From the NCBI GenBank assembly GCA_937873155.1, contig CALMVZ010000013.1:310001-374000 (forward strand): DNA of 64,000 nt, written 5' to 3'. Under the pieces are notes generated by a model. The model made no database searches. It was not told the DNA's origin and was given only the letters and a program-made list of their open reading frames with translations. The stretch's first letter is position 1. Each line of letters begins with the position of its first letter. Source of the stretch: an uncultured Bacteroidota bacterium (GTDB lineage Bacteria > Bacteroidota > Bacteroidia > B-17B0 > Aurantibacillaceae). A program made the translations under genes and the position numbers. Below are positions 1 to 64,000 of the stretch, one piece after another.

Positions 1-398
1 TACTTAACGTTTCTGCCGCTGGTGATATTAATGAACTTAACAAGATCAGCAGCTTGTTGTGCCGTGAACTTCCATTTATCAAAAGGCACCTGGAGGGTAG
101 GCTCCATACCGTTAGAACGGATAGCATCGATCATTTTAAGGAATTGGGTTTTAGTTGGCATTTCCCTGTCAGCACCAATACCGCCAAAACGGATGAAATG
201 CGGATTACTTGCTTTAATGTCCGGCCATAACTGGTGCAATTTACCGCCATAGTATGTTTTACCAATAGAATCCGGCATCCATGCATTCTGGCCGAAGAAA
301 TGCGGAGATATAGCCTGGGCATTTATAATTCCTGCTTTGAATAAAAAGCCTGCTGCGATGATCAAACTTAACTTTAATGATCTTATTATGTTTTTCAT
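1..398 (-). CDS. Secreted glycosidase-like protein, N-terminal part (runs off window)
   Basis: Only the first 132 codons are present; the gene continues past base 1. Residues 1-27 form a signal peptide ending in INAQ. The mature start contains HFFGQNAWMPD and then HFIRFGG, followed by a helix/strand pattern that resembles the first units of a TIM-barrel glycosidase such as arabinofuranosidase-like enzymes. That family suggestion rests on general pattern only and no catalytic residue lies in the visible part. The ATG at 398 is the only start in front of the signal peptide. The gene is divergent from the operon at 868. Whether it carries a T9SS C-terminal domain cannot be seen. Confidence 0.6.
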   Translation of the reverse strand, partial: MKNIIRSLKLSLIIAAGFLFKAGIINAQAISPHFFGQNAWMPDSIGKTYYGGKLHQLWPDIKASNPHFIRFGGIGADREMPTKTQFLKMIDAIRSNGMEPTLQVPFDKWKFTAQQAADLVKFINITSGRNVK

Positions 399-867
399 GT
401 TTTTGTCTTTTTAAATTAGTATTTACTCTTTTTAACTTTTACTGTCAGTAATCTTTGAGCCTTTCTTCAACCATTCCTGGCTATCTTTTTTGCCCGTTTG
501 GCTATTGACGATTACGTTTACGCATATACTTTTTTAAGGTTGTTGAATTAACAGAATCTTAACAGTTCCCACCAATGTTTTTCAGGCGTACAGCTATTTT
601 TTTCAGGCTTTCACCAATGAGAATCTCAAATCGGGAATGCTTCTTAAAGTGGTGTTAAAAAATGTAATTTATCTGAAACCTTTTTCACGAATGAAAAAGC
701 AAAGTTGTATTTATGCAAATTTCTGTAAGCATTTCTTTTTTCTGCTTCTGGCGAGGCAAAACAGAATTTGAACGAAAACAGAAATCGCTCACTTGCATCG
801 AAAGTATCTTTACCATTAACGTTTGAAAATATTCCCGTAACGTGAAACAAATTTTAAAAAATGTACT
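399..867. other. Intergenic region between divergent genes
   Basis: This 469-base gap separates two divergent genes. Apart from a candidate promoter at 769-812 in front of the DksA-like gene I see no RNA gene, repeat or convincing ORF. The short ORFs that cross it lack a recognisable family or start context. Confidence 0.6.
769..812 (+). promoter_or_regulatory. Candidate promoter of the DksA/CotH operon (AACGAA variant)
   Basis: AACGAAAA begins at 771 and the -7-like box TATCTTTA begins at 805, a distance of 34 nt. The distance equals that of the ACCGAA promoters further right, but the motif differs at its second base, so this is a weaker member. The predicted leader to the ATG at 868 is about 50 nt. 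Confidence 0.4.
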
Positions 868-1314
868 ATGGAAAACCGACAACTTAACTACAACAACAAA
901 GACAACTCCAGCCAAATGCCATTGATCCGAGAACAACATGTTGTGCGTTATTCGGATGCTGAATTGAATGAATTCAAAGAATTGATCACTGAAAAACTGA
1001 ACAGGTCAAAAAACGAATATGAATTGTTGAAAGAGATCCTTTCACATAAAAGTGATAATGGCATCAATGATACTTTACCTGCATTTAATCTTATAGAAGA
1101 TGCTTCTGATGCAACGGCAAAAGAAGATATGTCGAACCAGGCGATGCGTTTGTTGAAGTATATGGAACACTTGAAGAATGCATTAATAAGAATTCAAAAC
1201 AAAACTTACGGTATATGCAGCGTAACAGGTGTACTGATCTCAAAAGAAAGATTAAGAAGCGTGCCGCATTCAACATTAAGTATGGACGCTAAATTGGGGA
1301 TAAAAAATAAGTAA
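868..1314 (+). CDS. TraR/DksA-family regulator with degenerate zinc finger
   Basis: A 148-residue cytoplasmic protein with an N-terminal coiled-coil-like helix (about 28-112) and a C-terminal segment YGICSVTG (114-121) followed by ISKERL and VPHSTLS. This is the DksA/TraR C-terminal motif, a family that binds the RNA polymerase secondary channel and adjusts transcription in stress. Only one cysteine (C117) of the usual four zinc ligands remains, which I recall as common in Bacteroidota members, so zinc is probably not bound. The next gene (CotH) starts 18 bases after the stop, so the two may share a transcript. Confidence 0.8.
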   Translation: MENRQLNYNNKDNSSQMPLIREQHVVRYSDAELNEFKELITEKLNRSKNEYELLKEILSHKSDNGINDTLPAFNLIEDASDATAKEDMSNQAMRLLKYMEHLKNALIRIQNKTYGICSVTGVLISKERLRSVPHSTLSMDAKLGIKNK

Positions 1315-1332
1315 GCATTAATCCATTATTAA

Positions 1333-3381
1333 ATGAAAAAAATAATTACTCTTTCTTGTTTATTCTTTTTTCTTGTTACGAGGTCGCAGGTCTTTTCAGG
1401 AGCTTCAGGACCTATACTAAATAATGGACAAGTCACTTTTTTTCCAATAGTTGTTTCAGGAGTCACTCCGGCACAAATAGATAGTACTTTTGGTTTAGAG
1501 CAGGTATGTTTTAGTATTTCGCATGCAAACGTTGCAGAGCTGGATCTTTTTCTTGTATCACCGGCAGGTACATTCATTCAATTGAATTCAGGAAGCAGTT
1601 CACAGGGCGGTACTGATTTTTTGAATACATGTTTAGATAGTAAGCCGGGTACAAGTATCACCACCGGTGCAGCACCTTATACCGGAACTTTCAGGCCTAT
1701 AGGTTATTTAGGTCGCTTCAACAAGGGACAACCGGCGAACGGAACGTGGAATTTAATTGTATTCGATCAAAACACTTCAGTTAATTCAGGCGTATTGCTC
1801 TCTTGCAGTATACAATTTGGAACTGCACCATCAAAACCTGTTGTATTTAGATCTTCCAATCTCCCGATCGTTTTTGTTAATACATCCCAGGTTATTGGTG
1901 AAACAAAAATAATGGCGACGATGGGAATTGTTGATAATGGCGCAAATAGAAATTATGTAACTGACGGATGGAATGCATACAATGGTAAAGCCGAAATAAA
2001 TGTGAGAGGCAGCAGCAGCTCCGGTTTTGAAAAAAAGTCTTACACCTTCGAAACGCATGACGGAGCAAACAATAAGATAAAAGTACCAATCTTAGGAATG
2101 CCTAAAGAGGAAGACTGGATACTGAGTTCTTCGTATGCTGATAAAACACTTCTTAGAAATAATCTGACCTGTGAACTGTTCAGGGGAATGGGCCATTACG
2201 CACCACGTCATAGGAATGTAGAATTGGTAGTTAATGGCGAGTATTTCGGTGTGTATTCATTATTTGAAAAAATAAAAAGAGATTCAAACCGTGTGAATAT
2301 TCAGAAACTTGGCAAAAATGATAATGTTTTTCCGGATGTAACAGGAGGATATATTATCCAGATAGACAGGCCAAATGAACCGGGATGGTATTCCCAATTC
2401 CCGGGAAATTCGCCCGGAGGAATGAAATTCTTCTATCAATACATTTATCCTAAAGATACTTCGATCACTGCACAACAAAAAAACTATATACAAACTTACA
2501 TGAATGATTTTGAGTCGGTGATGAACTCCTCTTCGTATGCTGATCCAAATACAGGTTATCCGCAATACATTGATATGACTTCATTCATCGATTTTTTCAT
2601 TATCAATGAATTAAGTAAAAATGTGGATGCATCGAGGTTAAGTACATTCCTGTATAAACATAATATCGCTAATGGAGGAAAATTACATATTGGTCCGGTT
2701 TGGGATTATGATATTGCATGGCACAACTGTATTTGGGGCGATTCACCTAATAGCACAAATTGGGGATATTGGGCTTCATCAGATCTTTTTCCTGCACCAA
2801 CGTGGTGGATAAAATTCATGCAGGATCCGCAATTTGTGGCTCAGCTCGCTTGCCGTTGGAATTATTTACGGTCAAATGTTTTAAGTATCACCAACATTAA
2901 TAATATTATTGATGCTGAAGCAAATCTACTGGGTGAAGCGCAACAGCGGAATTTTACACAATGGCCTGTGTTAGGTGCTTTTATTTATTGTAATCCGCAG
3001 AACCAGGTTGGAGCAAATTACGCAACTGAGATCGCAGATCTTAAGAACTGGATCACTAACCGGATCACATGGATGGATGCAAATATCAATGCGCCTTGTG
3101 CGATTGGGATTGAGGAAAGCAATATTGTTAGTGAGTTGAGTATTTATCCTAACCCGATGCAATACAGTACCACATTCGATATGAAGCTGGAAAAAAAATC
3201 AGATGTTTCGTTGTGCATCACGGATGTGGTTGGAAAAGAAGTGGCGAGATTCATGAGCACCAACGTTAACCAGGGAAGTTCTAAAATAGTTTTTGAAAAG
3301 AACCAGATCCAGGCCGGTGTTTATTTATACCAGCTGGAAGTAAATAATGCAGTTAAAACAGGAAAGATAGTTATTCAATAA
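1333..3381 (+). CDS. Secreted P-domain/CotH kinase-family protein, T9SS type A cargo
   Basis: Residues 1-18 are a signal peptide. Residues 20-165 look like a proprotein-convertase P (Homo-B) domain (DLFLVSPAGT, GTWNLIVFD). Residues 175-580 form a CotH-type atypical kinase domain: KKSYTFET near 234, VNGEYFGVYSLFEK near 300, NVDASRLS near 430 and VWDYD at 456-460, the last two being likely catalytic and metal-binding aspartates by family analogy. The end (about 597-682, starting SIYPNP) is a type A T9SS sorting domain, so the protein should be exported to the cell surface. CotH proteins phosphorylate or otherwise modify surface proteins; the substrate here is unknown. It is followed 11 bases later by a small secreted protein. 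Confidence 0.85.
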   Translation: MKKIITLSCLFFFLVTRSQVFSGASGPILNNGQVTFFPIVVSGVTPAQIDSTFGLEQVCFSISHANVAELDLFLVSPAGTFIQLNSGSSSQGGTDFLNTCLDSKPGTSITTGAAPYTGTFRPIGYLGRFNKGQPANGTWNLIVFDQNTSVNSGVLLSCSIQFGTAPSKPVVFRSSNLPIVFVNTSQVIGETKIMATMGIVDNGANRNYVTDGWNAYNGKAEINVRGSSSSGFEKKSYTFETHDGANNKIKVPILGMPKEEDWILSSSYADKTLLRNNLTCELFRGMGHYAPRHRNVELVVNGEYFGVYSLFEKIKRDSNRVNIQKLGKNDNVFPDVTGGYIIQIDRPNEPGWYSQFPGNSPGGMKFFYQYIYPKDTSITAQQKNYIQTYMNDFESVMNSSSYADPNTGYPQYIDMTSFIDFFIINELSKNVDASRLSTFLYKHNIANGGKLHIGPVWDYDIAWHNCIWGDSPNSTNWGYWASSDLFPAPTWWIKFMQDPQFVAQLACRWNYLRSNVLSITNINNIIDAEANLLGEAQQRNFTQWPVLGAFIYCNPQNQVGANYATEIADLKNWITNRITWMDANINAPCAIGIEESNIVSELSIYPNPMQYSTTFDMKLEKKSDVSLCITDVVGKEVARFMSTNVNQGSSKIVFEKNQIQAGVYLYQLEVNNAVKTGKIVIQ

Positions 3382-3392
3382 TTAATAGAGTT

Positions 3393-3872
3393 ATGAAAAC
3401 AATTTGTAAAGTACTGATTCTCCTTTTGGTCTCAGCGAATATTTCTTTCGCGCAAAGCAAAAAGGAAGTGAAAAAGAACAATATTAAAACCGTTACTGTT
3501 ACCGATACTGAGAACGGGAAAACTTTAAAGAATAAAAGAACTGAGTTTGATAAGAACGGTGAAACTATTTGTGATGAAGATTATACTAAAGATGGCATCT
3601 TAAAGACGCGATGTAAATACAAGTATAATAAGGAGGGCGATGTAATAGAAGAAGAGCAGTATGATGAAAAAACCAAGCAAACCGAAAAGCATACTTATAA
3701 GTATAATTCGTTGGGAGAAAAAATTGAAGAGCATGTTTGGGATGCCTCGGGAAAAAAGCTGAGAATGCACTATTATACTTATAATACACGTGGTTTGAAG
3801 ATCGAAAAGAAGACCATGGATGGGGATGGCAAAGTTTTAGGAGTAAGAATGTATAGCTACACATTTAATTGA
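3393..3872 (+). CDS. Small secreted protein with YKYN-type repeats
   Basis: A 159-residue protein with a clean signal peptide (1-20, ending SFAQ). The mature part is highly charged and built of short repeating units of the kind YKYNxxGxxIEE, seen near residues 77, 101 and 127; they recall the YD/RHS-like or MORN-like strand repeats of secreted Bacteroidota proteins but are not a firm match. Its stop codon overlaps the start of the VTC gene by 4 bases (TTGA), so the two are probably translationally coupled. Function unknown; possibly a surface partner of the CotH protein upstream. Confidence 0.75.
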   Translation: MKTICKVLILLLVSANISFAQSKKEVKKNNIKTVTVTDTENGKTLKNKRTEFDKNGETICDEDYTKDGILKTRCKYKYNKEGDVIEEEQYDEKTKQTEKHTYKYNSLGEKIEEHVWDASGKKLRMHYYTYNTRGLKIEKKTMDGDGKVLGVRMYSYTFN

Positions 3873-4636
3873 GCGGAATAAGGGACATATTGAATGAGTT
3901 TGAACCCATCACTCTTGAAGAGATGGATGGTGTAAAACTAATGAGCAGGACGGATACTAAGTTCCTCTTCAATGAAGATCAGTTCACGCTCATGATGAAT
4001 ATTGCCAAGAATCAATACAGGATACTTGAAGTGAACGGGAAGCGTATCAGCCGTTATAAAACATTGTATTATGATACTGCGGGATTAAGTTTGTATGCAA
4101 AACATCAAAGCGGGAAATTGAACCGTTATAAAGTGAGGCACCGCACTTACGTTGAAACAGAAGCAGGATTCTTAGAAGTAAAATTCAAGAACAATAAAGG
4201 AAGGACGATAAAGAAAAGGATCGAAGAACAATGTCCGCAGGATCTGTGGGAAGGTGAAGGAAAAAATTTCCTGACAAAGATGCTTCCTTTTGGACCTGAA
4301 ACTTTGGTACCAACGATGTGGGTAAATTATAGCCGTTGTACATTGGTACATAATACTGTTCCGGAAAGAGTGACGATAGATCTGGACCTGGAGTTTGTAA
4401 AGAATGAAACAACAAAGAAAATGACAGGCCTCGTTGTTGCTGAAGTGAAACAGGATAAAAGGGCAGCTTCTTTCTTTCTCACAATGATGAAGAAATTCCG
4501 TATCCGAGAGGGAGGAATGAGTAAATATTGCTTGGGAATTGCGTTGACAGACCAAACAGTAAAAAAAAATAATTTCAAACAAAAATTAATTGCCTTAAAA
4601 CATATAATAGATTATGACACTCCTGCAAATAGTTGA
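3869..4636 (+). CDS. VTC-domain polyphosphate polymerase-like protein
   Basis: A 255-residue cytoplasmic protein with the VTC (triphosphate-tunnel) fold: SRTDTKF near 26-32, SRYKTLYYDT near 61, a basic strand YKVRHRTY near 87, FLEVKFK near 101, TIKKR near 113, and later WVNYSR, TIDLDLEF and VAEVK. These basic and acidic residues line the tunnel of VTC4-type enzymes, which make polyphosphate from ATP. The start is a TTG (3869-3871) that overlaps the upstream stop; the conserved N-terminus LEEMDGVKLMSRTDTKF lies 16 residues later, so an ATG start would truncate it. The DUF4956 gene overlaps its 3' end by 23 bases. Polymer identity is not proven by sequence. Confidence 0.85.
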   Translation: MSGIRDILNEFEPITLEEMDGVKLMSRTDTKFLFNEDQFTLMMNIAKNQYRILEVNGKRISRYKTLYYDTAGLSLYAKHQSGKLNRYKVRHRTYVETEAGFLEVKFKNNKGRTIKKRIEEQCPQDLWEGEGKNFLTKMLPFGPETLVPTMWVNYSRCTLVHNTVPERVTIDLDLEFVKNETTKKMTGLVVAEVKQDKRAASFFLTMMKKFRIREGGMSKYCLGIALTDQTVKKNNFKQKLIALKHIIDYDTPANS

Positions 4637-5255
4637 AGATGGTATGATGACTGATAATGTAGATGCCGTTATGAAAATGTCATCCAAGATCGGGTTCAGG
4701 TTATTAATTGACCTTGCTACAATATTCGTACTTGTGAGGTATATTTATTTTCCGATCTACCGTCACCGCGAATTCTTTTTCATGTTCGTGATCTTTAATC
4801 TCATTATTTTCCTGGTCTCATTTCTTTTGAATAAAGTAGACTTGTCAATGGGGGCAGCATTTGGTTTATTCGCCGTCTTTAGTATGTTACGGTACAGGAC
4901 TGATAACATATCTATAAAAGACATGACCTACCTTTTCTTAACTATCGCGATCGGATTGGTTTGCGCCGTTACAAAAATAAAAGGCGCTCCTGATAATTTC
5001 GAATATGTTTTTCTGATCGGTGTAAATGCCGTAATATTATTGATCACCTATGTCCTGGAAAGCAGGATGTTTTCGAAACGGGAGATGATCAAGACGATTG
5101 TTTATGAAAATATTGATCTGATACAATCTAATAAAAATGAGGATCTCTTAGCGGATATCCGATTACGTACCGGGATCAACGTTCACAGAGTGTCCGTTCA
5201 AAAAATAAATTTTTTAAAGGATTCAGCAGAGATAAAAATATATTACTATGATTAA
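4614..5255 (+). CDS. DUF4956 membrane protein
   Basis: A 213-residue inner-membrane protein with about four hydrophobic segments (near 28-46, 53-72, 103-121, 130-147) and a soluble C-terminal region of about 60 residues. The block AFGLFAVFSMLRYRTD (84-99) with IKDMTYLF is diagnostic of DUF4956. To my knowledge this family often sits next to VTC-domain genes, as here where the reading frames overlap. A role as membrane anchor or export channel for the product of the VTC enzyme is inference. The DUF2490 gene starts 8 bases before its end. Confidence 0.85.
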   Translation: MTLLQIVEDGMMTDNVDAVMKMSSKIGFRLLIDLATIFVLVRYIYFPIYRHREFFFMFVIFNLIIFLVSFLLNKVDLSMGAAFGLFAVFSMLRYRTDNISIKDMTYLFLTIAIGLVCAVTKIKGAPDNFEYVFLIGVNAVILLITYVLESRMFSKREMIKTIVYENIDLIQSNKNEDLLADIRLRTGINVHRVSVQKINFLKDSAEIKIYYYD

Positions 5256-5970
5256 ATTTTGGTTTAGGACAGGAGTCATAGTTTTACTTCTGTTCTCATA
5301 TTCTGTCACAAAGGCTCAAAAAGGTTATTATGATGATGCCCAGCTGTGGTATAACTTATCTCTTGAAAAAAAATTAGGGGAGAAGTTCGATATACATTTT
5401 AAGCACCAGGGCAGGCTAGTCAACGATTTCACTCAATACGGACAAGGTTATGCTAAGATCGGTGTTGGTTATAAGATCACAAAAAATATAAAAGTATTTG
5501 CTGATTACGTGAATACCCGGCGGAGAAGAAACTCAGATTATTATAAAACACGTCATCGTTTCAATTTGGCATTGATCTTTAAAAAAGAAATCGGGTATTG
5601 GACGTTCAGTTACAGGAATATGTTCCAGTGCACCTATAAAAGCCCATTCACCAGTGATGACGGGTATATTCCGTATATGTACGATCGTAATAAAGTCACT
5701 ATAAAGTATAAAGCAAATAAACGGTTTGAATTTTATGTGTCAGAAGAAGTACATATTCCATTGAACAATCCCGATGTAAAAGGGTTAACCCGTTCTCGTA
5801 CGGTAGGAGGGGTTTTTATAAAAACCAGGAAGAATCAAGGTATTGACTTGTATTACCTATATCAGATGCAGTTGCAGAACAACGACTGGTTTGATCAAGA
5901 TATCTCAACCAGGAATAATTTGCTAAAAAGGAAATTTGTAATTGGTATTGGTTATGAAATTGAATTTTAA
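5248..5970 (+). CDS. DUF2490-type outer-membrane protein
   Basis: A 240-residue exported protein (signal peptide to about residue 24, KAQKG). The mature part alternates aromatic beta-strands (DAQLWYNLSLEKK, FDIHFKHQGRLV, VFADYVNTRRRR, FEFYVSEEV) and ends with GIGYEIEF, the pattern of a small outer-membrane barrel of the DUF2490 family. It overlaps the DUF4956 gene by 8 bases and is therefore part of the same operon. Function is unknown; its position suggests an outer-membrane component of the VTC/DUF4956 module. Confidence 0.75.
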   Translation: MIKFWFRTGVIVLLLFSYSVTKAQKGYYDDAQLWYNLSLEKKLGEKFDIHFKHQGRLVNDFTQYGQGYAKIGVGYKITKNIKVFADYVNTRRRRNSDYYKTRHRFNLALIFKKEIGYWTFSYRNMFQCTYKSPFTSDDGYIPYMYDRNKVTIKYKANKRFEFYVSEEVHIPLNNPDVKGLTRSRTVGGVFIKTRKNQGIDLYYLYQMQLQNNDWFDQDISTRNNLLKRKFVIGIGYEIEF

Positions 5971-5982
5971 AATGTATAAAGA

Positions 5983-6327
5983 ATGGAAATTTTAAAAAGT
6001 ATTAAATGTGTTATTTGTGTAGGTCTGTTCTTATCAACAAACGTGTCGTTGGCTCAGAATAAACCTGTAAGATCAGAAATTGATTATAAAGTAAAAATTC
6101 CGACCGACAGTATATTTGAAGTTGAGTTTTCAACCGATAAGATGATCCATAGTCTTTTGGTCACTGTTTTTGATAGCCGGGGCTATATGGTATATATGGA
6201 TTGCCAATACAATTTTAGCGGGCCGTATAAAAAAAGTATCGCTTTACAGCACCCTGTCAGGAACGGGTATTACCTGAAAATTGCGAATGATGCACAGATC
6301 TTCGAAAAGAAATTAAGTACTGAATAA
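5983..6327 (+). CDS. Small secreted protein resembling a stand-alone T9SS C-terminal domain
   Basis: A 114-residue protein with a signal peptide (1-25, SLAQ). The mature 90 residues read like a lone beta-sandwich of the type A sorting-domain kind: LLVTVFDSRGYMVYMD, then NGYYLKIANDAQIFEKKL, which parallels the V.D..G..V...G.Y...I......KKL. pattern of T9SS C-terminal domains. It has no cargo domain, and lacks the usual YPNP box. It sits between the DUF2490 gene and the GH26-like gene (12 and 13 bases). Function unknown. Confidence 0.65.
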   Translation: MEILKSIKCVICVGLFLSTNVSLAQNKPVRSEIDYKVKIPTDSIFEVEFSTDKMIHSLLVTVFDSRGYMVYMDCQYNFSGPYKKSIALQHPVRNGYYLKIANDAQIFEKKLSTE

Positions 6328-6340
6328 AAATATTATCCCT

Positions 6341-8281
6341 ATGAAATTAACTGAATTCACAAAAAACGGAATTGCAGCGGCAATTCTTTTATCTGTAGCA
6401 ACAACCTCCCGTGCACAATTGAAATCGATGGTATATGATTTCGACGGTTTAGATGCAGGAGCAACCAGTCTGCCTGAAGGTGATTATTCTTACGGTGATC
6501 TCACGTATGAAGTAAGTCCGAATCCCATAACCGCAAATGATATGATCGGTGACCGTGTTTTGAGATTAAATGTAAATTGGAATGTGAATTACGGTAGTTT
6601 TGGAAGAGGGATCTCGCGCTATATTGAATTCGATCCGACAAAAGATGTTTTTAATTTCTTTTTTTACAATCCATCTTCAAACGGACAAAATGCTGTGTTT
6701 GATGTAATGCTTGGTGATGACGATAACCAAAGCGGTGCATTTGAAAGTGCAAATGATGATGTTTGGATAAAAAGTATGTCAATACCGGGATCAGGCGGAT
6801 GGCAATTGTATTCGATACCGCTGAATTCGTTTACAGACTACAATACAGGTGGGAATGGAACTTTTGATATGACTTTCACGGGTGATAAGGGAAAACTTTG
6901 TCATGTTGAATTTCGTTTTTCAAAGGGAGGAGGAGGAACAAACACTCCTGCTTTTTATCTTGACATGATTGCTTTTTCAGATGGTGCTTTACCAAGAGGT
7001 GCAACAGATTTTGATCTTCCATACAAAGATCCTTCAGATCATTGTTTATTAGGTGCATTCATGCAGGAAAGTCTTGGAAATAATCATTTGATCCCGGCTC
7101 ATTTTGAAAGTATGTTTCCGGCTACCCCTGCAAAAAAGATCAGGTATGTGAATTTTTTTCAGCATTGGGCAACTGATGGTTCTACAACTCCGCACGTAAT
7201 GCCCGGACCGGAAATACAAACGCTGATCAATAACGGATATGTACCTATCATTACATGGGAACCGATGTTCTGGGGATATGACCGATTGGATCCTGTTCAA
7301 CCGCGCTTAGTTAATATCAATAGCGGCACTTATGATGGCTTCATTGATAATTATGCAGACAAAATAAAATTACTTTCTGATACTGTGATCATAAGATTCA
7401 TGCACGAGTTTGAAGGAGATTGGTATCCATGGGCTCTTTCGCAGAATGGCGGCGATCCTTCGGCTTACATTACCGCCTTTCAGAGAGTAGTGAATAGATT
7501 CAAAGCAAAAGGTGTAACAAATGTACAATGGATGTGGTGTTTAAATTCAGACTATGCGCCTGTAAAAGCTTATAATTTTGTAGTGACCGCATATCCTGGA
7601 GATGCCTTTGTAGATATTGTTGGTACCGATATTTATAATAACCATTACCCAATGAGTTTACCATGGTGGAAATCTTTTCGCTGGCAAACCACCGAAAGTT
7701 ATTATTATCTCAGTAAGTATTTTGCGCATAAGCCATTATACATTTGTGAGGTGGGCTGCCGTGAGCGTGCAAGTTCTGAAAATGCAGGATCGCAGGGAAA
7801 AGGGGATTGGTATGCTGTAATGGATAAAGAATTACAATCTAATTTTCATAAAGCACGCGCTTTAATTTTCTTTAATAGTTTCCATGAACAGAACTGGTTC
7901 ATCGATTCTTCGCCAGGCGCATTACAATCACTTACCAATAATATTTGGAACGACGATTATTATTTTAAGGGAAATGCGGTTGGTATTGAAGAGCGTCATG
8001 CTTATGGCGAAGGACTTTATATTTACCCGAATCCTTCAAGCGGGCTCGTTAACATCAGTTATACTTCTAATACCATAAAGCAAAATTTCACAATTGATAT
8101 TACGAACGAAGCCGGAGTCAGGGTTTATTCCGAAAGAATAAGAAGCGTTTCAAATGCATTTACAAAACAAATAGATCTCAGTAACTTTCAAAAGGGCGTT
8201 TACCATGTTAGATTAGAAGCCAGTTTGCTGAATAGTTCAGATGTGAACATTGCAGAGGTTGTGAAATTGATCCTTCAGTGA
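6341..8281 (+). CDS. Secreted GH26-like glycoside hydrolase, T9SS type A cargo
   Basis: A 646-residue protein: signal peptide (1-26), an N-terminal beta-sandwich carbohydrate-binding-like domain (about 28-215), a TIM-barrel GH26-like domain (about 235-550), and a type A T9SS sorting domain (about 565-646, starting IYPNPSSG). The GH26 acid/base appears as E356 in MHEFEGDWYPW and the nucleophile as E470 in YICEVG. GH26 enzymes cleave beta-mannan and related beta-glycans; the true substrate here is unknown. It is the last gene of the rightward operon and its stop touches the stop of a convergent GH26-like paralogue. Confidence 0.85.
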   Translation: MKLTEFTKNGIAAAILLSVATTSRAQLKSMVYDFDGLDAGATSLPEGDYSYGDLTYEVSPNPITANDMIGDRVLRLNVNWNVNYGSFGRGISRYIEFDPTKDVFNFFFYNPSSNGQNAVFDVMLGDDDNQSGAFESANDDVWIKSMSIPGSGGWQLYSIPLNSFTDYNTGGNGTFDMTFTGDKGKLCHVEFRFSKGGGGTNTPAFYLDMIAFSDGALPRGATDFDLPYKDPSDHCLLGAFMQESLGNNHLIPAHFESMFPATPAKKIRYVNFFQHWATDGSTTPHVMPGPEIQTLINNGYVPIITWEPMFWGYDRLDPVQPRLVNINSGTYDGFIDNYADKIKLLSDTVIIRFMHEFEGDWYPWALSQNGGDPSAYITAFQRVVNRFKAKGVTNVQWMWCLNSDYAPVKAYNFVVTAYPGDAFVDIVGTDIYNNHYPMSLPWWKSFRWQTTESYYYLSKYFAHKPLYICEVGCRERASSENAGSQGKGDWYAVMDKELQSNFHKARALIFFNSFHEQNWFIDSSPGALQSLTNNIWNDDYYFKGNAVGIEERHAYGEGLYIYPNPSSGLVNISYTSNTIKQNFTIDITNEAGVRVYSERIRSVSNAFTKQIDLSNFQKGVYHVRLEASLLNSSDVNIAEVVKLILQ

Positions 8282-9934
8282 TCAGTGTGATGAACTGATA
8301 AAGATGTTCTTGGAAGCAGGCGTGAAGTAATCATCTTTCATGATGTAATTTAAATACGCATCTTTTGCTTCCATTGAAGAGTTGATCTTGAAATCATCCC
8401 GCTCATTGAACCAGGTGATCAAACGAACCTTCGACATATCTGTTTTTAAAGCATCACTCATCTGCTGGATCCATTGGGCTTTGGTCTGTGATCTTGCTGA
8501 TTCTGTTTTTAAACGTTCCCGTGAAGCAGTTTCACAGATCAATAAAGGTTTGTCAGGGAATTTCTCTGTCAATAAAAAATAATTTTCTATTCCTTCTTTC
8601 CTGAAAGATGTCCAGATAACATTGTTGCCGGCGCCATTGTAAACATCAAGGCCAACATAATCCACAAAATCGTCACCGGGATAAGCATCCAGTATATAAT
8701 TCCAGCTTTCCTGCGGTATCGACATTGAATTAGGGCACCAGATGAATTTCACATTGGTCACTTTATTTTGTGTGAAGATATTCCTTATATAACAAAATGT
8801 TTTTGCAAGCACCTTTGGATCTTTATTATTGTGGACCAGGCACCATGGATACCAATCGCCATTGAATTCATGTAACATTCTAAGAAGTACTGTTCCCTTA
8901 ACTTGTTTTATCTGGCTGGCCCAATATCCAAAAAAAGAATCGAAATGATGTTCAAGGATACTATACAGGTTCGGTTGTTTTGCATTCTTATCTGTGCTTT
9001 CATAATGATTCTCCAGCGTTATCATTGGAATATATCCTTCAGAAATGATCTTGTTCATGCGTTCCACCGAAGGGTAGGAACTTGTTTTAGTTCCGTCATC
9101 TTTTCCAAAAGGCTGAAATAAATGAATAACACCTAGTTTTTTTTCAGGAAGTTCAAATAATTTTTCAAAAGCAATACTCTCATCAAGAAAGTTAGCATAT
9201 TTGTCAACCATAGAAAAAGTTCCGAGGTTGCAATAATCGTTTGTAGAAGCAGGCGGCGCATTGAAAATATGCGAACCTGTAGGAAGTTTTCCTTTTGAAA
9301 AGCAAATAAAATCAAAATAGCAGGTTTGGGACGGATTGAAATTATCACTTGTTCCGAAATTTATAATTACTGTGAGGAGTTTTCCTTGTTTGTAGTTTAT
9401 ATTGAAAATATGATCACCTCCGGGGTTACTGTCTCTAAAATCACTAAGCGGAGCCGATATCAGTTGCCATTGATCATTCTTCTTTACATTATCAACGGAT
9501 ATTGTATAAGCCCATGTGTCATCAGTTTCTGAATTAAAGACGCCGTTATCATTATCATCTTCCCTTAATTCAACTGTAAAAGTTGTTGAGGTTTTTAAGA
9601 GGGGGCCATTCAGAGGAAATAGAGCGTAGAAATTAAAATGATCTTCTTTAGGATCGAGTTCTATATTAAGCGTCAGGCCTTTTCCCCAACCTCCATAATT
9701 AACCTTACTTCCTTTTTCAAGTTTAAGGGCTCTTTGTCCGCTATAGGTTCTGTAGCTTGTATAAATGTTTTCATCAACTTTGGCGCTTATGTATCCGTAA
9801 GTGAATAAGCCATTTTGTTTAAAATCGGAAGGCCCATTTGTATATCCTTCAAAATCTTCGACAAGAAATTTTAATTGGGAATGAACCGGATGAATGGACA
9901 GAATGAATAATATGAAGTACTGAAGTATTTTCAT
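8282..9934 (-). CDS. Secreted GH26-like glycoside hydrolase without sorting domain
   Basis: A 550-residue paralogue of the gene that converges on it: signal peptide (1-19), carbohydrate-binding-like domain (about 22-215) and GH26-like barrel (about 235-535). The catalytic pair is kept as E356 in LHEFNGDWYPW and E468 in LLICETAS. Unlike its neighbour it ends right after the barrel (YFTPASKN...) and has no T9SS domain, so it should stay in the periplasm or leave by another route. It is the last gene of a leftward operon, 13 bases after the outer-membrane barrel gene. Confidence 0.85.
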   Translation of the reverse strand: MKILQYFILFILSIHPVHSQLKFLVEDFEGYTNGPSDFKQNGLFTYGYISAKVDENIYTSYRTYSGQRALKLEKGSKVNYGGWGKGLTLNIELDPKEDHFNFYALFPLNGPLLKTSTTFTVELREDDNDNGVFNSETDDTWAYTISVDNVKKNDQWQLISAPLSDFRDSNPGGDHIFNINYKQGKLLTVIINFGTSDNFNPSQTCYFDFICFSKGKLPTGSHIFNAPPASTNDYCNLGTFSMVDKYANFLDESIAFEKLFELPEKKLGVIHLFQPFGKDDGTKTSSYPSVERMNKIISEGYIPMITLENHYESTDKNAKQPNLYSILEHHFDSFFGYWASQIKQVKGTVLLRMLHEFNGDWYPWCLVHNNKDPKVLAKTFCYIRNIFTQNKVTNVKFIWCPNSMSIPQESWNYILDAYPGDDFVDYVGLDVYNGAGNNVIWTSFRKEGIENYFLLTEKFPDKPLLICETASRERLKTESARSQTKAQWIQQMSDALKTDMSKVRLITWFNERDDFKINSSMEAKDAYLNYIMKDDYFTPASKNIFISSSH

Positions 9935-9947
9935 TCACAAATAGTAT

Positions 9948-10904
9948 TTACCAGATCCAGTTTGCAATAACTCTGAATTGTCCGTCAAGGAATCCGTAGT
10001 CTTTATAAGGTGTTTTAGTTCCCGGCCATCGGTTGATAGCCCAGTTACCATATGTTACCGAAGCACGGAAAGACCGCCAGTCGAAATAACCAAATCCATA
10101 AGAGTAATCCGGATCCCATGGCTGGCGTTTGCCCGCTTCAGGATAATAATAAACACCGCCTTCTATGTAAAGATTTTTATAGAATGTATAGCGGCCTGCA
10201 GCTCCAAGTACTACTTTCCCGTTAGCAATTCCACCATGTATTTTATTGAATTCGTCGCGGTACTTAATTGAATAACGTACAAAATAATTGAAACGCATAT
10301 TTGTTGATTCATCTAATTTTATCGCTTCCCTTACCCGGTCAGATAAGGCGTTTTGAAAAGAGAGGAAGTAATAGCCTTCCAGGAATTTTTCTCCGAAAGT
10401 TTTTAGATTATCCGAATATTTATTGTTTAGATAATTTTCGTACCCATAATTAAATTTATTTGGTTTCCAGTGATAGCGCCCGATGGTGTAAGAGTAATCC
10501 GATGTCCATCTTGCAGAAGCTCTTTTATTAAAATCGATAAAGAAAGTAGTGTTGAGGCTGAATTGCTCAAAGAAACGAATGCGCGTATAGATCCCGATAG
10601 CTTGTCTCCATTCACCGGTGGTCTTTCCGTCTTTTCCTGTCACAAGTACTCTTCCTGTGTTATAAGAAAACGTTCCGAGTATCCTGTTCTTGCCCATCAG
10701 GAGTTTATCTTTATGGAAAACATCCCTGAAATTTTTCATTTCAGAAAACTTTGTGATCCGTTTAGTTGCGAACTCATAATAAAGCCGTTTGGGTTCTTCT
10801 TCAATTATGATCTGTGCGGAATATCTGTTCACAAGTAAAACCGAACAAAGAAGAAGTAGTATATGCACCTTGAATTTAAGTGCAGTTTTCTCTTTATATA
10901 TCAT
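9948..10904 (-). CDS. Outer-membrane beta-barrel protein
   Basis: A 318-residue protein with a signal peptide (about 1-30, YSAQ) and a mature part of regularly spaced amphipathic aromatic strands (RILGTFSYNTGRVLV, IGIYTRIRFFEQFSLNTTFFIDF, FNYFVRYSIKY, NLYIEGGVYYY) ending FRVIANWIW, a typical C-terminal barrel strand. No family name can be given from sequence alone. It lies between the TPR gene and the second GH26 gene in one operon; a role in glycan passage or surface attachment is inference. Confidence 0.75.
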   Translation of the reverse strand: MIYKEKTALKFKVHILLLLCSVLLVNRYSAQIIIEEEPKRLYYEFATKRITKFSEMKNFRDVFHKDKLLMGKNRILGTFSYNTGRVLVTGKDGKTTGEWRQAIGIYTRIRFFEQFSLNTTFFIDFNKRASARWTSDYSYTIGRYHWKPNKFNYGYENYLNNKYSDNLKTFGEKFLEGYYFLSFQNALSDRVREAIKLDESTNMRFNYFVRYSIKYRDEFNKIHGGIANGKVVLGAAGRYTFYKNLYIEGGVYYYPEAGKRQPWDPDYSYGFGYFDWRSFRASVTYGNWAINRWPGTKTPYKDYGFLDGQFRVIANWIW

Positions 10905-10940
10905 GGATCAATGGTCCGATTAGTGATCGTTTGTAAATTA

Positions 10941-12116
10941 TTATTTGCAATGTTCAAGCAGGTAGTTGTAAGCAAGGTCACTTCCGTACTGAACAGCCTT
11001 ATTAAGATCTTCGCATCCGCCCGGTCTGTCACCTGTCTCATATTTTGCAACACCGCGGTCTTTATATGCATTCTCGTAATCAGGTTTAAATTCTATGGCA
11101 TGCGTATAATCTTCTATCTCACCTTTATGGTCTTTTAATTGGCACTTCGCTTGTCCGCGGCAATAGTAAGCAAGTGAGCAGTCTTGTTTTAATTCTATCG
11201 CCTGGGTATAATCTTCAATTGCTGATTGATAATCTTTCAGATCATATTTCAATTGTCCGCGGTTTAAATAACCAACATAATCTCCCGGTTTTAACTGTAT
11301 TGCACTATTGTAATCATCCATTGCGCCGCGGAGATCCTTTAGCCGGTATTTAACATTCGCTCTGCGGTTATAGGCTTCCGCGTCAGGTTCAATTTCAATA
11401 ACCTTATTAAAATCATTTAGTGCATCATAATATTTTTTGATCTGGTAATAAACTAACCCGCGGTTGAAATAGCTATTGGTATTTGTTTTATCCAGTTCAA
11501 TGGCTTTAGTATAATCTTCAATTGCTCCTGCATTTGCACCTAACATTGATTTTGTTATACCTCTGCTGTTATAGGCGTTTGCATCATTGGGACGCAAAGC
11601 AATTACTTTATCAATATCTTTTAATTCACCATTGTAATCACCTAGCATCCCGCGTACAATGCTCCTGTTATAGTAGGCATCTGCATAATCAGGATTTATT
11701 TTTAGCGCATAAGTAAATCCTGACATCGCACCTTTTAAATTATTCAATGAAACATAGGTCAATCCTTTATTAAAATGGATCTCGTAAGATTCTTCCCAGG
11801 ATAGTTTTAACCTGAGTGCTCGGTTATAGTCGTCAATAGCACTTTGGTAATCCAGCAGAAGATTTTTAACGTGGGCACGGTTGATGTAAGCAGAAACAAG
11901 AGTTGAATCTATTGCCAATGCTTTTGTGAAGTAAGAAATAGCTTCCGGATAATTCCGGAAATTGATCTCTTCAATCCCTTTCGAAACAAATGCCAGTGCT
12001 GAATCCCTGTTGCGGGTGTTCGATCCAAATCCTTCGGGATCTGCGTACCCCACGCAAAATCCTTTGATAGTGATCATCAGGATCAGGAATAAACTGTATA
12101 TTTTTTTCGGAATCAT
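10941..12116 (-). CDS. Exported TPR-repeat protein
   Basis: A 391-residue protein with a signal peptide (MIPKKIYSLF... to about 23) followed by about ten tandem tetratricopeptide repeats of the form AYxNRGxxKxxLxDYxxAIxDYxxAIxLxP. TPR arrays act as protein-docking scaffolds. I chose the ATG at 12116, which places a signal peptide at the N-terminus and leaves an 11-base gap to the glucoamylase stop; the longer frame back to 12245 would add 43 basic residues that overlap that gene. It has the same orientation as its glycan-active neighbours and is probably periplasmic. Confidence 0.8.
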   Translation of the reverse strand: MIPKKIYSLFLILMITIKGFCVGYADPEGFGSNTRNRDSALAFVSKGIEEINFRNYPEAISYFTKALAIDSTLVSAYINRAHVKNLLLDYQSAIDDYNRALRLKLSWEESYEIHFNKGLTYVSLNNLKGAMSGFTYALKINPDYADAYYNRSIVRGMLGDYNGELKDIDKVIALRPNDANAYNSRGITKSMLGANAGAIEDYTKAIELDKTNTNSYFNRGLVYYQIKKYYDALNDFNKVIEIEPDAEAYNRRANVKYRLKDLRGAMDDYNSAIQLKPGDYVGYLNRGQLKYDLKDYQSAIEDYTQAIELKQDCSLAYYCRGQAKCQLKDHKGEIEDYTHAIEFKPDYENAYKDRGVAKYETGDRPGGCEDLNKAVQYGSDLAYNYLLEHCK

Positions 12117-12127
12117 TGGTTCGCATC

Positions 12128-14665
12128 CTAAGTTGGATAATAGATCTTCGTTTTGTTGCGGTCTGGTTTTCTGTTCTCTGTTCCGCCGGGTTCTCCTGAG
12201 GATCTTGGTTTTTCTATAGATAAAGTATAATCCTTGTTTTCCCAATTCTTAGATTCGATCCAGTAAAATGTAAATTGAATTTTATCATCCGGATTCAATT
12301 TGTCAGTTGGAAGATCCACGTAATGGATACCAATCCCTGAATCAAGAGTTGTTACATCTTTAAATGTATCCCAGTTATTAATTGTCCAGCGGACTTTAGC
12401 GCCGGTCAAACAATGCAATCGCAGAACTTTTCCTTTTGGAATGTGTTTGTATGCATTATTAAAATTCCAGGTAATGATATTCGAAGACACTTTTTGTACC
12501 AGGTAACGTTCTTTCGTTTGCAAAGGCATATCAAATATTTTCTTAGTTTTTAATGAACGGCATAATTTTATATATTCGGAATGCGCCCAAACTAACGGCA
12601 TTGCAGAACCTGTAGCCTTTCCTTTAAATAATCCTTTTTCAGGAATATCTTCCGAATCCCAGATCTGTTCAGGGAACAAGCCTGTTTCATTCGCGTAGTT
12701 CTCCATCGTTTTTAAGAGTTTTTCCGCTTCTTCATAATTGCCGGCAGCGATCTCGTAGTGCGCACGCTCCCCGGTCAGCAATGGCCAGGGCCTTCCAATC
12801 CCTGTTCCTGCAAATGGACTGCCATCCACTTTTTCTCCGTAACCATCACGGTTATACCTGTACCACAAAGGGCCAACCGCTGATTCATATTTCAAAGTGG
12901 CATCGATAACTTTAATGGTGTTTAGAATTCTTGGATCATCAGCAGAACGTAATCCGAAACGTACAAGCGCCAGGGCATCGGGACTCACCATTTCATTCGC
13001 CGGGCAAATATTTTCTCCGTGCGGACGGTTAGAGATGGTTAGTAGTTCTGTTTCGTTAGATGATGTATCGTTAGTTTCTTTTTTGCTTATCCTTACATAA
13101 TACCCTTCAACACCAACAAATTTTCCAAGATCAGATCCGGTAACATAACTCCATCTTTCGATGCTTGCATTCCATGAATCTGCAGTTTCCCTAAGGTATT
13201 CTGCTAATTGCGGTTCATTGTTAACGATAGCGTATTCAGCTGCAATTAACAGAGCGGAAATTTCAACTGCTAAAGTGAAAGTTGAATAGCCGGCATTTTC
13301 TTCCCAACGGTCTTGCTCAGTAATAGGTCCGTTGATCACAAGATAACTGGCCGCTTTGCGGATCATCGGCCAGAAAAGTTTTTGTTCTGCTTCACTTAAT
13401 TTTGTTTCACGGTTAACAAGATCAACCAACATTATAGGCAATGAAGTTTGGTCCATCTGAATTCCTTTCCAGTAAGGCCTTCCGTCGAGCCACATGTTTT
13501 GCGACCAATGACCATCTGCTTCCTGGGTCACCATTAAATAATTTAAAACACGACGGGCATCTCTGTGAGCATTCGCAGCGAGTAAACCACCGGCAGTTTG
13601 CACCATATCACGCGGCCAAACTAAATGATAGCCTCCAAGATCATCGTCACCCCTGCTGAATCCCCACGGAATAGAAAGACTAGCGATCAAACCGCCGGGA
13701 TGTCTTTTTGATTCATGTACACGAAGCATGCTTGCGCTTATCTTCAAATGTTTAGGCGCATCTTTTTTCGGGCTTTTTATTGAGAATAATTTTTTATGCC
13801 ATTCTTCCCATTCTTCAACAAATTGAGATTTAGTTGTTTCAAAACTTTCGAATAAACTTGCTCTGGCGCGTTGACCGGCTTCTTCTGAATTCCTTCCAAA
13901 ACCCAGTGCAACAACAAAACTATTTCCGTTCGATTCTTCCAGGTCAAATTCTCCTGTTAAAGCAACATTTCCGTTCTCAGCACATTCAAACGCCCATTTC
14001 ATTTCTTTGTGTTGTTTCAGATCCTGCCAGCCATCCGATGTTCCGACAAAACCCACAGATGATTTTTTCCATGGAATTGAGCAGGCGAGAGCTAATGAAA
14101 CTTCACCACGCTGTGCGAACATCATTGTAAGCCCTTTGTAATTTCCTACCCAGGCAGTATTTCCACCGCCTGAATTTCCGATATGCGGAGCTAAAAGAAT
14201 GTATAACCTGAAATCCTTCCTTTTCTTATTCATCGGAATGAATTGGATCCTTTGAAGAAGTGTATCCCTTGAAGGATCAGTAATAATTTCTTTTTCTATG
14301 CGGTAGTGATGATCTTTACAGGAATTGGTCACCTGGTATCCGGGAATCCCATCTGCTAAATGTTTAACATGATGCGAGGTGTCAAATTGTTCTTCTGAAA
14401 AGAAATCTTTTCCATCGGTCACAATTAAACTTAAATCGCGGGTGCAGGCATGATCTACCTGCGGATAATAAATTTCATTTAAGATCCCATGACTTAGCGA
14501 GTACCATACTTTGCTTGTCGAGTTCAATGAACTTCCTACGGCGCTTTTAGCGCTTGTTGTCCATCTTGCTTCAATTCCGGGCCAGCCAAAGGCAAATTTT
14601 TCGTTTCTGTACATAATATTTGGTATGATTTTCTTTTTAGTTCCGCGCAGTATTTTTAATACCAT
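12128..14665 (-). CDS. GH15-family glucoamylase-like protein
   Basis: An 845-residue protein with the GH15 layout: N-terminal beta-sandwich (about 20-300, starting FAFGWPGIEARWTTSAK), a linker, the (alpha/alpha)6 barrel (about 325-690) with GGYHLVWPRDMVQ, WEENAGYSTFT and RPWPLLTGERAHYE, and a further C-terminal beta-domain (about 720-830). Glutamates in WEENAG and GERAHYE fit the catalytic acid and base. GH15 enzymes release glucose from alpha-glucans or act on related disaccharides. There is no signal peptide, so it is predicted to be cytoplasmic although both flanking genes encode exported proteins. Starts at 14665 or 14614 (MYRNEKFAFGWPG) are both possible. Confidence 0.87.
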   Translation of the reverse strand: MVLKILRGTKKKIIPNIMYRNEKFAFGWPGIEARWTTSAKSAVGSSLNSTSKVWYSLSHGILNEIYYPQVDHACTRDLSLIVTDGKDFFSEEQFDTSHHVKHLADGIPGYQVTNSCKDHHYRIEKEIITDPSRDTLLQRIQFIPMNKKRKDFRLYILLAPHIGNSGGGNTAWVGNYKGLTMMFAQRGEVSLALACSIPWKKSSVGFVGTSDGWQDLKQHKEMKWAFECAENGNVALTGEFDLEESNGNSFVVALGFGRNSEEAGQRARASLFESFETTKSQFVEEWEEWHKKLFSIKSPKKDAPKHLKISASMLRVHESKRHPGGLIASLSIPWGFSRGDDDLGGYHLVWPRDMVQTAGGLLAANAHRDARRVLNYLMVTQEADGHWSQNMWLDGRPYWKGIQMDQTSLPIMLVDLVNRETKLSEAEQKLFWPMIRKAASYLVINGPITEQDRWEENAGYSTFTLAVEISALLIAAEYAIVNNEPQLAEYLRETADSWNASIERWSYVTGSDLGKFVGVEGYYVRISKKETNDTSSNETELLTISNRPHGENICPANEMVSPDALALVRFGLRSADDPRILNTIKVIDATLKYESAVGPLWYRYNRDGYGEKVDGSPFAGTGIGRPWPLLTGERAHYEIAAGNYEEAEKLLKTMENYANETGLFPEQIWDSEDIPEKGLFKGKATGSAMPLVWAHSEYIKLCRSLKTKKIFDMPLQTKERYLVQKVSSNIITWNFNNAYKHIPKGKVLRLHCLTGAKVRWTINNWDTFKDVTTLDSGIGIHYVDLPTDKLNPDDKIQFTFYWIESKNWENKDYTLSIEKPRSSGEPGGTENRKPDRNKTKIYYPT

Positions 14666-14673
14666 GCTAAATA

Positions 14674-15417
14674 TTATTGGTCTTTCTTATTGTTTTTTTT
14701 TGTTGTGCTTTCTTTTTTTACTTCCGGTTTTTTCGGGGTTTCAGGTTTTTTCTCTTCTGGTGTTTTAGCGATCGGGTCCTGTTTAGCAGGAGTGGCTAAA
14801 CCGGGGCCTGTTATCTCATCAAAATAATAAGCATCAGAAGCAGAAGAGTTAGGATTGAACAGAAGAGTGATCTGGTTTATATCACTGGTAGATGTTTTAC
14901 TCCCTTGTGGTATCTGTGAGAATTTAAATTCCAGTTCTTCCCAGGCATTGGTCTTGGTTGTATAACATTGGTATTGACTATTAGTTCCTGCCGGATAATC
15001 ATTGTTTCCGTTCTTATCACCTAACAAAATTTCAACGAGTGTGCCAACAGGTGCATTCGTGTATAACTTCATTTTTAATTTTGGCGGGATCCCTAAATAA
15101 GTGGCGTATTCACTAACGTCAGCCATCTTACCGGGTAATTCCATTTTTATATTATCGAATTTTTTTCCGGCATTACGTATGTATAGAGCACATTTTTCGC
15201 TGCTGTTCACATTATCAACTCTTGGGTTTTTCGCTAACGTATCAAGTACTCCTGTCCGCTCTGTATAACGGATATATTTCGATCCCTCAAAATTATCATA
15301 GGTGATCTTCTGCCCGAATATAAGCCCTGCTTGTAAAACAAGGAGCTGGCTGAACAGAATGATCTTTATATTTGTTGGTCTTATTCCTGATGAATGATCG
15401 AAAGTATTTGATTTCAT
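14674..15417 (-). CDS. Exported carbohydrate-binding-like protein with Lys/Pro-rich tail
   Basis: A 247-residue protein. A hydrophobic segment (about 19-36) serves as signal peptide. Residues 37-205 form a jelly-roll (YDNFEGSKYIRY, LKMKLYTNAPVGTLVEILLGDKNGNNDYPAGT, ITLLFNPN, YYFDEITGPG) like carbohydrate-binding modules attached to secreted glucanases. The last 40 residues are a low-complexity K/P/E tail, which could contact anionic wall polymers. It is the first gene of the leftward GH15/TPR/barrel/GH26 operon and has a promoter of the ACCGAAT class upstream. Confidence 0.7.
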   Translation of the reverse strand: MKSNTFDHSSGIRPTNIKIILFSQLLVLQAGLIFGQKITYDNFEGSKYIRYTERTGVLDTLAKNPRVDNVNSSEKCALYIRNAGKKFDNIKMELPGKMADVSEYATYLGIPPKLKMKLYTNAPVGTLVEILLGDKNGNNDYPAGTNSQYQCYTTKTNAWEELEFKFSQIPQGSKTSTSDINQITLLFNPNSSASDAYYFDEITGPGLATPAKQDPIAKTPEEKKPETPKKPEVKKESTTKKNNKKDQ

Positions 15418-15450
15418 TTGCTTTTTTTAAAAGGTTAATACTACTGGTAT

Positions 15451-15495
15451 GCAAGATAAAAGCTATGGTAAAAGGCCTTTGGCATTATTCGGTAA
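15451..15495 (-). promoter_or_regulatory. ACCGAAT-class promoter of the GH15/GH26 operon
   Basis: On the coding strand TTACCGAATA (core starting at 15493) is followed 35 nt later by TATCTTGC (15458-15451), about 35 bases before the ATG at 15417. No TTTG lies at the usual -33 distance. Confidence 0.6.
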
Positions 15496-15616
15496 TACAG
15501 TCCTTTGGTTAGCCAAAACACTTATCACCATAGCTATTTTCAAATTAATGATGCTTGTTGCAAAAATCCATTACTTTTTATTGGAGATGGTACAAGTAAC
15601 TTATATTAAGATCATA

Positions 15617-16219
15617 TTACTTTGCAAGTTTTTTTGTGGAACCTGCATATTCCCCATAGCCATTTTCCATTCCTGCTTTACTGGCTTTAATGCCGTAGTA
15701 TCGTGTTGTGAAATCAACCAATGTATTATCTGAAGCGGCATATTGGCCATAGAATTCCGACATACCGGGAGAGGAAGCTTTGATCTCATTATAACGCTTG
15801 ATGAATTCGGTCAGTGTTTTTTTAGATCCGGCATAGTCACCCCAATATTTTGAAAGGTCAGCATAAACATCTTTTATTTCGTAGTATCTTTTAATGAAAG
15901 TTTCCATTTCATGGTCTGAAGCCGCATAATTATCATGCGCGTTCTTTAAAGCAGGGTATGAGGCTTTGATAGCATAATACCTTTCCATGAATTTTGTTTT
16001 GGCATTCGACGAAGCCGCAAATGCGCCATGAAGATTGGTAAGTGAGGGATAGCTTTCTTTCAGGTTATAATAACGTTCCATGAAAACTTCTTCCTTAACA
16101 TTAGTTTTAGGAGCAGTTTCTTTTTTGTCAGCAAGCGCTGTAGTTTGCGCATTTAAACCTGTTGAGATTACCGATGAGCAGAATAATGCTAAAGCGGATA
16201 CGAGTGTTAATTTTTTCAT
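15617..16219 (-). CDS. Secreted protein of five exact-length 31-residue repeats
   Basis: A 200-residue protein with a signal peptide (1-25, LNAQ), a 20-residue linker, and then five back-to-back repeats of exactly 31 residues (46-76, 77-107, 108-138, 139-169, 170-200). The repeat consensus is FxxRYYxIKxSYPxLxxxxGxYAAS plus a variable end; the last repeat finishes at the C-terminus. Each unit probably forms two helices. I do not recognise the family. The gene has its own ACCGAAA-class promoter, and the FAD/Rieske gene lies upstream on the same strand. Confidence 0.8.
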   Translation of the reverse strand: MKKLTLVSALALFCSSVISTGLNAQTTALADKKETAPKTNVKEEVFMERYYNLKESYPSLTNLHGAFAASSNAKTKFMERYYAIKASYPALKNAHDNYAASDHEMETFIKRYYEIKDVYADLSKYWGDYAGSKKTLTEFIKRYNEIKASSPGMSEFYGQYAASDNTLVDFTTRYYGIKASKAGMENGYGEYAGSTKKLAK

Positions 16220-16244
16220 GATAATTTAGTTTTTTGTTTTTTTA

Positions 16245-16288
16245 TAAAATTAAGATGAGTAGTATGTAACAGTTCGTATTTTCGGTAA
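16245..16288 (-). promoter_or_regulatory. ACCGAA-class promoter of the repeat-protein gene
   Basis: ATTACCGAAAA (core at 16286) lies 34 nt before TAATTTTA (16252-16245) on the coding strand, about 26 bases from the ATG at 16219. AAAATACG also occurs twice around the motif, 19 nt apart. Confidence 0.6.
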
Positions 16289-16334
16289 TTCCCCGTATTT
16301 TGTCGCTAATGCCTATGAATAGTGGTTGGACGGC

Positions 16335-17930
16335 TTAGTGGTGTATCTCATCTTGGATATCAATTTTCTTCAGATCTCCTGTCGCAGGACCATTTATCAA
16401 TTTCCCGTCAGTTGTAAACCGTGAGCCATGCATTGGACAGTCAAATGATTTTTCATCTGCGTTCCATTGCAGGATGCCCCCGAGGTGAGGGCAAACCCCG
16501 GTGCACGCGTGTACATTACCATTCACGTCTTTATACACTGCGATCTTTTTCATGTTTACATTTATTACTGCACCTTCACCGGCTTTCAGGTCATTAGTTT
16601 CTTTTACATCTCCGGGAGTTACCCAATCAATGTATTGTGCGGTCATATTTCCTGCTTCATGCAAATAAGCACCTGTCGTTTTCATGGTAATTCGTGAAGG
16701 GTCATAAATATCTTCCCAGGAATTTTTCTTACCGGTGATCAGATCTGTTATAAGAATTCCACCAATGGTACAATGTGTCATTCCGTTCCCTGAATCACCT
16801 GTGATGATATAAATATTATCATCTCCGGGATTCCTTCCAATGAAAGCTAATGAATCAATAGGTTCCATTACCTGGCCCGACCACTTGTAGTCTGCAATTC
16901 CGAAATCTGTAAATCTTTTTCTTGTCCAATCAATTAATTTGTCATATCGGTCCTCTTCAGGAATGTTTTCCGTATCAGCTTGCCCGACTTTGTGATCTTC
17001 TCCTCCTGAAATAAGCAGATCATTTGTTTCATCAAACGGTACTACTCTTACATAGTGGTAAGGTTTGGATATCCACTTTGAATCCTGGTCACCTGTATCC
17101 CACCACAGTGAATGATGTAGTTTTCCTTTTGGGATCTTACCCGCTATCACATAAGTTCGGTAAGGCCATTGTTTAGTATGCATAGCCACCCAATCATTCA
17201 CGGGTGTATTGGTAGCAACAACAATATGTTTCGCTTTTATTTCATAACCATTAGCTTTTGCCCCGGTTTTCGAAATATGTTCTGCTCTTGTTTCTGTATA
17301 AATTTCACCTCCCATATTGATGATCGCTTCTGCAAGGCCGGCAAGATATTTCATGATATGGAATTGCGCTTGCCCGCAGAATTTAATGGCCCATTTTCCT
17401 TGTTCGGATTCAACGCCGGGGATGGATTCAAGCATTTCAATTCTTAAACCGGCTTCTTTAGCTGAAGCATATTCTTTTTCGAGGGATTCTTTTTTATCAG
17501 TAGAATGGAGGAATAAATAGCCATCAATACGTTTGAAATTGCAATCTATATTTTCATATTTTACGGTATTCTCTACCCATTGAATTGCCGACATATGACT
17601 GCTGGCGATACGTCGCGTTTTTTCTTTTCCATACAAATTTTCAAGCGTGTAGTAACGATCATCCAATGCACAGGTCAGATGCGCAGTGGTGCGACCGGTT
17701 TCACCGCTTCCTAAATAACCATCTTCAACCAAAACAACTTTTCGTCCCGCTTTTAATAGGCAATACGCAGTTGTTAGCCCTGCAAGGCCGCCGCCGATCA
17801 CAAGCACATCTGTGTCATGGTTATTCTGAAGTTTTTTAAATGATAATGGCCGGACACCGGTTGTCCAGTATGGTTTGTTTTCGCCTGAAGTTATATTGCT
17901 GTTAATTGGTTCTAAGATTGGTGAGTCCAT
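16335..17930 (-). CDS. FAD-dependent oxidoreductase with C-terminal Rieske domain
   Basis: A 531-residue fusion. The N-terminal 420 residues are a DAO-type flavoenzyme: VLVIGGGLAGL (42-52) binds FAD, GRTTAHLTCALDDRYY follows, and GDSGNGMTHC near the end of the domain closes the FAD site. Residues 440-531 are a Rieske [2Fe-2S] domain with C480-x-H482 and C498-xx-H501 as ligands. This fusion is a known flavoprotein class of unknown substrate, thought to pass electrons from the cluster to FAD. No signal peptide. It is apparently monocistronic. A downstream segment of about 110 bases separates it from the repeat-protein gene. Confidence 0.88.
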   Translation of the reverse strand: MDSPILEPINSNITSGENKPYWTTGVRPLSFKKLQNNHDTDVLVIGGGLAGLTTAYCLLKAGRKVVLVEDGYLGSGETGRTTAHLTCALDDRYYTLENLYGKEKTRRIASSHMSAIQWVENTVKYENIDCNFKRIDGYLFLHSTDKKESLEKEYASAKEAGLRIEMLESIPGVESEQGKWAIKFCGQAQFHIMKYLAGLAEAIINMGGEIYTETRAEHISKTGAKANGYEIKAKHIVVATNTPVNDWVAMHTKQWPYRTYVIAGKIPKGKLHHSLWWDTGDQDSKWISKPYHYVRVVPFDETNDLLISGGEDHKVGQADTENIPEEDRYDKLIDWTRKRFTDFGIADYKWSGQVMEPIDSLAFIGRNPGDDNIYIITGDSGNGMTHCTIGGILITDLITGKKNSWEDIYDPSRITMKTTGAYLHEAGNMTAQYIDWVTPGDVKETNDLKAGEGAVINVNMKKIAVYKDVNGNVHACTGVCPHLGGILQWNADEKSFDCPMHGSRFTTDGKLINGPATGDLKKIDIQDEIHH

Positions 17931-18030
17931 GCTATAATGTTTTCTTATAAAGTTATTGCAACAAGTAGGAATTGAGTTACATCTTTCATGTTAATCAGTT
18001 GCATCATTAACATGGAGTGAAAGAAAATAA

Positions 18031-18067
18031 AAAACCGCCAGGCATAACGCATGACGGCTTCTTTTTT
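18031..18067 (-). terminator. Rho-independent terminator of the 18080-18523 gene
   Basis: An imperfect hairpin (CCGCCAGGC against GCATGACGG, two mismatches, loop ATAAC) lies just after the stop, and is followed on the transcribed (minus) strand by a T-run. Confidence 0.5.
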
Positions 18068-18079
18068 AAATTTTGTTTC

Positions 18080-18523
18080 TTACTTCGAGCTGGTCTTATC
18101 CGCGTTGGTCTTTAAACCCCAGATCTCAACTCCTGCTTTTTCATCTTTTCGGTTAGGAAGTGTTTTGTAAACGAATTCAATCTTTTTAAGATCACGTTCA
18201 CCGCCATCAATATCAATTTGACGGCTTTCTCCATTCATTTTAAGAGGCATTGCAACATCTACATGTTGTTTTCCACCATCTTCAAAATAAATTTCAAGGT
18301 TCACTAAGTCGACAGGAGCATCAGTCACCTTGATCTTGATAGATGCGAATTTATCAGCGCCCATAATTACCACTTCATCTTTTTCTTTTTTAAAGCTTAC
18401 TGTGGTTTCGGCGATCTTATGCCAACCGCTCTTATCAGTTACAATAACTGCCGGCTTTTGTGCGCTTGCAGTTTTACATAATCCTGTAGTAGCAAGGAAA
18501 ATGATCAAAAGTACTTTTTTCAT
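18080..18523 (-). CDS. Small exported protein, DUF2541-like
   Basis: A 147-residue protein with a signal peptide (1-21, ASAQ) and a compact beta-rich mature part: WHKIAETTVSF, VVIMGADKFASIKIKV, VNLEIYFEDG, SRQIDIDGGERDLKKIEFVYKT, GVEIWGLK. The final strand pair resembles DUF2541, a small exported family of unknown function; I give this with moderate certainty. It carries its own terminator and an ACCGAT-class promoter with a perfect -7 box, so it is a single-gene unit. Confidence 0.7.
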   Translation of the reverse strand: MKKVLLIIFLATTGLCKTASAQKPAVIVTDKSGWHKIAETTVSFKKEKDEVVIMGADKFASIKIKVTDAPVDLVNLEIYFEDGGKQHVDVAMPLKMNGESRQIDIDGGERDLKKIEFVYKTLPNRKDEKAGVEIWGLKTNADKTSSK

Positions 18524-18555
18524 TTGTCTAAAGTTTAAGTTAATATTAATTTAGG

Positions 18556-18599
18556 CAAATGTAGAATGTGTGAAGGGCGGCAACTGAAAAAATCGGTAA
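18556..18599 (-). promoter_or_regulatory. ACCGA-class promoter of the DUF2541-like gene
   Basis: TTTACCGATTT (core at 18597) is followed 34 nt later by a consensus -7 box TACATTTG (18563-18556), about 32 bases before the ATG at 18523. Confidence 0.65.
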
Positions 18600-18663
18600 A
18601 CCCGATAATTGATAAGGATAAAACCGAAATTCTTTGGACGGAAATGGAAATTGATGATGCGAA

Positions 18664-19065
18664 TTAATTTTTTTCCAGGATGGAAAGTTCTGATCCTAAT
18701 TCTTCCATAGCTTTTTTACAGACCACTTCCAGTTCTGAAAATAATTTTTTGATCTCTTTTGGCTGTTCTTGTTTGGCTGCAAGATCCTGGATCTTTCTTG
18801 CCATGTTCTCATATTTGGAATCCATGCCAAGCATTGGAAAAGAAGGGAGCATAGAATGAGCCGCGTTTTTTACTGCGCGCCAGTTATTTTTTTCAATACC
18901 AAGGCTCAGATCGCCAAGTAACTTTGGAGTTTCTTCGAGATATGCTTTCAGCATTACTATCATCCCTTCCCGGTTACCCAAAGTCAGTTCTTTCAAATAA
19001 CTGAAATTGACGTAAGCCGGATTCTTATCTAAGGTGGCCTTATTCTCTTTTGGATCGTTCTTCAT
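18664..19065 (-). CDS. Hpt-domain phosphotransfer protein
   Basis: A 133-residue soluble helical protein. The motif AAHSMLPSFPMLGM (69-82) with H70 is the phosphorylated-histidine helix of Hpt domains, which relay phosphate between histidine kinases and response regulators. The rest is helical, with an acidic N-terminus. There is no kinase gene in the window; the nearest potential partners are the two LytTR response regulators at 19200 and 21200. Promoter upstream is of the ACCGAAT class. Confidence 0.83.
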   Translation of the reverse strand: MKNDPKENKATLDKNPAYVNFSYLKELTLGNREGMIVMLKAYLEETPKLLGDLSLGIEKNNWRAVKNAAHSMLPSFPMLGMDSKYENMARKIQDLAAKQEQPKEIKKLFSELEVVCKKAMEELGSELSILEKN

Positions 19066-19117
19066 AATTGTCCTGATTCCCGAATGGTTAAAAATTCAAC
19101 CGGATTGGAAATTATAA

Positions 19118-19162
19118 CTAAGATAGAGAAATAATACAGTTTCAAACTAATTTATTCGGTTA
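19118..19162 (-). promoter_or_regulatory. ACCGAAT-class promoter of the Hpt gene
   Basis: TTAACCGAATAAA (core at 19160) is followed 35 nt later by TATCTTAG (19125-19118), about 52 bases before the ATG at 19065. Confidence 0.55.
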
Positions 19163-19199
19163 ATTTGGAGAAAAGATAGCCGTAGATCTGAAATAAGAG

Positions 19200-19922
19200 C
19201 TAAATAAGATTGATCTTCCGCAGAAGTTCTTTCTTATATTGTTCCCCGATCGGTAACGGATGTTTGCCTATATAAGCAGTTCCCTCTTCAATATTATCAA
19301 TATGTGAGAGCGATGTCAGATAAGAGCGGTGTAAACGGTAGAATTTATCCTGTGGTAATTTTTCTTCCATTCCTTTTAAAGTGATATGTACAGTTAACCG
19401 GGTATCGTTAGTGAAGATATTCACATAATCACCTAAAGCCTGAACATAAATGATGTCTTTTATCTTTACCTTGGTAAGTAAGGAATTGGAACGTACAAAA
19501 ATGTAATCTTTTTCTTTCGTGTTCGTTTCTACTTTTTGATCTTTATTCGCGTGTAATTCTTTTGCGCGGTCAACTGCTGCCATGAAACGTGATAAGCTTA
19601 CAGGTTTGATGATGTAATCAGCTACATTCAACTCAAAAGCTTCAACAGCGTAATCTTTTTTAGAAGTGATGAGGATCACGATAGGCCGTTTCTCCAGATT
19701 CTTTATTAATTCGATACCTGTCATGCCCGGCATTTCAACATCGAGGAAAACTAAGTCAATATCTTCTTTCTTCAGATAATTGAAAGCTTCAACAGGATTT
19801 TCGCATTCACCTTTTAATTCCAGGAATTCAACTTGGTCTACCAGTTGTTTTACCATTGCTCTTGAGAGCTTATTATCATCAACTATTATACATTTCATGT
19901 TGTGTGGTTTTGAGGTTTCCAT
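19200..19922 (-). CDS. LytTR-family response regulator
   Basis: A 240-residue regulator. Receiver domain (about 9-130): acidic pair in IIVDDNKLS, phospho-acceptor D61 in LVFLDVEMPGMTG, conserved ITSKKDYAVEAF. LytTR DNA-binding domain (about 135-240): YIFVRSNSLLTKVKIKDIIYVQALGDYVNIFT and FYRLHRSYLTSLSHI. Such proteins bind direct repeats in promoters. Starts at 19922 (METSKPHN) or 19898 (MKCIIVDD) are possible. It is a close paralogue of the gene at 21200-21913; no sensor kinase lies nearby. Confidence 0.92.
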   Translation of the reverse strand: METSKPHNMKCIIVDDNKLSRAMVKQLVDQVEFLELKGECENPVEAFNYLKKEDIDLVFLDVEMPGMTGIELIKNLEKRPIVILITSKKDYAVEAFELNVADYIIKPVSLSRFMAAVDRAKELHANKDQKVETNTKEKDYIFVRSNSLLTKVKIKDIIYVQALGDYVNIFTNDTRLTVHITLKGMEEKLPQDKFYRLHRSYLTSLSHIDNIEEGTAYIGKHPLPIGEQYKKELLRKINLI

Positions 19923-19938
19923 TATTACTTTTATGCAA

Positions 19939-19982
19939 CTAAACTATAAAGTTCATTTAGTGTTTATTGAGACTTTCGTTGA
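19939..19982 (-). promoter_or_regulatory. Candidate promoter of the first LytTR gene (AACGAA variant)
   Basis: AACGAAAG (core at 19980) is followed 34 nt later by TAGTTTAG (19946-19939). Same geometry as the ACCGAA class but weaker at both boxes. If real, the leader would favour the start codon at 19898. Confidence 0.35.
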
Positions 19983-20111
19983 ATAGGGCTTTTAAATAGC
20001 CCGGAACCGACCGGAAATAGGTGGTTTTTCCCAATTTATGTGAAACATTTGGATCCCGGGATCAGGGACAACACGAAGAGCGAATTTTTCTTGGCTTATA
20101 AAAAAGGGTAC

Positions 20112-20155
20112 TCACCGAATTCGACACCGATGAGCGGGATTTTGATATAAATTGC
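20112..20155 (+). promoter_or_regulatory. ACCGAAT-class promoter of the nucleotidyltransferase gene
   Basis: TCACCGAATTC (core at 20114) is followed 34 nt later by TAAATTGC (20148-20155), about 28 bases before the ATG at 20184. It is the one core member on the plus strand. Confidence 0.5.
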
Positions 20156-20183
20156 CATGGTTTAACAATCAAAAAAAATTATC

Positions 20184-21203
20184 ATGAAAATAATAGTACC
20201 TATGGCAGGTATGGGCAAGCGTATGAGGCCGCATACTTTAACAACACCAAAACCACTTCTTCCTATAGCAGGTAAATCAATTGTTCAGCGATTGGTGGAA
20301 GACATCATCAGTGTTTCAGGTGAAAAAGTAGATGAAATTGCATTTGTGATAAATCACCTTGGAAAGGAAACGGAGGAAAAGATCAAAAAGATAGCGATCG
20401 ATCTGAAAGCGAAAGCAAGTATCTTCTACCAGGAAGAGGCTTTAGGCACTGCGCACGCTATTCTATGTGCAAAGGAAGCTTTAAAAGGAAAAGTAATTGT
20501 AGCTTTCGCTGATACATTATTTAAGGCTGATTTTAAGCTGGACGATTCACGTGAAGGAATTATCTGGGTACAAAAAGTAGAAGATCCTAAACCTTTTGGT
20601 GTAGTAAAACTGAACGAGAAGAATATTATTACCGATTTTGTTGAAAAACCTGAACACTTTGTTTCTGATCTTGCCATTATTGGTATCTATTATTTTAAGG
20701 ATGGAGTAAATCTTAGAAAGGAATTGGAGTATCTGATCGAGAATAATATTAAAGATAAAGGCGAATTCCAATTGACCAGCGCTCTTGAGAATATGAAATC
20801 AAAAGGCGTTAAGTTCACTCCGGGACAAGTTACCGAGTGGCTCGATTGCGGGAATAAAGATTCAACGGTTCATACCAATCAGCGCATCCTTGAATTCAAC
20901 AGGGGAGAGGATCTTGTTTCGAAAACACATGTCTCACAAAATTCTGTGATCATTGAACCTTGTTATATAGGCGAGAATGTAAAGATCATCAATTCAGTTG
21001 TTGGTCCTTATGTTTCCATCGGACGCGATTCTGTTATTGAAGATTCTATAATAAAAAATACGATCGTTCAAAATAATGCAAAGATAACTGCGGCTAATAT
21101 CAGGAATTCAATGTTCGGGAATAGTATCGATTATAAAGATCATTACTCAGAACTTAGCATGGGTGATTTCAGTATACAACACAACGGAAGAAGCGGGGAT
21201 TAG
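20184..21203 (+). CDS. Sugar-phosphate nucleotidyltransferase
   Basis: A 339-residue enzyme. The N-terminal GT-A-like domain has VPMAGMGKRMRPHT (5-18) for nucleotide binding and PKPLLPIAGK (23-32) with the catalytic lysine; GTAHAI, AFADTLF and EKPEHF follow. The C-terminal part (about 240-325) shows hexapeptide-like left-handed beta-helix turns (SVIIEPCYIGENVKI, SVVGPYVSIG). It activates a sugar-1-phosphate to an NDP-sugar for glycan synthesis; glucose-1-phosphate with UTP or dTTP is likely but not provable here. The stop overlaps that of the convergent LytTR gene by 4 bases. Confidence 0.88.
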   Translation: MKIIVPMAGMGKRMRPHTLTTPKPLLPIAGKSIVQRLVEDIISVSGEKVDEIAFVINHLGKETEEKIKKIAIDLKAKASIFYQEEALGTAHAILCAKEALKGKVIVAFADTLFKADFKLDDSREGIIWVQKVEDPKPFGVVKLNEKNIITDFVEKPEHFVSDLAIIGIYYFKDGVNLRKELEYLIENNIKDKGEFQLTSALENMKSKGVKFTPGQVTEWLDCGNKDSTVHTNQRILEFNRGEDLVSKTHVSQNSVIIEPCYIGENVKIINSVVGPYVSIGRDSVIEDSIIKNTIVQNNAKITAANIRNSMFGNSIDYKDHYSELSMGDFSIQHNGRSGD

Positions 21204-21913
21204 AGCAGGTTCAGTTTTTTGAGTAATTCTTTTTTGTATTGTTCACCGATGGGAATGGAATGTTGTCCTATCCGGACTTCATTCTCTTCTATCTTTTCGA
21301 TATGATCGATCGCAACAATATAAGAACGGTGCAGCCTGAAGAATCTGGAAGGATCCAGTTTTTCTTCCATGCTTTTAAGTGTACTGTGTACAAGGTTATG
21401 TTTTGTACCTGAGAATATTTTCACGTAATCACCTAATGCCTGTACATAAAGTATATCCTGCAGTTTTATTTTAGTTAAAGCTGAATTAGAACGAACGAAA
21501 ATGTGATCCGAGTCTCCTCCTTCTTGAGCCCCTATTTTTTTATCCCTGATATCATTTATTTCTTTAGCTCTTTCAACCGCAACCATAAAACGGGAAAGGG
21601 TTACGGGTTTGACAATGTAATCAGCCACATTTAATTCAAAGGCTTCAACAGCGTACTCTTTTTTAGAACTCACTAAAATAATAATTGGCCGGTGTTTTAA
21701 ATTCTTAATGAATTCAAGCCCTGTCATCTCAGGCATTTCTATATCAAGAAAAATAAGATCTATAGGTTCTGTTTGAAGGTAGTTGAATGCTTCTACCGGG
21801 TTAGAACATTCTTTTTTAAGTGTAAGGAAATTAACCTGGCCGATCAGGATCGTCAGGGCTTTCCGGGCTACAAGGCTATCGTCAACTACAATACAATTCA
21901 TTGCTGCCATCAA
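21200..21913 (-). CDS. LytTR-family response regulator (paralogue)
   Basis: A 237-residue protein of the same architecture as the gene at 19200: receiver (about 5-125) with VVDDS, phospho-acceptor D in LIFLDIEMPEMTG, VSSKKEYAVEAF; LytTR domain (about 135-237) with HIFVRSNSALTKIKLQDILYVQALGDYVKIF and FFRLHRSYIVAIDHI. The long runs shared with the first copy point to a local duplication, with the nucleotidyltransferase gene between the copies. Starts at 21913 or 21901 (MNCIVVDD) fit. No kinase partner in the window. Confidence 0.92.
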   Translation of the reverse strand: MMAAMNCIVVDDSLVARKALTILIGQVNFLTLKKECSNPVEAFNYLQTEPIDLIFLDIEMPEMTGLEFIKNLKHRPIIILVSSKKEYAVEAFELNVADYIVKPVTLSRFMVAVERAKEINDIRDKKIGAQEGGDSDHIFVRSNSALTKIKLQDILYVQALGDYVKIFSGTKHNLVHSTLKSMEEKLDPSRFFRLHRSYIVAIDHIEKIEENEVRIGQHSIPIGEQYKKELLKKLNLL

Positions 21914-22000
21914 AATTAAGCATAAAGTTCAATAAATGGATTTGGAAAGGGGTTTTTAATCTCAAAATGGTAGAATTATCCTAAAAATTCTATAAATGAG

Positions 22001-22028
22001 AAAACGCATGGCTTCGGCCATGCGTTTT
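22001..22028 (-). terminator. Rho-independent terminator after the YtxH gene
   Basis: A perfect 12-base stem AAAACGCATGGC/GCCATGCGTTTT with a TTCG tetraloop. It lies downstream of the leftward lipoprotein/YtxH pair and upstream of the second LytTR gene. Confidence 0.85.
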
Positions 22029-22088
22029 TCTTAAATCGGAGCCTTTTTCAAATTAAGATATAAGAAAAAAGTTTTCAGTTTTTTTCTT

Positions 22089-22370
22089 TTAACCCATTGA
22101 AGTCTTGACATCCTTTTTAAACTCGTCGACTTTGGCTTTGCCATTTTGAAGCATGCCTTTCGATTCTGATTTTGCATCTTCGAATTTGTCGGTAAGATTG
22201 CTAACCAATTCATCGTATTTTTCTTTTAAAGCGTCTGTGTAATCTTCGCTTCTTTTAGCAATTTTTTTCCTTGTGTTAGAACCTTTATCCGGTGCTAACA
22301 GAACCCCTAGTAATGCACCGGCGGCTGCGCCTGCCAATACACCCAATAAAACTTTACCTGTGCTGCTCAT
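22089..22370 (-). CDS. YtxH-family small membrane protein
   Basis: A 93-residue protein with a Gly/Ala-rich membrane segment (about 6-27, LLGVLAGAAAGALLGVLLAP), then DKGSNTRKKIAKRSEDY and a charged amphipathic helix. This is the YtxH pattern, a general-stress-linked membrane protein group. It lies 57 bases downstream of the lipoprotein gene on the same strand and before a strong terminator, so the two probably form one transcript. Confidence 0.85.
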   Translation of the reverse strand: MSSTGKVLLGVLAGAAAGALLGVLLAPDKGSNTRKKIAKRSEDYTDALKEKYDELVSNLTDKFEDAKSESKGMLQNGKAKVDEFKKDVKTSMG

Positions 22371-22427
22371 GTTTTTGTTGTTTTTAGTTTATTAATTGAT
22401 TTATTTATGATTTGAATTGTATTTCTT

Positions 22428-23294
22428 TTAGCTTTTTACGATCACCAAATATTTTGATGCGCTCCAGAATTTTTCCGGATCGGTGATCACAATATTCTTC
22501 ACAATATTCTTTCCTTCTTTATCCATGGTGTAAGAACCGGCAGGATGAACGGTTATGATCTTCACATGATCGCCATTCACCGGAATAGTTCCCGTTTGCG
22601 TATAGTCGATCTTTGTGAATTTATTTGTATCAAAGTTCTCACTTAAAGCAGGAGTTTTCCCTATCCCGAGTAATCCGCCCTTTTTGTCGATCAGTCTTGC
22701 TTCCTGCAATTCTTTCGATTTCCCAACCACATAATAAGCGGTGTGTAGAGCGGTAACGTTTTCTTTGATCGTACCTTCTTTTGCGAGATTTTGTTGGGTT
22801 AAAGTATCAACCGACATTTTTAACTGTGCAACTTCTGAATCAAGTTGATTCAAGCGTTCATTCAGAGCAGTTAATTCGATATTTTTCTGTTCTAACTGGT
22901 TACTTAAGGTCAGGATCGTTTCATCCAACTGTTTGTTCTTGCGGCTCGATTTACTAAGTTTCTTTTTTAATGATGAGATTTCTTTTACATTCTCGCTCAT
23001 TAATGTATTGATAGCCTGTATTTCGTTGATGATCCTGTCTTTTTGAGCACGTTTCAGATCTTTCCCTTTTTCGGTAGTGGCGTAAATGATCTGTTGTTTA
23101 ACGGCAACAGAATCCAAATTACGTTCGATCTCATTAAAAGAAGCGAGTAATTCATTTATTGATTCATCGCGTTCTGTGGTGATCCTGATCAGCGAATCTT
23201 TTTCCGGATCAGGTGTGTTTGTTGCAACTTCTGTGTCTCTCGTATTACAAGCAGTAATTAATGCAAGACAGAAGATGGAAATAATGTTCTTCAT
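22428..23294 (-). CDS. Coiled-coil lipoprotein (Cbp1-type adhesin-like family)
   Basis: A 288-residue protein with a lipoprotein signal (ALITAC, C16). Residues about 30-185 are a long coiled coil (MSENVKEISSLKKKLSK, LEQKNIELTALNERLNQL). The C-terminal 100 residues form a globular domain: TAYYVVGKSKELQEARLIDKKGG, DYTQTGTIPVNG, and VITDPEKFWSASKYLVIV. I recall this layout from Bacteroidota lipoproteins annotated as Cbp1-family collagen-binding-like; binding is not shown by sequence. It is expressed from an ACCGAAT-class promoter and precedes the YtxH gene. Confidence 0.75.
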   Translation of the reverse strand: MKNIISIFCLALITACNTRDTEVATNTPDPEKDSLIRITTERDESINELLASFNEIERNLDSVAVKQQIIYATTEKGKDLKRAQKDRIINEIQAINTLMSENVKEISSLKKKLSKSSRKNKQLDETILTLSNQLEQKNIELTALNERLNQLDSEVAQLKMSVDTLTQQNLAKEGTIKENVTALHTAYYVVGKSKELQEARLIDKKGGLLGIGKTPALSENFDTNKFTKIDYTQTGTIPVNGDHVKIITVHPAGSYTMDKEGKNIVKNIVITDPEKFWSASKYLVIVKS

Positions 23295-23327
23295 AATTAT
23301 TTTAATTGTTTTTGTAATTGAATACGG

Positions 23328-23371
23328 TAAAAGTACTCGTGGATATAGCGACGTCTTTTTAAATTCGGTAA
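23328..23371 (-). promoter_or_regulatory. ACCGAAT-class promoter of the lipoprotein/YtxH pair
   Basis: TTTACCGAATTT (core at 23369) is followed 34 nt later by TACTTTTA (23335-23328), 33 bases before the ATG at 23294. A second TTTACCGTAT lies 41 nt downstream of the first and overlaps the -7 region. Confidence 0.65.
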
Positions 23372-23458
23372 AGAATTGTTTTTAATGGTTTAAACGCCCT
23401 TTGCTTTGTTTAAGAGTATGTATGCACTACTGACACAATAATCGCTTCCTCTGTGAAA

Positions 23459-23695
23459 TTATTTCAATGGCCCGGATACTTCTGGTAATTTATACTCGGG
23501 CTTATATTTTTTTATCATTTGGATTAGCGAATCATAATATTCCTTTAAGGTCTTCCTGTTTATATCGGGATCTTTCTCATCAGGATTGGTTTGTGTCATT
23601 TCAGGAATGAATTGTACTATCTCAGGATATCTCTCATTAATAGCCTGTGTAATGTTCATGATCCTTTGTGTAAGTGTTTTTTCTTCTGAGTCCAT
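23459..23695 (-). CDS. Small conserved-looking soluble protein
   Basis: A 78-residue soluble protein without signal peptide: an N-terminal helix (RIMNITQAINERYPEIVQFI), an acidic loop with NPDEKDPDINRKTLKEYYDSL, and a tail KPEYKLPEVSGPLK. I do not recognise a family. The composition, its own promoter of the ACCGAAT class and the fit of its length between promoter and next gene support a real gene. Confidence 0.65.
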   Translation of the reverse strand: MDSEEKTLTQRIMNITQAINERYPEIVQFIPEMTQTNPDEKDPDINRKTLKEYYDSLIQMIKKYKPEYKLPEVSGPLK

Positions 23696-23712
23696 AACTA
23701 TTGATTTTAATA

Positions 23713-23757
23713 TAAAAGTACATTATAGTTAAAGTATAGTGGATTGAAATTCGGTAA
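23713..23757 (-). promoter_or_regulatory. ACCGAAT-class promoter of the 78-residue gene
   Basis: ATTACCGAATTT (core at 23755) is followed 35 nt later by TACTTTTA (23720-23713), 17 bases before the ATG at 23695. The sequence around both boxes closely matches that of the lipoprotein promoter. Confidence 0.65.
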
Positions 23758-23906
23758 TGTTAAGTAATCGATAGCTTAAACGCGGAATCCGGAATGCGGG
23801 TATATCAACTGTTTTTTACCAATGAAAAATCATATGTTGTAAGAAAATCACCTTGTTAAAATTAGCAAAAGAACTTCTGTATGTACTAACGACTTAATAG
23901 TTGATG

Positions 23907-23950
23907 CAGGCGAATAAACCAATGAAACCGCAGCTGGTGATGTAATTTTG
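23907..23950 (+). promoter_or_regulatory. Candidate promoter of the porin-like gene (GGCGAATAA variant)
   Basis: GGCGAATAAA (at 23909) stands 34 nt before a consensus -7 box TAATTTTG (23943-23950). It keeps CGAATAAA of the class motif but not the first two bases. The ATG at 23979 is 28 bases downstream. Confidence 0.45.
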
Positions 23951-23978
23951 AATCATATAAAAATAAAAATCTGAAATT

Positions 23979-24785
23979 ATGAACAAGAAAATCACAACGG
24001 GAGCAGTCGCAATTTTAATTGCGTTCTTCTCTATGCCTCTGTCAGCTCAGGAAGTTGATACGGTGAAAGTAAAGGAAACACAGACGGTGATTCGTGATAC
24101 AGTTACAGTACATGACACAGTAGTAAAAGAAGTAGTAAGAGAAACCCCCAAGCAGGAGCCGGCAAAACCGGAACGTCCTCCGTTGCGCCATGGTGAGTTC
24201 GGTTTACGTTACATGCCAACATTCTCATCAATGTCGTTCAGGACCTATAACGGAGAAGTTGTTCAGGGTGATGTAAGCATGAGCCATGGCTTTGGTTTAA
24301 TGTTAGGGGCTAATTTCTCGAAAAATGTGGGGATACAGGCAGAAGCCAGTTATTTAGACATTTCCCAGAAATACAAAGACCAGGGTTTAAGCCGCCAGGT
24401 AAATGTAAGTTATCTGAACATCCCGATCATGTTATCATTGAATACTGATAAGACGAGGATGGTGAACTGGAACTTTGTTGCAGGTCCTCAGTTTGGTATT
24501 AATTTAGGTGCCAGTGTTCAAACTACAGGCGATGAAAATTCAGGAACATTAAGAGCTGTAGTAGGGGCGAAAGGAACAGATGTTGGTTTAGCTTTTGGTA
24601 CAGGGCTTGAATTTGCACTTAACAAAGCACACACAATGCGTGCTGACGTAGGTTACCGTGGGTATTATGGTTTGATCGATGCAAGTGCTGATCAAACTTC
24701 TAATAATCCGGATACTTATAATGTGTTGGTGAGAGCTTCCCGCTTTTATCACGCAGCTTATTTAGGATTGACCTGGTGCTTCTAA
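23979..24785 (+). CDS. Outer-membrane beta-barrel (porin-family, PorT-like)
   Basis: A 268-residue protein with a signal peptide (1-24, LSAQE), a Val/Thr repeat linker (TVIRDTVTVHDTVVKEV, about 35-52), a proline-rich stretch and a barrel (about 70-268) with GEFGLRYMPTF, GFGLMLGANFSKNVGIQAEASYL, MVNWNFVAGPQFGINLG and a final HAAYLGLTWCF strand. It fits the OMP_b-brl_2/PorT-like group of small barrels. Isolated gene with its own promoter and terminator. Confidence 0.8.
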   Translation: MNKKITTGAVAILIAFFSMPLSAQEVDTVKVKETQTVIRDTVTVHDTVVKEVVRETPKQEPAKPERPPLRHGEFGLRYMPTFSSMSFRTYNGEVVQGDVSMSHGFGLMLGANFSKNVGIQAEASYLDISQKYKDQGLSRQVNVSYLNIPIMLSLNTDKTRMVNWNFVAGPQFGINLGASVQTTGDENSGTLRAVVGAKGTDVGLAFGTGLEFALNKAHTMRADVGYRGYYGLIDASADQTSNNPDTYNVLVRASRFYHAAYLGLTWCF

Positions 24786-24802
24786 AAGCAAAAGTATTAT
24801 AT

Positions 24803-24833
24803 AAACCATTCGCCACAAGCGGATGGTTTTTTT
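24803..24833 (+). terminator. Rho-independent terminator of the porin-like gene
   Basis: Hairpin AAACCATTCGC/GCGGATGGTTT with a short loop, 17 bases after the stop, followed by seven T. Confidence 0.85.
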
Positions 24834-24969
24834 ATGTTTATATTTTAACATTTCAGAGATTTTTAGCTTTAAATTGGCCGTGATTAACACAATTTTTCCC
24901 TGTCTAAACTAATAAACCCCTAAATAAGCCGTTTTATGAAATACTTTTATTGTAAATAATGCAAGGAAT

Positions 24970-25167
24970 ATGAAGAAAAGCATAAAGTGCTATAGGAAGG
25001 GGTCTCCTGCTAAGCCGGGAAAAAGGTCACCCCAAAAACCCACCCCATGGTGGCATGATGAGACCAATAATCATGATTCATATAGTAATTCAACCGTAGT
25101 TGTTGAAGATCCTGACAGATATAAATCGTCGGTCGTGAATGATCCGCCGCTACGCAAGTGTTTCTAG
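24970..25167 (+). CDS. Possible small basic protein
   Basis: A 65-residue frame, basic at the N-terminus (KKSIKCYRKGSPAKPGKRSPQK) and hydrophilic throughout. No family or homologue recognised. A TACTTTTA box lies 31 bases upstream of the ATG (24939-24946). It ends 16 bases before the stop of the convergent hydrolase. It may be real or chance. Confidence 0.35.
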   Translation: MKKSIKCYRKGSPAKPGKRSPQKPTPWWHDETNNHDSYSNSTVVVEDPDRYKSSVVNDPPLRKCF

Positions 25168-25183
25168 ATTTGTTTGAATAAGA

Positions 25184-26038
25184 TCATTTCGAATTTTTCT
25201 TCTTTTTATCGAATTCTTCTGAATGCGACATTAAAAAATCAAGAAGATGCTCGTTGAATACATCCGGTTGTTCCAGGTTGGATAAATGCGCTGCTCTTTC
25301 AATGATCTTTAACTCTGAATTTTTGATATGACGGTGTAAGAATTCGGATTGTTGTACCGGTGTTATCTTATCATTCCTTCCGCAAATAATTAATGTCGGC
25401 ACTTTAATTGAACTGAGTGCTGAACACGTTTCCCTGCGTTTCGATAATGCTTTTAACCCTTCGGTTATTACTTGTTTTGTGTTCGAAAGAATAGTAGCTT
25501 CTATTTTCTTTACCACTTCCCTTTTTAATACGAATGAATCCCTGCGGAATGCATTTTCAATGAATTCTTCAGCAAAATCATTAATGCCTTCTGCTTCTAT
25601 CTGGTAGATCGTTTTGTAACGGTGCTCTTTCATTTTTTTCGAATCTGCAATGCAGTTTGTGTCACACAGGATCAATCCTGCAAACCGTTCAGGGTATCTG
25701 CTGATCGTATTCAAAGCAATATATCCTCCCATCGATAAGCCGCATAGAATTGCTTTGTCAATTTCCAATACATCCATTAATTGAATAACATCATCTGAGA
25801 ACAGATCGATATTTAATTTTTTATGGCCTGCAGAAGATTTTCCGAAGCTGCGGAGGTCGACCGATATCAATCGGTATGCCAATTTTAAATAATTTACCTG
25901 GTTCTTCCACATCGATTTATCGAAAGGAAAACCATGAAGAAAAATAATCGGCACTTTTCCTTCACCAACATCATCATAACTCATAGTGATGTTATTGACC
26001 TTAATTGTTTTGCTGAATCCTTTGGTCGATCTTTCCAT
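25184..26038 (-). CDS. Alpha/beta hydrolase
   Basis: A 284-residue soluble hydrolase: oxyanion-hole HGFPFD (35-40), nucleophile elbow GLSMGG with S102, the acid in LIICGRNDKITP and the histidine in RAAHLSNLEQP. This is the 3-oxoadipate enol-lactonase/esterase type of fold; substrate not predictable. No signal peptide. A bidirectional hairpin separates it from the acidic small protein upstream. Confidence 0.85.
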   Translation of the reverse strand: MERSTKGFSKTIKVNNITMSYDDVGEGKVPIIFLHGFPFDKSMWKNQVNYLKLAYRLISVDLRSFGKSSAGHKKLNIDLFSDDVIQLMDVLEIDKAILCGLSMGGYIALNTISRYPERFAGLILCDTNCIADSKKMKEHRYKTIYQIEAEGINDFAEEFIENAFRRDSFVLKREVVKKIEATILSNTKQVITEGLKALSKRRETCSALSSIKVPTLIICGRNDKITPVQQSEFLHRHIKNSELKIIERAAHLSNLEQPDVFNEHLLDFLMSHSEEFDKKKKNSK

Positions 26039-26058
26039 AACAATTGATAGTTTACATT

Positions 26059-26091
26059 AAAAAGGGCGAGGTAAAACACCTCACCCTTTTT
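26059..26091 (-). terminator. Rho-independent terminator of the acidic small protein gene
   Basis: Stem AAAAAGGGCGAGGT/ACCTCACCCTTTTT (one mismatch), loop AAAAC. On the minus strand a T-run follows, so it ends transcription of the gene at 26127-26432 just before the hydrolase start. Confidence 0.8.
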
Positions 26092-26126
26092 ATTCGTGTT
26101 GTTAATTCAGGAAACAGAACAAAGTT

Positions 26127-26432
26127 CTATTTGCCTTTATTGTTGGTGTTGTTTTGGTCAATTTTTCGTGTTTCCCCGTTCTGTTCGGTATCAACATCCT
26201 GACCACTTTCATTATTTTTTACATCATCAACCGGTGTATGGTAATCGTGTTCATGATCGGTATCATCGTATTCTTTATCTTTCGAATCTACCTTTTCTGT
26301 ATCACCATCATCTACAACGGCTGTTGAATTACGCGACATGTCGGCATCATCACCTTTGAGGCCCGTGTCTTTCGTTTTTGGATCAACTGTAGTATCCTTA
26401 CCACGTTGATCATTTTTTTCCGTCTCTTTCAT
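26127..26432 (-). CDS. Small acidic disordered protein
   Basis: A 101-residue protein made almost entirely of D, E, K, N, T and G, with no hydrophobic core (for example VDDGDTEKVDSKDKEYDDTD). It is predicted to be intrinsically disordered and cytoplasmic. Such hydrophilin-like proteins are often stress-induced, which is inference here. A good terminator follows it, and a related 59-residue acidic gene lies upstream on the same strand. Confidence 0.65.
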   Translation of the reverse strand: MKETEKNDQRGKDTTVDPKTKDTGLKGDDADMSRNSTAVVDDGDTEKVDSKDKEYDDTDHEHDYHTPVDDVKNNESGQDVDTEQNGETRKIDQNNTNNKGK

Positions 26433-26603
26433 AACTTTTAAACTTTAATTGAACGTATGGAATTGTGAGTTCAAAAAGATTCAAATGAACCAAAAAGTGT
26501 CTTCATCTCTTCTTTTTGTTCTCCTGAACTTCCATGTAAAGATCTTTCTCATAAGTTTATGAAGTTTTGAATATTTATTTGTGACTGTAAACATTTATAA
26601 TAA

Positions 26604-26783
26604 TTAAAATAATTTGCTAAAATCAACGTATCCTTCGTTATCTCTTTTATCTTCTTCCTGAGATCCTGTTTCCGTTTCGGTCTCTTCAATTTCTCTTTCG
26701 TCTTTTTTTACACCTGTATCCGGCTTCTTAGTTGCAGGCTCCATCTCTGTATCCGGTGTTTGTTTTGGCTTATTCGGTTCCAT
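26604..26783 (-). CDS. 59-residue acidic disordered protein
   Basis: A short frame, ATG at 26783 and TAA at 26604-26606. The product begins MEPNKPKQTPDTEMEPATK, is rich in E, T, K and P, and ends in an order-prone tail YVDFSKLF. Its composition resembles that of the 101-residue protein at 26127, but there is no clear sequence repeat between them. Support for it being a gene is the consensus -7 box TACCTTTG with an ACCGAAT motif upstream, 47 bases before the ATG. Confidence 0.6.
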   Translation of the reverse strand: MEPNKPKQTPDTEMEPATKKPDTGVKKDEREIEETETETGSQEEDKRDNEGYVDFSKLF

Positions 26784-26829
26784 GATCTTTAATTTTTTAA
26801 TCTGTTCGTATTCTTTTTAATTATACTAT

Positions 26830-26873
26830 CAAAGGTACTGCCAAATAAGAGGGAAGATCTTAGTATTCGGTAA
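26830..26873 (-). promoter_or_regulatory. ACCGAAT-class promoter of the 59-residue gene
   Basis: TTTACCGAATA (core at 26871) is followed 34 nt later by a consensus -7 box TACCTTTG (26837-26830). Confidence 0.65.
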
Positions 26874-26939
26874 AGACAGAATATGAATGGCTAAAAGAGA
26901 ACCGTCAATGAAGAAATGAGAAAAAGTGTTAAGGAAATA

Positions 26940-27929
26940 TTAAGATCTCCACTTAGAAATAAGATCTGATGCGAGCTTGTACGGATTGATATTTCCTTTT
27001 TGCAAAAGAGTTTCCATTTTTGATAATTCTGCTTTGATGGCAGGATTGCTGTAGAATTTTTCTTTCAATTTATCCGCAATGCTTTGGTGCAGCCAATCCT
27101 TCAATTGGGCATTACGTTTTTTATGAAAATATCCGTTGCTTTCAACAAGTAACTTATATTCTTCAATTATCCTGATCACATTACTGATACCATCATTTTG
27201 TAAAGCGGAACAAGTATCAACTTTCGGTATCCATCCGCTTTCTGTTGGTGGGAATAAATGAAGTGCATGTGCATATTCAGTCCTGGCATTTTTTGCTTTC
27301 TGAACATTTGTACCATCCGCTTTTGTGATGATCACGGAGTCCGCCATTTCCATTATTCCTCTTTTTATACCTTGTAATTCGTCACCGGCTCCGGTTAGCA
27401 TCAATAATAAAAAGAAATCTGTCATTTGACTGATAGTGATCTCGCTTTGCCCGACCCCGACAGTTTCAACAATAATAAAATCGTAGCCTGCCGCTTCACA
27501 TAATAAAATAGTTTCAAATGTTTTTTGTGCAACGCCGCCCAATGTTCCTGAACTTGGCGAAGGGCGGATATAAACTTTAGGATGAACAGATAATTTTTCC
27601 ATTCGGGTCTTATCACCAAGGATACTGCCTTTACTTTTCTGGCTGCTTGGATCAATTGCTAAAATGGCAACCTTATGTCCGCTCTCTGCTAATTCTAAAC
27701 CAAAACTCTCAATAAAAGTGCTTTTACCAACTCCGGGTACACCGGTAATTCCCAAACGGAATGATCTTCCTGTTTTTTCTATAACCCCATCAATTATTCT
27801 TTCAGCTATTTGCTGATGTTCTTCTTTAGTGGATTCAACTAAGGTGATAGCGCGGCTTAGAATAGAGATATCCGAGGAGAGGATTCCTTTGATAAAATAG
27901 GCCGGATCAGTTATTTGTGAATTACTCAA
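26940..27929 (-). CDS. meaB: MeaB/ArgK-type GTPase for methylmalonyl-CoA mutase
   Basis: A 329-residue G3E-family GTPase. P-loop GVPGVGKS (63-70), switch residues in LAIDPSSQKSKGSILGDKTRM, VETVGVGQSE, and ITKADG for guanine specificity. MeaB protects and reloads adenosylcobalamin in methylmalonyl-CoA mutase. The mutase genes are not in this window. Its start overlaps the stop of the AMP nucleosidase gene by 8 bases, so the two are co-transcribed, an arrangement without obvious metabolic logic. Confidence 0.93.
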   Translation of the reverse strand: MSNSQITDPAYFIKGILSSDISILSRAITLVESTKEEHQQIAERIIDGVIEKTGRSFRLGITGVPGVGKSTFIESFGLELAESGHKVAILAIDPSSQKSKGSILGDKTRMEKLSVHPKVYIRPSPSSGTLGGVAQKTFETILLCEAAGYDFIIVETVGVGQSEITISQMTDFFLLLMLTGAGDELQGIKRGIMEMADSVIITKADGTNVQKAKNARTEYAHALHLFPPTESGWIPKVDTCSALQNDGISNVIRIIEEYKLLVESNGYFHKKRNAQLKDWLHQSIADKLKEKFYSNPAIKAELSKMETLLQKGNINPYKLASDLISKWRS

Positions 27930-28695
27930 AACGCAAATGTTTTACGGATATTCCGGAATTCTGTAATTCTTTTAGTGAATCAATACCGATCTGTAAGTGA
28001 TGGTTTACATGTCCTTCTGTAACTGCTTTATCACTGGCTTCAGTTTTTACACCTTCCGGTACCATTGGCTGATCAGTTACGAGTAATAATGCTCCTGTTG
28101 GAATTTCATTATGGAAGCCAACCGTAAAAATGGTAGCTGTTTCCATATCAATTGCCATGGCACGCACAACACGCAAATATTCTTTGAATTTATCATCATG
28201 TTCCCAAACCCTTCTGTTAGTTGTGTAAACAGTTCCTGTCCAATAATCTTTATTAGCAACGCGGATCGTATAAGAAATCGCTTTTTGCAAACTGAACGCA
28301 GGCATAGCCGGAACTTCGTGAGGGAAATAATCATCACTTGTTCCTTCACCCCTGATAGCTGCAATTGGTAATATAAGATCCCCGATATTATTTTTCTTTT
28401 TTAAACCACCACATTTTCCCAGGAAAAGAACTGCTTTCGGATGAATTGCACTCAACAGATCCATAACAGTTGCAGCTCCGGCACTTCCCATCCCGAAATT
28501 AATAATAGTTATCCCGCCTGCAGTTGCGCTGCACATAGGGCGGTCGAGACCCCTCACTTCAACATTATTAATTTTGGCAAATTCAAAAACATAATTACTG
28601 AAGTTCACTAACAGGATATATTGTCCGAACTCAGCGAGTGGAACACCTGTATAACGGGGCAGCCAATTGTTTACTATTTCTTCTTTACTTTTCAC
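27922..28695 (-). CDS. amn: AMP nucleosidase
   Basis: A 257-residue nucleoside-phosphorylase-fold enzyme of the short Bacteroidota Amn type: GMGSAGAATVMDLL (phosphate/ribose site), LGKCGGLKKKNNIGDLILP, and AIDMETATIFTVGF with the conserved Met-Glu of the ribose site. It hydrolyses AMP to adenine and ribose-5-phosphate and so limits purine nucleotide pools. It is divergent from the HsdR-N-domain gene, with only about 50 bases in between. Confidence 0.88.
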   Translation of the reverse strand: MKSKEEIVNNWLPRYTGVPLAEFGQYILLVNFSNYVFEFAKINNVEVRGLDRPMCSATAGGITIINFGMGSAGAATVMDLLSAIHPKAVLFLGKCGGLKKKNNIGDLILPIAAIRGEGTSDDYFPHEVPAMPAFSLQKAISYTIRVANKDYWTGTVYTTNRRVWEHDDKFKEYLRVVRAMAIDMETATIFTVGFHNEIPTGALLLVTDQPMVPEGVKTEASDKAVTEGHVNHHLQIGIDSLKELQNSGISVKHLRFE

Positions 28696-28747
28696 TATAT
28701 CTTCTTAATTTGTGACCGTTTAATCTTTGTAAAGATATTTATAAAAT

Positions 28748-29206
28748 CTGGAATCAGACCTCATATATCCAACATTTAATGTACGCATAAAACGGGAGAA
28801 TAACAAGGTTTTTATTTTTGACCTCGTCCGTAAAAAATGGCTGGCATTAAACCCTGAAGAGTGGGTAAGGCAGCATTTACTGAACTATTTAATTACCGGT
28901 AAACAGGTTCCTGCTTCACTTATTTCCGTTGAAAAAGAGATCAACCTGAATAATACCCGTAAACGGTATGATGCGGTTGTGTATAATTCAGCTAAACAAC
29001 CTGTTTTACTGATAGAATGTAAATCCCCCGATATTCAAATAACTGATGCAACGTTAGATCAGGCAATGCGGTATAACCTTATACTTGGCGTAAAATATCT
29101 TCTGATCACAAATGGCCTGAAACAGTTTGTTATCAGTGTGGAGAAAGGTAAAGGTGTTTTACTGCCGGAACTTCCGGAGTATAAAGACTTATTTAAGAGC
29201 TTGTAA
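28748..29206 (+). CDS. HsdR N-terminal-domain (HSDR_N_2) nuclease-fold protein with CTG start
   Basis: A 152-residue protein of the small Bacteroidota family carrying the type I restriction HsdR N-terminal domain: FIFDLVRKKWLALNPEEWVRQHLLNYL, then SVEKEI, RYDAVVYN and LLIECKSP (the D...E-x-K nuclease triad), ending PEYKDLF. The in-frame open region begins after a stop at 28742, and has no ATG, GTG or TTG before residue 78. The family's usual start (Met-Glu-x-x-Leu-x-x-Pro-x-Phe) aligns with CTG at 28748 (then ESDLIYPTF). So I place the start there; a mutated or miscalled ATG is the alternative. Function in the cell is not established. Confidence 0.8.
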   Translation: MESDLIYPTFNVRIKRENNKVFIFDLVRKKWLALNPEEWVRQHLLNYLITGKQVPASLISVEKEINLNNTRKRYDAVVYNSAKQPVLLIECKSPDIQITDATLDQAMRYNLILGVKYLLITNGLKQFVISVEKGKGVLLPELPEYKDLFKSL

Positions 29207-29263
29207 AAACCCGATTTTTTCCTGCCGACTTTTTCTCTGTTCTAGACCAATTTTCCCTCCTTT

Positions 29264-29307
29264 TAAACGAACAGTCCTTCCATTGGTTTTTTGTCGTTTT
29301 AACTTTA
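29264..29307 (+). promoter_or_regulatory. Candidate promoter of the T9SS propeller gene (AACGAA variant)
   Basis: AACGAACA (at 29266) stands 34 nt before TAACTTTA (29300-29307), 14 bases before the ATG at 29322. Same geometry as the ACCGAA class, weaker motif. Confidence 0.35.
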
Positions 29308-29321
29308 GAAAAAAGTTTGAT

Positions 29322-30740
29322 ATGACATCTAAATTTATTCTAGCCTGCTCAGCCTGTCTTATGTTTTCAGTTCCTTTTTTAAGTAAGGCTCAGTATTTTC
29401 AGCAGGTCTATTTAAATTCACCGTATAATCAGGAGGGTCAGGATGTAATGGCAACATCGGATGGCGGATACTTAATTGCAGGTTATACTCAGAACAGTGA
29501 TCCGTCGGATTGCGATGTACACATTATTAAAACAGATGGCAACGGCAATAAACTATCATCTCAAACGTATGGCGGTATCCGACCTGATTTTCCTTATCAC
29601 ATGATAGCAACTATTGACGGGAATTTTTTCCTGATAGGTTACTCTCAAAGTTATGGCGGAGGAGACGCTGATATTTTTCTAATGAAAGTAGACCAAAACG
29701 GCAATCTTATATGGCAAAAAACATATGGCGGGTTTGGAAATGATTTCGGGCAGGATATTATTGCGGTGGCAGATGGAAATTATGTTATTGTAGGTTGGTC
29801 TAATTCCGGCGCAAGTAGTAATGATGCTAACATTATCAAAATTGATCCGGCCGGTAATGTAATATGGAACAGAATGCTTGGCGGTGTTTCTGATGATTAT
29901 GGGCATTCAATTAAACAATGTGCTGATGGCCTCATTATATTAGGACATACTATGGAAGTCGGGAACGGCGACGCGTACCTGATCAAAACTGATAATGACG
30001 GAATCTACCAATGGCATAAAACAATAGGGGGCGCGGGTTATGATGAAGGTTCCTATATAAATGTAAACGGTGATGGCAGCTTCACTTTTATTGTAAGAGA
30101 CAGCAGTAATGCAGGAATGGATATTGATTTAAGAATTACAAAAACAGATGCAGGTGGAAATGTGATCTGGAGTAAAGCGTATGGTGGTGACAAAAAAGAC
30201 ACTCCGAAAATGATACAGCCAACATCTGATGGCGGATATATCATTGGTGCGATCAGCAGAAGTTTTGGATGGATCAATCCTGATATGTGGATCTTAAAAT
30301 GTGATGGAGGAGGAGATACAACATGGACAAGACATTACGGTGGTGTAAATAATGAACATTGTTATGTAGTAAGGGAACAACCTGATGGAAGTTATATCGC
30401 GATAGGTAAGACCGCAAGTTTTGGTCCTGATATGGATGCAATATTCTTAAAATTAAATCCGAATGGTACTATGGCTGTTGGTGTTGAAGAGAATAAAACT
30501 CTCGCTAACAACATTCGTGTTTATCCAAACCCAAGTAACGGAACTATAAAAATTGAGATGCCTGATATGAAGGCAACAAAAATAACTGTAACCAATTCGC
30601 TCGGACAGGATATTTATAAAAGAGAAGTAGAAAATCTGGAAAGTATTGATCTGGGATTGAGTGATAAAAAAGCCGGCGTGTATTTTATAAAATGCGAATC
30701 GGAGAACTATTCAATAATAAAAAATATAATAATTAATTAA
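29322..30740 (+). CDS. Secreted beta-propeller-like repeat protein, T9SS type A cargo
   Basis: A 472-residue protein. The ATG at 29322 gives a signal peptide (1-23, LSKAQ); the frame is open 65 codons further upstream but those residues are not signal-like and overlap the HsdR-N gene. The body (30-380) is made of about seven repeats of the type TSDGGYLIAGYTxxxxDxDxxxIKTDxNGNxxxxxxYGG. The end (about 400-472, VYPNPSNG) is a type A sorting domain. Extracellular; ligand unknown. A lipoprotein gene follows 12 bases later. Confidence 0.82.
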   Translation: MTSKFILACSACLMFSVPFLSKAQYFQQVYLNSPYNQEGQDVMATSDGGYLIAGYTQNSDPSDCDVHIIKTDGNGNKLSSQTYGGIRPDFPYHMIATIDGNFFLIGYSQSYGGGDADIFLMKVDQNGNLIWQKTYGGFGNDFGQDIIAVADGNYVIVGWSNSGASSNDANIIKIDPAGNVIWNRMLGGVSDDYGHSIKQCADGLIILGHTMEVGNGDAYLIKTDNDGIYQWHKTIGGAGYDEGSYINVNGDGSFTFIVRDSSNAGMDIDLRITKTDAGGNVIWSKAYGGDKKDTPKMIQPTSDGGYIIGAISRSFGWINPDMWILKCDGGGDTTWTRHYGGVNNEHCYVVREQPDGSYIAIGKTASFGPDMDAIFLKLNPNGTMAVGVEENKTLANNIRVYPNPSNGTIKIEMPDMKATKITVTNSLGQDIYKREVENLESIDLGLSDKKAGVYFIKCESENYSIIKNIIIN

Positions 30741-30752
30741 AGTAAAAAAATT

Positions 30753-31169
30753 ATGAAAGAAGTGAGAATATACATCCACATTTTAATTTTGTTGGTATTC
30801 ATTGTTTGCCTTTCTTCATGTAAGAAGCCTGAAGGTCCGGGCGGACAAGCCAGCGTGAAGGGAAAAGTCTACGCAAGTGATTTTGATAATACGAATACAT
30901 ATTTGGTATCGAAAGGTTATTTTCCCGGCATCAAAGTATATATCATTTACGGGAATGGAACTGAGATCGGGAATAGTGTTGTTACGTCAACCGATGGCAG
31001 TTATGAATTCAAATACCTGAATAAAGGACATTATAAAGTATTCGCGAATTCGATAGATACTTCCCGTAAAGTAAAAGGTAATGACAGTGAGAAAGCTGTG
31101 ATAAAAGAATTTGAGATCAAAGAAGCAAAAAAGAAAGTGACAGTCGAAGATATCTTTATCAATATCTAA
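30753..31169 (+). CDS. Small lipoprotein with carboxypeptidase-regulatory-like fold
   Basis: A 138-residue protein with a lipoprotein signal (CLSSC, C23). The mature part reads like one beta-sandwich: VKGKVYASD, GIKVYIIYGNGTEIGNSVVTSTDGSYEFKYLNKGHYKVFANS, the pattern of CarboxypepD-reg/CNA-B-like domains. It is in the same operon as the T9SS propeller gene and ends 2 bases from the stop of the convergent esterase. Outer-membrane anchored; function unknown. Confidence 0.75.
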   Translation: MKEVRIYIHILILLVFIVCLSSCKKPEGPGGQASVKGKVYASDFDNTNTYLVSKGYFPGIKVYIIYGNGTEIGNSVVTSTDGSYEFKYLNKGHYKVFANSIDTSRKVKGNDSEKAVIKEFEIKEAKKKVTVEDIFINI

Positions 31170-31171
31170 GA

Positions 31172-32302
31172 TTATTGTTTGATCAATTTTTTGGTTACGG
31201 ATCTTTCCCCGGAAGTTACCCTTAAAAAATAAATTCCCTGTTGTAAATGACTTAAAGAAATTGTGCTTTCTTTGGTCTCAGGAATTAATTCTTTCCCTGT
31301 AATATCGTAAAGACTTAAAGCGATCTCATTATCTGATTTCACAGTTACGATATCTGAAACAGGATTCGGGTAAACTGAAAAAGTGTTTTCAAAAGTGTTA
31401 TCTTCAATACCTGTAATGAACATGCTTAATTTATATTTCCTGAAAAAACGCCAGATCTCAACAGAAGCATTAAAATCCTGGTTTGTCGTTCCAACAATAA
31501 TACTTGCTCCCGGCCATGTATGGGCACCACCGTTCACCCTGTATAATTCGTTAGTAGCACCTGAAGTTCCTCCTGACCATAAAAAATGATCAGCAGTACA
31601 GCCGTCAGTTGTGCTGATGTTTGGAACAGCACTTGTTGTGGGAACTGTGTTCGTATTATTTTTTATACGCCAGAATTTCATTAGTGTATCTACTGCTAAC
31701 ATCCCTGAACCTCCATTGTATGGAACTGTTCCATCCATTGTACCATGAATATGCATTACAGGAACAGGCCGCCCGGGATTACAAGTTGGACTTACTGAGG
31801 AAAACATAGTTCCTGTAACCCCGGCGATCGCTGCGATCTTATTACTGAGATTACACGCTAAAAAGTTGCTCATAAAACCGCCGTTACTCATACCTGTTGA
31901 ATAAATAGCATTCGGATCAATATTGTAGATCAGTTTTAAACTATCTATCAATTGGGAAATAAATAAAAGATCATTTACGCCGGTAGGAGAGATTCCGGCG
32001 TTCCAATAAGGTTGATTACTTGCGTCTTTTGTGCCTTGAGGATGTACGATCAAAAATTTTGCCGTATCAGCTATTGGCATAAAATTACCGTAGAATTGCT
32101 GCTGAAATGAATTGGAAGTATATCCATGCATATTAATGACCAACGGGTAAGGCTGAGAACCTGTATAAGATAGCGGTCGGTACAAACGGTAAGTGCGCCA
32201 AATACTTGATGAATTAATGCTATCTACTACTGTCGCTCCTGTTTGTGCGGAAACAAAAAAGCCTGTCAGTAATAACAGGCTTAAATATAGTTTTGCTTTC
32301 AT
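31172..32302 (-). CDS. Secreted PHB-depolymerase/CE1-type esterase, T9SS type A cargo
   Basis: A 376-residue protein with the start at 32302 (MKAKLYLSLLLLTGFF; the longer frame adds nine residues before the signal). Signal peptide 1-20. The esterase domain (about 30-290) has INMHGYT (oxyanion region), YSTGMSNGGF with S139 as nucleophile, IHGTMDGTVPY with the Asp and GGAHTWPG with the His. Residues 300-376 (VYPNPVSD) are a type A sorting domain. The family contains polyhydroxybutyrate depolymerases and feruloyl or acetyl-xylan esterases; the substrate cannot be told. Confidence 0.85.
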   Translation of the reverse strand: MKAKLYLSLLLLTGFFVSAQTGATVVDSINSSSIWRTYRLYRPLSYTGSQPYPLVINMHGYTSNSFQQQFYGNFMPIADTAKFLIVHPQGTKDASNQPYWNAGISPTGVNDLLFISQLIDSLKLIYNIDPNAIYSTGMSNGGFMSNFLACNLSNKIAAIAGVTGTMFSSVSPTCNPGRPVPVMHIHGTMDGTVPYNGGSGMLAVDTLMKFWRIKNNTNTVPTTSAVPNISTTDGCTADHFLWSGGTSGATNELYRVNGGAHTWPGASIIVGTTNQDFNASVEIWRFFRKYKLSMFITGIEDNTFENTFSVYPNPVSDIVTVKSDNEIALSLYDITGKELIPETKESTISLSHLQQGIYFLRVTSGERSVTKKLIKQ

Positions 32303-32329
32303 GTGTAATGTCGTTTTTAAAAAAGTCAC

Positions 32330-32353
32330 ATGAAATAACTTTAGTTATTTCAT
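32330..32353 (-). promoter_or_regulatory. Perfect 10-bp inverted repeat in front of the esterase gene
   Basis: ATGAAATAAC and GTTATTTCAT are separated by TTTA, 27 bases upstream of the start. This could be an operator or an RNA hairpin in the leader; a candidate -7 box TATCTTAG lies just upstream on the minus strand (about 32367-32360). Confidence 0.4.
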
Positions 32354-32408
32354 AAGAGCTAAGATACGGATTTTTATAACTATACCTGCTTAACTAAGCG
32401 CCTATATA

Positions 32409-32540
32409 TCACCTCTTCGGGGTTTTTTATTTGAGCGGCGGATGATTTTATAATTATTTCATCCCTTTGGGATTAATTTTTAACTCCGAAGGAATGAAAT
32501 AATTATAGAATTTAAAAGATCAAAAACCCCGCAGGGGTGA
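32409..32540. repeat. Nested inverted repeat (MITE/REP-like)
   Basis: Two nested pairs of arms: outer TCACCTCTTCGGGGTTTTT (32409-32427) against CAAAAACCCCGCAGGGGTGA (32521-32540), and inner TATAATTATTTCATCCCTT (from 32449) against its near-complement ending at about 32509. Arms match at most positions. The element lies between the dnaN stop and the esterase start, where it could also end dnaN transcription. Confidence 0.7.
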
Positions 32541-32560
32541 CATGGTTTTGAAAAACAAAA

Positions 32561-33682
32561 TTAATTGTTAAGCATCACCGGCATCACCAGCATTAATACA
32601 TCTTCTCCCGGATTTGCTTTTTGTGACGGAACGATAATTCCTGCACGGTTAGGAGCGCTCATTTCAATGGTGATCTCATCACTTTCTAAATTACTCACCA
32701 TTTCTACAAGAAATTTAGAATTGAACCCGATCTCCATGTCTTCACCAACATAAGAACACACTAAACTTTCGTGGCCTTCATTAGCGAAATCCAGGTCTTC
32801 TGCAGAAACAACCAAATGACTGCCATTGATCTTTAAACGGATCTGGTGTGTTGCTTTGTTAGCGAATACACTCACGCGTTTAATTGCACCAAGGAAAGAA
32901 GAACGGTCGATAGTTAATTTATTCGGATTTTGTTTCGGAATAACAGCTTCGTAGTTCGGATATTTGCCATCGATCAAACGGCAAACTAAATTAATATTAC
33001 CGAAAGAGAATAAAGCATTTGTTTTATTGAACTCAACTTTCACAGCATCATCAACACCTGTCAATAAACTTTTTAAAACGTTCAATGGTTTCTTCGGCAT
33101 GATGAAAGAAGTAGAAGCGCCTGCTTTAGCATCATTTCGGATGTAGCGCACTAATTTATGCGCATCGGTGGCAACGAAAATGGAATTTGTTTCTGTGAAC
33201 TGGCAAAAAACGCCGCTCATAACAGGACGAAGATCATCGTTACCTGTAGCAAAAATTGTTTTATTGATCGCTGAACCTAAGATATCACTTTTGATCACGA
33301 TCGAAGTTTGTGAATCAAGCTTAGGCATTTTCGGGTATTCTTCCCCATTATGCCCGGTCAAAGTGTAATCGCCTGTTTCTGTTTTTAATTTTGCGGAGAA
33401 TTTTTTATTATCGATGATGAAAGAAATTGGCTGCTCCGGTAGATTTGCAAGTGCATCCTGCAATGTTTTTGCCGGTATAGCGATAGATCCGCCCTGGGTA
33501 GCTTCTACTTTTAATCCGGTAGTGATAGTTGTTTCCATATCGCTTGCCGAAATGGTCAACTCGCCGTTAGCTACTTCAAACAAAAAACAATCTAAAATGG
33601 GAATAGTATTATTTGTGTTCAATACGCCGCCTACGGCTTTTAAATGTTTTAGTAAAGTGGAGGATGAAACTACAAAATTCAT
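32561..33682 (-). CDS. dnaN: DNA polymerase III beta subunit (sliding clamp)
   Basis: A 373-residue protein with the three-domain clamp layout: MNFVVSSSTLLKHLKAVGGVLNTN start, NTIPILDCFLFEV, DNKKFSAKLKTETGDYTLTG, the middle LRPVMSGVFCQF and HKLVRYI, and the end EDVLMLVMPVMLNN. Full family length. It tethers polymerase to DNA. It stands alone here, away from dnaA; a sequence CAAATTTA at 33755-33762 (TAAATTTG on the coding strand) is a candidate -7 box. Confidence 0.95.
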   Translation of the reverse strand: MNFVVSSSTLLKHLKAVGGVLNTNNTIPILDCFLFEVANGELTISASDMETTITTGLKVEATQGGSIAIPAKTLQDALANLPEQPISFIIDNKKFSAKLKTETGDYTLTGHNGEEYPKMPKLDSQTSIVIKSDILGSAINKTIFATGNDDLRPVMSGVFCQFTETNSIFVATDAHKLVRYIRNDAKAGASTSFIMPKKPLNVLKSLLTGVDDAVKVEFNKTNALFSFGNINLVCRLIDGKYPNYEAVIPKQNPNKLTIDRSSFLGAIKRVSVFANKATHQIRLKINGSHLVVSAEDLDFANEGHESLVCSYVGEDMEIGFNSKFLVEMVSNLESDEITIEMSAPNRAGIIVPSQKANPGEDVLMLVMPVMLNN

Positions 33683-33754
33683 AAGTAAGTTTTTTCAGTT
33701 TGTGATAATGCAGAAGAGCAGTAGTGCTTTGGCATTACCGCTTCTTCTGGTTAA

Positions 33755-33762
33755 CAAATTTA
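33755..33762 (-). promoter_or_regulatory. Candidate -7 box for dnaN
   Basis: TAAATTTG on the coding strand matches TAnnTTTG exactly, 72 bases before the ATG. I see no TTTG at the right -33 distance, so this is tentative. Confidence 0.35.
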
Positions 33763-33807
33763 GGTTTCGCCTTATAAAACAGCCTAAATAATGGCTTTAG
33801 TTTTGAA

Positions 33808-34848
33808 CTACTTTTTAACAGTAGTTTGTGGCAGGAAATAACTGTAGGTCTGAATGATTTTTCCGAATACGTAATACTGAATAAGAGAGGTTTCCTTATT
33901 CGATTCTTCTACAAGAAATAATCGGTCAGGATCGTACTTGTAGTCGTACCCGTATTTGCGGTTGAGGGCCGCTGTGGTATGTTTATTTACAAAACGGAAT
34001 GTTCTCGTTTTAAAATCAGTAGTGGTGATCGACATTTTGAGGAAAGGAATGGCATTCTGAATAGAGTCGGTGAGTTTTTTGTTGAAATTATTAAGCAGTT
34101 GTTCGTAGCTAATATTCTGGAAATAGGCGAGGTACTGTTTCATCTTCAGTTCATCAAAAGGGATGGGAGTGCCATTAAGTTTTTTTAATTCAAAACTTGT
34201 AGTGCTGTTCAGGTTCAGTACAAATGATGAATCCATATTTTCAGTGAACTCCATTTTTATCGTTTTGAGTTGAGGCGGGGTGTAGTTGATCACCATCCGG
34301 TCTCTCCACTCATCTTCATTTAGTATGAAACGCGACGATAAATACCCGTTAAAACCCGGAATACACATTAAAAAAGGGTCCTCATAATTCTTATCCTCAT
34401 CCAAATTGGTTAAGATCATGTAGGTGGCATCATTCTCCATGTTCTCATGCCCGACATAATATTGTTTTATTAATGTGTTGTTGTGATAGGCCTGTACTTT
34501 AATGGATCTTCCAACCATTGTCTTAATAACACCCGGTTTAGCATTCTTTCCAACCGGCGATTTTACTTCCATACGTTTCATTGTATAGAGCAGGAGGTTG
34601 ATAGCGTCAGAACGACACGGATATTTATTCGGGGTAACCCATCCTTTATCAGTACGGGTTAAAGTAATGCTTTGCCCGTTCTTATCGGCCATAAATATTT
34701 TGGTGATTGAGGCAGTGTCCTCAATTTTAAAATCCCGCGCTTCTTTATCTACTGTACTTCCGCTTGTTTTGTTCTTGTACAAATAATACGAAACGGCACA
34801 AAGAATGGTTAAAAGTATAATAACAATTAAAGAAGATCTGTTCTTCAT
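33808..34848 (-). CDS. DUF4340-like membrane-anchored protein
   Basis: A 346-residue protein with an N-terminal membrane anchor (6-24) and a periplasmic part. ARDFKIEDTASITKIFMADKNGQSITLTRTDKGWVTPNKYPCRSDAINLLLYTMKRMEV-type sequence at 37-95 is the DUF4340 pattern, in which repeated units handle extracellular-polymer or gliding-related roles of unknown chemistry. It lies 31 bases downstream of the PorP/SprF gene in a CotH/PorP/DUF4340 run. Confidence 0.75.
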   Translation of the reverse strand: MKNRSSLIVIILLTILCAVSYYLYKNKTSGSTVDKEARDFKIEDTASITKIFMADKNGQSITLTRTDKGWVTPNKYPCRSDAINLLLYTMKRMEVKSPVGKNAKPGVIKTMVGRSIKVQAYHNNTLIKQYYVGHENMENDATYMILTNLDEDKNYEDPFLMCIPGFNGYLSSRFILNEDEWRDRMVINYTPPQLKTIKMEFTENMDSSFVLNLNSTTSFELKKLNGTPIPFDELKMKQYLAYFQNISYEQLLNNFNKKLTDSIQNAIPFLKMSITTTDFKTRTFRFVNKHTTAALNRKYGYDYKYDPDRLFLVEESNKETSLIQYYVFGKIIQTYSYFLPQTTVKK

Positions 34849-34879
34849 AAAAAATCAAGTTGTTAAAAGGAAATGCGGG

Positions 34880-35971
34880 TTATTTCCTGGTTTTGCTGTA
34901 CTCACTGCGCTTACTGAATAAAGCATCGGCAAGTTTGTTGTAACGTAATGATATCTCGAAACCTCCAACAGTTCTTGAAGCTTTTCTGTAGCTCGATACA
35001 TTGGCATCATAAGAGATCCCGATAGCATAAGTTCCCATATCGATCATTACTTGCGGAATGATGGCATCATCAACGCGGTAAAACATACCAATGCCGATCG
35101 AATTCTCAACTTTCTCACCGGTGATCTTAGTTCCGTTCTTGAAACGGTATTTTACATATGTTCCTGCAGTAATTTCTCTCGCCGGACCTTGTAACATATA
35201 GATTACACTTGGCGTGATAGATAATTTTGTATTAGAGATATCAAATCTTGATACGATGGATCCAACTAATCTGTATGGCATATGATAACCTTCAATTGTT
35301 ACAGTTGCTCCCGTCGCGTCTACATAAGTATTGCTTCCAAAATCCTGTTCGGGTTGATTTAAGTGATAACCTGCGATACCAAAACGGATGCTTTTTATAT
35401 CATCACGGTCGTTACGGATCTTTGCAGTTGACCATTCGTAAGCGAAACCTGCGCCAAAATCAGAACTGGTGAAATTGTGATAGATAACTGATTCTTTACT
35501 TGGTAATGCCGGATCGATCTCTGTTCCGTTGAACTGGGAAGCGTAAGTTAATTTAGCATACTGCGCACTGTTCATCGAGATGCCTCCATAAACACCCAGG
35601 GAGAGAACAACTTTTTTTGAAGCCTTTAAGATGGCAGCAATATTGAAATTAGCGTTTGTCTGGGAAAGTTTCGCTGCACCCGCTTCATCCTTGAATATAC
35701 TTAAGCCAACTCCTAAAAAAGCATTCTTGTAACGGTTCCTGAAAATACCACCATCAACTGATAAGCCCATTGTACTATAAGCTTTACCCATTGATGCCCA
35801 CTGATTACGGTAGCCTGCAATTATCCTGTAATACCCCGGAAAAAATCCTGTATTAGCAGGATTATAAACAAGGGGCGCTTCCTGTATCTGTGCTAAATGT
35901 ATATCCTGTGATCTTACCTCTGAAGTTATCAGTGAAAGAAAAAGAAAGGAAAGTAAACTTATTTTTTTCAT
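34880..35971 (-). CDS. PorP/SprF-family T9SS outer-membrane protein
   Basis: A 363-residue barrel with signal peptide (MKKISLLSFLFLSL..., VRSQ). The family motif is at the mature N-terminus: DIHLAQIQEAPLVYNPANTGFF, followed by GYRNQW. PorP/SprF proteins are dedicated partners that attach type B T9SS cargo to the surface, as SprF does for SprB. The gene sits directly after a type B cargo gene (stop at 35992), which fits this job. A frame extends five residues further upstream (35986), but 35971 fits the signal peptide best. Confidence 0.88.
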   Translation of the reverse strand: MKKISLLSFLFLSLITSEVRSQDIHLAQIQEAPLVYNPANTGFFPGYYRIIAGYRNQWASMGKAYSTMGLSVDGGIFRNRYKNAFLGVGLSIFKDEAGAAKLSQTNANFNIAAILKASKKVVLSLGVYGGISMNSAQYAKLTYASQFNGTEIDPALPSKESVIYHNFTSSDFGAGFAYEWSTAKIRNDRDDIKSIRFGIAGYHLNQPEQDFGSNTYVDATGATVTIEGYHMPYRLVGSIVSRFDISNTKLSITPSVIYMLQGPAREITAGTYVKYRFKNGTKITGEKVENSIGIGMFYRVDDAIIPQVMIDMGTYAIGISYDANVSSYRKASRTVGGFEISLRYNKLADALFSKRSEYSKTRK

Positions 35972-35991
35972 AACAATTTTTCTCAAGGTAA

Positions 35992-38883
35992 TTAGCGAAT
36001 TAAAGTAACGTTGCCTTTAACAACCTTGTACTCGTTCGAAACATTCTTGTACTTTAATATGTAAGCATAAACGCCTGTCTGGGCCATCGTTCCGCCATGC
36101 GTTCCATCCCATCCCAAATTATATTCATTGGCCCTGAACACTTCCTGTCCCCAACGGTTCCATACCTGCATTTCATAATCTCTTGCATAACGCGCTTGTG
36201 CGCCTAAAGGAGAGAATACATCGTTAACACCATCACCATTTGGTGTAAAACCGGTTGGCATAACTATATCGTTCCGTTTATCAGCGAATACAGCAGTGAT
36301 CTGATCACTTTGAGTAATGATAAATGTTATGGAATCTTTCTCTAAGTAACTATTTTCATCCAGGATCCATGGAGTAGCAGTTGTACTATTGGTATTAGCC
36401 GTAAATTCCCAATGGTCGAATACATAGATCGATGTATCAGTCGGCCAAGCTTCAAGGAATGAATTCAGGTAAGGGAAGTCAACTTTGTACTGATAGTATT
36501 GTCCGGTCCATGCAAAATTTGAAAGGTACAAACTGTTGAAGTTAACCAAGCCCGCACCTGCAGGTTTTACGTCAATGGTAATATCGAAAGGACCATTCAT
36601 GTTATTACATTTTGTCAATAAGGAATCAATCTTATCACAACGCTGCAACAACCTGTACCGTAAAGTATCCATGTTGGCTTCCCATTCGGTTTGACTCACT
36701 AACCAATAGGCGCAATGATTAGGGATCTCAGGTGTAAACACTTGCCTGAAATAATCAAAATGAGGAAGTAATTTATCGCACCGGAGACTGGTATTGAGTA
36801 AGTCCATGTACCTGTTCATGTATTCATTCCTGAAGACCGGATTTAACATCAGGTTCTTGAACATTAAGTTATGTCCGTTATAAGCTGAAGCAACTGTTGA
36901 ATACGTAGTAGGATTCATGGATACAGGCGGACTCATTAAAGCTGTAATAGAGTTTGTATACATACACGGCGTTGCATTGGTCATGGTTGCAATTGCCGAT
37001 GGTGTTACTACCGGCTGTATTTGAATATCCAGGATATTATTCATATCCCACATGAAATAACGCCATTTCATTAAAGTATCTGCATAAGGCGGTTGATTGC
37101 CATTGTTCGTTTTACGCCACCATGAACTGTTGTAATAAGTAAAATCATTATTTACCAAATAGCTGTTATAGATAAAATGATCCATAAAGCTGTATTTACT
37201 TAAACGCTTCATTGCATTACCGTAAAAAGCAGGTGAAGTGTAAATTGTCGGCATTCTTACAGTGTTGAAAACACCTAAACTGCTTGTTGCAACAGATGGC
37301 CCGGGCCCTACAGTAACCCAACCTGTATCAAGATTGTTTGTGATTATTGACCCAACACCGTGCTGGCGTAAAATATCAACTGAATCCCTGTTCAATCCGT
37401 AGTAATAACTTAGCTGATCCTTATCAGGGATCTCCCTGAATTCATAGATCCCCCAATAGCAACCGTTAACGAAAGTACGTATCGGTTTATAATGTAATCC
37501 ATCCAGTGATAATCCGTTTTTCATTGCATACGTTTGAGCAAATGCATCCCGCATATGCGTAGTACGTAATATCGGAGGAGTAGCGGTTGTTGGGGTTGGA
37601 ATAGAAAAATTATCTTTTCCAGCGGTCCGTATCTCAAAATTAGGGAATACTGTACGGGTACTTGTTCCGAATACGGCATCATTATAAACCTGGCCTTTAA
37701 AAGTACAACCTTCACCTGTTTCATCATCAAAACCAACATCAAAACTACGCTGCTGGTGTGTCCATGGATCATTGGGTGGTTGAGTTAAACTGCCACCGAT
37801 CTCATAAACGAATTTATTTTTATCGAAATATTCGCAATGGACTGTTCCACCGCCTCCGACCTGGAAAAAGTTTGTATTGGTAACAATAGAGAGAACGCCG
37901 AATCCGGGATTGACGACTATATCTGCTCCATCAAAAAAGGTATTTGTCTCGGCGAAACTTGGTAAAAAATTCTGGGTCCACACCGGTTGAGAATTTCCTG
38001 TGCCGGGGCCTGCAACGGGTTTAGGATAAGTTACAGCCGTAATTACACTGCTAAGACCATTCATAGGAATTGGTGTTGCGATCCCATCCTGGTAAGTATA
38101 AGTTGTAGCAGCAGTAGCATTACCAACACAACCGGAATAAGTAGGGCAAGGAACAGTTCCGCCGGGAATAGTACAATCCCCTCTGGTATAATTGATCTGG
38201 AAATTCACGGTATCCGGAATTACCATATCATAATTTCCTGTTATCGGAGGCGTAAATCCTGCTGTTGTAGGCGTAGTAAATGTTGGAGTAGGAGCGTAGC
38301 CGTAATAAAGATTAGCCGCAGGAACATTCACCTGATTAGATCCTCCGACATTAGGACCAATGGTGGAGCCCCCTGCAAATAAAAACCATTTTACAGGTAG
38401 TCCTGTTTGATTGTTGTCCGGATACCTTCCCCATGAATCTCCTACTTTAGTTCTGCGAACGTAAATGGAATCTACGATAACACCGGGTTGACGGGTTAAC
38501 ATGATCCATTGGTCCTTACATTGTTCAATAGTGAAATTCGTATGCCATCGGCCTAAAGCACCGGTTTCTTTTCTGTTTAGCCCGGTACACCAAAATAACA
38601 TCCATTGTCCGGGACCTAGTGTTAAACCTGAAGGTATCGGCCATTTATAAAGATCAGTTTTACTATTGGTTAAATATAATCCATTTAAGGAATGGGTAAA
38701 GCTGGGTGTTGCATTATACAATTCAATATAGTCAGGTTCAGTATCCGGAGAGATCACAGTAGCAGGAGCAAAAGTTCCATGACCTGCGAGCTTATTCGTC
38801 CAACAAACTTCACTAATTATAACTTGAGATTTGGCTGTGTTTATGATAAGCGCCAAAAAAATAAAAAATAAAATTCTCTTCAT
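35992..38883 (-). CDS. Giant secreted CotH-family protein, T9SS type B cargo
   Basis: A 963-residue protein starting at 38883 (MKRILFFIFLALI signal). N-terminal lamin-tail-like domain (about 20-165, VIISEVCWTN, PDYIELYNATP), a CHB_HEX_C-like beta region, a CotH kinase-like domain (about 330-720: MRDAFAQTYAMKNGL, FVNGCYWGIYEFRE, RYFMWDMNNILD), a beta domain, and a gliding-motility-type (type B) C-terminal domain from about 875 (FTPNGDGVNDVFSP, WNRWGQEVF). PorP/SprF follows at 20 bases. It is a close paralogue of the gene at 53192-56032 that has a type A end. Confidence 0.85.
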   Translation of the reverse strand: MKRILFFIFLALIINTAKSQVIISEVCWTNKLAGHGTFAPATVISPDTEPDYIELYNATPSFTHSLNGLYLTNSKTDLYKWPIPSGLTLGPGQWMLFWCTGLNRKETGALGRWHTNFTIEQCKDQWIMLTRQPGVIVDSIYVRRTKVGDSWGRYPDNNQTGLPVKWFLFAGGSTIGPNVGGSNQVNVPAANLYYGYAPTPTFTTPTTAGFTPPITGNYDMVIPDTVNFQINYTRGDCTIPGGTVPCPTYSGCVGNATAATTYTYQDGIATPIPMNGLSSVITAVTYPKPVAGPGTGNSQPVWTQNFLPSFAETNTFFDGADIVVNPGFGVLSIVTNTNFFQVGGGGTVHCEYFDKNKFVYEIGGSLTQPPNDPWTHQQRSFDVGFDDETGEGCTFKGQVYNDAVFGTSTRTVFPNFEIRTAGKDNFSIPTPTTATPPILRTTHMRDAFAQTYAMKNGLSLDGLHYKPIRTFVNGCYWGIYEFREIPDKDQLSYYYGLNRDSVDILRQHGVGSIITNNLDTGWVTVGPGPSVATSSLGVFNTVRMPTIYTSPAFYGNAMKRLSKYSFMDHFIYNSYLVNNDFTYYNSSWWRKTNNGNQPPYADTLMKWRYFMWDMNNILDIQIQPVVTPSAIATMTNATPCMYTNSITALMSPPVSMNPTTYSTVASAYNGHNLMFKNLMLNPVFRNEYMNRYMDLLNTSLRCDKLLPHFDYFRQVFTPEIPNHCAYWLVSQTEWEANMDTLRYRLLQRCDKIDSLLTKCNNMNGPFDITIDVKPAGAGLVNFNSLYLSNFAWTGQYYQYKVDFPYLNSFLEAWPTDTSIYVFDHWEFTANTNSTTATPWILDENSYLEKDSITFIITQSDQITAVFADKRNDIVMPTGFTPNGDGVNDVFSPLGAQARYARDYEMQVWNRWGQEVFRANEYNLGWDGTHGGTMAQTGVYAYILKYKNVSNEYKVVKGNVTLIR

Positions 38884-38912
38884 GTGTAAAACGGTTTTTA
38901 CCATCTAAACCT

Positions 38913-38944
38913 CAAATTTAGCTATTATAACTTAAATCAGCAAG
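38913..38944 (-). promoter_or_regulatory. Promoter of the type B CotH operon
   Basis: CTTG (38944-38941) and TAAATTTG (38920-38913) on the coding strand are separated by 20 nt, close to TTTG-N19/20-TAnnTTTG, 29 bases before the ATG. Confidence 0.55.
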
Positions 38945-39102
38945 TCTTTAACAGCTTAATTTTCAATAAGGTGGTGTTTGTAATACTATAACGAAGGAAA
39001 TCAGCAAAAGGATGGGTGCCGGGGTTAAAATATTTTTAAAAGTATTAAGATTTTTTGGAGGATAGTGTTCAAATCTAAATAGTAAAAAACCGTTCAAACA
39101 AT

Positions 39103-39110
39103 TACCTTTG
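39103..39110 (+). promoter_or_regulatory. Candidate -7 box for purF
   Basis: TACCTTTG matches TAnnTTTG and lies 10 bases from the ATG, so the transcript would be almost leaderless. No clear -33 box is seen. Confidence 0.4.
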
Positions 39111-39120
39111 TAATCCCAAA

Positions 39121-41022
39121 ATGAGTGATGTTATAAAACACGAGTGCGGTGTAGCTTTGATCCGCCTTCTGAAACCGGTCTCCTACTATAAAACCAAATA
39201 TGGTTCGGCAAGATACGGCCTGCACAAAATGTACCAGCTCATGGAAAAAATGATAAACCGCGGACAGGACGGGGCAGGTTTAGCAACAGTTAAATTAGAC
39301 GCAAAACCTGGTACAACTTACATCGACCGCATCCGTTCTGTAGAACCAAAAGCAACCCAGGATATTTTTTCGCAGGTCAATGATCTGTTCGTAAATGCAT
39401 CGAGAAAAAAACCTGAAGAATACAAAAGCGCAGAGTGGCAAAAAGATAATATTCCATTTTTAGGTGAGCTAATGTTAGGCCATTTACGCTATGGAACTTT
39501 CGGAAAAAATGGTGTTCACAGTTGTCATCCTTTCCGCCGTCAAAATAACTGGATGGCACGGAATTTAGTCGTAGCCGGTAACTTTAATCTCACAAATGTT
39601 GACGAACTTTTTGATCATTTGGTTGAACTCGGACAACATCCGCGGGAAAAAGCTGATACGATAACAGTCATGGAAAAGATCGGTCATTTTTTGGATAAAG
39701 AAAACGACCGTTTGTTCCGTCAATTCAAAGATGAAGGGCTGGATAACGAAACCATTTCGAAAAAGATCCAGGAAAACATAGATGTTGCTTCCATTTTGAT
39801 TGAAAGCAGCAAACGTTGGGATGGCGGTTATGTAATGGCAGGAATGATGGGACACGGCGATGCTTTTGTATTGCGTGATCCGAATGGAATTCGTCCGGCT
39901 TATTATTATATGGATGATGAAATTTTGGTAGTGGCGAGTGAGCGTCCGGTAATTCAAACTGTGTTCAACGCGCCTTTTGAAGATGTTAAAGAATTAGATC
40001 CGGGACATGCAGCGATCATAAAAAAAGACGGTAAGTTTTCGGTAAAGGAAATTGTAACTCCGCTCGAAAAAAAATCGTGTTCATTCGAAAGGATTTATTT
40101 TTCTCGTGGTAACGATGCCCAGATTTATAACGAGCGGCAAGCTCTCGGCCGTTATCTTGTGCCGGCCGTTCTACGCTCTGTAAATTATGATCTTGACAAT
40201 ACAGTTTTCAGTTATATTCCCAATACGGCTGAAGTTGCATTCGGTGGTTTGATCGAAGGTTTGGATGATTACCTGAACAAACATAAAGCCACAGAAATTT
40301 TAAAAGCAGGAAAAGAAATTGCGGAACCGTTGTTGAGTAAGATACTTTCTGTTCAGCCGAGGATCCATAAAGTTGTTCTGAAAGATGTAAAGCAACGCAC
40401 TTTTATCACCGATGATGAAAGCCGTGATATTATGGTGAACTTAGGTTACGATGTAACCTATGGAACCGTAAAAAAAGGTGTAGATAATTTAGTTGTATTG
40501 GATGATAGTATCGTGCGCGGAACAACTTTAAAGCAAAGTATCTTAAGAATCCTGGATCGTTTAGAACCAAAGAAAATTATTGTTGTTTCATCAGCGCCGC
40601 AGATCCGTTATCCTGATTGTTATGGAATTGACATGGCAGTTCTGAATAAATTTGCAGCTTTCGAAGCGACTATTTCCCTGTTAAAAGAAACAGGAAGGGA
40701 AAGTGTTCTGAAAGCGGTTTATGAAAAGGCTCTCGCTGAAATAAAAAAGCCAAAAGAAGAACAAGTGAATGTGGTGAAAGAGATCTACGGAACTTTTACA
40801 ACTGAAGAGATCTCCCAAAAAATTGGTGAGTTAATAAAACCTACCGATCTTAAAGCCGAGCTTGAGATCATCTACCAGAATATTGAAGGTCTTCATTTAT
40901 CTTGCCCGAATCATTTAGGTGATTGGTATTTTACAGGAAATTATCCGACACCCGGAGGTAACAAAGTAGCCAACCGCGCCTTCATCAACTTCATGGAGGG
41001 GAAAAATGTAAGGGCTTATTAG
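39121..41022 (+). CDS. purF: Amidophosphoribosyltransferase, long Bacteroidota form
   Basis: A 633-residue enzyme, longer than the usual 470-510 residues. The N-terminal glutaminase: MSDVIKHECGVALIRL with C9 as probable nucleophile after propeptide removal, RGQDGAGLATV, LGHLRYGTFG, GNFNLTN, SKRWDGGYVMAGMMG. The C-terminal PRTase domain has VVLDDSIVRGTTLKQSIL (PRPP loop). Additional segments in the middle and at the end (LEIIYQNIEGLHLSCPNHLGDWYFTG) are typical of the long form. It makes phosphoribosylamine in purine synthesis, though a paralogous role is possible. It is not near other pur genes. Confidence 0.87.
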   Translation: MSDVIKHECGVALIRLLKPVSYYKTKYGSARYGLHKMYQLMEKMINRGQDGAGLATVKLDAKPGTTYIDRIRSVEPKATQDIFSQVNDLFVNASRKKPEEYKSAEWQKDNIPFLGELMLGHLRYGTFGKNGVHSCHPFRRQNNWMARNLVVAGNFNLTNVDELFDHLVELGQHPREKADTITVMEKIGHFLDKENDRLFRQFKDEGLDNETISKKIQENIDVASILIESSKRWDGGYVMAGMMGHGDAFVLRDPNGIRPAYYYMDDEILVVASERPVIQTVFNAPFEDVKELDPGHAAIIKKDGKFSVKEIVTPLEKKSCSFERIYFSRGNDAQIYNERQALGRYLVPAVLRSVNYDLDNTVFSYIPNTAEVAFGGLIEGLDDYLNKHKATEILKAGKEIAEPLLSKILSVQPRIHKVVLKDVKQRTFITDDESRDIMVNLGYDVTYGTVKKGVDNLVVLDDSIVRGTTLKQSILRILDRLEPKKIIVVSSAPQIRYPDCYGIDMAVLNKFAAFEATISLLKETGRESVLKAVYEKALAEIKKPKEEQVNVVKEIYGTFTTEEISQKIGELIKPTDLKAELEIIYQNIEGLHLSCPNHLGDWYFTGNYPTPGGNKVANRAFINFMEGKNVRAY

Positions 41023-41051
41023 CCTCTTTTTAACAATCTCCCTCAAATTGT

Positions 41052-41095
41052 AAAACGAACGTTTTTTTGTTTAATTTAGATTAACCGTAGGTTAA
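41052..41095 (+). promoter_or_regulatory. Candidate promoter of the 41105 CotH gene (AACGAA variant)
   Basis: AACGAACG (at 41054) stands 34 nt before TAGGTTAA (41088-41095), 9 bases before the ATG. Weak match to the -7 box; listed because of the identical spacing. Confidence 0.3.
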
Positions 41096-41104
41096 TTTAT
41101 TATC

Positions 41105-44100
41105 ATGAAAAAATTTACAAGGTCCTTATTTTTTATTTTCAGTTTTTTAATGTTGAGTCATATTACTAACGCTCAAATTAAAATAAATGAGTATTCAGTA
41201 TCGAATTATTCAAACTTCGTTGATAACTACGGAGAGTATGAAGACTGGATCGAATTATACAACGCCGGTGCAACACCGGTGAACCTTACAGGTTACCATC
41301 TCGCTGTAAAAGCAAGTAATCTCGGTAAGTGGACCTTCGGAAATGTTACAATTAATGCCGGTGGATTTTTAAGGATCTGGGCTTCTAATAAAGATGATAA
41401 TACCGGGCCAAATCTTCACACCAATTTTAAATTAAAGCAGTGCCAGGGCGACAAGATCTTTTTTGCAAGTCCGGCTTTAGTGATTTTAGATTCAGTAACT
41501 CTTAAAAAAACACAGATCTCGCATTCGCGAGGCCGTACAACAAATGGTGCCACTACTTGGAGTGTATTTACAAATCCGACTCCGAATGCATCTAATAATA
41601 CGGCAACACCTTTCTTAGGTTACTCTTCAACTCCAACAATGAGCATTCCGCAGGGATTTTATTCAGGCCCGCAAATGCTGACTATCACGGCTGATCCGGG
41701 AACAACAATAAAATATACAACGAACGGAGGATCTCCAGTTACAAGTTCCGGCCTTACTTATTTCAGTGCTTTCGCAATCAATACAACAACTGTAGTAAGA
41801 GCGCAGGCTACCAGCACCAATACATCCATTCTCCCAAGTTTTATCGAGAGCAATACATTTTTTATCAATGTTACACATTCTGTTAATGTAGTTTCTGTTT
41901 TCGGAGATGACATACTTACTCTTTTGGGCGGAACACAATTAGATGCTGAAAGCGGATTGGAATATTTTAATGAAACAGGAGTTTATAAAACAGAAGGATT
42001 TGGTCATTCAAATAAACACGGAAATGATTCCTGGTTCTACCAGCAGAGAGGTATAGATTTTGTTTGCCGGGATGAATTTGGCATCAATGATGCATTGAAA
42101 CACCAGATCTTTAATTCAAAACCGAGGAACGAATTCCAACGGATCATTATCAAAGCCGCAGCAAACGACAATTATCCGTTCGAAGGAACTCCAAATTCAA
42201 ATTTTGCGGGTGAATTAGGCGGGGCACATATCCGCGACCAGTATGTACATACGGTTGCTGAAAAAGCAGGCATGTATTGCGACGGAAGAACATGGGCACC
42301 TGCAATTCTTTATGCGAACGGACAATACTGGGGTGTTTATGACGTGCGCGAAAAAGTAGATGATAAAGATTTCACCAAATATTATTACAATTCAAAAGAA
42401 GATTCATTACAATTCCTTCAAACCTGGGGAAGTACCTGGTCAGCATACGGTGGTCCACAAGCACAAACGGATTGGACCACTTTCAGAAACTGGGTTGCCG
42501 CTAATAGTATGACCGTTGCAGCTAATTATGCTACGCTGGATGCTCAATACAATATAAAAAGTTTAGCCGATTATGTGATTCTGAATTCCTACGTTGTTTG
42601 TTCAGACTGGTTGAACTGGAATACTGCCTGGTGGCGCGGTTTGAATTATCAGTGTGATAAAAAGAAATGGCGTTACGCTTTGTGGGATGAAGATGCGACA
42701 TTCAAGCATTATATAAATTATACCAATATCCCGAACCAGGATCCGAATGCTGATCCTTGTGATCCATCTTCATTACCAAATCCGGGCGGACAAGGCCACG
42801 TTCCGATTTTAAATAAACTGTTGACCAACCCAACTTTCAAACAGTATTATGTAATGCGTTATTTCGATCTTTTAAATACAGGATTGAGTTGTAAGCGTAT
42901 GACAGATATTTTAGATAGTATGATCAATGTGATCAAACCTGAAATGCCGCGACAGATCGCAAAGTGGGGCGGAACGATGACGCAGTGGCAGCAAAATGTG
43001 AGTGATCTCAGGAAGTTCATTGAGGATCGTTGCGATACAGTTACCAAACTATTTAACGGATGTTATAATGTAACAGGTCCGTATACATTAAAGATAAATG
43101 TTGATCCGCCGAATTCAGGTACAGTTGATTTTAACTCTTTAAAGATCTCTAACTTTGTATGGCAAGGAACTTATCCCGGTAATTTACCGAATAATTTAGC
43201 CGCGCACGTCAAACCAAATTATTGTTTCTCACATTGGACCACTAAAACACATACGTTGTCGGCAAATATGACAGACTCTATTGTGAGTTTATTATTGACG
43301 GCCAATGATAGCATTGTGGCGCATTTTATATATAATCCGAAACCAACTATTGTAGCTACCCCGACAAATGTTTGCTCCGGAGGTACTATTCAGATACAGG
43401 CAAGCAATGCTATAAATTACTCATGGCTTCCGACAACTGCATTGAGCTGTGCTACTTGTTCTAATCCTGTTGTGACACCGTCAGTGAATACAGTTTATAC
43501 AGTTACATCGGTTGGAGCTTCAACTTTAACAGGATGTTCTGCAACCAGTACGGTATTTTTAGTTGTTACTGCTAATCCACAGGTGTCATCCGGACCATTG
43601 AGCGCGAGTATATGTGTAGGCGATAATGTTCAGTTAAATGCAAGTAATGGTCTTTTTTACAATTGGCAGCCTGCTTCAGGATTGAGTTGCCTTACCTGTA
43701 CTAATCCGGTTGCTTCCCCTTCTGTAACCACAATTTATACAGTGACATCTAACGCTTCAGTGTTGTGTAAAACAACTTCTACACTTGCTGTTAATGTGAG
43801 TCCTTACGCTAATGCCGCGTTCACGGCAACAAATACAATTATGCCATTCCCGCAAACTTTAACTGTTACCAATACTTCAAGTTTAGCAGCGTCTTATTCG
43901 TGGTCGTTAAGTAATGGAAGTACAGCTACAGCAACGGTGCCGTCTTTCGTTGTAAATACTCCCGGAACTTATACACTTACTTTGGTTGCTTATAATGGAA
44001 TCGGATGTAACGATACAACTACTTCAATAATTGTGGTGAATGATATTAACGTTGTGTTACCACCATCTGTTATTATGCCGAATGTGTTCACACCGAATAA

Positions 44101-44338
44101 TGATGGCGTGAATGACTTCTTCTTCCCGGTAATGACCAGCTTTAAGGAAATGAATTGTTCTGTTTATGACCGTTGGGGAGTTTTAGTTTATGAGTTCAAA
44201 GACCTTAACGATAAATGGTCTGGTGAAAACATGAATGGTAAAGATGTTTCTGCCGGAACTTATTTCTACATCTTTAAAGGAATGGATCTTAACGGAAAGA
44301 ATTACGTAAGAAAAGGTTCCGTTCATTTGGAGCGTTAA
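41105..44338 (+). CDS. Giant secreted CotH-family protein with Ig-like repeats, T9SS type B cargo
   Basis: A 1077-residue protein: signal peptide (1-23, TNAQ), lamin-tail-like domain (25-150, IKINEYSVSNYSN, YEDWIELYNAGA), CHB_HEX_C-type domain (180-245, GFYSGPQMLTITADPGTTIKY), CotH kinase-like domain (about 255-640: FVCRDEFGIND, LYANGQYWGVYDVREKVDDKDF, YALWDEDATF), a beta domain, two Ig-like units (about 755-900, CSGGTIQIQASNAINYSW and CVGDNVQLNASNGLFYNW), a PKD-like unit, and a type B domain (about 990-1077, FTPNNDGVNDFFFP). No PorP/SprF gene is adjacent. Its stop touches that of the convergent receptor. Confidence 0.85.
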   Translation: MKKFTRSLFFIFSFLMLSHITNAQIKINEYSVSNYSNFVDNYGEYEDWIELYNAGATPVNLTGYHLAVKASNLGKWTFGNVTINAGGFLRIWASNKDDNTGPNLHTNFKLKQCQGDKIFFASPALVILDSVTLKKTQISHSRGRTTNGATTWSVFTNPTPNASNNTATPFLGYSSTPTMSIPQGFYSGPQMLTITADPGTTIKYTTNGGSPVTSSGLTYFSAFAINTTTVVRAQATSTNTSILPSFIESNTFFINVTHSVNVVSVFGDDILTLLGGTQLDAESGLEYFNETGVYKTEGFGHSNKHGNDSWFYQQRGIDFVCRDEFGINDALKHQIFNSKPRNEFQRIIIKAAANDNYPFEGTPNSNFAGELGGAHIRDQYVHTVAEKAGMYCDGRTWAPAILYANGQYWGVYDVREKVDDKDFTKYYYNSKEDSLQFLQTWGSTWSAYGGPQAQTDWTTFRNWVAANSMTVAANYATLDAQYNIKSLADYVILNSYVVCSDWLNWNTAWWRGLNYQCDKKKWRYALWDEDATFKHYINYTNIPNQDPNADPCDPSSLPNPGGQGHVPILNKLLTNPTFKQYYVMRYFDLLNTGLSCKRMTDILDSMINVIKPEMPRQIAKWGGTMTQWQQNVSDLRKFIEDRCDTVTKLFNGCYNVTGPYTLKINVDPPNSGTVDFNSLKISNFVWQGTYPGNLPNNLAAHVKPNYCFSHWTTKTHTLSANMTDSIVSLLLTANDSIVAHFIYNPKPTIVATPTNVCSGGTIQIQASNAINYSWLPTTALSCATCSNPVVTPSVNTVYTVTSVGASTLTGCSATSTVFLVVTANPQVSSGPLSASICVGDNVQLNASNGLFYNWQPASGLSCLTCTNPVASPSVTTIYTVTSNASVLCKTTSTLAVNVSPYANAAFTATNTIMPFPQTLTVTNTSSLAASYSWSLSNGSTATATVPSFVVNTPGTYTLTLVAYNGIGCNDTTTSIIVVNDINVVLPPSVIMPNVFTPNNDGVNDFFFPVMTSFKEMNCSVYDRWGVLVYEFKDLNDKWSGENMNGKDVSAGTYFYIFKGMDLNGKNYVRKGSVHLER

Positions 44339-46702
44339 TTAGAATGTTAGCTTGTATTGCGGAATTATAAAGAACTTTAACTGGTAATCCGTTTTAATAC
44401 TTTTTGTGTTGAGGTCGTAAATCTGCTGGAACACATTATCATGCTGAGTGATGTTTTGAATATCCACGCTTACTTCGTGTGTAAATCGTTTCGTATTTAA
44501 TCTGTAAGAAGGTTTAACATCCATCCGGAAGTATTCTGGATATTGTTTTACATAAGCCTGTGTCCCATCCCTTACTTCATCACCATAAGCAATAGATGCG
44601 GCCAGATCTATCGGCACGTAACGTTTTCCTCCTGCGTAGGTGAATTTCACATCTAAAGCAATAATATGTTTTTCTTTTATTTTAAATTCTTTCCCGCCTA
44701 AAACATTAAACACATAATTACCATTGAATGCCGTGTTACGGTAAACATTATCGCTCCCAACATACTTACTCTGGAATACTGAGCCTGTGATCAGGAAATA
44801 ATACCCTCTGCTGTAAAACTTCTCAATCGTTAATTCAACTCCGTAATTTTCTCCTGTTCCTTTGCTCACTAAACTATCAACATTCGGGCTATTGAAATCT
44901 GCTCCTAAGTTAATGGCAGAAAAATAATCTTTTTTACTGCGAACCGGAACACCGTACATGTATTGATAATAGAATTCAGTTTTTATTCGCACGTTATTTT
45001 TAATATTTACATCGTAAGCTAAAATACCATGGATCGCCCTCGTAAAATCGAGATTCCTGTTGGTCTCAACATTTCCCGTTGTTGTTTTTGAAGTGGCGAA
45101 ATACAAATACAAAGGCTGCACCTGACTGTGCATGCCTGCGCCGAAACTCAAAGTTTGTTTGCTGTTGATGCTGTATTTTAATCCTAAACGAGGTTCAGGT
45201 GCTTGTGCGGAGTTCAATAAAAAATATTGGTAACTCACACCTGTGTTTAAAGTAAGTTTGTCATTGAATTTATGCTGCCATTGGAAAAACACTCTTCCTA
45301 AAGAGGTTTCTCCTTTGTAATCACGCAATGTGATAAATCCTAAGCTATCGAAATTATTGGTGCTATCAATGAATGTTGTATAGAACAGATCGTAATAAGC
45401 TCCGCAATTAATAAAGTTACGGGAGTTGAATTTTTTATTGTAAGTAAAGTTGGCTGAGTATTTTGTGGTTCCTGAATTATTCCGGTATTCGGGAGTGATC
45501 GTATAAGGCGTTGTATTGGTATCTACACGATCTGCCTGTATGAAATTGATTTGTCCGCTTGCACCGATATTGAATTTCGTATAAGAACTGGAGTTCAATA
45601 AATAAGTATGGGAAATTCCGGCAGCACCAACATTTGCTCTGAAATAAGTGTCACGGCCGCTATAACCGTATAAATTATTTTTTTTGGATTGCTGACTGGA
45701 AAGAAGTTCAACATAACTTAATCCTCCGATTCCCCACACAGAGAATTTTCCAATCTTTTTCGTTGGGAAATCTGCTTTGAAAGTCAAATCCTGGTATTGC
45801 GGAACCGCATCACCTGTTCCGAAATCCAAACCTAAATATTTAAATGCGGAAAGAGTAGAGTAGCGGTAATTGATCAGGAATGATCCTGCCTTTTTCTTTT
45901 TCGAGAACGGGCCTTCAGCACCTAATTCAAAACCGTTAAAACCAATTTGAGTTAAGAATTCATATTTCTCATTATTACCTGACCGCATTTTCAGGTCGAA
46001 CACACCGGCTGTTGCATTTCCATAATCTGCCGGAAAAGCACCTGTCATAAAATCAGAATTATCAAGCGTGTTATTATTTAAGATACTTATTGGCCCGCCT
46101 GTTGAACCTAAAGAGCCAAAGTGATTCGGGTTCGGAATATCCAAACCATTTAATCTCCATAAAATTCCAAGAGGAGAATTCCCTCTTATGATGATATCAT
46201 TCCTGCTGTCATTCGCACCACTTACACCGGCAAAATTCGCAGCCATACGGGCGGGATCATTCCTGCTGCCTGCATAACGTGAAGCGTCTTCTGCAGAAAA
46301 TACGCGTGAACTGACAGTTGCCATTTTATTGTTAGTTTTTGTTTTATCCTGTTCAGCCAGGACGGTTACTTCATTGGCTTGTACAGCATTCTCTTCTAAC
46401 TCCACATTCAAAACAGTTTCTTTTCCGCTGGTCAGGATAACAGTTTGTGTTTTTTCTTTATAGCTGATCAAAGAGATTTTAATGGCCCATCTTCCGAGCG
46501 TGATACTATCTAAACGGAATTTCCCGTCTTCATCTGTTATCACAGCTTTAATAGGGTTGGTGTTTAATACAGCAACAATTGCTCCCGGTAAAGGACTTTG
46601 AGTTTGTTTATCCAATACAACGCCACGAACAGTTTGTTTTAGGGTTTGAGCACTAAAAATAAAAGAGAGAAAAAGAAAAAATATGAGAGCAAACTTTTTC
46701 AT
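44339..46702 (-). CDS. TonB-dependent receptor-like outer-membrane protein
   Basis: A 787-residue protein: signal peptide (1-18), CarboxypepD-reg-like domain (about 24-105, VRGVVLDKQTQSPLPGAIVAV), plug (about 125-245, DPARMAANFAGVSGANDSRNDIIIRGNSPLGILWRLNG) and a long barrel ending in YQLKFFIIPQYKLTF. TonB-type receptors take up large or chelated ligands. No SusD-type gene is beside it, so it is not a classic glycan utilisation locus. The start shares one base with the stop of the 152-residue gene, so they are coupled. Confidence 0.9.
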   Translation of the reverse strand: MKKFALIFFLFLSFIFSAQTLKQTVRGVVLDKQTQSPLPGAIVAVLNTNPIKAVITDEDGKFRLDSITLGRWAIKISLISYKEKTQTVILTSGKETVLNVELEENAVQANEVTVLAEQDKTKTNNKMATVSSRVFSAEDASRYAGSRNDPARMAANFAGVSGANDSRNDIIIRGNSPLGILWRLNGLDIPNPNHFGSLGSTGGPISILNNNTLDNSDFMTGAFPADYGNATAGVFDLKMRSGNNEKYEFLTQIGFNGFELGAEGPFSKKKKAGSFLINYRYSTLSAFKYLGLDFGTGDAVPQYQDLTFKADFPTKKIGKFSVWGIGGLSYVELLSSQQSKKNNLYGYSGRDTYFRANVGAAGISHTYLLNSSSYTKFNIGASGQINFIQADRVDTNTTPYTITPEYRNNSGTTKYSANFTYNKKFNSRNFINCGAYYDLFYTTFIDSTNNFDSLGFITLRDYKGETSLGRVFFQWQHKFNDKLTLNTGVSYQYFLLNSAQAPEPRLGLKYSINSKQTLSFGAGMHSQVQPLYLYFATSKTTTGNVETNRNLDFTRAIHGILAYDVNIKNNVRIKTEFYYQYMYGVPVRSKKDYFSAINLGADFNSPNVDSLVSKGTGENYGVELTIEKFYSRGYYFLITGSVFQSKYVGSDNVYRNTAFNGNYVFNVLGGKEFKIKEKHIIALDVKFTYAGGKRYVPIDLAASIAYGDEVRDGTQAYVKQYPEYFRMDVKPSYRLNTKRFTHEVSVDIQNITQHDNVFQQIYDLNTKSIKTDYQLKFFIIPQYKLTF

Positions 46703-47160
46703 TATTGCGGATACAGTGGATTAAGGAGGCAAGGAATAGTGTGGGAACAATAAACAGCATCAACATCAATGATAACACTCTGTGACTTTTTTTGAGCATC
46801 AATAGTTCCATCAACTTTTTCCCAGGCCGACTTCAAACATTCTTGATCAAAATTTTTCATGTCGGATCCATCCGGAGTTTTTTTATAATAACGCCAGGCT
46901 TCATAAACTTTGTAAGAACCCGGTTTTAATTTTATTTTTAAATAACCGTTTGCGTTGGTAGTTACGGTGCATGTTTTTGTGTTAGCCGATACCAAAACAA
47001 ATTTTTTATTAGCAAACGGTTTTGGAGTTTCATGCTGCGCTAGTATTTCGGGATTTGGCCTGGCACCTCCGCAATAAGTGCCTTTTTGCATGATCTGAAT
47101 ATTAACTTTTGTTTGTGATAGCAAACCAAGAGGAAGAAGTAATAAAAAAATGAACTTCAT
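46702..47160 (-). CDS. Exported carboxypeptidase-regulatory-like protein
   Basis: A 152-residue protein with a short signal peptide (1-15, LLSQ) and a beta-sandwich core (KKFVLVSANTKTCTVTTNANGYLKIKLKPGSYKVYEAW) of the CarboxypepD-reg type. Six cysteines (CGG, CTV, CLK, CSH, CLL among them) suggest disulfides. It overlaps the TonB-type receptor by one base (TAATG) and follows the SDR stop by one base, so it is part of an SDR/152/receptor operon. Possibly a periplasmic partner of the receptor; this is inference. Confidence 0.75.
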   Translation of the reverse strand: MKFIFLLLLPLGLLSQTKVNIQIMQKGTYCGGARPNPEILAQHETPKPFANKKFVLVSANTKTCTVTTNANGYLKIKLKPGSYKVYEAWRYYKKTPDGSDMKNFDQECLKSAWEKVDGTIDAQKKSQSVIIDVDAVYCSHTIPCLLNPLYPQ

Positions 47161-47161
47161 A

Positions 47162-47857
47162 TTATGGTGTTGTTAATGAAACAGGAATTATCTTCCCGTT
47201 AAAATACTGGTGGCCTGTAATAGCAAAATCCACAATGAAATTAGCCATTTGTTTTGGCTGCAAAGGAGCTTTGTACCCGGGAAAAGCTTTGCCAAGCATT
47301 TCGGTTTGAACAGCACCCAATGCCAGGCAATTCACTGAAATATTTTTTTCTTTGAATTCCTCTGCTAAACATTCAGTTAATCCTGCAACAGCGGCTTTAG
47401 AAGAGGAGTAAGCACTTAGCCCCGGAAATTTTGAACTGCCTTGCACGCCGCCCATGCTGCTGATGTTGATGATATGTGACTTGTTCTTTTTTCCAAGCAG
47501 AGGCAATAATTTTTGGATCAAAAGAAACGGAACGAAAACATTCGTTGCGTAAATGTATTCAAGTTCTTTCGCGGTTATCTTTTCGAATGCTTTATTTGTA
47601 ATAGTTCCCGCGTTATTGATGAGAATGTCCAATTGCACTTTCTTTTTCTTGATAATTGTAAGGATCCTGTTCTGTGTTGGTGTTTTATTCAGGTCGCCGA
47701 AAACAGTGATAAGATTATCAGGATAATGCTTGTGAAGGGATGTTAATTCTTTCGAACTTCTGGCAACAGCCACCACGGTATTTTCTCCGTCGACCAAAAA
47801 TTGTTTAACAATTTCTAACCCTATTCCTTTAGAAGCTCCTGTAACTACTATGAACAT
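47162..47857 (-). CDS. SDR-family oxidoreductase
   Basis: A 231-residue short-chain dehydrogenase: nucleotide motif TGASKGIG (6-13), NNAG (81-84), active-site S133/Y150/K154 in NISSMGG and YSSSK. Length is normal. Substrate cannot be told. It starts the operon with the receptor; the upstream region (47858-47899) is shared with a divergent gene. Confidence 0.88.
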   Translation of the reverse strand: MFIVVTGASKGIGLEIVKQFLVDGENTVVAVARSSKELTSLHKHYPDNLITVFGDLNKTPTQNRILTIIKKKKVQLDILINNAGTITNKAFEKITAKELEYIYATNVFVPFLLIQKLLPLLGKKNKSHIINISSMGGVQGSSKFPGLSAYSSSKAAVAGLTECLAEEFKEKNISVNCLALGAVQTEMLGKAFPGYKAPLQPKQMANFIVDFAITGHQYFNGKIIPVSLTTP

Positions 47858-47863
47858 ATTGCG

Positions 47864-47871
47864 TAAATTTG
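47864..47871 (+). promoter_or_regulatory. Candidate -7 box for the 47900 gene
   Basis: TAAATTTG matches TAnnTTTG exactly, 28 bases before the ATG. A matching TTTG is not present at -33. Confidence 0.35.
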
Positions 47872-47899
47872 CAGTACGAATATACGGCTAAAAATCACA

Positions 47900-48469
47900 A
47901 TGAAATTTACATTGAATAAAGTATTTTTTCTCTTCCTGGCAGGTTTTAGTATGACTGTATCGGTATGTTCTGCGCAGTCAGATTCTATTCCCCGCAAGGA
48001 CCCTCAACCAAAAGATGAAAAGCGTTTTGTCGACCGTTTATTCTGGGGAGGAAATATCGGAGCCTGGATCGGCAATCCGACTTTTGCAGATCTTTCGCCT
48101 TTGGTAGGATATAGGGTCAATGATAGGTTTTCGGTTGGGATTGGCGCTATTTACAATTATTACAGTTACACTTATAACAATTACAAATACAGTACAAGTT
48201 TTTACGGAGGCAGGCTACTTGCCCGTTATTTTATACTGAAAAATATTTTTTTGCAGGCAGGTTACGATAGGATCAACCGTGATAACCCTTACGCGTACAA
48301 GCCAAATTCGAGGATCTGGATCGATAACATTTTAGTGGGAGGCGGTTTAAGATACCCTATCAGTGATAATATCTCATGCATGGCGACAGGTCTATGGAAC
48401 CTGAATGATACCCCATTATCGCCCTATCCAAACCCTATCATCCAAATAGGCTTCGTCGGGGGCTTTTAG
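47900..48469 (+). CDS. Small outer-membrane barrel-like protein
   Basis: A 189-residue exported protein (signal peptide about 1-25, CSAQ) with a charged linker (KDPQPKDEKRFVDRLFWG) and about eight short barrel strands (GNIGAWIGNPTFADLSPLVGYRV, FSVGIGAIYNYYSY, SFYGGRLLARYFI, IFLQAGYDRI, ILVGGGLRYPI) ending IIQIGFVGGF. Small eight-stranded barrel expected. No known family identified. Confidence 0.75.
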   Translation: MKFTLNKVFFLFLAGFSMTVSVCSAQSDSIPRKDPQPKDEKRFVDRLFWGGNIGAWIGNPTFADLSPLVGYRVNDRFSVGIGAIYNYYSYTYNNYKYSTSFYGGRLLARYFILKNIFLQAGYDRINRDNPYAYKPNSRIWIDNILVGGGLRYPISDNISCMATGLWNLNDTPLSPYPNPIIQIGFVGGF

Positions 48470-48578
48470 GAACCCAAAAAATTAGTCGAATTATTTCTGC
48501 GTTCATCGAATACCGCTTTAGATGTATTGATTTTGACATCCTGATTTATTATTATTACTAATCTAAAAAAACCATCTC

Positions 48579-51500
48579 ATGAAAAGAATATTACCTTTTT
48601 TCATTTTAAGCGTATTAAGCTTGAATCTTTTTTCACAACATTGGGCAGACAAATTAATGGAGCCCGGTGCTAATTTCTATGACATCCAGAAGGATTTTTA
48701 CGCCTATTGGGCCACTCATGATTCCACTGAAAAAGGAAAAGGATGGAAACAGTTCAAGCGTTGGGAATATTATATGAGCCCAAGGGTTTATCCCAGCGGT
48801 GATCTTACATTGCCAAGTAAGAACCTGGAGAATTTCGAAGCATTCTTAACGGCAACTGCTTCACAAAAAACAACTCCGAACAATATGATCGCTTCCACTA
48901 CGTGGACAGCAGTCGGTCCGATGGGCCCGATAGCAGGTTCTGCAGGCGGACAATTATTAAAATCAGGACGGATCAATTTTGTTACTATTCATCCGGCCGG
49001 ATCAAACACATTATTTGTAGGAGCTCCTGCAGGTGGTTTATGGAAATCTACAAATGGCGGAACCAGCTGGACAACCAATACAGACTTTTTACAAGTAATA
49101 GGTTGTTCGGATCTTGTCATCGATCCGTCTAACCCTAACATTATGTACTTAGCAACAGGTGATGGTGACGCAGGTGATACTTATTCAATAGGCGTATTAA
49201 AATCTACAGATGGCGGAAACACATGGGTTGCAACAGGAATGGTTTGGACAGTTAATCAAGGAAGGCTTATTCGTAAACTGATCATCGATCCAACCAATCC
49301 GCAGGTTGTAATAGCAGCAACTAACATTGGTATCTGGCGTACAGCCAATGGCGGAACAACATGGACACAAGTATATGCCACAAGTACGCATGATCTAGAA
49401 TTCATGCCGGGTAATTCAAATACTGTTTATGCCGGTGGTGCAACATTCAGGATCTCTACTAACAATGGTGTAACATGGACCCAGGTTAGTGCCGGTATCC
49501 CAACAACAGGCGTTAACCGAATGGCAGTTGCGGTAACTCCTGCGAATCCGGCTTATGTTTATGTTTTGGCAGGACTCAGTTCAAATAGCGGTTTCCAGGG
49601 TTTTTACAGATCAACAAATAGCGGAGCAAGTTTCTCTACAATGGCAACAACTCCAAACCTCCTTGGCTGGAGCAGTACAGGAAGTGATACTGGAGGCCAA
49701 TCTTGGTATGACCTTTGTATTGCAGCTTCTCCTTTGAATCAAGATGAAGTTGTAGTAGGTGGTGTGAATGTTTGGAGAACAACAAATGGCGGAAGTGCAT
49801 GGACTATTTATGGCCACTGGACAGGAACCGGGGCTCCGTTTACACATGCTGATCATCATGATCTTGAATATGATGCTGCCGGAACTTTATTCAATACAAA
49901 TGATGGAACAATTTACAGAAGAAGTGGTGCTACATGGACTGAGATCTCAGGTACAATGAATATTTCCCAGATCTATAAGATCGGAACTTCCGGTTTAACC
50001 CCTAATTTCTGGTTAACAGGACATCAGGATAATGGAACCAGCTGGTGGAATGGTACAACATACCAGGCTCGCATGGGTGGTGATGGAATGGATTGCTGGA
50101 TAGACCGCACAAACAATAGCATTATGTTCGCTTCTTATTACAGCGGGCAATTCCAGCGTTCAACTAATGGCGGTGCTTCATGGTCAACACCGGGTGGTTT
50201 TTCAGGAACCGGAAATTGGGTTTCTCCATGGAAACAAGATCCTGCTAACGCAACTGTAGCATGGGCCGGAAGATCACAAATGTTCAGATCAACAAACAGC
50301 GGAGCAAATTTTACTGCTACAACGGGATCAATGACGGGAACAGGAACTATCGTAGAATTTGCTGTTGCACCAACTAACAATCAGATCGTTTATGTTATCA
50401 AAGGAACAACGCTTTGGAAAACAACTGATGCCGGTGCAACATGGACAAATATTACAGGAACAGTTCCTGTAGGAAGCGGAGCTCCTACCTTCATCACTGT
50501 TTCTCCGACTGACGCAAACAGAGTTTATGTAACATTAAGCGGATACTCTGCAGGAAACAAAGTTTTCTTATCAACTAATGGTGGAACATCATGGACCAAT
50601 TACACTTCTAACTTACCAAATCTTCCTGCGAACTGTTCGGTTTACCAGGTAGGAACAAGTGATCTTGTTTATGTTGGAATGGATGTTGGGGTGTACTATC
50701 GTGATAATACAATGAGTACCTGGACACTTTACAATTCAGGTTTACCAAATATGCCGATCTTCGATATGGAAATTTCTCCTGCTAATCCTACGAAATTAAC
50801 GGCGGCAAGTTATGGTCGCGGTGTTTGGATCGTTGATGTTATTTCTGCAGCACCTCCTGCTTCAAGTTTTTCTGTTGCAGCAGCAGGTTTATGTGCAGGG
50901 CAAAACGTAGCATTTACGGATCAATCAACTAACGCTCCAACTAGCTGGAGCTGGACAGTGAGCCCAAGTGCAGGTGTTACAGTTACTACACCAACACTTC
51001 AAAATCCGACAATGAATTTCACATCAGGCGGAACTTATACTGTAACCTTAACTGCATCAAACGGTGCAGGTCCGGGTACACCGGCATCACAAACCATCAC
51101 TGTTGGAGCAACACCAACTGTGAATATAACAAGCGCAACCTCTCAAACAGTTTGTGCGGGTTCACCTGTTACGTTTAGCGCAAATGGCGCAGCATCTTAT
51201 AGCTGGACAAGCGGAGGAGGAACAGGTTCATCTGCAACGTATACTCCGGCTGCATTAACTGTTTATACTGTTACAGGAACAACAAGCGGATGTTCTGCTA
51301 TAAGAACAGTAACTGCATCTGTAAATGCATTACCTACAGTATCTATTACAGGAGCGAATGCGGTATGTTCAGGTTCATCAATTAATTTAACAGGAACAGG
51401 TGCTTTAACTTATACATGGAGTACGTCTGCAACAACGACAAGTATTTCTGTCAACCCGACAATAACTACGGTATATACTACAACCGGAACTGCGGCTAAT

Positions 51501-53144
51501 GGCTGCAGAAATGTATTTACAAAAACAGTAACTGTAAATGCGCTTCCAACTATCAATACATCTGCAAGCAGCAGTGTTATCTGCAGCGGATCAAATGCTT
51601 CTTTAATTGCAAGCGGCGCTTCAACTTATACGTGGATGCCGGGAAGTATGACAGGCGCTACGGTAAGTGCAACTCCAACAATGAATACTACTTATACCGT
51701 AACAGGTACTGATGTTAATGGTTGTACGAATATTTCAGTTCGTTCTGTTACTGTAAATCCGGGACCAATTGTAAATATTTCTTCAGCTTCTCAAACAGTT
51801 TGTGCAGGTTCTCCGGTAACATTCAGTGCAAGCGGAGCAACAACTTATAGCTGGACCAGCGGAGGAGGAACAGGTTCATCAGCTACTTATACGCCGGGAT
51901 CACCAGCAACTTATACTGTTACAGGTACAACAGCAGGATGTTCAGGTAACGCAGTGGCGAGTGTTGCTATTAACTCTTTACCAACAGTTTCAATTACAGG
52001 AGTAAATGCGGTATGTTCAGGATCTTCCACTAACTTAACGGGAACCGGAGCTCTTACTTACACATGGAATACATCGGCAACAACTACAAGTATTTCTGTT
52101 AGTCCTACTATAACCACAGTTTATACTACAACAGGAACAGCGGCTAACGGATGCAGAAATGTATTTACAAAAACTTTAACTGTGAATGCGCTTCCAACTA
52201 TTAATACATCCGGCAGCAGTGCTGTTTGTGCAGGTTCCAACGCGAACCTTATTGCGAGTGGCGCTTCAACTTATACCTGGATGCCCGGAAGTTTAACAGG
52301 TGCCACAGTTACAACATCTCCGACAGTTCTTACCAATTATACTGTAACGGGAACAGATGCTAATGGCTGTACAAATACTTCTGTAAGAACTGTAAGTGTA
52401 AACGCACTTCCGTCAGTTTCAGTTTCTGCTACTGCGGCTAATATTTGCGCAGGCCAATCAACTACATTAACTGCATCGGGTGCTGTTTCATATACATGGA
52501 CACCCGGAAGTATTACAGGTAATCCTATAGCTCCTTCACCTTCATCAAACACAACTTATACTTGTACGGGAGTAGACGCTAACGGATGTGTTGGTCAGAC
52601 CGTACGTTCAATAACAGTTAATCCGAACCCAACAGTTACGTTGGCAAGTTCATCAGGTACAGCTTGTACTCAAGCTTCCGGAGGTATAACTTTAAATCTG
52701 ACAGGTTCTCCTGCCGGTGGTGTATATTCAGGAAGTGGTGTTGTAGGTAATACTTTTACAGCCCAGGTTTTATCCGGAACATATACAGCTGTTTATTCTT
52801 ATACAGATTCAACAACAGGTTGTTCGGGAACAAATAATACGAATATCATAGTTGCTGTTTGTACAGGCTTGAACGAAATTGCAGGAAGCAGCGCAACTTA
52901 TTTTATCTATCCTAATCCGACGGATGGTATAATATCGATTAATTCAGCACGTGGAATTTCTGAAGAGGTTACGGTTGAAGTAGTGGATGCTATCGGAAAA
53001 GTAGTTCAAAAGAATAATATCAGTTTTAGTTCTTCGGTTAAAAAACAAGAGGTAGATCTTTCTGAAATAGCGAACGGTGTTTATTTTATTAAACTAACTC
53101 CTGAAAAAGGAAAACCTGAATTGATAAAAGTAATTAAGGAATAA
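48579..53144 (+). CDS. Giant secreted BNR/sortilin-like, PKD and Ig-repeat protein, T9SS type A cargo
   Basis: A 1521-residue protein: signal peptide (1-19), a VPS10/BNR-like propeller (about 110-760) with repeated GGLWKSTNGGTSW-type Asp-box units, a PKD-like domain (about 775-850), and a long run of Ig-like domains (about 855-1420) beginning CAGSPVTFSANGAASYSW. Three consecutive domains are duplicated as a 216-residue block. The C-terminus (about 1440-1521, IYPNPTDG) is a type A sorting domain. Large, extracellular, probably an adhesin or scaffold; the propeller ligand is unknown. A strong terminator follows. Confidence 0.87.
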   Translation: MKRILPFFILSVLSLNLFSQHWADKLMEPGANFYDIQKDFYAYWATHDSTEKGKGWKQFKRWEYYMSPRVYPSGDLTLPSKNLENFEAFLTATASQKTTPNNMIASTTWTAVGPMGPIAGSAGGQLLKSGRINFVTIHPAGSNTLFVGAPAGGLWKSTNGGTSWTTNTDFLQVIGCSDLVIDPSNPNIMYLATGDGDAGDTYSIGVLKSTDGGNTWVATGMVWTVNQGRLIRKLIIDPTNPQVVIAATNIGIWRTANGGTTWTQVYATSTHDLEFMPGNSNTVYAGGATFRISTNNGVTWTQVSAGIPTTGVNRMAVAVTPANPAYVYVLAGLSSNSGFQGFYRSTNSGASFSTMATTPNLLGWSSTGSDTGGQSWYDLCIAASPLNQDEVVVGGVNVWRTTNGGSAWTIYGHWTGTGAPFTHADHHDLEYDAAGTLFNTNDGTIYRRSGATWTEISGTMNISQIYKIGTSGLTPNFWLTGHQDNGTSWWNGTTYQARMGGDGMDCWIDRTNNSIMFASYYSGQFQRSTNGGASWSTPGGFSGTGNWVSPWKQDPANATVAWAGRSQMFRSTNSGANFTATTGSMTGTGTIVEFAVAPTNNQIVYVIKGTTLWKTTDAGATWTNITGTVPVGSGAPTFITVSPTDANRVYVTLSGYSAGNKVFLSTNGGTSWTNYTSNLPNLPANCSVYQVGTSDLVYVGMDVGVYYRDNTMSTWTLYNSGLPNMPIFDMEISPANPTKLTAASYGRGVWIVDVISAAPPASSFSVAAAGLCAGQNVAFTDQSTNAPTSWSWTVSPSAGVTVTTPTLQNPTMNFTSGGTYTVTLTASNGAGPGTPASQTITVGATPTVNITSATSQTVCAGSPVTFSANGAASYSWTSGGGTGSSATYTPAALTVYTVTGTTSGCSAIRTVTASVNALPTVSITGANAVCSGSSINLTGTGALTYTWSTSATTTSISVNPTITTVYTTTGTAANGCRNVFTKTVTVNALPTINTSASSSVICSGSNASLIASGASTYTWMPGSMTGATVSATPTMNTTYTVTGTDVNGCTNISVRSVTVNPGPIVNISSASQTVCAGSPVTFSASGATTYSWTSGGGTGSSATYTPGSPATYTVTGTTAGCSGNAVASVAINSLPTVSITGVNAVCSGSSTNLTGTGALTYTWNTSATTTSISVSPTITTVYTTTGTAANGCRNVFTKTLTVNALPTINTSGSSAVCAGSNANLIASGASTYTWMPGSLTGATVTTSPTVLTNYTVTGTDANGCTNTSVRTVSVNALPSVSVSATAANICAGQSTTLTASGAVSYTWTPGSITGNPIAPSPSSNTTYTCTGVDANGCVGQTVRSITVNPNPTVTLASSSGTACTQASGGITLNLTGSPAGGVYSGSGVVGNTFTAQVLSGTYTAVYSYTDSTTGCSGTNNTNIIVAVCTGLNEIAGSSATYFIYPNPTDGIISINSARGISEEVTVEVVDAIGKVVQKNNISFSSSVKKQEVDLSEIANGVYFIKLTPEKGKPELIKVIKE
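51141..52436 (+). repeat. In-frame 648-nt tandem duplication inside the giant gene
   Basis: The unit starting TCTCAAACAGTTTGTGC at 51141 recurs at 51789, and the later marker GGAG.AATGCGGTATGTTC at 51351 recurs at 51999, both exactly 648 nt (216 codons) apart. Each unit holds about three Ig-like domains. Confidence 0.8.
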
Positions 53145-53147
53145 AAG

Positions 53148-53185
53148 AAACCCTGAAGCAGAACAAGCAAGCTTCAGGGTTTTTA
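53148..53185 (+). terminator. Rho-independent terminator of the giant gene
   Basis: A stem of AAACCCTGAAGC with GCTTCAGGGTTT, loop of 11 bases, and a T-run. It can act both ways, for the leftward CotH gene (stop at 53192) as well. Confidence 0.85.
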
Positions 53186-53191
53186 ATAAAT

Positions 53192-56032
53192 CTATTGGAT
53201 CAATAACTTACCGGTATGAACCCTGATCTTATTTTCGGTTAAGATATAATGATAGAATCCCTGGACCAGGTTAGATGTATTTATTTCGTTTGTGCCCGGT
53301 ATCACTTTTTGATGATGAACTTTTTGTCCGAATGAATTTATAACAAGCAATTCTCCGTTCTTGATATCACCATTGATCTCAAGAGTAAAAGTCCCGTTAT
53401 TCGGGTTCGGGTGTAACGAGACATCATAAGTTTTAGCTGACTGTTCTTTTATCCCAATTGCTTTACCAACAAACACAGCTGTTATACTATCACTTGCATT
53501 TATAATAAAACTAAGGGAGTCTTTACTGAGATAGTTGCTTGAGTTTAAATTTGCAGGTGTGGCAGTTGAGCTATTTGTTGATGTGGCCGACCATTCCCAA
53601 TGATCGAAAACATAAAGTGATGTATCCGTTGGCCATGCTTCAATATACGAATTCAGATACGGCGCTGCGAATTTATACTGGTAATATTGTCCTGTCCAGA
53701 AAAAACTATTTAAATGTAAACTATTTAAATCAACTGTGCCTGCACCTGCCGGTTTTACGTTAATAGTTATGGCATAAGGACCGTTCATATTATTGCATTT
53801 TACCAATAGAGAATCGATCTTACTGCAACGTTCCTGTAAGCGGAAGCTAAGTGTATCCATTGCCATATCCCATTCAGGTTGATTAACATTCCAGAATGCG
53901 GAGTGATAAGGTATCTCAGGTGTGAAAATTGTTTTAAAGTAGTTTAAATGTGGGATCAGTTTATCACAACGTAAAGTGGAATTCAACAGGTCCATATATC
54001 TGTTCATGTAATCGTTCCTAAAGGCCGGATTAAGCAATAACTGTTTAAGGATCAAATTATGCCCGAAGTAAGCAGATGCCGGGGTTGTGTAAGTAGTTAC
54101 GTTCATTGACAAAGGTGGATTCATTTGAGTGGTCAATGAATTGGTATACATACACGGTGACACATACATATTTGTAGAGAGTGAAGGAGAGAAAGAATTC
54201 GGTTGTGCGCCTATGTCTAAAATATTATTCATGTCCCACATAAAATAACGGAACTTCATCAGCGTGTCATTATAGGGAGGAAGGTTGCCATTATTTGTTT
54301 TCCTCCACCATGACACATTATAGTAAGGCATATCGGCGTTCACTAAATAACTATTGTAAATAAAATTATCTATAATGCTGTATTTACTTAAGCGTTTCAA
54401 TACGTGATTAAGATAAACAGGTGATGATATAGCACCGCTAACTGCTTTTACAAAACTGAAAACTCCTAAACTACTAGTCGATGGCCCTGTCATAGGAGTT
54501 GTTACCCAACCCGTATCAAGATTTGATGTTATGACGGAACCTGTTCCGTGTTGTCGGTGAATATCAGAAGAATCCCGGTTGATGCCGAAGTAATGGTTTA
54601 AATAATCCTGATCGAGTAATTCACGGAATTCATAGATGCCCCAGTAACATCCATTCACAAAAGTCCTTATTGGTTTATAATGTGATCCTTCCATCGCCAA
54701 ACCATTTTTCATAGCGAACGTTTGGGCAAAAGCATCACGCATATGTGTTGTCCTTAGAGGAGGGGCGGTAGAAGATGTGGGGGTCTTAGCCGAAAAATTA
54801 TCTTTACCTGAAGCGCGAATTTCAAAAGTTGGAAAAACAGTTCTTGTACTTGTTCCAAAAGTAGCATTGTTGTAAATATTTCCTGTTAGCCTGCAGCCTT
54901 GTCCTGTGCGGTCATCAAAACCAACATCAAAACCCCTCTGTTGGTTTAGCCATCCGTCGTTTGCAGGTTTTGAAATAGTACCACCTGCTTCAGAATAAAA
55001 AGTATTCATATCAAAGTATTCAACGTGCAGAGTTTGGGCGGAGGCAGTTGTAAAAAAGGTTGTATTTGTTACTACTGACAGAACACCAAAACCTGGATTT
55101 ACCGTCAGATCTGCACCGTCAAAATAGGTATTACTCTCTTCAAAACTTGGCAGATATAAATTAGCCAGGGAAGCTGAGCCCACACCATTAGGTTTTGGAT
55201 AAGTAACAGCTGTAATAACTTTACTTGTTCCATCCATAGGAATTGGGGTAACAAGATCATTAGCGTATGTAAAAGTTTGTGCGCTTGTTGGAGAGCCCGG
55301 ACAACCGGTGTAATTCGGACAAGGTATACTTCCTCCTAATTGTGCGCAATTTCCCATAGTATAATTAATTTGAAAGTTGACAGTATCAGGGATCCACATA
55401 GCGTAATTTCCTGTCGGCGGAATATTAAAACCGGCTTGTGTACTAAACGTAGGAACCGGAGCGTAATTTAAATAAACTGAAGAAGGCGCAATATTAGGGT
55501 TGTTATTAGAAGCTTCAAAAGTTGGGAGATTGGTACCAGCTCCTTGTAACAATTTCCATCCCGTATTGGATGGCGTTGAGTAATCCGGATATCTTCCTCT
55601 AGTATCGTTGGGTTTTGTGCGTTTTACAAACAGAGAATCTTTGATGACGCCCAGATGAGATAAAATTAACCATTGACCTTTACATTGTTCAATATCAAAA
55701 TTAGTATGCCAGCGGCCTGTTGGACCCGCTTCTAATAAATTCCGGCCGCTACACCAAACGACCATCCATGCTGAAGCAGAAGGAGCGGCATTTAAGGTTA
55801 GGCCGTTAGGGAATTTCCATTTGTATAGATTGGTAATATCATTGGTCAAGTAATAATTATCCAAAGACAAACTTCCGGCTGTTGGATTATATATTTCTAC
55901 ATAATCTGAATATTGGCCGAAACCATCCGTTTGACCGGATACGTTCGAGTAATTCACTTCGTTAATTACGATCTGTGATCTGCCCGGATTATAAACTAAT
56001 ATTAAAAAAAACAGGTAAAGAATTTTTTTCAT
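53192..56032 (-). CDS. Giant secreted CotH-family protein, T9SS type A cargo
   Basis: A 946-residue paralogue of the protein at 35992-38883: signal peptide (1-19), lamin-tail-like domain (20-150, IVINEVNYSN), CHB_HEX_C-like region, CotH kinase-like domain (about 340-720: MRDAFAQTFAMKNGL, FVNGCYWGIYEFREL, RYFMWDMNNILD), then a beta domain. The end differs: a type A sorting domain (about 868-946, LHPNPNNGTF) replaces the type B domain. Long runs of identical residues with the paralogue span the CotH domain. No PorP/SprF partner adjoins it, as expected for type A cargo. Confidence 0.87.
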   Translation of the reverse strand: MKKILYLFFLILVYNPGRSQIVINEVNYSNVSGQTDGFGQYSDYVEIYNPTAGSLSLDNYYLTNDITNLYKWKFPNGLTLNAAPSASAWMVVWCSGRNLLEAGPTGRWHTNFDIEQCKGQWLILSHLGVIKDSLFVKRTKPNDTRGRYPDYSTPSNTGWKLLQGAGTNLPTFEASNNNPNIAPSSVYLNYAPVPTFSTQAGFNIPPTGNYAMWIPDTVNFQINYTMGNCAQLGGSIPCPNYTGCPGSPTSAQTFTYANDLVTPIPMDGTSKVITAVTYPKPNGVGSASLANLYLPSFEESNTYFDGADLTVNPGFGVLSVVTNTTFFTTASAQTLHVEYFDMNTFYSEAGGTISKPANDGWLNQQRGFDVGFDDRTGQGCRLTGNIYNNATFGTSTRTVFPTFEIRASGKDNFSAKTPTSSTAPPLRTTHMRDAFAQTFAMKNGLAMEGSHYKPIRTFVNGCYWGIYEFRELLDQDYLNHYFGINRDSSDIHRQHGTGSVITSNLDTGWVTTPMTGPSTSSLGVFSFVKAVSGAISSPVYLNHVLKRLSKYSIIDNFIYNSYLVNADMPYYNVSWWRKTNNGNLPPYNDTLMKFRYFMWDMNNILDIGAQPNSFSPSLSTNMYVSPCMYTNSLTTQMNPPLSMNVTTYTTPASAYFGHNLILKQLLLNPAFRNDYMNRYMDLLNSTLRCDKLIPHLNYFKTIFTPEIPYHSAFWNVNQPEWDMAMDTLSFRLQERCSKIDSLLVKCNNMNGPYAITINVKPAGAGTVDLNSLHLNSFFWTGQYYQYKFAAPYLNSYIEAWPTDTSLYVFDHWEWSATSTNSSTATPANLNSSNYLSKDSLSFIINASDSITAVFVGKAIGIKEQSAKTYDVSLHPNPNNGTFTLEINGDIKNGELLVINSFGQKVHHQKVIPGTNEINTSNLVQGFYHYILTENKIRVHTGKLLIQ

Positions 56033-56132
56033 CGGTTTTCAGATCGAAGCATTATTGTCTGATCTGAATACGAAGATAAGCAAAAGTGATTTAAGCGGAT
56101 TATGCCGCTTTTAACAAATGAAAAAGGGTGTG

Positions 56133-57041
56133 TTATTGCAGTATTCGGTTCTTCAACTGAAACCCTTTACTTAACTCCAGCATTTTTTTATAGAAAGCTT
56201 TATTGTAATATGCAGGTAATTCATGACTGCTTAAAAATAGCTTCTTGTATTTTTCGCTGAGTTCAGGATAATGTTTTTCAATGGCACGGAACACTAATGT
56301 TTTGCTGTCACTTGGCCCCTTACCGAATAAAGTAATAGAGGCAGGCATTACATAATTAGCTCCTGCTGTTTTAAAAGCAGAGAACATGTTATTTAACGAT
56401 TCGGTTGTATCGGAAATATAAGGGAGCAATGGCATCATACTAACTCCTGTAAGGAAATTTTCTTTAGCGGCTAATTTCAGGGTTTCCAATCTTAAAGAGG
56501 GTGGAGTAGCTCCGGGTTCAAATATTTTTGCCACGGCATCTTCAATCGTTGAAAACGAAAATGTAATAAAAACTTTTTGGTCAGTTTTTTCTGCGAGCTC
56601 TATTGGTAAAATGGCATTCTTATTTATTTCGTGTAACAGGTCAAAATCACGCGTCACTAAATTGGAACGTGTGATAACGTGAACGGGGAATTTGTAGTTT
56701 AAGATAACCTCTAATATCTGTCTCGTTAGTTTTTCTTCTTTTTCGAATTGTAAATAAGGATCAGTGGCTGAAGAAAGAACAATAAATCCATATTGGTTTT
56801 TAGCAGCCCGTGATTTTAATTGTTTATCGAGTAATTCAACAGCGTTCGATTTTATGGACAGTTTTTCTTCCATATGCTCGCCGTATTTACTGCCGCGGAT
56901 ATAACAGAAAAGACAATTGAATGAACAGCCGCTGTACGGATTGATGGTATAATCATCCAAAAACCATGTATCACGTTTTTTGGTCTTATTTAATATGCTT
57001 TTAGCCTGTATACTTTGTGGCATATTTGTAATTACGGCCAA
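56133..57041 (-). CDS. Radical SAM protein, SplB/PA0069-like
   Basis: A 302-residue enzyme with the cluster motif GCSFNCLFCYIRG (C39, C43, C46), NPYSGC before it, and HVITRSNLVTRDFDLL for SAM binding. This is the family between spore-photoproduct lyase and PA0069; chemistry unknown. Its start at 57041 overlaps the AlkD-like gene by 41 bases; ATG at 57020 is also possible. Confidence 0.85.
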   Translation of the reverse strand: MAVITNMPQSIQAKSILNKTKKRDTWFLDDYTINPYSGCSFNCLFCYIRGSKYGEHMEEKLSIKSNAVELLDKQLKSRAAKNQYGFIVLSSATDPYLQFEKEEKLTRQILEVILNYKFPVHVITRSNLVTRDFDLLHEINKNAILPIELAEKTDQKVFITFSFSTIEDAVAKIFEPGATPPSLRLETLKLAAKENFLTGVSMMPLLPYISDTTESLNNMFSAFKTAGANYVMPASITLFGKGPSDSKTLVFRAIEKHYPELSEKYKKLFLSSHELPAYYNKAFYKKMLELSKGFQLKNRILQ

Positions 57042-57729
57042 GGCCGATCTTTACTTTGGTTCTGAACCATTGTTTTACATTGGGAGAATCCAGTTCTTCT
57101 TCGAATTGTTTGATGATGTCTGGATGAAATTTAGCGATAGTTTTTGCAGCCCAGCCGATTCCGGTTATTGCATGATAATCTTTAGCATCAGCTTTGCTTA
57201 ATAAAAGTTCGAATTGTTGCTTGGCATATTTTTTTTGTAATCCCCATTTAGTTGCCAGATGAGTCGCAACGCCAACACTCCTTACCATCCAGAAATTATC
57301 GCTGTTGATCTGCTTTTTATTTATTTCGATGGTTTTCTCAGGATGTTCTAATAACATTACTCCCAGCACACGTTCTGAAATAATATCGCAGGCGTACCAA
57401 ACGTTGCCTTTAGAAATATATTCGTTTGCCTTTTTATGCGAACCTGAAATGTCGTTCTTCAAATTTAACTGAAGTATTTTTCCCGCGATGGTATAGCTGC
57501 CGATCTCATCCAAGGCAATTATTTTATCCAGGAATTTATAGAGTTGTTTATTAGGAATTGCTTCAAATACTAATTCAGAAAAATACTCCAATGCAGGAAA
57601 ACGGATCTTTTGTTTCAGGATCTTTTTGTGAATGGCTTTTATGGTGTCATCATCTGTCCAATCTGAAGTTTCTTTCTCAAGGGACTCAAAAATTTCTTTG
57701 ATCTCTTTTTTGGAACCAATAACTTTCAA
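57001..57729 (-). CDS. AlkD-like DNA alkylation repair protein
   Basis: A 242-residue helical HEAT-repeat protein: WTDDDTIKAIHKKILKQKIRFPALEYFSELVFE, WYACDIISERVLGVML, WMVRSVGVATHLATKWGLQ, and HAITGIGWAAKTIAKFHPDI. This matches the DNA alkylation repair family (AlkC/AlkD), glycosylases that remove N3/N7-alkylated purines without flipping. It is followed by an overlapping radical SAM gene, a possible repair-linked pair. It starts 5 bases after the DsbD stop in transcription terms, so all three may share an operon. Confidence 0.8.
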   Translation of the reverse strand: MKVIGSKKEIKEIFESLEKETSDWTDDDTIKAIHKKILKQKIRFPALEYFSELVFEAIPNKQLYKFLDKIIALDEIGSYTIAGKILQLNLKNDISGSHKKANEYISKGNVWYACDIISERVLGVMLLEHPEKTIEINKKQINSDNFWMVRSVGVATHLATKWGLQKKYAKQQFELLLSKADAKDYHAITGIGWAAKTIAKFHPDIIKQFEEELDSPNVKQWFRTKVKIGLGRNYKYATKYTG

Positions 57730-57734
57730 GAAGA

Positions 57735-59828
57735 TTATTTTTTTGCTTTGAATGCGTTAATACCTGCATCCATCCATTTAATATAATCCGGAATACTGGC
57801 GTCGTAACCGCGAACAGGATTTAATAGTTTTTCGTTATGATCTAATAATACATATAATGGCTGGGTGCTTTGTCCATAAAGCGTTTCTTCTAAATATTTA
57901 AACTTATCTCCGATATCTGTAATTTCCCTTTCCTTACCGTACCACTGAACTTTCATATAATCTTCAGGGTCCAATTCTCTTTTATCATCAACATACAATG
58001 AAACAAGAACCACATCATTATTCAATCGTTTTGTTACTTCCGGATCCGGCCATACATAATCTTCGGTCTTACGACAATTAGCACAAGCATGCCCTGTAAA
58101 GTCAACCATTAAAGGTTTACCGACTTTTTTCGCGTAAGCTAAAGCGTGTTCATAATCATTTTTAAAATGGACGATGCCGTTTTTATTTACTTCTATATAT
58201 TGCCCAAACTCTTTGTCAGAACTTCCTGTAGCACTCATATTATGCGTAGTTCCTCCTCCGCCAAATCCGTGCGGTGATTCAGAATATTCTAACGGAGGTA
58301 GGATCCCGCTGAATAATTTTAAAGGCGCACCCCACATTCCGGGGATCATATAAATTGTAACGAAAAAAGCTATGATAGCAAAGGATAGTCGTGTTACGGA
58401 AACATGTTTAAGATCGCTGTCGTGAGAGGTTTTAAATCCGCCGATCAGATAAACACCTAATAATCCAAAGATCACGATCCATAAGCCAATAAATACTTCG
58501 CGTGTTAAAATACCGGCTTGTACAACCAGGTCAGCATTGGATGCAAATTTTAAAGCGAGCGCTAATTCTAAAAAGCCTAAGGTCACTTTTACTGAATTTA
58601 ACCAGCCGCCGGATTGAGGTAAAGAGTTTAGCCATCCCGGAAAAGCGGCAAATAGACCAAATGGTAAAGCCAAGGCTAATGCAAATCCGAACATCCCCCA
58701 AAACGGTCCTGAAATATTTCCGGTGGAGGAGGCTTCAACTAATAATGTTCCGATAATTGGACCTGTACAGGAAAATGAAACAAGCGCCAAAGTAAATGCC
58801 ATGAAGAAGATGCCTATCAAACCTCCTCTGTCAGCTTTAGAATCCATTTTATTTACAAAAGAACTTGGTAAAACAATTTCGAAAGCACCAAGAAATGAAG
58901 CGCCAAAAATTAATAGTAATGCAAAAAAAGCAAGGTTGAACCAAACGTTGGTTGATAAAGTATGTAAAGCACCTGCGCCAAAAATCAGGGTAACACCTAA
59001 CCCTAAACCAACATATAGTACGATAAGGAACAATGCATAAATAAGTCCGTTACGAATACCTTGTTTTTTGCTTTTACTTTGCTTGGTGAAAAAGCTCACA
59101 TTCATCGGGATCATCGGGAACACACAAGGTGTTAGCAATGCTGCAAAACCTCCAATAAATCCTGCAAGAAAAATACCAAACCAGGACATTGATGATGTTG
59201 GTTTTTCATCTTGATCATAATGACTTTCAGTAAGTGAAGCATTATTCAAATGTTTTTTTGAAGTATCAGCCGGAGGGGTATTAGCCGTTATAGAATTGTG
59301 TTCAGTGGTATCAGCAATTACAGAATCCTGAACCGCTGCTGTTGATACATTCACACAAGAAGAAGTACCCTGCACTTCAAATTCAACATCATCGTCAGGA
59401 GGAAAGATGCACTGTCCAAGCCTGCAGCTCTGAAAACTTAATTTGGCTTTTATTTTAATTTTATCGCCGGTAAGTAATTTTATTTTTTGTTTGAATGAAC
59501 CTGTATGCTCGTGGTAAATTGTAGTTAATTCCAGGTCCTTATCATAATCCTTTTTAGTTTTGCTTTCGGTTACTTTCCCGATAAGTTCATAATCTTTTGA
59601 TTTTTTGAATTTTATTGTTGTAGGATTTGGGGCACCGTCCCCGGTAGTTGGTATTAAAGAATACAAATGCCAGCCTTCATCTATTGTAGCGCTAAAAATC
59701 AATTCATATTCACAATCACTGATCTTATTAGTTGAGAATTTCCAATGTACCGGCTCTAAAATCTGTGCATTCAGAAGTCCAACTGAGAAAACAGAGAACA
59801 GGAATCCTAAAATTACTTTTTTGAACAT
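57735..59828 (-). CDS. DsbD-type thiol:disulfide interchange protein
   Basis: A 697-residue protein with ATG at 59828 (MFKKVILGF). Domain order: signal peptide, N-terminal DsbD-alpha-like domain (about 22-155, SFQSCRLGQCIFPPDDD), a membrane domain of about eight segments (LLTPCVFPMIPMNVSFF and SFSCTGPIIG bearing the paired cysteines), and a C-terminal thioredoxin domain with GHACANCRKTEDYVW. It passes electrons across the inner membrane. A TATTTTTG box at 59856-59849 on the coding strand lies 20 bases upstream, which favours this start over 59849. Confidence 0.92.
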   Translation of the reverse strand: MFKKVILGFLFSVFSVGLLNAQILEPVHWKFSTNKISDCEYELIFSATIDEGWHLYSLIPTTGDGAPNPTTIKFKKSKDYELIGKVTESKTKKDYDKDLELTTIYHEHTGSFKQKIKLLTGDKIKIKAKLSFQSCRLGQCIFPPDDDVEFEVQGTSSCVNVSTAAVQDSVIADTTEHNSITANTPPADTSKKHLNNASLTESHYDQDEKPTSSMSWFGIFLAGFIGGFAALLTPCVFPMIPMNVSFFTKQSKSKKQGIRNGLIYALFLIVLYVGLGLGVTLIFGAGALHTLSTNVWFNLAFFALLLIFGASFLGAFEIVLPSSFVNKMDSKADRGGLIGIFFMAFTLALVSFSCTGPIIGTLLVEASSTGNISGPFWGMFGFALALALPFGLFAAFPGWLNSLPQSGGWLNSVKVTLGFLELALALKFASNADLVVQAGILTREVFIGLWIVIFGLLGVYLIGGFKTSHDSDLKHVSVTRLSFAIIAFFVTIYMIPGMWGAPLKLFSGILPPLEYSESPHGFGGGGTTHNMSATGSSDKEFGQYIEVNKNGIVHFKNDYEHALAYAKKVGKPLMVDFTGHACANCRKTEDYVWPDPEVTKRLNNDVVLVSLYVDDKRELDPEDYMKVQWYGKEREITDIGDKFKYLEETLYGQSTQPLYVLLDHNEKLLNPVRGYDASIPDYIKWMDAGINAFKAKK

Positions 59829-59848
59829 GATATTGATTTGAGTTTTCA

Positions 59849-59856
59849 CAAAAATA
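59849..59856 (-). promoter_or_regulatory. Candidate -7 box for the DsbD gene
   Basis: TATTTTTG matches TAnnTTTG; a start codon at 59849 would overlap it, so the ATG at 59828 is preferred. Confidence 0.4.
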
Positions 59857-59915
59857 GTCTTTTGGGTTAGAGTTGGGTTCCGTTATATAAATTAAAAGTA
59901 TTTAAAATTAGATTC

Positions 59916-60374
59916 CTATTTTTTTGCGGGTACTACAAGCATAATATCAACTGTTTTCGGCGGCAAACATTGTTTGTCGTTACAAACCATGTATTCGATT
60001 TTTATTGGAGTTTGGAAACTTTTGGCATTCTTACGTTTTAATTTTTGTTTGATCACCGCTTTATGTTCGAATGAAGCGATCTTCATTTCGAAAGTTTTAT
60101 CGAATTCTTCTTTTACACCTTCTTCAACCGATTTGCCTATCATTTCGTAATCACTTCCCGGTGAAAAATCAACAGTGGTTGGCACTGGTCCTGCATCCGG
60201 AGAAATGTGCTGAGAGTAAGTATGCCATCCTTTTTCTATTGAGGCGGTCACTATTATTTCTGCTTCATCATTAGCTAATTCAATATATTTGGCCTCCCAT
60301 TTTACAGGGTTCACAGCTTGCCCGAAAAAGTAAAAAGGAAGCAAAGAAGCGACTAAAAAACTCCAAATTTTCAT
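59916..60374 (-). CDS. Stand-alone DsbD N-terminal-domain protein
   Basis: A 152-residue exported protein (signal peptide 1-19) matching only the N-terminal domain of the neighbouring DsbD: PVKWEAKYIELANDEAEIIVTASIEKGWHTYSQ and YMVCNDKQCLPPKTVD, whose two cysteines sit like those in DsbD-alpha. A periplasmic acceptor of electrons from the DsbD membrane domain is plausible. It ends 67 bases before the DsbD promoter region, hence separate transcription is possible. Confidence 0.8.
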   Translation of the reverse strand: MKIWSFLVASLLPFYFFGQAVNPVKWEAKYIELANDEAEIIVTASIEKGWHTYSQHISPDAGPVPTTVDFSPGSDYEMIGKSVEEGVKEEFDKTFEMKIASFEHKAVIKQKLKRKNAKSFQTPIKIEYMVCNDKQCLPPKTVDIMLVVPAKK

Positions 60375-60553
60375 GTTGTATGGTTTTATTGAATCTAAAA
60401 GAATTTAAAGCATTAAAAATCATTATTTATCGTCATATCTAAAAGCCAATAAATTATAATATGGATTTTGAGCAGAAAAAGGCTGTAAAATTAGCCTGTA
60501 AGATGCTGATTACCAAATAGAATAACTAAGTAAAAAAAAATGTGCTTTTTTTA

Positions 60554-60584
60554 TTTGCGCCAAACAATTTTGTTAGTACATTTG
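60554..60584 (+). promoter_or_regulatory. Consensus -33/-7 promoter of the tRNA/tuf operon
   Basis: TTTG (60554-60557), 19 nt, then TACATTTG (60577-60584): a perfect match to the Bacteroidota TTTG-N19-TAnnTTTG promoter. It lies 46 bases before the first tRNA. Confidence 0.85.
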
Positions 60585-60630
60585 CAGTCCCTTTTTAAAG
60601 GGTAAAAGTTCTTTGTAAAAACGATAAAAA

Positions 60631-60703
60631 GCCGAAGTAGCTCAGCTGGTAGAGCTCCTGATTTGTAATCAGGCGGTCGGGGGTTCGAGTCCCTTCTTCG
60701 GCT
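60631..60703 (+). tRNA. tRNA-Thr (anticodon TGT)
   Basis: Cloverleaf with acceptor stem GCCGAAG/CTTCGGC, D-arm AGCTCAGCTGGTAGAGCT, anticodon loop TTTGTAA and T-arm GGGTTCGAGTCCC. First gene of the cluster. Confidence 0.97.
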
Positions 60704-60714
60704 CTTTTTAACTG

Positions 60715-60796
60715 GGGGTAATACCAGAGTGGCCAAATGGGGCAGACTGTAAATCTGCTGTTTTTAACTTCGGTGGTTCGAATCCATCTTACCCCA
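60715..60796 (+). tRNA. tRNA-Tyr (anticodon GTA)
   Basis: Class II tRNA with acceptor GGGGTAA/TTACCCC, anticodon loop CTGTAAA, a long variable arm and T-arm GGTTCGAATCC. Confidence 0.95.
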
Positions 60797-60839
60797 CTTG
60801 GCTAATTAAAGAAATTAGCACATTAAGCGGAAGCAGCTC

Positions 60840-60857
60840 TCCCGATAGCTATCGGGA
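60840..60857. repeat. Perfect 18-bp palindrome
   Basis: TCCCGATAGCTATCGGGA between tRNA-Tyr and tRNA-Gly. An imperfect second copy lies at 62681-62697 after tuf. I recall this sequence as frequent in many Bacteroidota genomes. Confidence 0.7.
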
Positions 60858-60882
60858 TGGTAGGTCCGACGAAATAAAAAAA

Positions 60883-60955
60883 GCGGAAGTAGCTCAATTG
60901 GTAGAGCTCCAGCCTTCCAAGCTGGAGGTTGCGGGTTCGAGACCCGTCTTCCGCT
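60883..60955 (+). tRNA. tRNA-Gly (anticodon TCC)
   Basis: Acceptor GCGGAAG/CTTCCGC, anticodon loop CTTCCAA and T-arm GGGTTCGAGACCC. Confidence 0.96.
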
Positions 60956-61271
60956 CCAAAGGAGTAAGTAAGCAAAGGGTCAAGAAGTTTATCCTGAGCT
61001 TGCCGAAGGAAGATCCGTCTTCCGCTCTTAGAATGAATGTAATTGTATATCCGAACACCAAGGAAACGAGGGATAGTAAGGAAACGATTACAGAAGAGAA
61101 ATTGTGAGAGTGAAAAAAATAACCTTCCGCGCATGCAGAGGGCAGAATACTGAAAAACTTGTGTATCACGGTTTGCAGGTCTTCTGGATGTCCCCAAAAG
61201 GAGGGACTTTTGGCATGTAAGGGAGTTAGTTCTTTTAAATTATTGTGGACTTGATCAGGAATAGAACAAAA
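60956..61271. other. Spacer between tRNA-Gly and tRNA-Thr with repeat debris
   Basis: This 316-base stretch holds no gene. It contains CCTGAGCTTGCCGAAGG (60993-61009), a motif I recall as a dispersed repeat, directly followed by a 13-base copy of the tRNA-Gly 3' end (61015-61027), and an inverted repeat CCAAAAG/CTTTTGG (61194-61213). Confidence 0.6.
61015..61027 (+). repeat. Second copy of tRNA-Gly 3' end
   Basis: CCGTCTTCCGCTC repeats bases 60944-60956 at the tRNA 3' end, 71 bases downstream. Confidence 0.6.
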
Positions 61272-61343
<72 letters not shown>

Positions 61344-61418
61344 CTCAAAAGCATTAAACGAGATTAGTTAAAACTAATATATATAAACAAAATAAAAACA
61401 AGTAAATAAACTACTACT

Positions 61419-62606
61419 ATGGCAAAAGAAAAATTCGATCGTTCCAAACCTCACTTGAACATTGGAACTATTGGTCACGTTGACCACGGAAAAACTACCT
61501 TAACTGCTGCTATTACAACTGTATTAGCTTCTAAAGGTTTATGTGAAGTTCGTGACTTCTCATCAATTGACAACGCTCCTGAAGAAAAAGAGCGTGGTAT
61601 TACTATTAACACATCTCACGTTGAGTATGCAACAGCTAACCGTCACTACGCTCACGTTGACTGTCCGGGTCACGCGGATTACGTGAAGAACATGGTTACA
61701 GGTGCTGCACAAATGGACGGTGCTATCCTTGTGGTTGCTGCTACAGACGGACCAATGCCACAAACCCGTGAGCATATCCTTCTTGCGCGCCAGGTAGGTG
61801 TACCTCGTATCGTTGTGTTCATGAACAAAGTTGACATGGTTGAAGACGCTGAGTTATTAGACCTTGTTGAAATGGAAGTTCGTGAATTATTGACTTTCTA
61901 TAAATTCGATGGTGACAAAACTCCGATCATTCGTGGTTCTGCATTAGGCGGATTAAATAACGATCCGAAATGGGTTGATAAAATTATGGAGTTGATGGAA
62001 GCTGTTGATACATACATTCCAATTCCTCCGCGTGATAAAGATAAGCCGTTCCTGATGCCGGTTGAAGACGTGTTCACGATCACTGGTCGTGGTACTGTTG
62101 CTACAGGCCGTATCGAAACAGGTGTAATTAACTCTAACGATGCAGTTGACATCATTGGTATGGGTGCTGAGAAATTAGCTTCTACTGTTACAGGTGTTGA
62201 GATGTTCCGTAAGATCCTTGATTACGGTGAGGCTGGAGATAACGTAGGTTTATTACTACGTGGTATCGAGAAAAAAGATATCCGTCGCGGGATGGTTATC
62301 GCGAAACCAGGTTCAGTAAAACCACACGCTAAATTCAAAGCTGAGGTTTATATTTTGAAAAAAGAAGAAGGTGGTCGTCACACACCATTCCATAACAAAT
62401 ATCGTCCTCAATTCTATTTCCGTACTACTGACGTAACAGGAGAAGTGGAACTAGAAGCAGGCCGCGAAATGGTTATGCCTGGTGACAACGTTACTATCAC
62501 TGTTAACTTGATCAACCCAATTGCAATGGATAAAGGTTTACGTTTCGCTATCCGCGAAGGTGGACGTACAGTTGGTGCAGGTCAGGTAACTGAGATCTTA
62601 GCATAA
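61419..62606 (+). CDS. tuf: Translation elongation factor Tu
   Basis: A 395-residue EF-Tu, full length. GTPase motifs GHVDHGKTT (19-27), [11 protein letters not shown] and MNKVDMVED; domain 2 ([14 protein letters not shown]) and domain 3 ([15 protein letters not shown], ending [10 protein letters not shown]) are intact. It brings aminoacyl-tRNA to the ribosome. It sits inside a tRNA cluster, as in many bacteria, and ends at a strong hairpin. Confidence 0.99.
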
Positions 62607-62626
62607 TTGCCATAGTTTATATATAG

Positions 62627-62676
62627 GCAAAATGGCCCCTTCCCTTTGTTTTGGAAGGGTGCCATTTTGCTGTTTT
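62627..62676 (+). terminator. Hairpin terminator after tuf
   Basis: Stem GCAAAATGGC/GCCATTTTGC with an inner pair CCTTCC/GGAAGG, then a short T-rich run. It would reduce read-through from tuf into tRNA-Trp and secE. Confidence 0.75.
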
Positions 62677-62680
62677 ATAA

Positions 62681-62697
62681 TCCCGATAGCTATAGGG
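62681..62697. repeat. Imperfect copy of the CCCGATAGCTATCGGG palindrome
   Basis: TCCCGATAGCTATAGGG, one mismatch to the palindrome at 60840; directly after the tuf terminator. Confidence 0.6.
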
Positions 62698-62756
62698 CCC
62701 TTTTGGAGAGGGAAAAGAGCAAAAGTTCTTTAAATTTTGAAACATTGAATGCAAGA

Positions 62757-62827
62757 ACGGGCATAGTTCAATGGTAGAATAGCGGTCTCCAAAACCGTTG
62801 ATGGGAGTTCGAATCTCTCTGCCCGTG
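62757..62827 (+). tRNA. tRNA-Trp (anticodon CCA)
   Basis: Acceptor ACGGGCA/TGCCCGT, anticodon loop CTCCAAA, T-arm GGAGTTCGAATCTCT. Located in the usual tuf/tRNA-Trp/secE order. Confidence 0.95.
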
Positions 62828-62913
62828 CAAAACAGTTGGTAGTTGATAGTTCGGAATTGGGAGAAAAACCTGAATTCTACGAACTGCGAACTACGAACTA
62901 AAAACTAAAAATT

Positions 62914-63114
62914 ATGAGTAAAATAAAAACATATTTTGAAGAAACTACCAATGAGTTGGTAAGTAAAGTGAGTTGGCCTACCTGGCAGGAATTACAGGGA
63001 AGCGCCATGGTAGTTATGGTGGCTTCAATAATTATTGCGCTTGTGGTTTTTGCCATGGACTCAGCATTTGGAAAGCTAATGGAACTGGCTTACCAGATGA
63101 TTAACGGAATGTAA
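62914..63114 (+). CDS. secE: Preprotein translocase subunit SecE
   Basis: A 66-residue single-span protein: amphipathic helix with EELVSKVSWPTWQEL-type motif (12-27, VSKVSWPTWQEL), and a membrane helix (about 31-53). This is the short SecE form that clamps SecY. It is followed after 23 bases by nusG. Confidence 0.95.
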   Translation: MSKIKTYFEETTNELVSKVSWPTWQELQGSAMVVMVASIIIALVVFAMDSAFGKLMELAYQMINGM

Positions 63115-63137
63115 ATTAATTAGAAGATTTTTTGATC

Positions 63138-63719
63138 ATGGTACAACCAAAAACAAAATCGAAACTTGATCCTGCAACTGCTGCAAAAAAATGGTACGTA
63201 GTACGTGCTATCAGCGGCCAGGAAAAAAAGGTGAAGCAATATATTGAAGTGGAGATCAACCGTCTTAAGCTTAACGATTACGTTTCGCAAGTGTTGATCC
63301 CGACTGAAAAAATTATCCAGATCCGTAACGGAAAGAAGATCGCGAAAGAGCGTTCGTTCTATCCGGGCTATGTTTTAATTGAAGCTCTTTTAGTAGGTGA
63401 AATTCCTCACACCATTAAAAACATTACAGGTGTAATTGGTTTTTTAGGTGAAACAAAAGGTGGCGATCCTGTACCAATGCGTTTATCAGAAGTAAACCGC
63501 ATCTTAGGTAAAGTGGATGAGTTAACTGAGGCTGAAGGAACTGTTACTACAAATTATGTAGTAGGTGAATCAGTGAAAGTAATTAATGGTCCGTTCAACG
63601 GATTCAATGGTATCATTGAAGAAGTTAACGAAGAGAAAAAGAAAATTAAAGTTACAGTTAAGATCTTCGGCCGTAAAACTCCAGTTGAGTTGAATTACGG
63701 AGAAGTAGAAAGAGAATAA
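63138..63719 (+). CDS. nusG: Transcription termination/antitermination factor NusG
   Basis: A 193-residue protein: NGN domain (about 18-125, KKWYVVRAISGQEKKVKQYIE, SFYPGYVLIE) and C-terminal KOW domain (about 138-193, VGESVKVINGPFNGFNGIIEEV). The ATG at 63138 is chosen over a TTG two codons earlier. It couples RNA polymerase with Rho or the ribosome. Confidence 0.97.
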   Translation: MVQPKTKSKLDPATAAKKWYVVRAISGQEKKVKQYIEVEINRLKLNDYVSQVLIPTEKIIQIRNGKKIAKERSFYPGYVLIEALLVGEIPHTIKNITGVIGFLGETKGGDPVPMRLSEVNRILGKVDELTEAEGTVTTNYVVGESVKVINGPFNGFNGIIEEVNEEKKKIKVTVKIFGRKTPVELNYGEVERE

Positions 63720-63907
63720 AAACATTGAAGGTTAAGTCCTGACACGAGTCCGCTTTGCTGCTTCCAACTCAAAGTAAAACTAGTCAGAAACGGAACCAAC
63801 AATAAAACAAAGATGAAGTCATAGGTGAGACATTGACAACATCGCTAAACAAACGGTAAAGCAGAACAAAGTACGCTTTACCATAATTTAAAAAATAAAT
63901 AAAGAAG
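63720..63907 (+). promoter_or_regulatory. Leader region in front of rplK
   Basis: A 188-base gap with a hairpin GGTAAAGC/GCTTTACC near its end (about 63855-63883) and an A-rich stretch before the ATG. It may be a leader for L11-L1 autoregulation or mRNA processing; no consensus promoter is seen. Confidence 0.35.
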
Positions 63908-64000
63908 ATGGCAAAAGAATTATCAGCAATAGTGAAGCTTCAGATTAAAGGTGGAGCTGCTAACCCATCTCCGCCAATTGGTCCTGCATTAGGTGCAAAA
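63908..64000 (+). CDS. rplK: Ribosomal protein L11, N-terminal part (runs off window)
   Basis: The first 31 codons are visible: [16 protein letters not shown], then [14 protein letters not shown], the conserved L11 N-terminus with the Pro-rich loop that binds translation factors. Continues past base 64000. Confidence 0.97.

Follow-up and report, generated by a model that had tools for sequence, protein, structure and literature searches.

The question raised by this locus is what reads a short motif shared by several of its promoters. The initial annotation of the window, meaning the whole 64,000-nucleotide stretch analysed, had reported ACCGAAT-type motifs in eight promoters, each followed by a TAnnTT-type box, and had proposed a regulon under one activator, to which it gave no name. 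All eight motifs were found at the positions given, each with its box; the box begins 34 nt from the motif in five promoters (16286, 18597, 20114, 23369 and 26871) and 35 nt from it in three (15493, 19160 and 23755), and the distances from box to start codon, recomputed from the site-gene distances, span 17–52 nt. The spacing was then counted with no trained model in the window and a further 788 kb of the same genome (~0.85 Mb, 852 kb), using the patterns TTACCGA[AT], TAACCGAA and TCACCGAA. Of 211 matches, 22 were intergenic and no more than 200 nt from a start, and 13 of these 22 have TAnnTT at 34 or 35 nt, as against 15 occurrences over the 38 other offsets between 20 and 59 (binomial 6e-14); the figure for non-promoter matches is 5 of 189. 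This count, which bears out the fixed spacing, is the unbiased test, a separate offset profile having used a model trained at 34/35 and being partly circular.

The motif is real but constitutes only one half of the operator, the upstream half having been overlooked. The full element consists of TTTTGGCTAT, then TTAmCGAAT 21 nt further on, and after another 27/28 nt TAnnTTTG. The upstream half, TTTTGGCTA, is conserved at positions -25 to -17, all 13 seeds having C at -19, and a variant right half, AACGAA, also occurs. The half-site consensus is therefore TTrGCTATn-N12-TTAmCGAAT, two imperfect 9-nt halves placed 21 nt apart. Promoters with the full element number 11 in the window, where the eight sites first noted hold and three more (771 plus, 19980 minus and 29266 plus) had been missed, and 28 in the 852-kb sample. 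AT-rich intergenic DNA combined with a common 8-mer, which is indeed present in coding sequence too, might have produced such an array by chance; five Markov-1 shuffles of the sample, however, gave 0, 0, 1, 0 and 0 full-element sites, 26 of the 28 real sites are intergenic although intergenic DNA makes up 7.7% of the sample, and the element precedes orthologous genes and co-occurs with a LytTR regulator, as described below. Chance thus has a negligible probability and is refuted by the site counts. Across the whole genome there are at least 31 matches at E≤0.0015 among the best 150 first-look candidates scored. The site alignments hold little or no information outside the halves and the box. 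Recent duplication of the sites is thereby excluded, and copies of a mobile repeat were rejected as their origin.

The plus-strand site at 746–812 contains the halves TTCTGGCGA and TTGAACGAAAA and the box TATCTTTA at 34 nt (PWM score 32.1), and precedes 868–1314, a DksA/TraR-type zinc-finger gene whose Pfam match to zf-dskA_traR (E 2.2e-4) lies below the cut-off. This site falls within a doubtful 84-aa reading frame on the opposite strand. At 15451–15518 (minus strand, box TATCTTGC at 35) a site precedes 14674–15417 and the GH15/GH26 cluster extending down to 8282; orthologues identified by BLAST in genomes G033, G034 and G041 also carry it, as do look-alike proteins, judged by eye, in G102 and G137. 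Comparison of orthologous promoters, suggested by the initial annotation as a check, finds the same element in these three genomes with BLAST orthologues. The minus-strand sites at 16245–16311 (box TAATTTTA at 34) and 18556–18622 (box TACATTTG at 34) precede, respectively, a gene for a 200-aa protein (15617–16219) and a DUF2541-like gene (18080–18523, with a Pfam match to DUF2541 under the cut-off).

The next sites surround a REC-LytTR response regulator gene at 19200–19922 (minus strand), whose product matches Pfam Response_reg with 82.7 bits (cut-off 30.2) and LytTR with 67.3 bits (cut-off 22.6). Its own promoter contains the site at 19939–20005 (minus, box TAGTTTAG at 34, PWM score 34.3), which would make the gene autoregulated, and the orthologous promoter has the site in G033, G034, G102 and G098. 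On the divergent side, the plus-strand site at 20089–20155 (box TAAATTGC at 34) precedes a nucleotidyltransferase gene (20184–21203); a site divergent to the LytTR gene is also present in G033, G102 and G098. Directly downstream of the LytTR gene, a position in which sites recur in other genomes, the site at 19118–19185 (minus, box TATCTTAG at 35) precedes a gene for an Hpt-like phosphotransfer protein (18664–19065, minus; Pfam Hpt E 1.9e-4, 22.0 bits against a cut-off of 24.6). That protein matches, at 54%, a 902-aa hybrid kinase of G033 that ends in an Hpt-like stretch, and it is probably both a part of the phosphorelay and a target. A second REC-LytTR regulator, a paralogue with 63% identity (21200–21910, minus, by Pfam), has no site directly before it in the 852-kb site list.

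Further along the minus strand, the site at 23328–23394 (box TACTTTTA at 34) precedes the coiled-coil lipoprotein and YtxH genes (22428–23294 and 22089–22370), and sites precede look-alike lipoproteins, again by eye, in G067 and G070. The site at 23713–23780 (box TACTTTTA at 35) lies before a 78-aa gene (23459–23695), and that at 26830–26896 (box TACCTTTG at 34), before a 59-aa gene (26604–26783), is the top-scoring site in the window (40.5) and the best match of model R1 in the genome (3.0e-8). The lowest PWM score of the eleven (23.1) belongs to the plus-strand site at 29241–29307 (box TAACTTTA at 34), before the gene for a secreted beta-propeller-type protein (29322–30740), whose 59% orthologue in G033 also has a site (L136 11445+).

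An alternative sigma factor that reads ACCGAA as an upstream element would account for the fixed spacing to the -7 box, but we regard it as extremely unlikely: at 34–35 nt the motif stands about one helical turn too far from the box for a -35 element, there is a second half 21 nt further upstream, and the downstream box is the housekeeping one. Over 71 sites its consensus is TAnnTTTG, the Bacteroidota primary-sigma reference at -7 in the cited passages of PMC7366714, which likewise describe the -33 motif of Flavobacterium johnsoniae as not identifiable. It had been claimed that none of the eight promoters has TTTG at -33, and that the activator replaces the -33 contact. In the promoter at 19160 a TTTG begins 21 nt ahead of the box, and this is the single case among 27 regulon sites with TTTG 15–33 nt before the box; in the seven remaining promoters of the eight, the stretch between motif and box holds no TTTG at a distance of 13 nt or more from the box. 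In 91 non-regulon TAnnTTTG promoters, neither TTTG nor TTG is enriched around -33. The lack of a -33 element in regulon promoters is uninformative because the ordinary promoters of this genome show none either, and the replacement reading was rejected for that reason and for the TTTG at 19160.

The two halves fit best with the repeat geometry published for LytTR-type operators. A direct repeat with a period of 21 was the best of 18 periods (14–31; permutation 0.012), although the halves are only weakly alike, with a negative absolute similarity score, and are markedly unequal (GGCTA vs ACCGAA). An inverted arrangement does not beat the null in the site alignment (0.63), and this reading was rejected. 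LytTR half-sites are about 9 nt long. In the cited passages of PMC6193735, LytTR sites are direct repeats mostly 12 bp apart (11–13), lying in Streptococcus mutans 4–11 bp upstream of -35; the imperfect repeats found here are separated by 12 nt. The proximal half stands 27–28 nt from the -7 box, which would put it about 4–5 bp ahead of a -35 if that lay 17 nt from -10, no -33/-35 being visible here.

AlgR of Pseudomonas aeruginosa is a LytTR-type regulator, and AgrA of Staphylococcus aureus has a half-site sequence that differs from that of the element and targets in quorum sensing. In the cited passages of PMC6193735, HdrR/BrsR of S. mutans resemble the present case as LytTR-family proteins with 12-bp-separated direct repeats just upstream of the promoter and positive autoregulation; their genes accompany that of a membrane protein, and they regulate bacteriocins and competence, whereas the protein found here has a receiver domain, the halves are unequal, and the set is a stress-like one of about 30 Bacteroidota promoters. 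According to the cited passages of PMC4227749, AgrA is similar in its LytTR domain and in binding as a dimer to a pair of direct repeats, those nearer the promoter being centred near -60, but acts at -35/-10 promoters with suboptimal spacing. The portion of PMC4064291 cited here gives AlgR, which controls alginate genes, a CCG-containing core (CCGTTCGTC) that differs after CCG, with sites at variable distance and orientation and no fixed pairing.

The distribution of the sites points to the regulator. Among 87 genomes of the family, at least 16 encode the LytTR protein at ≥70% identity; with the best 57 first-look candidates per genome scored, so that site counts are lower bounds, sites (E≤1e-3) occur in 16 of these 16 and in at least 8 of the 71 others, and three or more in 14 of 16 vs 1 of 71. 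The training sites of model R2 came from G000, G033, G034, G027, G022 and G041, the first five of which belong to the family; without the training genomes the counts, from the same candidates, are 12 of 12 vs at least 7 of 70, and for three or more sites 11 of 12 vs 0 of 70. In a class sample (best 12 candidates per genome, again lower bounds), sites occur in at least 7 of 8 LytTR genomes vs at least 11 of 387 others, and two or more in 7 of 8 vs 2 of 387; without G000 and G041 these become 6 of 7 vs at least 10 of 386 and 6 of 7 vs 1 of 386. Absence of the protein is weaker than it appears, the protein scans having scored the best 32 (family) and 7 (class) candidates, and the Fisher tests on co-occurrence ignore kinship among genomes.

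Named loci around LytTR relatives agree with this, although they partly overlap the genome set (identical or nearly identical LytTR rows, for example L183/L222 and L184/L223) and are not fully independent of it. Nineteen of the 80 loci, those with ≥63% identity (345 kb), contain 46 sites, one of which (L226) lacks a good box, and the 61 others (995 kb) contain 3. In a tree of 128 rows, every row with a site in its locus falls within one clade of 46. Of the 38 rows at ≥61% identity, 19 have a site in the LytTR, divergent or next-gene promoter, vs 0 of 61 below 44%; the other 19 close rows have none beside the gene. The flanks, for this count as for the tree, are 1.5 to 10 kb long, and failure to find a site in a short locus carries little weight. 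Since the sites are almost confined to genomes with one LytTR clade, this LytTR protein probably controls the promoters.

Exceptions occur in both directions. At least four sites at E≤1e-4 are present in G041 (97% complete), whose best LytTR match is 39%, outside the clade, and at least five in G022 (78% complete), which has a 42% partial match; seven further family genomes without a close LytTR have one or two sites among the candidates scored. Conversely, none of the candidates scored reaches the site thresholds in G274 (66% LytTR, 98% complete) or G019 (63%), G019 having two weak R1 matches (best 0.004). In addition, 19 of the 31 best own-genome matches lie within C13:279–340 kb, largely one syntenic island, and because much of the regulon is one jointly inherited island, any gene of that island would co-occur with the sites to some extent. 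The island, the site borne by the LytTR gene itself and the presence of sites in G041 and G022 without the clade LytTR would all suit another transcription factor travelling with the island, the LytTR gene being only a target and fellow traveller. We consider this rather unlikely: in G067 and G070 the listed sites are on contigs other than that of the LytTR gene, four families (f1, f6, f21 and f38) show the sites going with the LytTR clade, and the sole other sequence-specific regulator among the targets classified, which cover part of the island genes, is an AraC-type protein that fails on its distribution.

That protein (L036:15855–16496, HTH_18 64 bits) has a site in its own promoter (L036 15790+), and direct repeats with a spacing of about 21 bp, the period of the element, are used by AraC-type dimers as well. 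A near full-length relative (≥57% over ≥157 residues) is nevertheless found in only 5 of the 16 family genomes that encode the LytTR protein, and shorter matches of up to 58% occur in site-free genomes such as G014. There is no match at 1e-10 in G300 (at least nine sites), G357 (at least four) or G041, and none at 1e-15 in G027. The protein was rejected on this distribution, and its binding to the element is very unlikely.

We therefore favour, as highly probable on sequence evidence, the reading that the sites are operators of one LytTR-activated, general-stress-like regulon, with 19200–19922 as the probable activator; the paralogue 21200–21910 may share its sites. The proposal of a shared regulon with activator-type sites gains from the recurrence of the spacing across many promoters, beyond the window and into other families. 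The regulator would be phosphorylated through a relay including Hpt and single-REC proteins, themselves targets, and would bind as a dimer to one face of the DNA, adjoining RNA polymerase with the ordinary sigma factor. Besides its own gene it would then switch on about 30 promoters, whose genes serve stress protection, exopolysaccharide, storage polymers and signalling. The target families suggest the general-stress role. RpoS and SigB regulons, which use an alternative sigma factor, have similar target classes (BON, CsbD, YtxH, DUF892, YceI, DksA-like, glucan storage); here, in contrast, the box is the housekeeping one and selectivity would sit in the upstream operator.

A broader reading, which we hold to be about evenly balanced, is that several Bacteroidia families run general stress and dormancy not with an alternative sigma factor but with one LytTR two-component regulator, which controls its own gene, has a dedicated phosphorelay and acts at a bipartite operator whose distance from the housekeeping -7 box is fixed; the module would move or be lost as a whole, and close relatives would differ accordingly. 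The programme would comprise exopolysaccharide, glucan and cyanophycin-like storage, BON, CsbD, YtxH, YceI and DUF892 proteins and a DksA-like factor. We know of no obvious RpoS or SigB in Bacteroidota, and the regulon suggests how such a phylum might coordinate its genes for general stress, biofilm and storage. An open-access literature search found no earlier description of the element or regulon, nor a described operator or regulon for any Bacteroidota LytTR protein, a domain with 21 matches in this genome and 46 in G019; the 71-site model offers a predicted binding site together with a specific candidate for the regulator and a list of putative targets. Sites and regulator are patchy but linked in their occurrence, which is in effect a natural experiment on the spread or loss of a regulon.

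A search of solved structures with the regulator gave 66 matches, and the 60 listed all have their best-aligned stretch within, or largely within, the receiver domain, which is of no help on DNA contacts. Two papers combine the string TTACCGAAT with Bacteroidetes; in one of them it is part of a PCR primer.

The conserved promoter element in the window is real and is larger than was described. All eight motifs claimed there (at 15493, 16286, 18597, 19160, 20114, 23369, 23755 and 26871), with their boxes and offsets, were reproduced in the window, which corresponds to positions 310001–374000 of contig C13 in the 4.85-Mb, 39-contig genome G000. The proposed fixed spacing between motif and −7 box was evaluated in 40 stretches of G000 plus the window, 852,241 bases in total, which contain 211 copies of TTACCGA[AT], TAACCGAA or TCACCGAA. 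Twenty-two copies are intergenic and have a start no more than 200 nt downstream. A TAnnTT box is found at 34 or 35 nt in 13 of these 22, versus a total of 15 over the other 38 offsets between 20 and 59, and in 5 of the remaining 189 copies; with a binomial chance near 6e-14, the spacing claim stands. The initial annotation was mistaken in stating that none of the eight has a TTTG at −33, since at 19160 a TTTG starts 21 nt before the box.

When the 13 seeds were aligned, positions −25 to −17 also proved conserved; they form a second block, TTTTGGCTA, in which all 13 have a C at −19. An iterated weight matrix found 27 sites in the sample that scored more than 24 in total and had a positive score for the box; the next box-bearing matches scored 18.5 and below. 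With a matrix of 71 sites, 28 sites exceeded the threshold in the same sample, compared with 0, 0, 1, 0 and 0 in five Markov-1 shuffles of it. Intergenic DNA makes up 7.7% of the sample and holds 26 of the 28 sites, and a called start lies 40–160 nt downstream of 24. The right half of the element alternates between ACCGAA and AACGAA, and because of this variation the window sites at 771, 19980 and 29266 had been overlooked; the original motif and its eight places are borne out, while its described extent, which also omitted the block TTTTGGCTA, was too small. The consensus of the 71 sites, from six genomes, is TTTTGGCTATnnAAAAnnCnnTnTTAnCGAATA followed by a spacer and TAnnTTTG; C or A usually stands at the n that precedes CGAA.

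When the two halves were compared column by column, 21 was the best of 18 periods for a direct repeat (0.012 against permuted columns), while none of the inverted arrangements beat its null (0.63). The halves are unequal, so that the repeat is imperfect. Published LytTR sites are characterized in a section of PMC6193735 as direct repeats, mostly 12 bp apart and close upstream of the promoter, and an excerpt of PMC4227749 has AgrA binding as a dimer to two direct repeats. The element resembles the PMC6193735 sites in being a direct repeat but differs in its unequal halves. This kind of operator is already known, whereas the regulon and its unequal half-sites appear to be undescribed in the portions of the open-access literature covered by our search.

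The element is best explained as the predicted operator of a LytTR two-component regulator, probably the REC-LytTR protein at 19200–19922 (minus strand) of the window, which would govern a regulon of stress, exopolysaccharide and storage genes. Each genome scanned for sites was also searched for this protein; the genome-wide site counts are lower bounds. Of 87 genomes of the family, 16 encode a LytTR protein at least 70% identical to it, and every one of these carries sites (E≤1e-3; 1 to 32 each), versus 8 of the other 71; at least three sites occur in 14/16 versus 1/71. With the five genomes that contributed training sites removed, these proportions are 12/12 versus 7/70 and, for at least three sites, 11/12 versus 0/70. 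Across 395 genomes of the class, the LytTR protein was matched at E≤1e-94 in 8, of which 7 carry sites (E≤1e-4), versus 11 of the other 387, two of which (G041 and G264) have more than one. Excluding the training genomes G000 and G041, the values are 6/7 versus 10/386, or 6/7 versus 1/386 for two or more sites. Class genomes with a more distant LytTR protein (1e-60 to 1e-94) have sites in 7 of 32 cases, versus 4 of 355 without one. The Fisher tests applied to these counts take no account of kinship among the genomes. Sites and LytTR occur together in families f1, f6, f21 and f38.

The association was also seen locally, in 80 named loci retrieved with the surroundings of LytTR relatives. The 19 loci at 63% identity or more (345 kb) hold 46 sites, with at least one in 16 of them, and the other 61 (995 kb) hold 3 sites in two loci. 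In a 128-row tree, all rows with a site-bearing locus fall inside one 46-row clade (built with FastTree; local support 95, with some of the internal branchings unresolved). Of 38 rows at 61% identity or more, which count some species twice, 19 have a site before the LytTR gene, before the next gene or in the divergent promoter; none of the 61 rows below 44% has one there. Another REC-LytTR regulator, with 63% identity to the first, is encoded at 21200–21910 of the window; it may share the operator or may have diverged, and its relatives adjoin the first regulator in genomes G033 and G034. G000 has 21 LytTR-domain matches and G019 has 46, so most Bacteroidota LytTR operators are still to be found.

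Several results go against the LytTR assignment. Sites are present in G041 and G022 (five in the latter), and no LytTR protein of the clade was found in these assemblies, which are 97% and 78% complete, respectively. One or two sites also occur in seven further family genomes that lack a close LytTR (two in G074; one each in G004, G075, G077, G079, G080 and G094), and G274 and G019, with LytTR relatives of 66% and 63%, gave no sites at the thresholds used. The co-occurrence argument is also weakened because the genomic island carrying many of the sites is co-inherited, although G067 and G070 have LytTR on a contig other than those of the listed sites. The main rival regulator named is an AraC-type protein; on that reading this protein, likewise encoded in the island, binds the element, but its distribution among genomes is unlike that of the sites.

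The island spans about 280–342 kb of C13, with a gene order common to G033 and partly to G034. When promoters of orthologues were compared, the element was found to be kept before many island genes in G033 and G034 and before two in G041. The same-genus genomes G001–G007 gave no site match at E≤1e-3 except a weak one in G004, so its presence is patchy. About 9 kb inside the island (C13:296646–305482; L036 16646–20000 and L037 1–5482) looks like an insertion, having almost no relatives in the compared stretches of G033 and G034; one receiver-type protein there matches a hybrid kinase, and similar neighbouring proteins lie at 302034–304180. Window positions 3923–5255, also in the island and lying downstream of both the 771 site and a gene with a CotH domain, encode a VTC-domain protein of the polyphosphate-polymerase type and then a DUF4956 protein.

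R1, a sequence-only model built on 26 sites, matched at least 31 places in the whole G000 genome at E≤0.0015. C13 holds 24 of the 31, 19 of them within 279–340 kb, and C3, C10, C11, C12, C25, C26 and C38 hold one each. Six sites outside the training set lie in five matched loci, L074, L081 (two, divergent), L082, L084 and L090; long reading frames follow four of them, and only very short frames are in reach in L084 and L090. Closely spaced repeats at L041:14284–14432 (C12, about 54.3 kb), with TTACCGAT...AATCCCTATGGGATT-like palindromes, match the 8-mer but appear to be a separate repeat family rather than regulon sites.

By Pfam, the signalling and regulatory targets are the REC-LytTR regulator, Hpt, two single receivers, STAS, AraC-type HTH and DksA/TraR-like proteins, alongside BON, YtxH, DUF2541-like and nucleotidyltransferase proteins; the glycan and storage targets are the GH15/GH26 cluster, a starch-synthase-like glycosyltransferase followed by GH57, cellulose-synthase-like glycosyltransferases, a surface glycan-binding-like protein adjoining an acyltransferase, and a cyanophycin-synthetase-like ligase. 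Secreted beta-propeller proteins are targets as well. The Hpt, DUF2541, DksA/TraR and surface glycan-binding matches are under curated cut-offs. Several targets have no Pfam family match. In relatives, the element also lies upstream of CsbD, DUF892, DUF5670, DUF326, YceI and SpoIIAA-like genes. This mix of targets resembles that of general stress regulons. The 981-residue protein at L149:4944–7886, with a high-scoring site upstream, contains GH26- and GH2-like matches in addition to a cellulose-synthase-like glycosyltransferase. The cyanophycin-synthetase-like ligase at L151:10703–13321 has a site upstream, as does its divergent neighbour, a secreted CHU_C protein.
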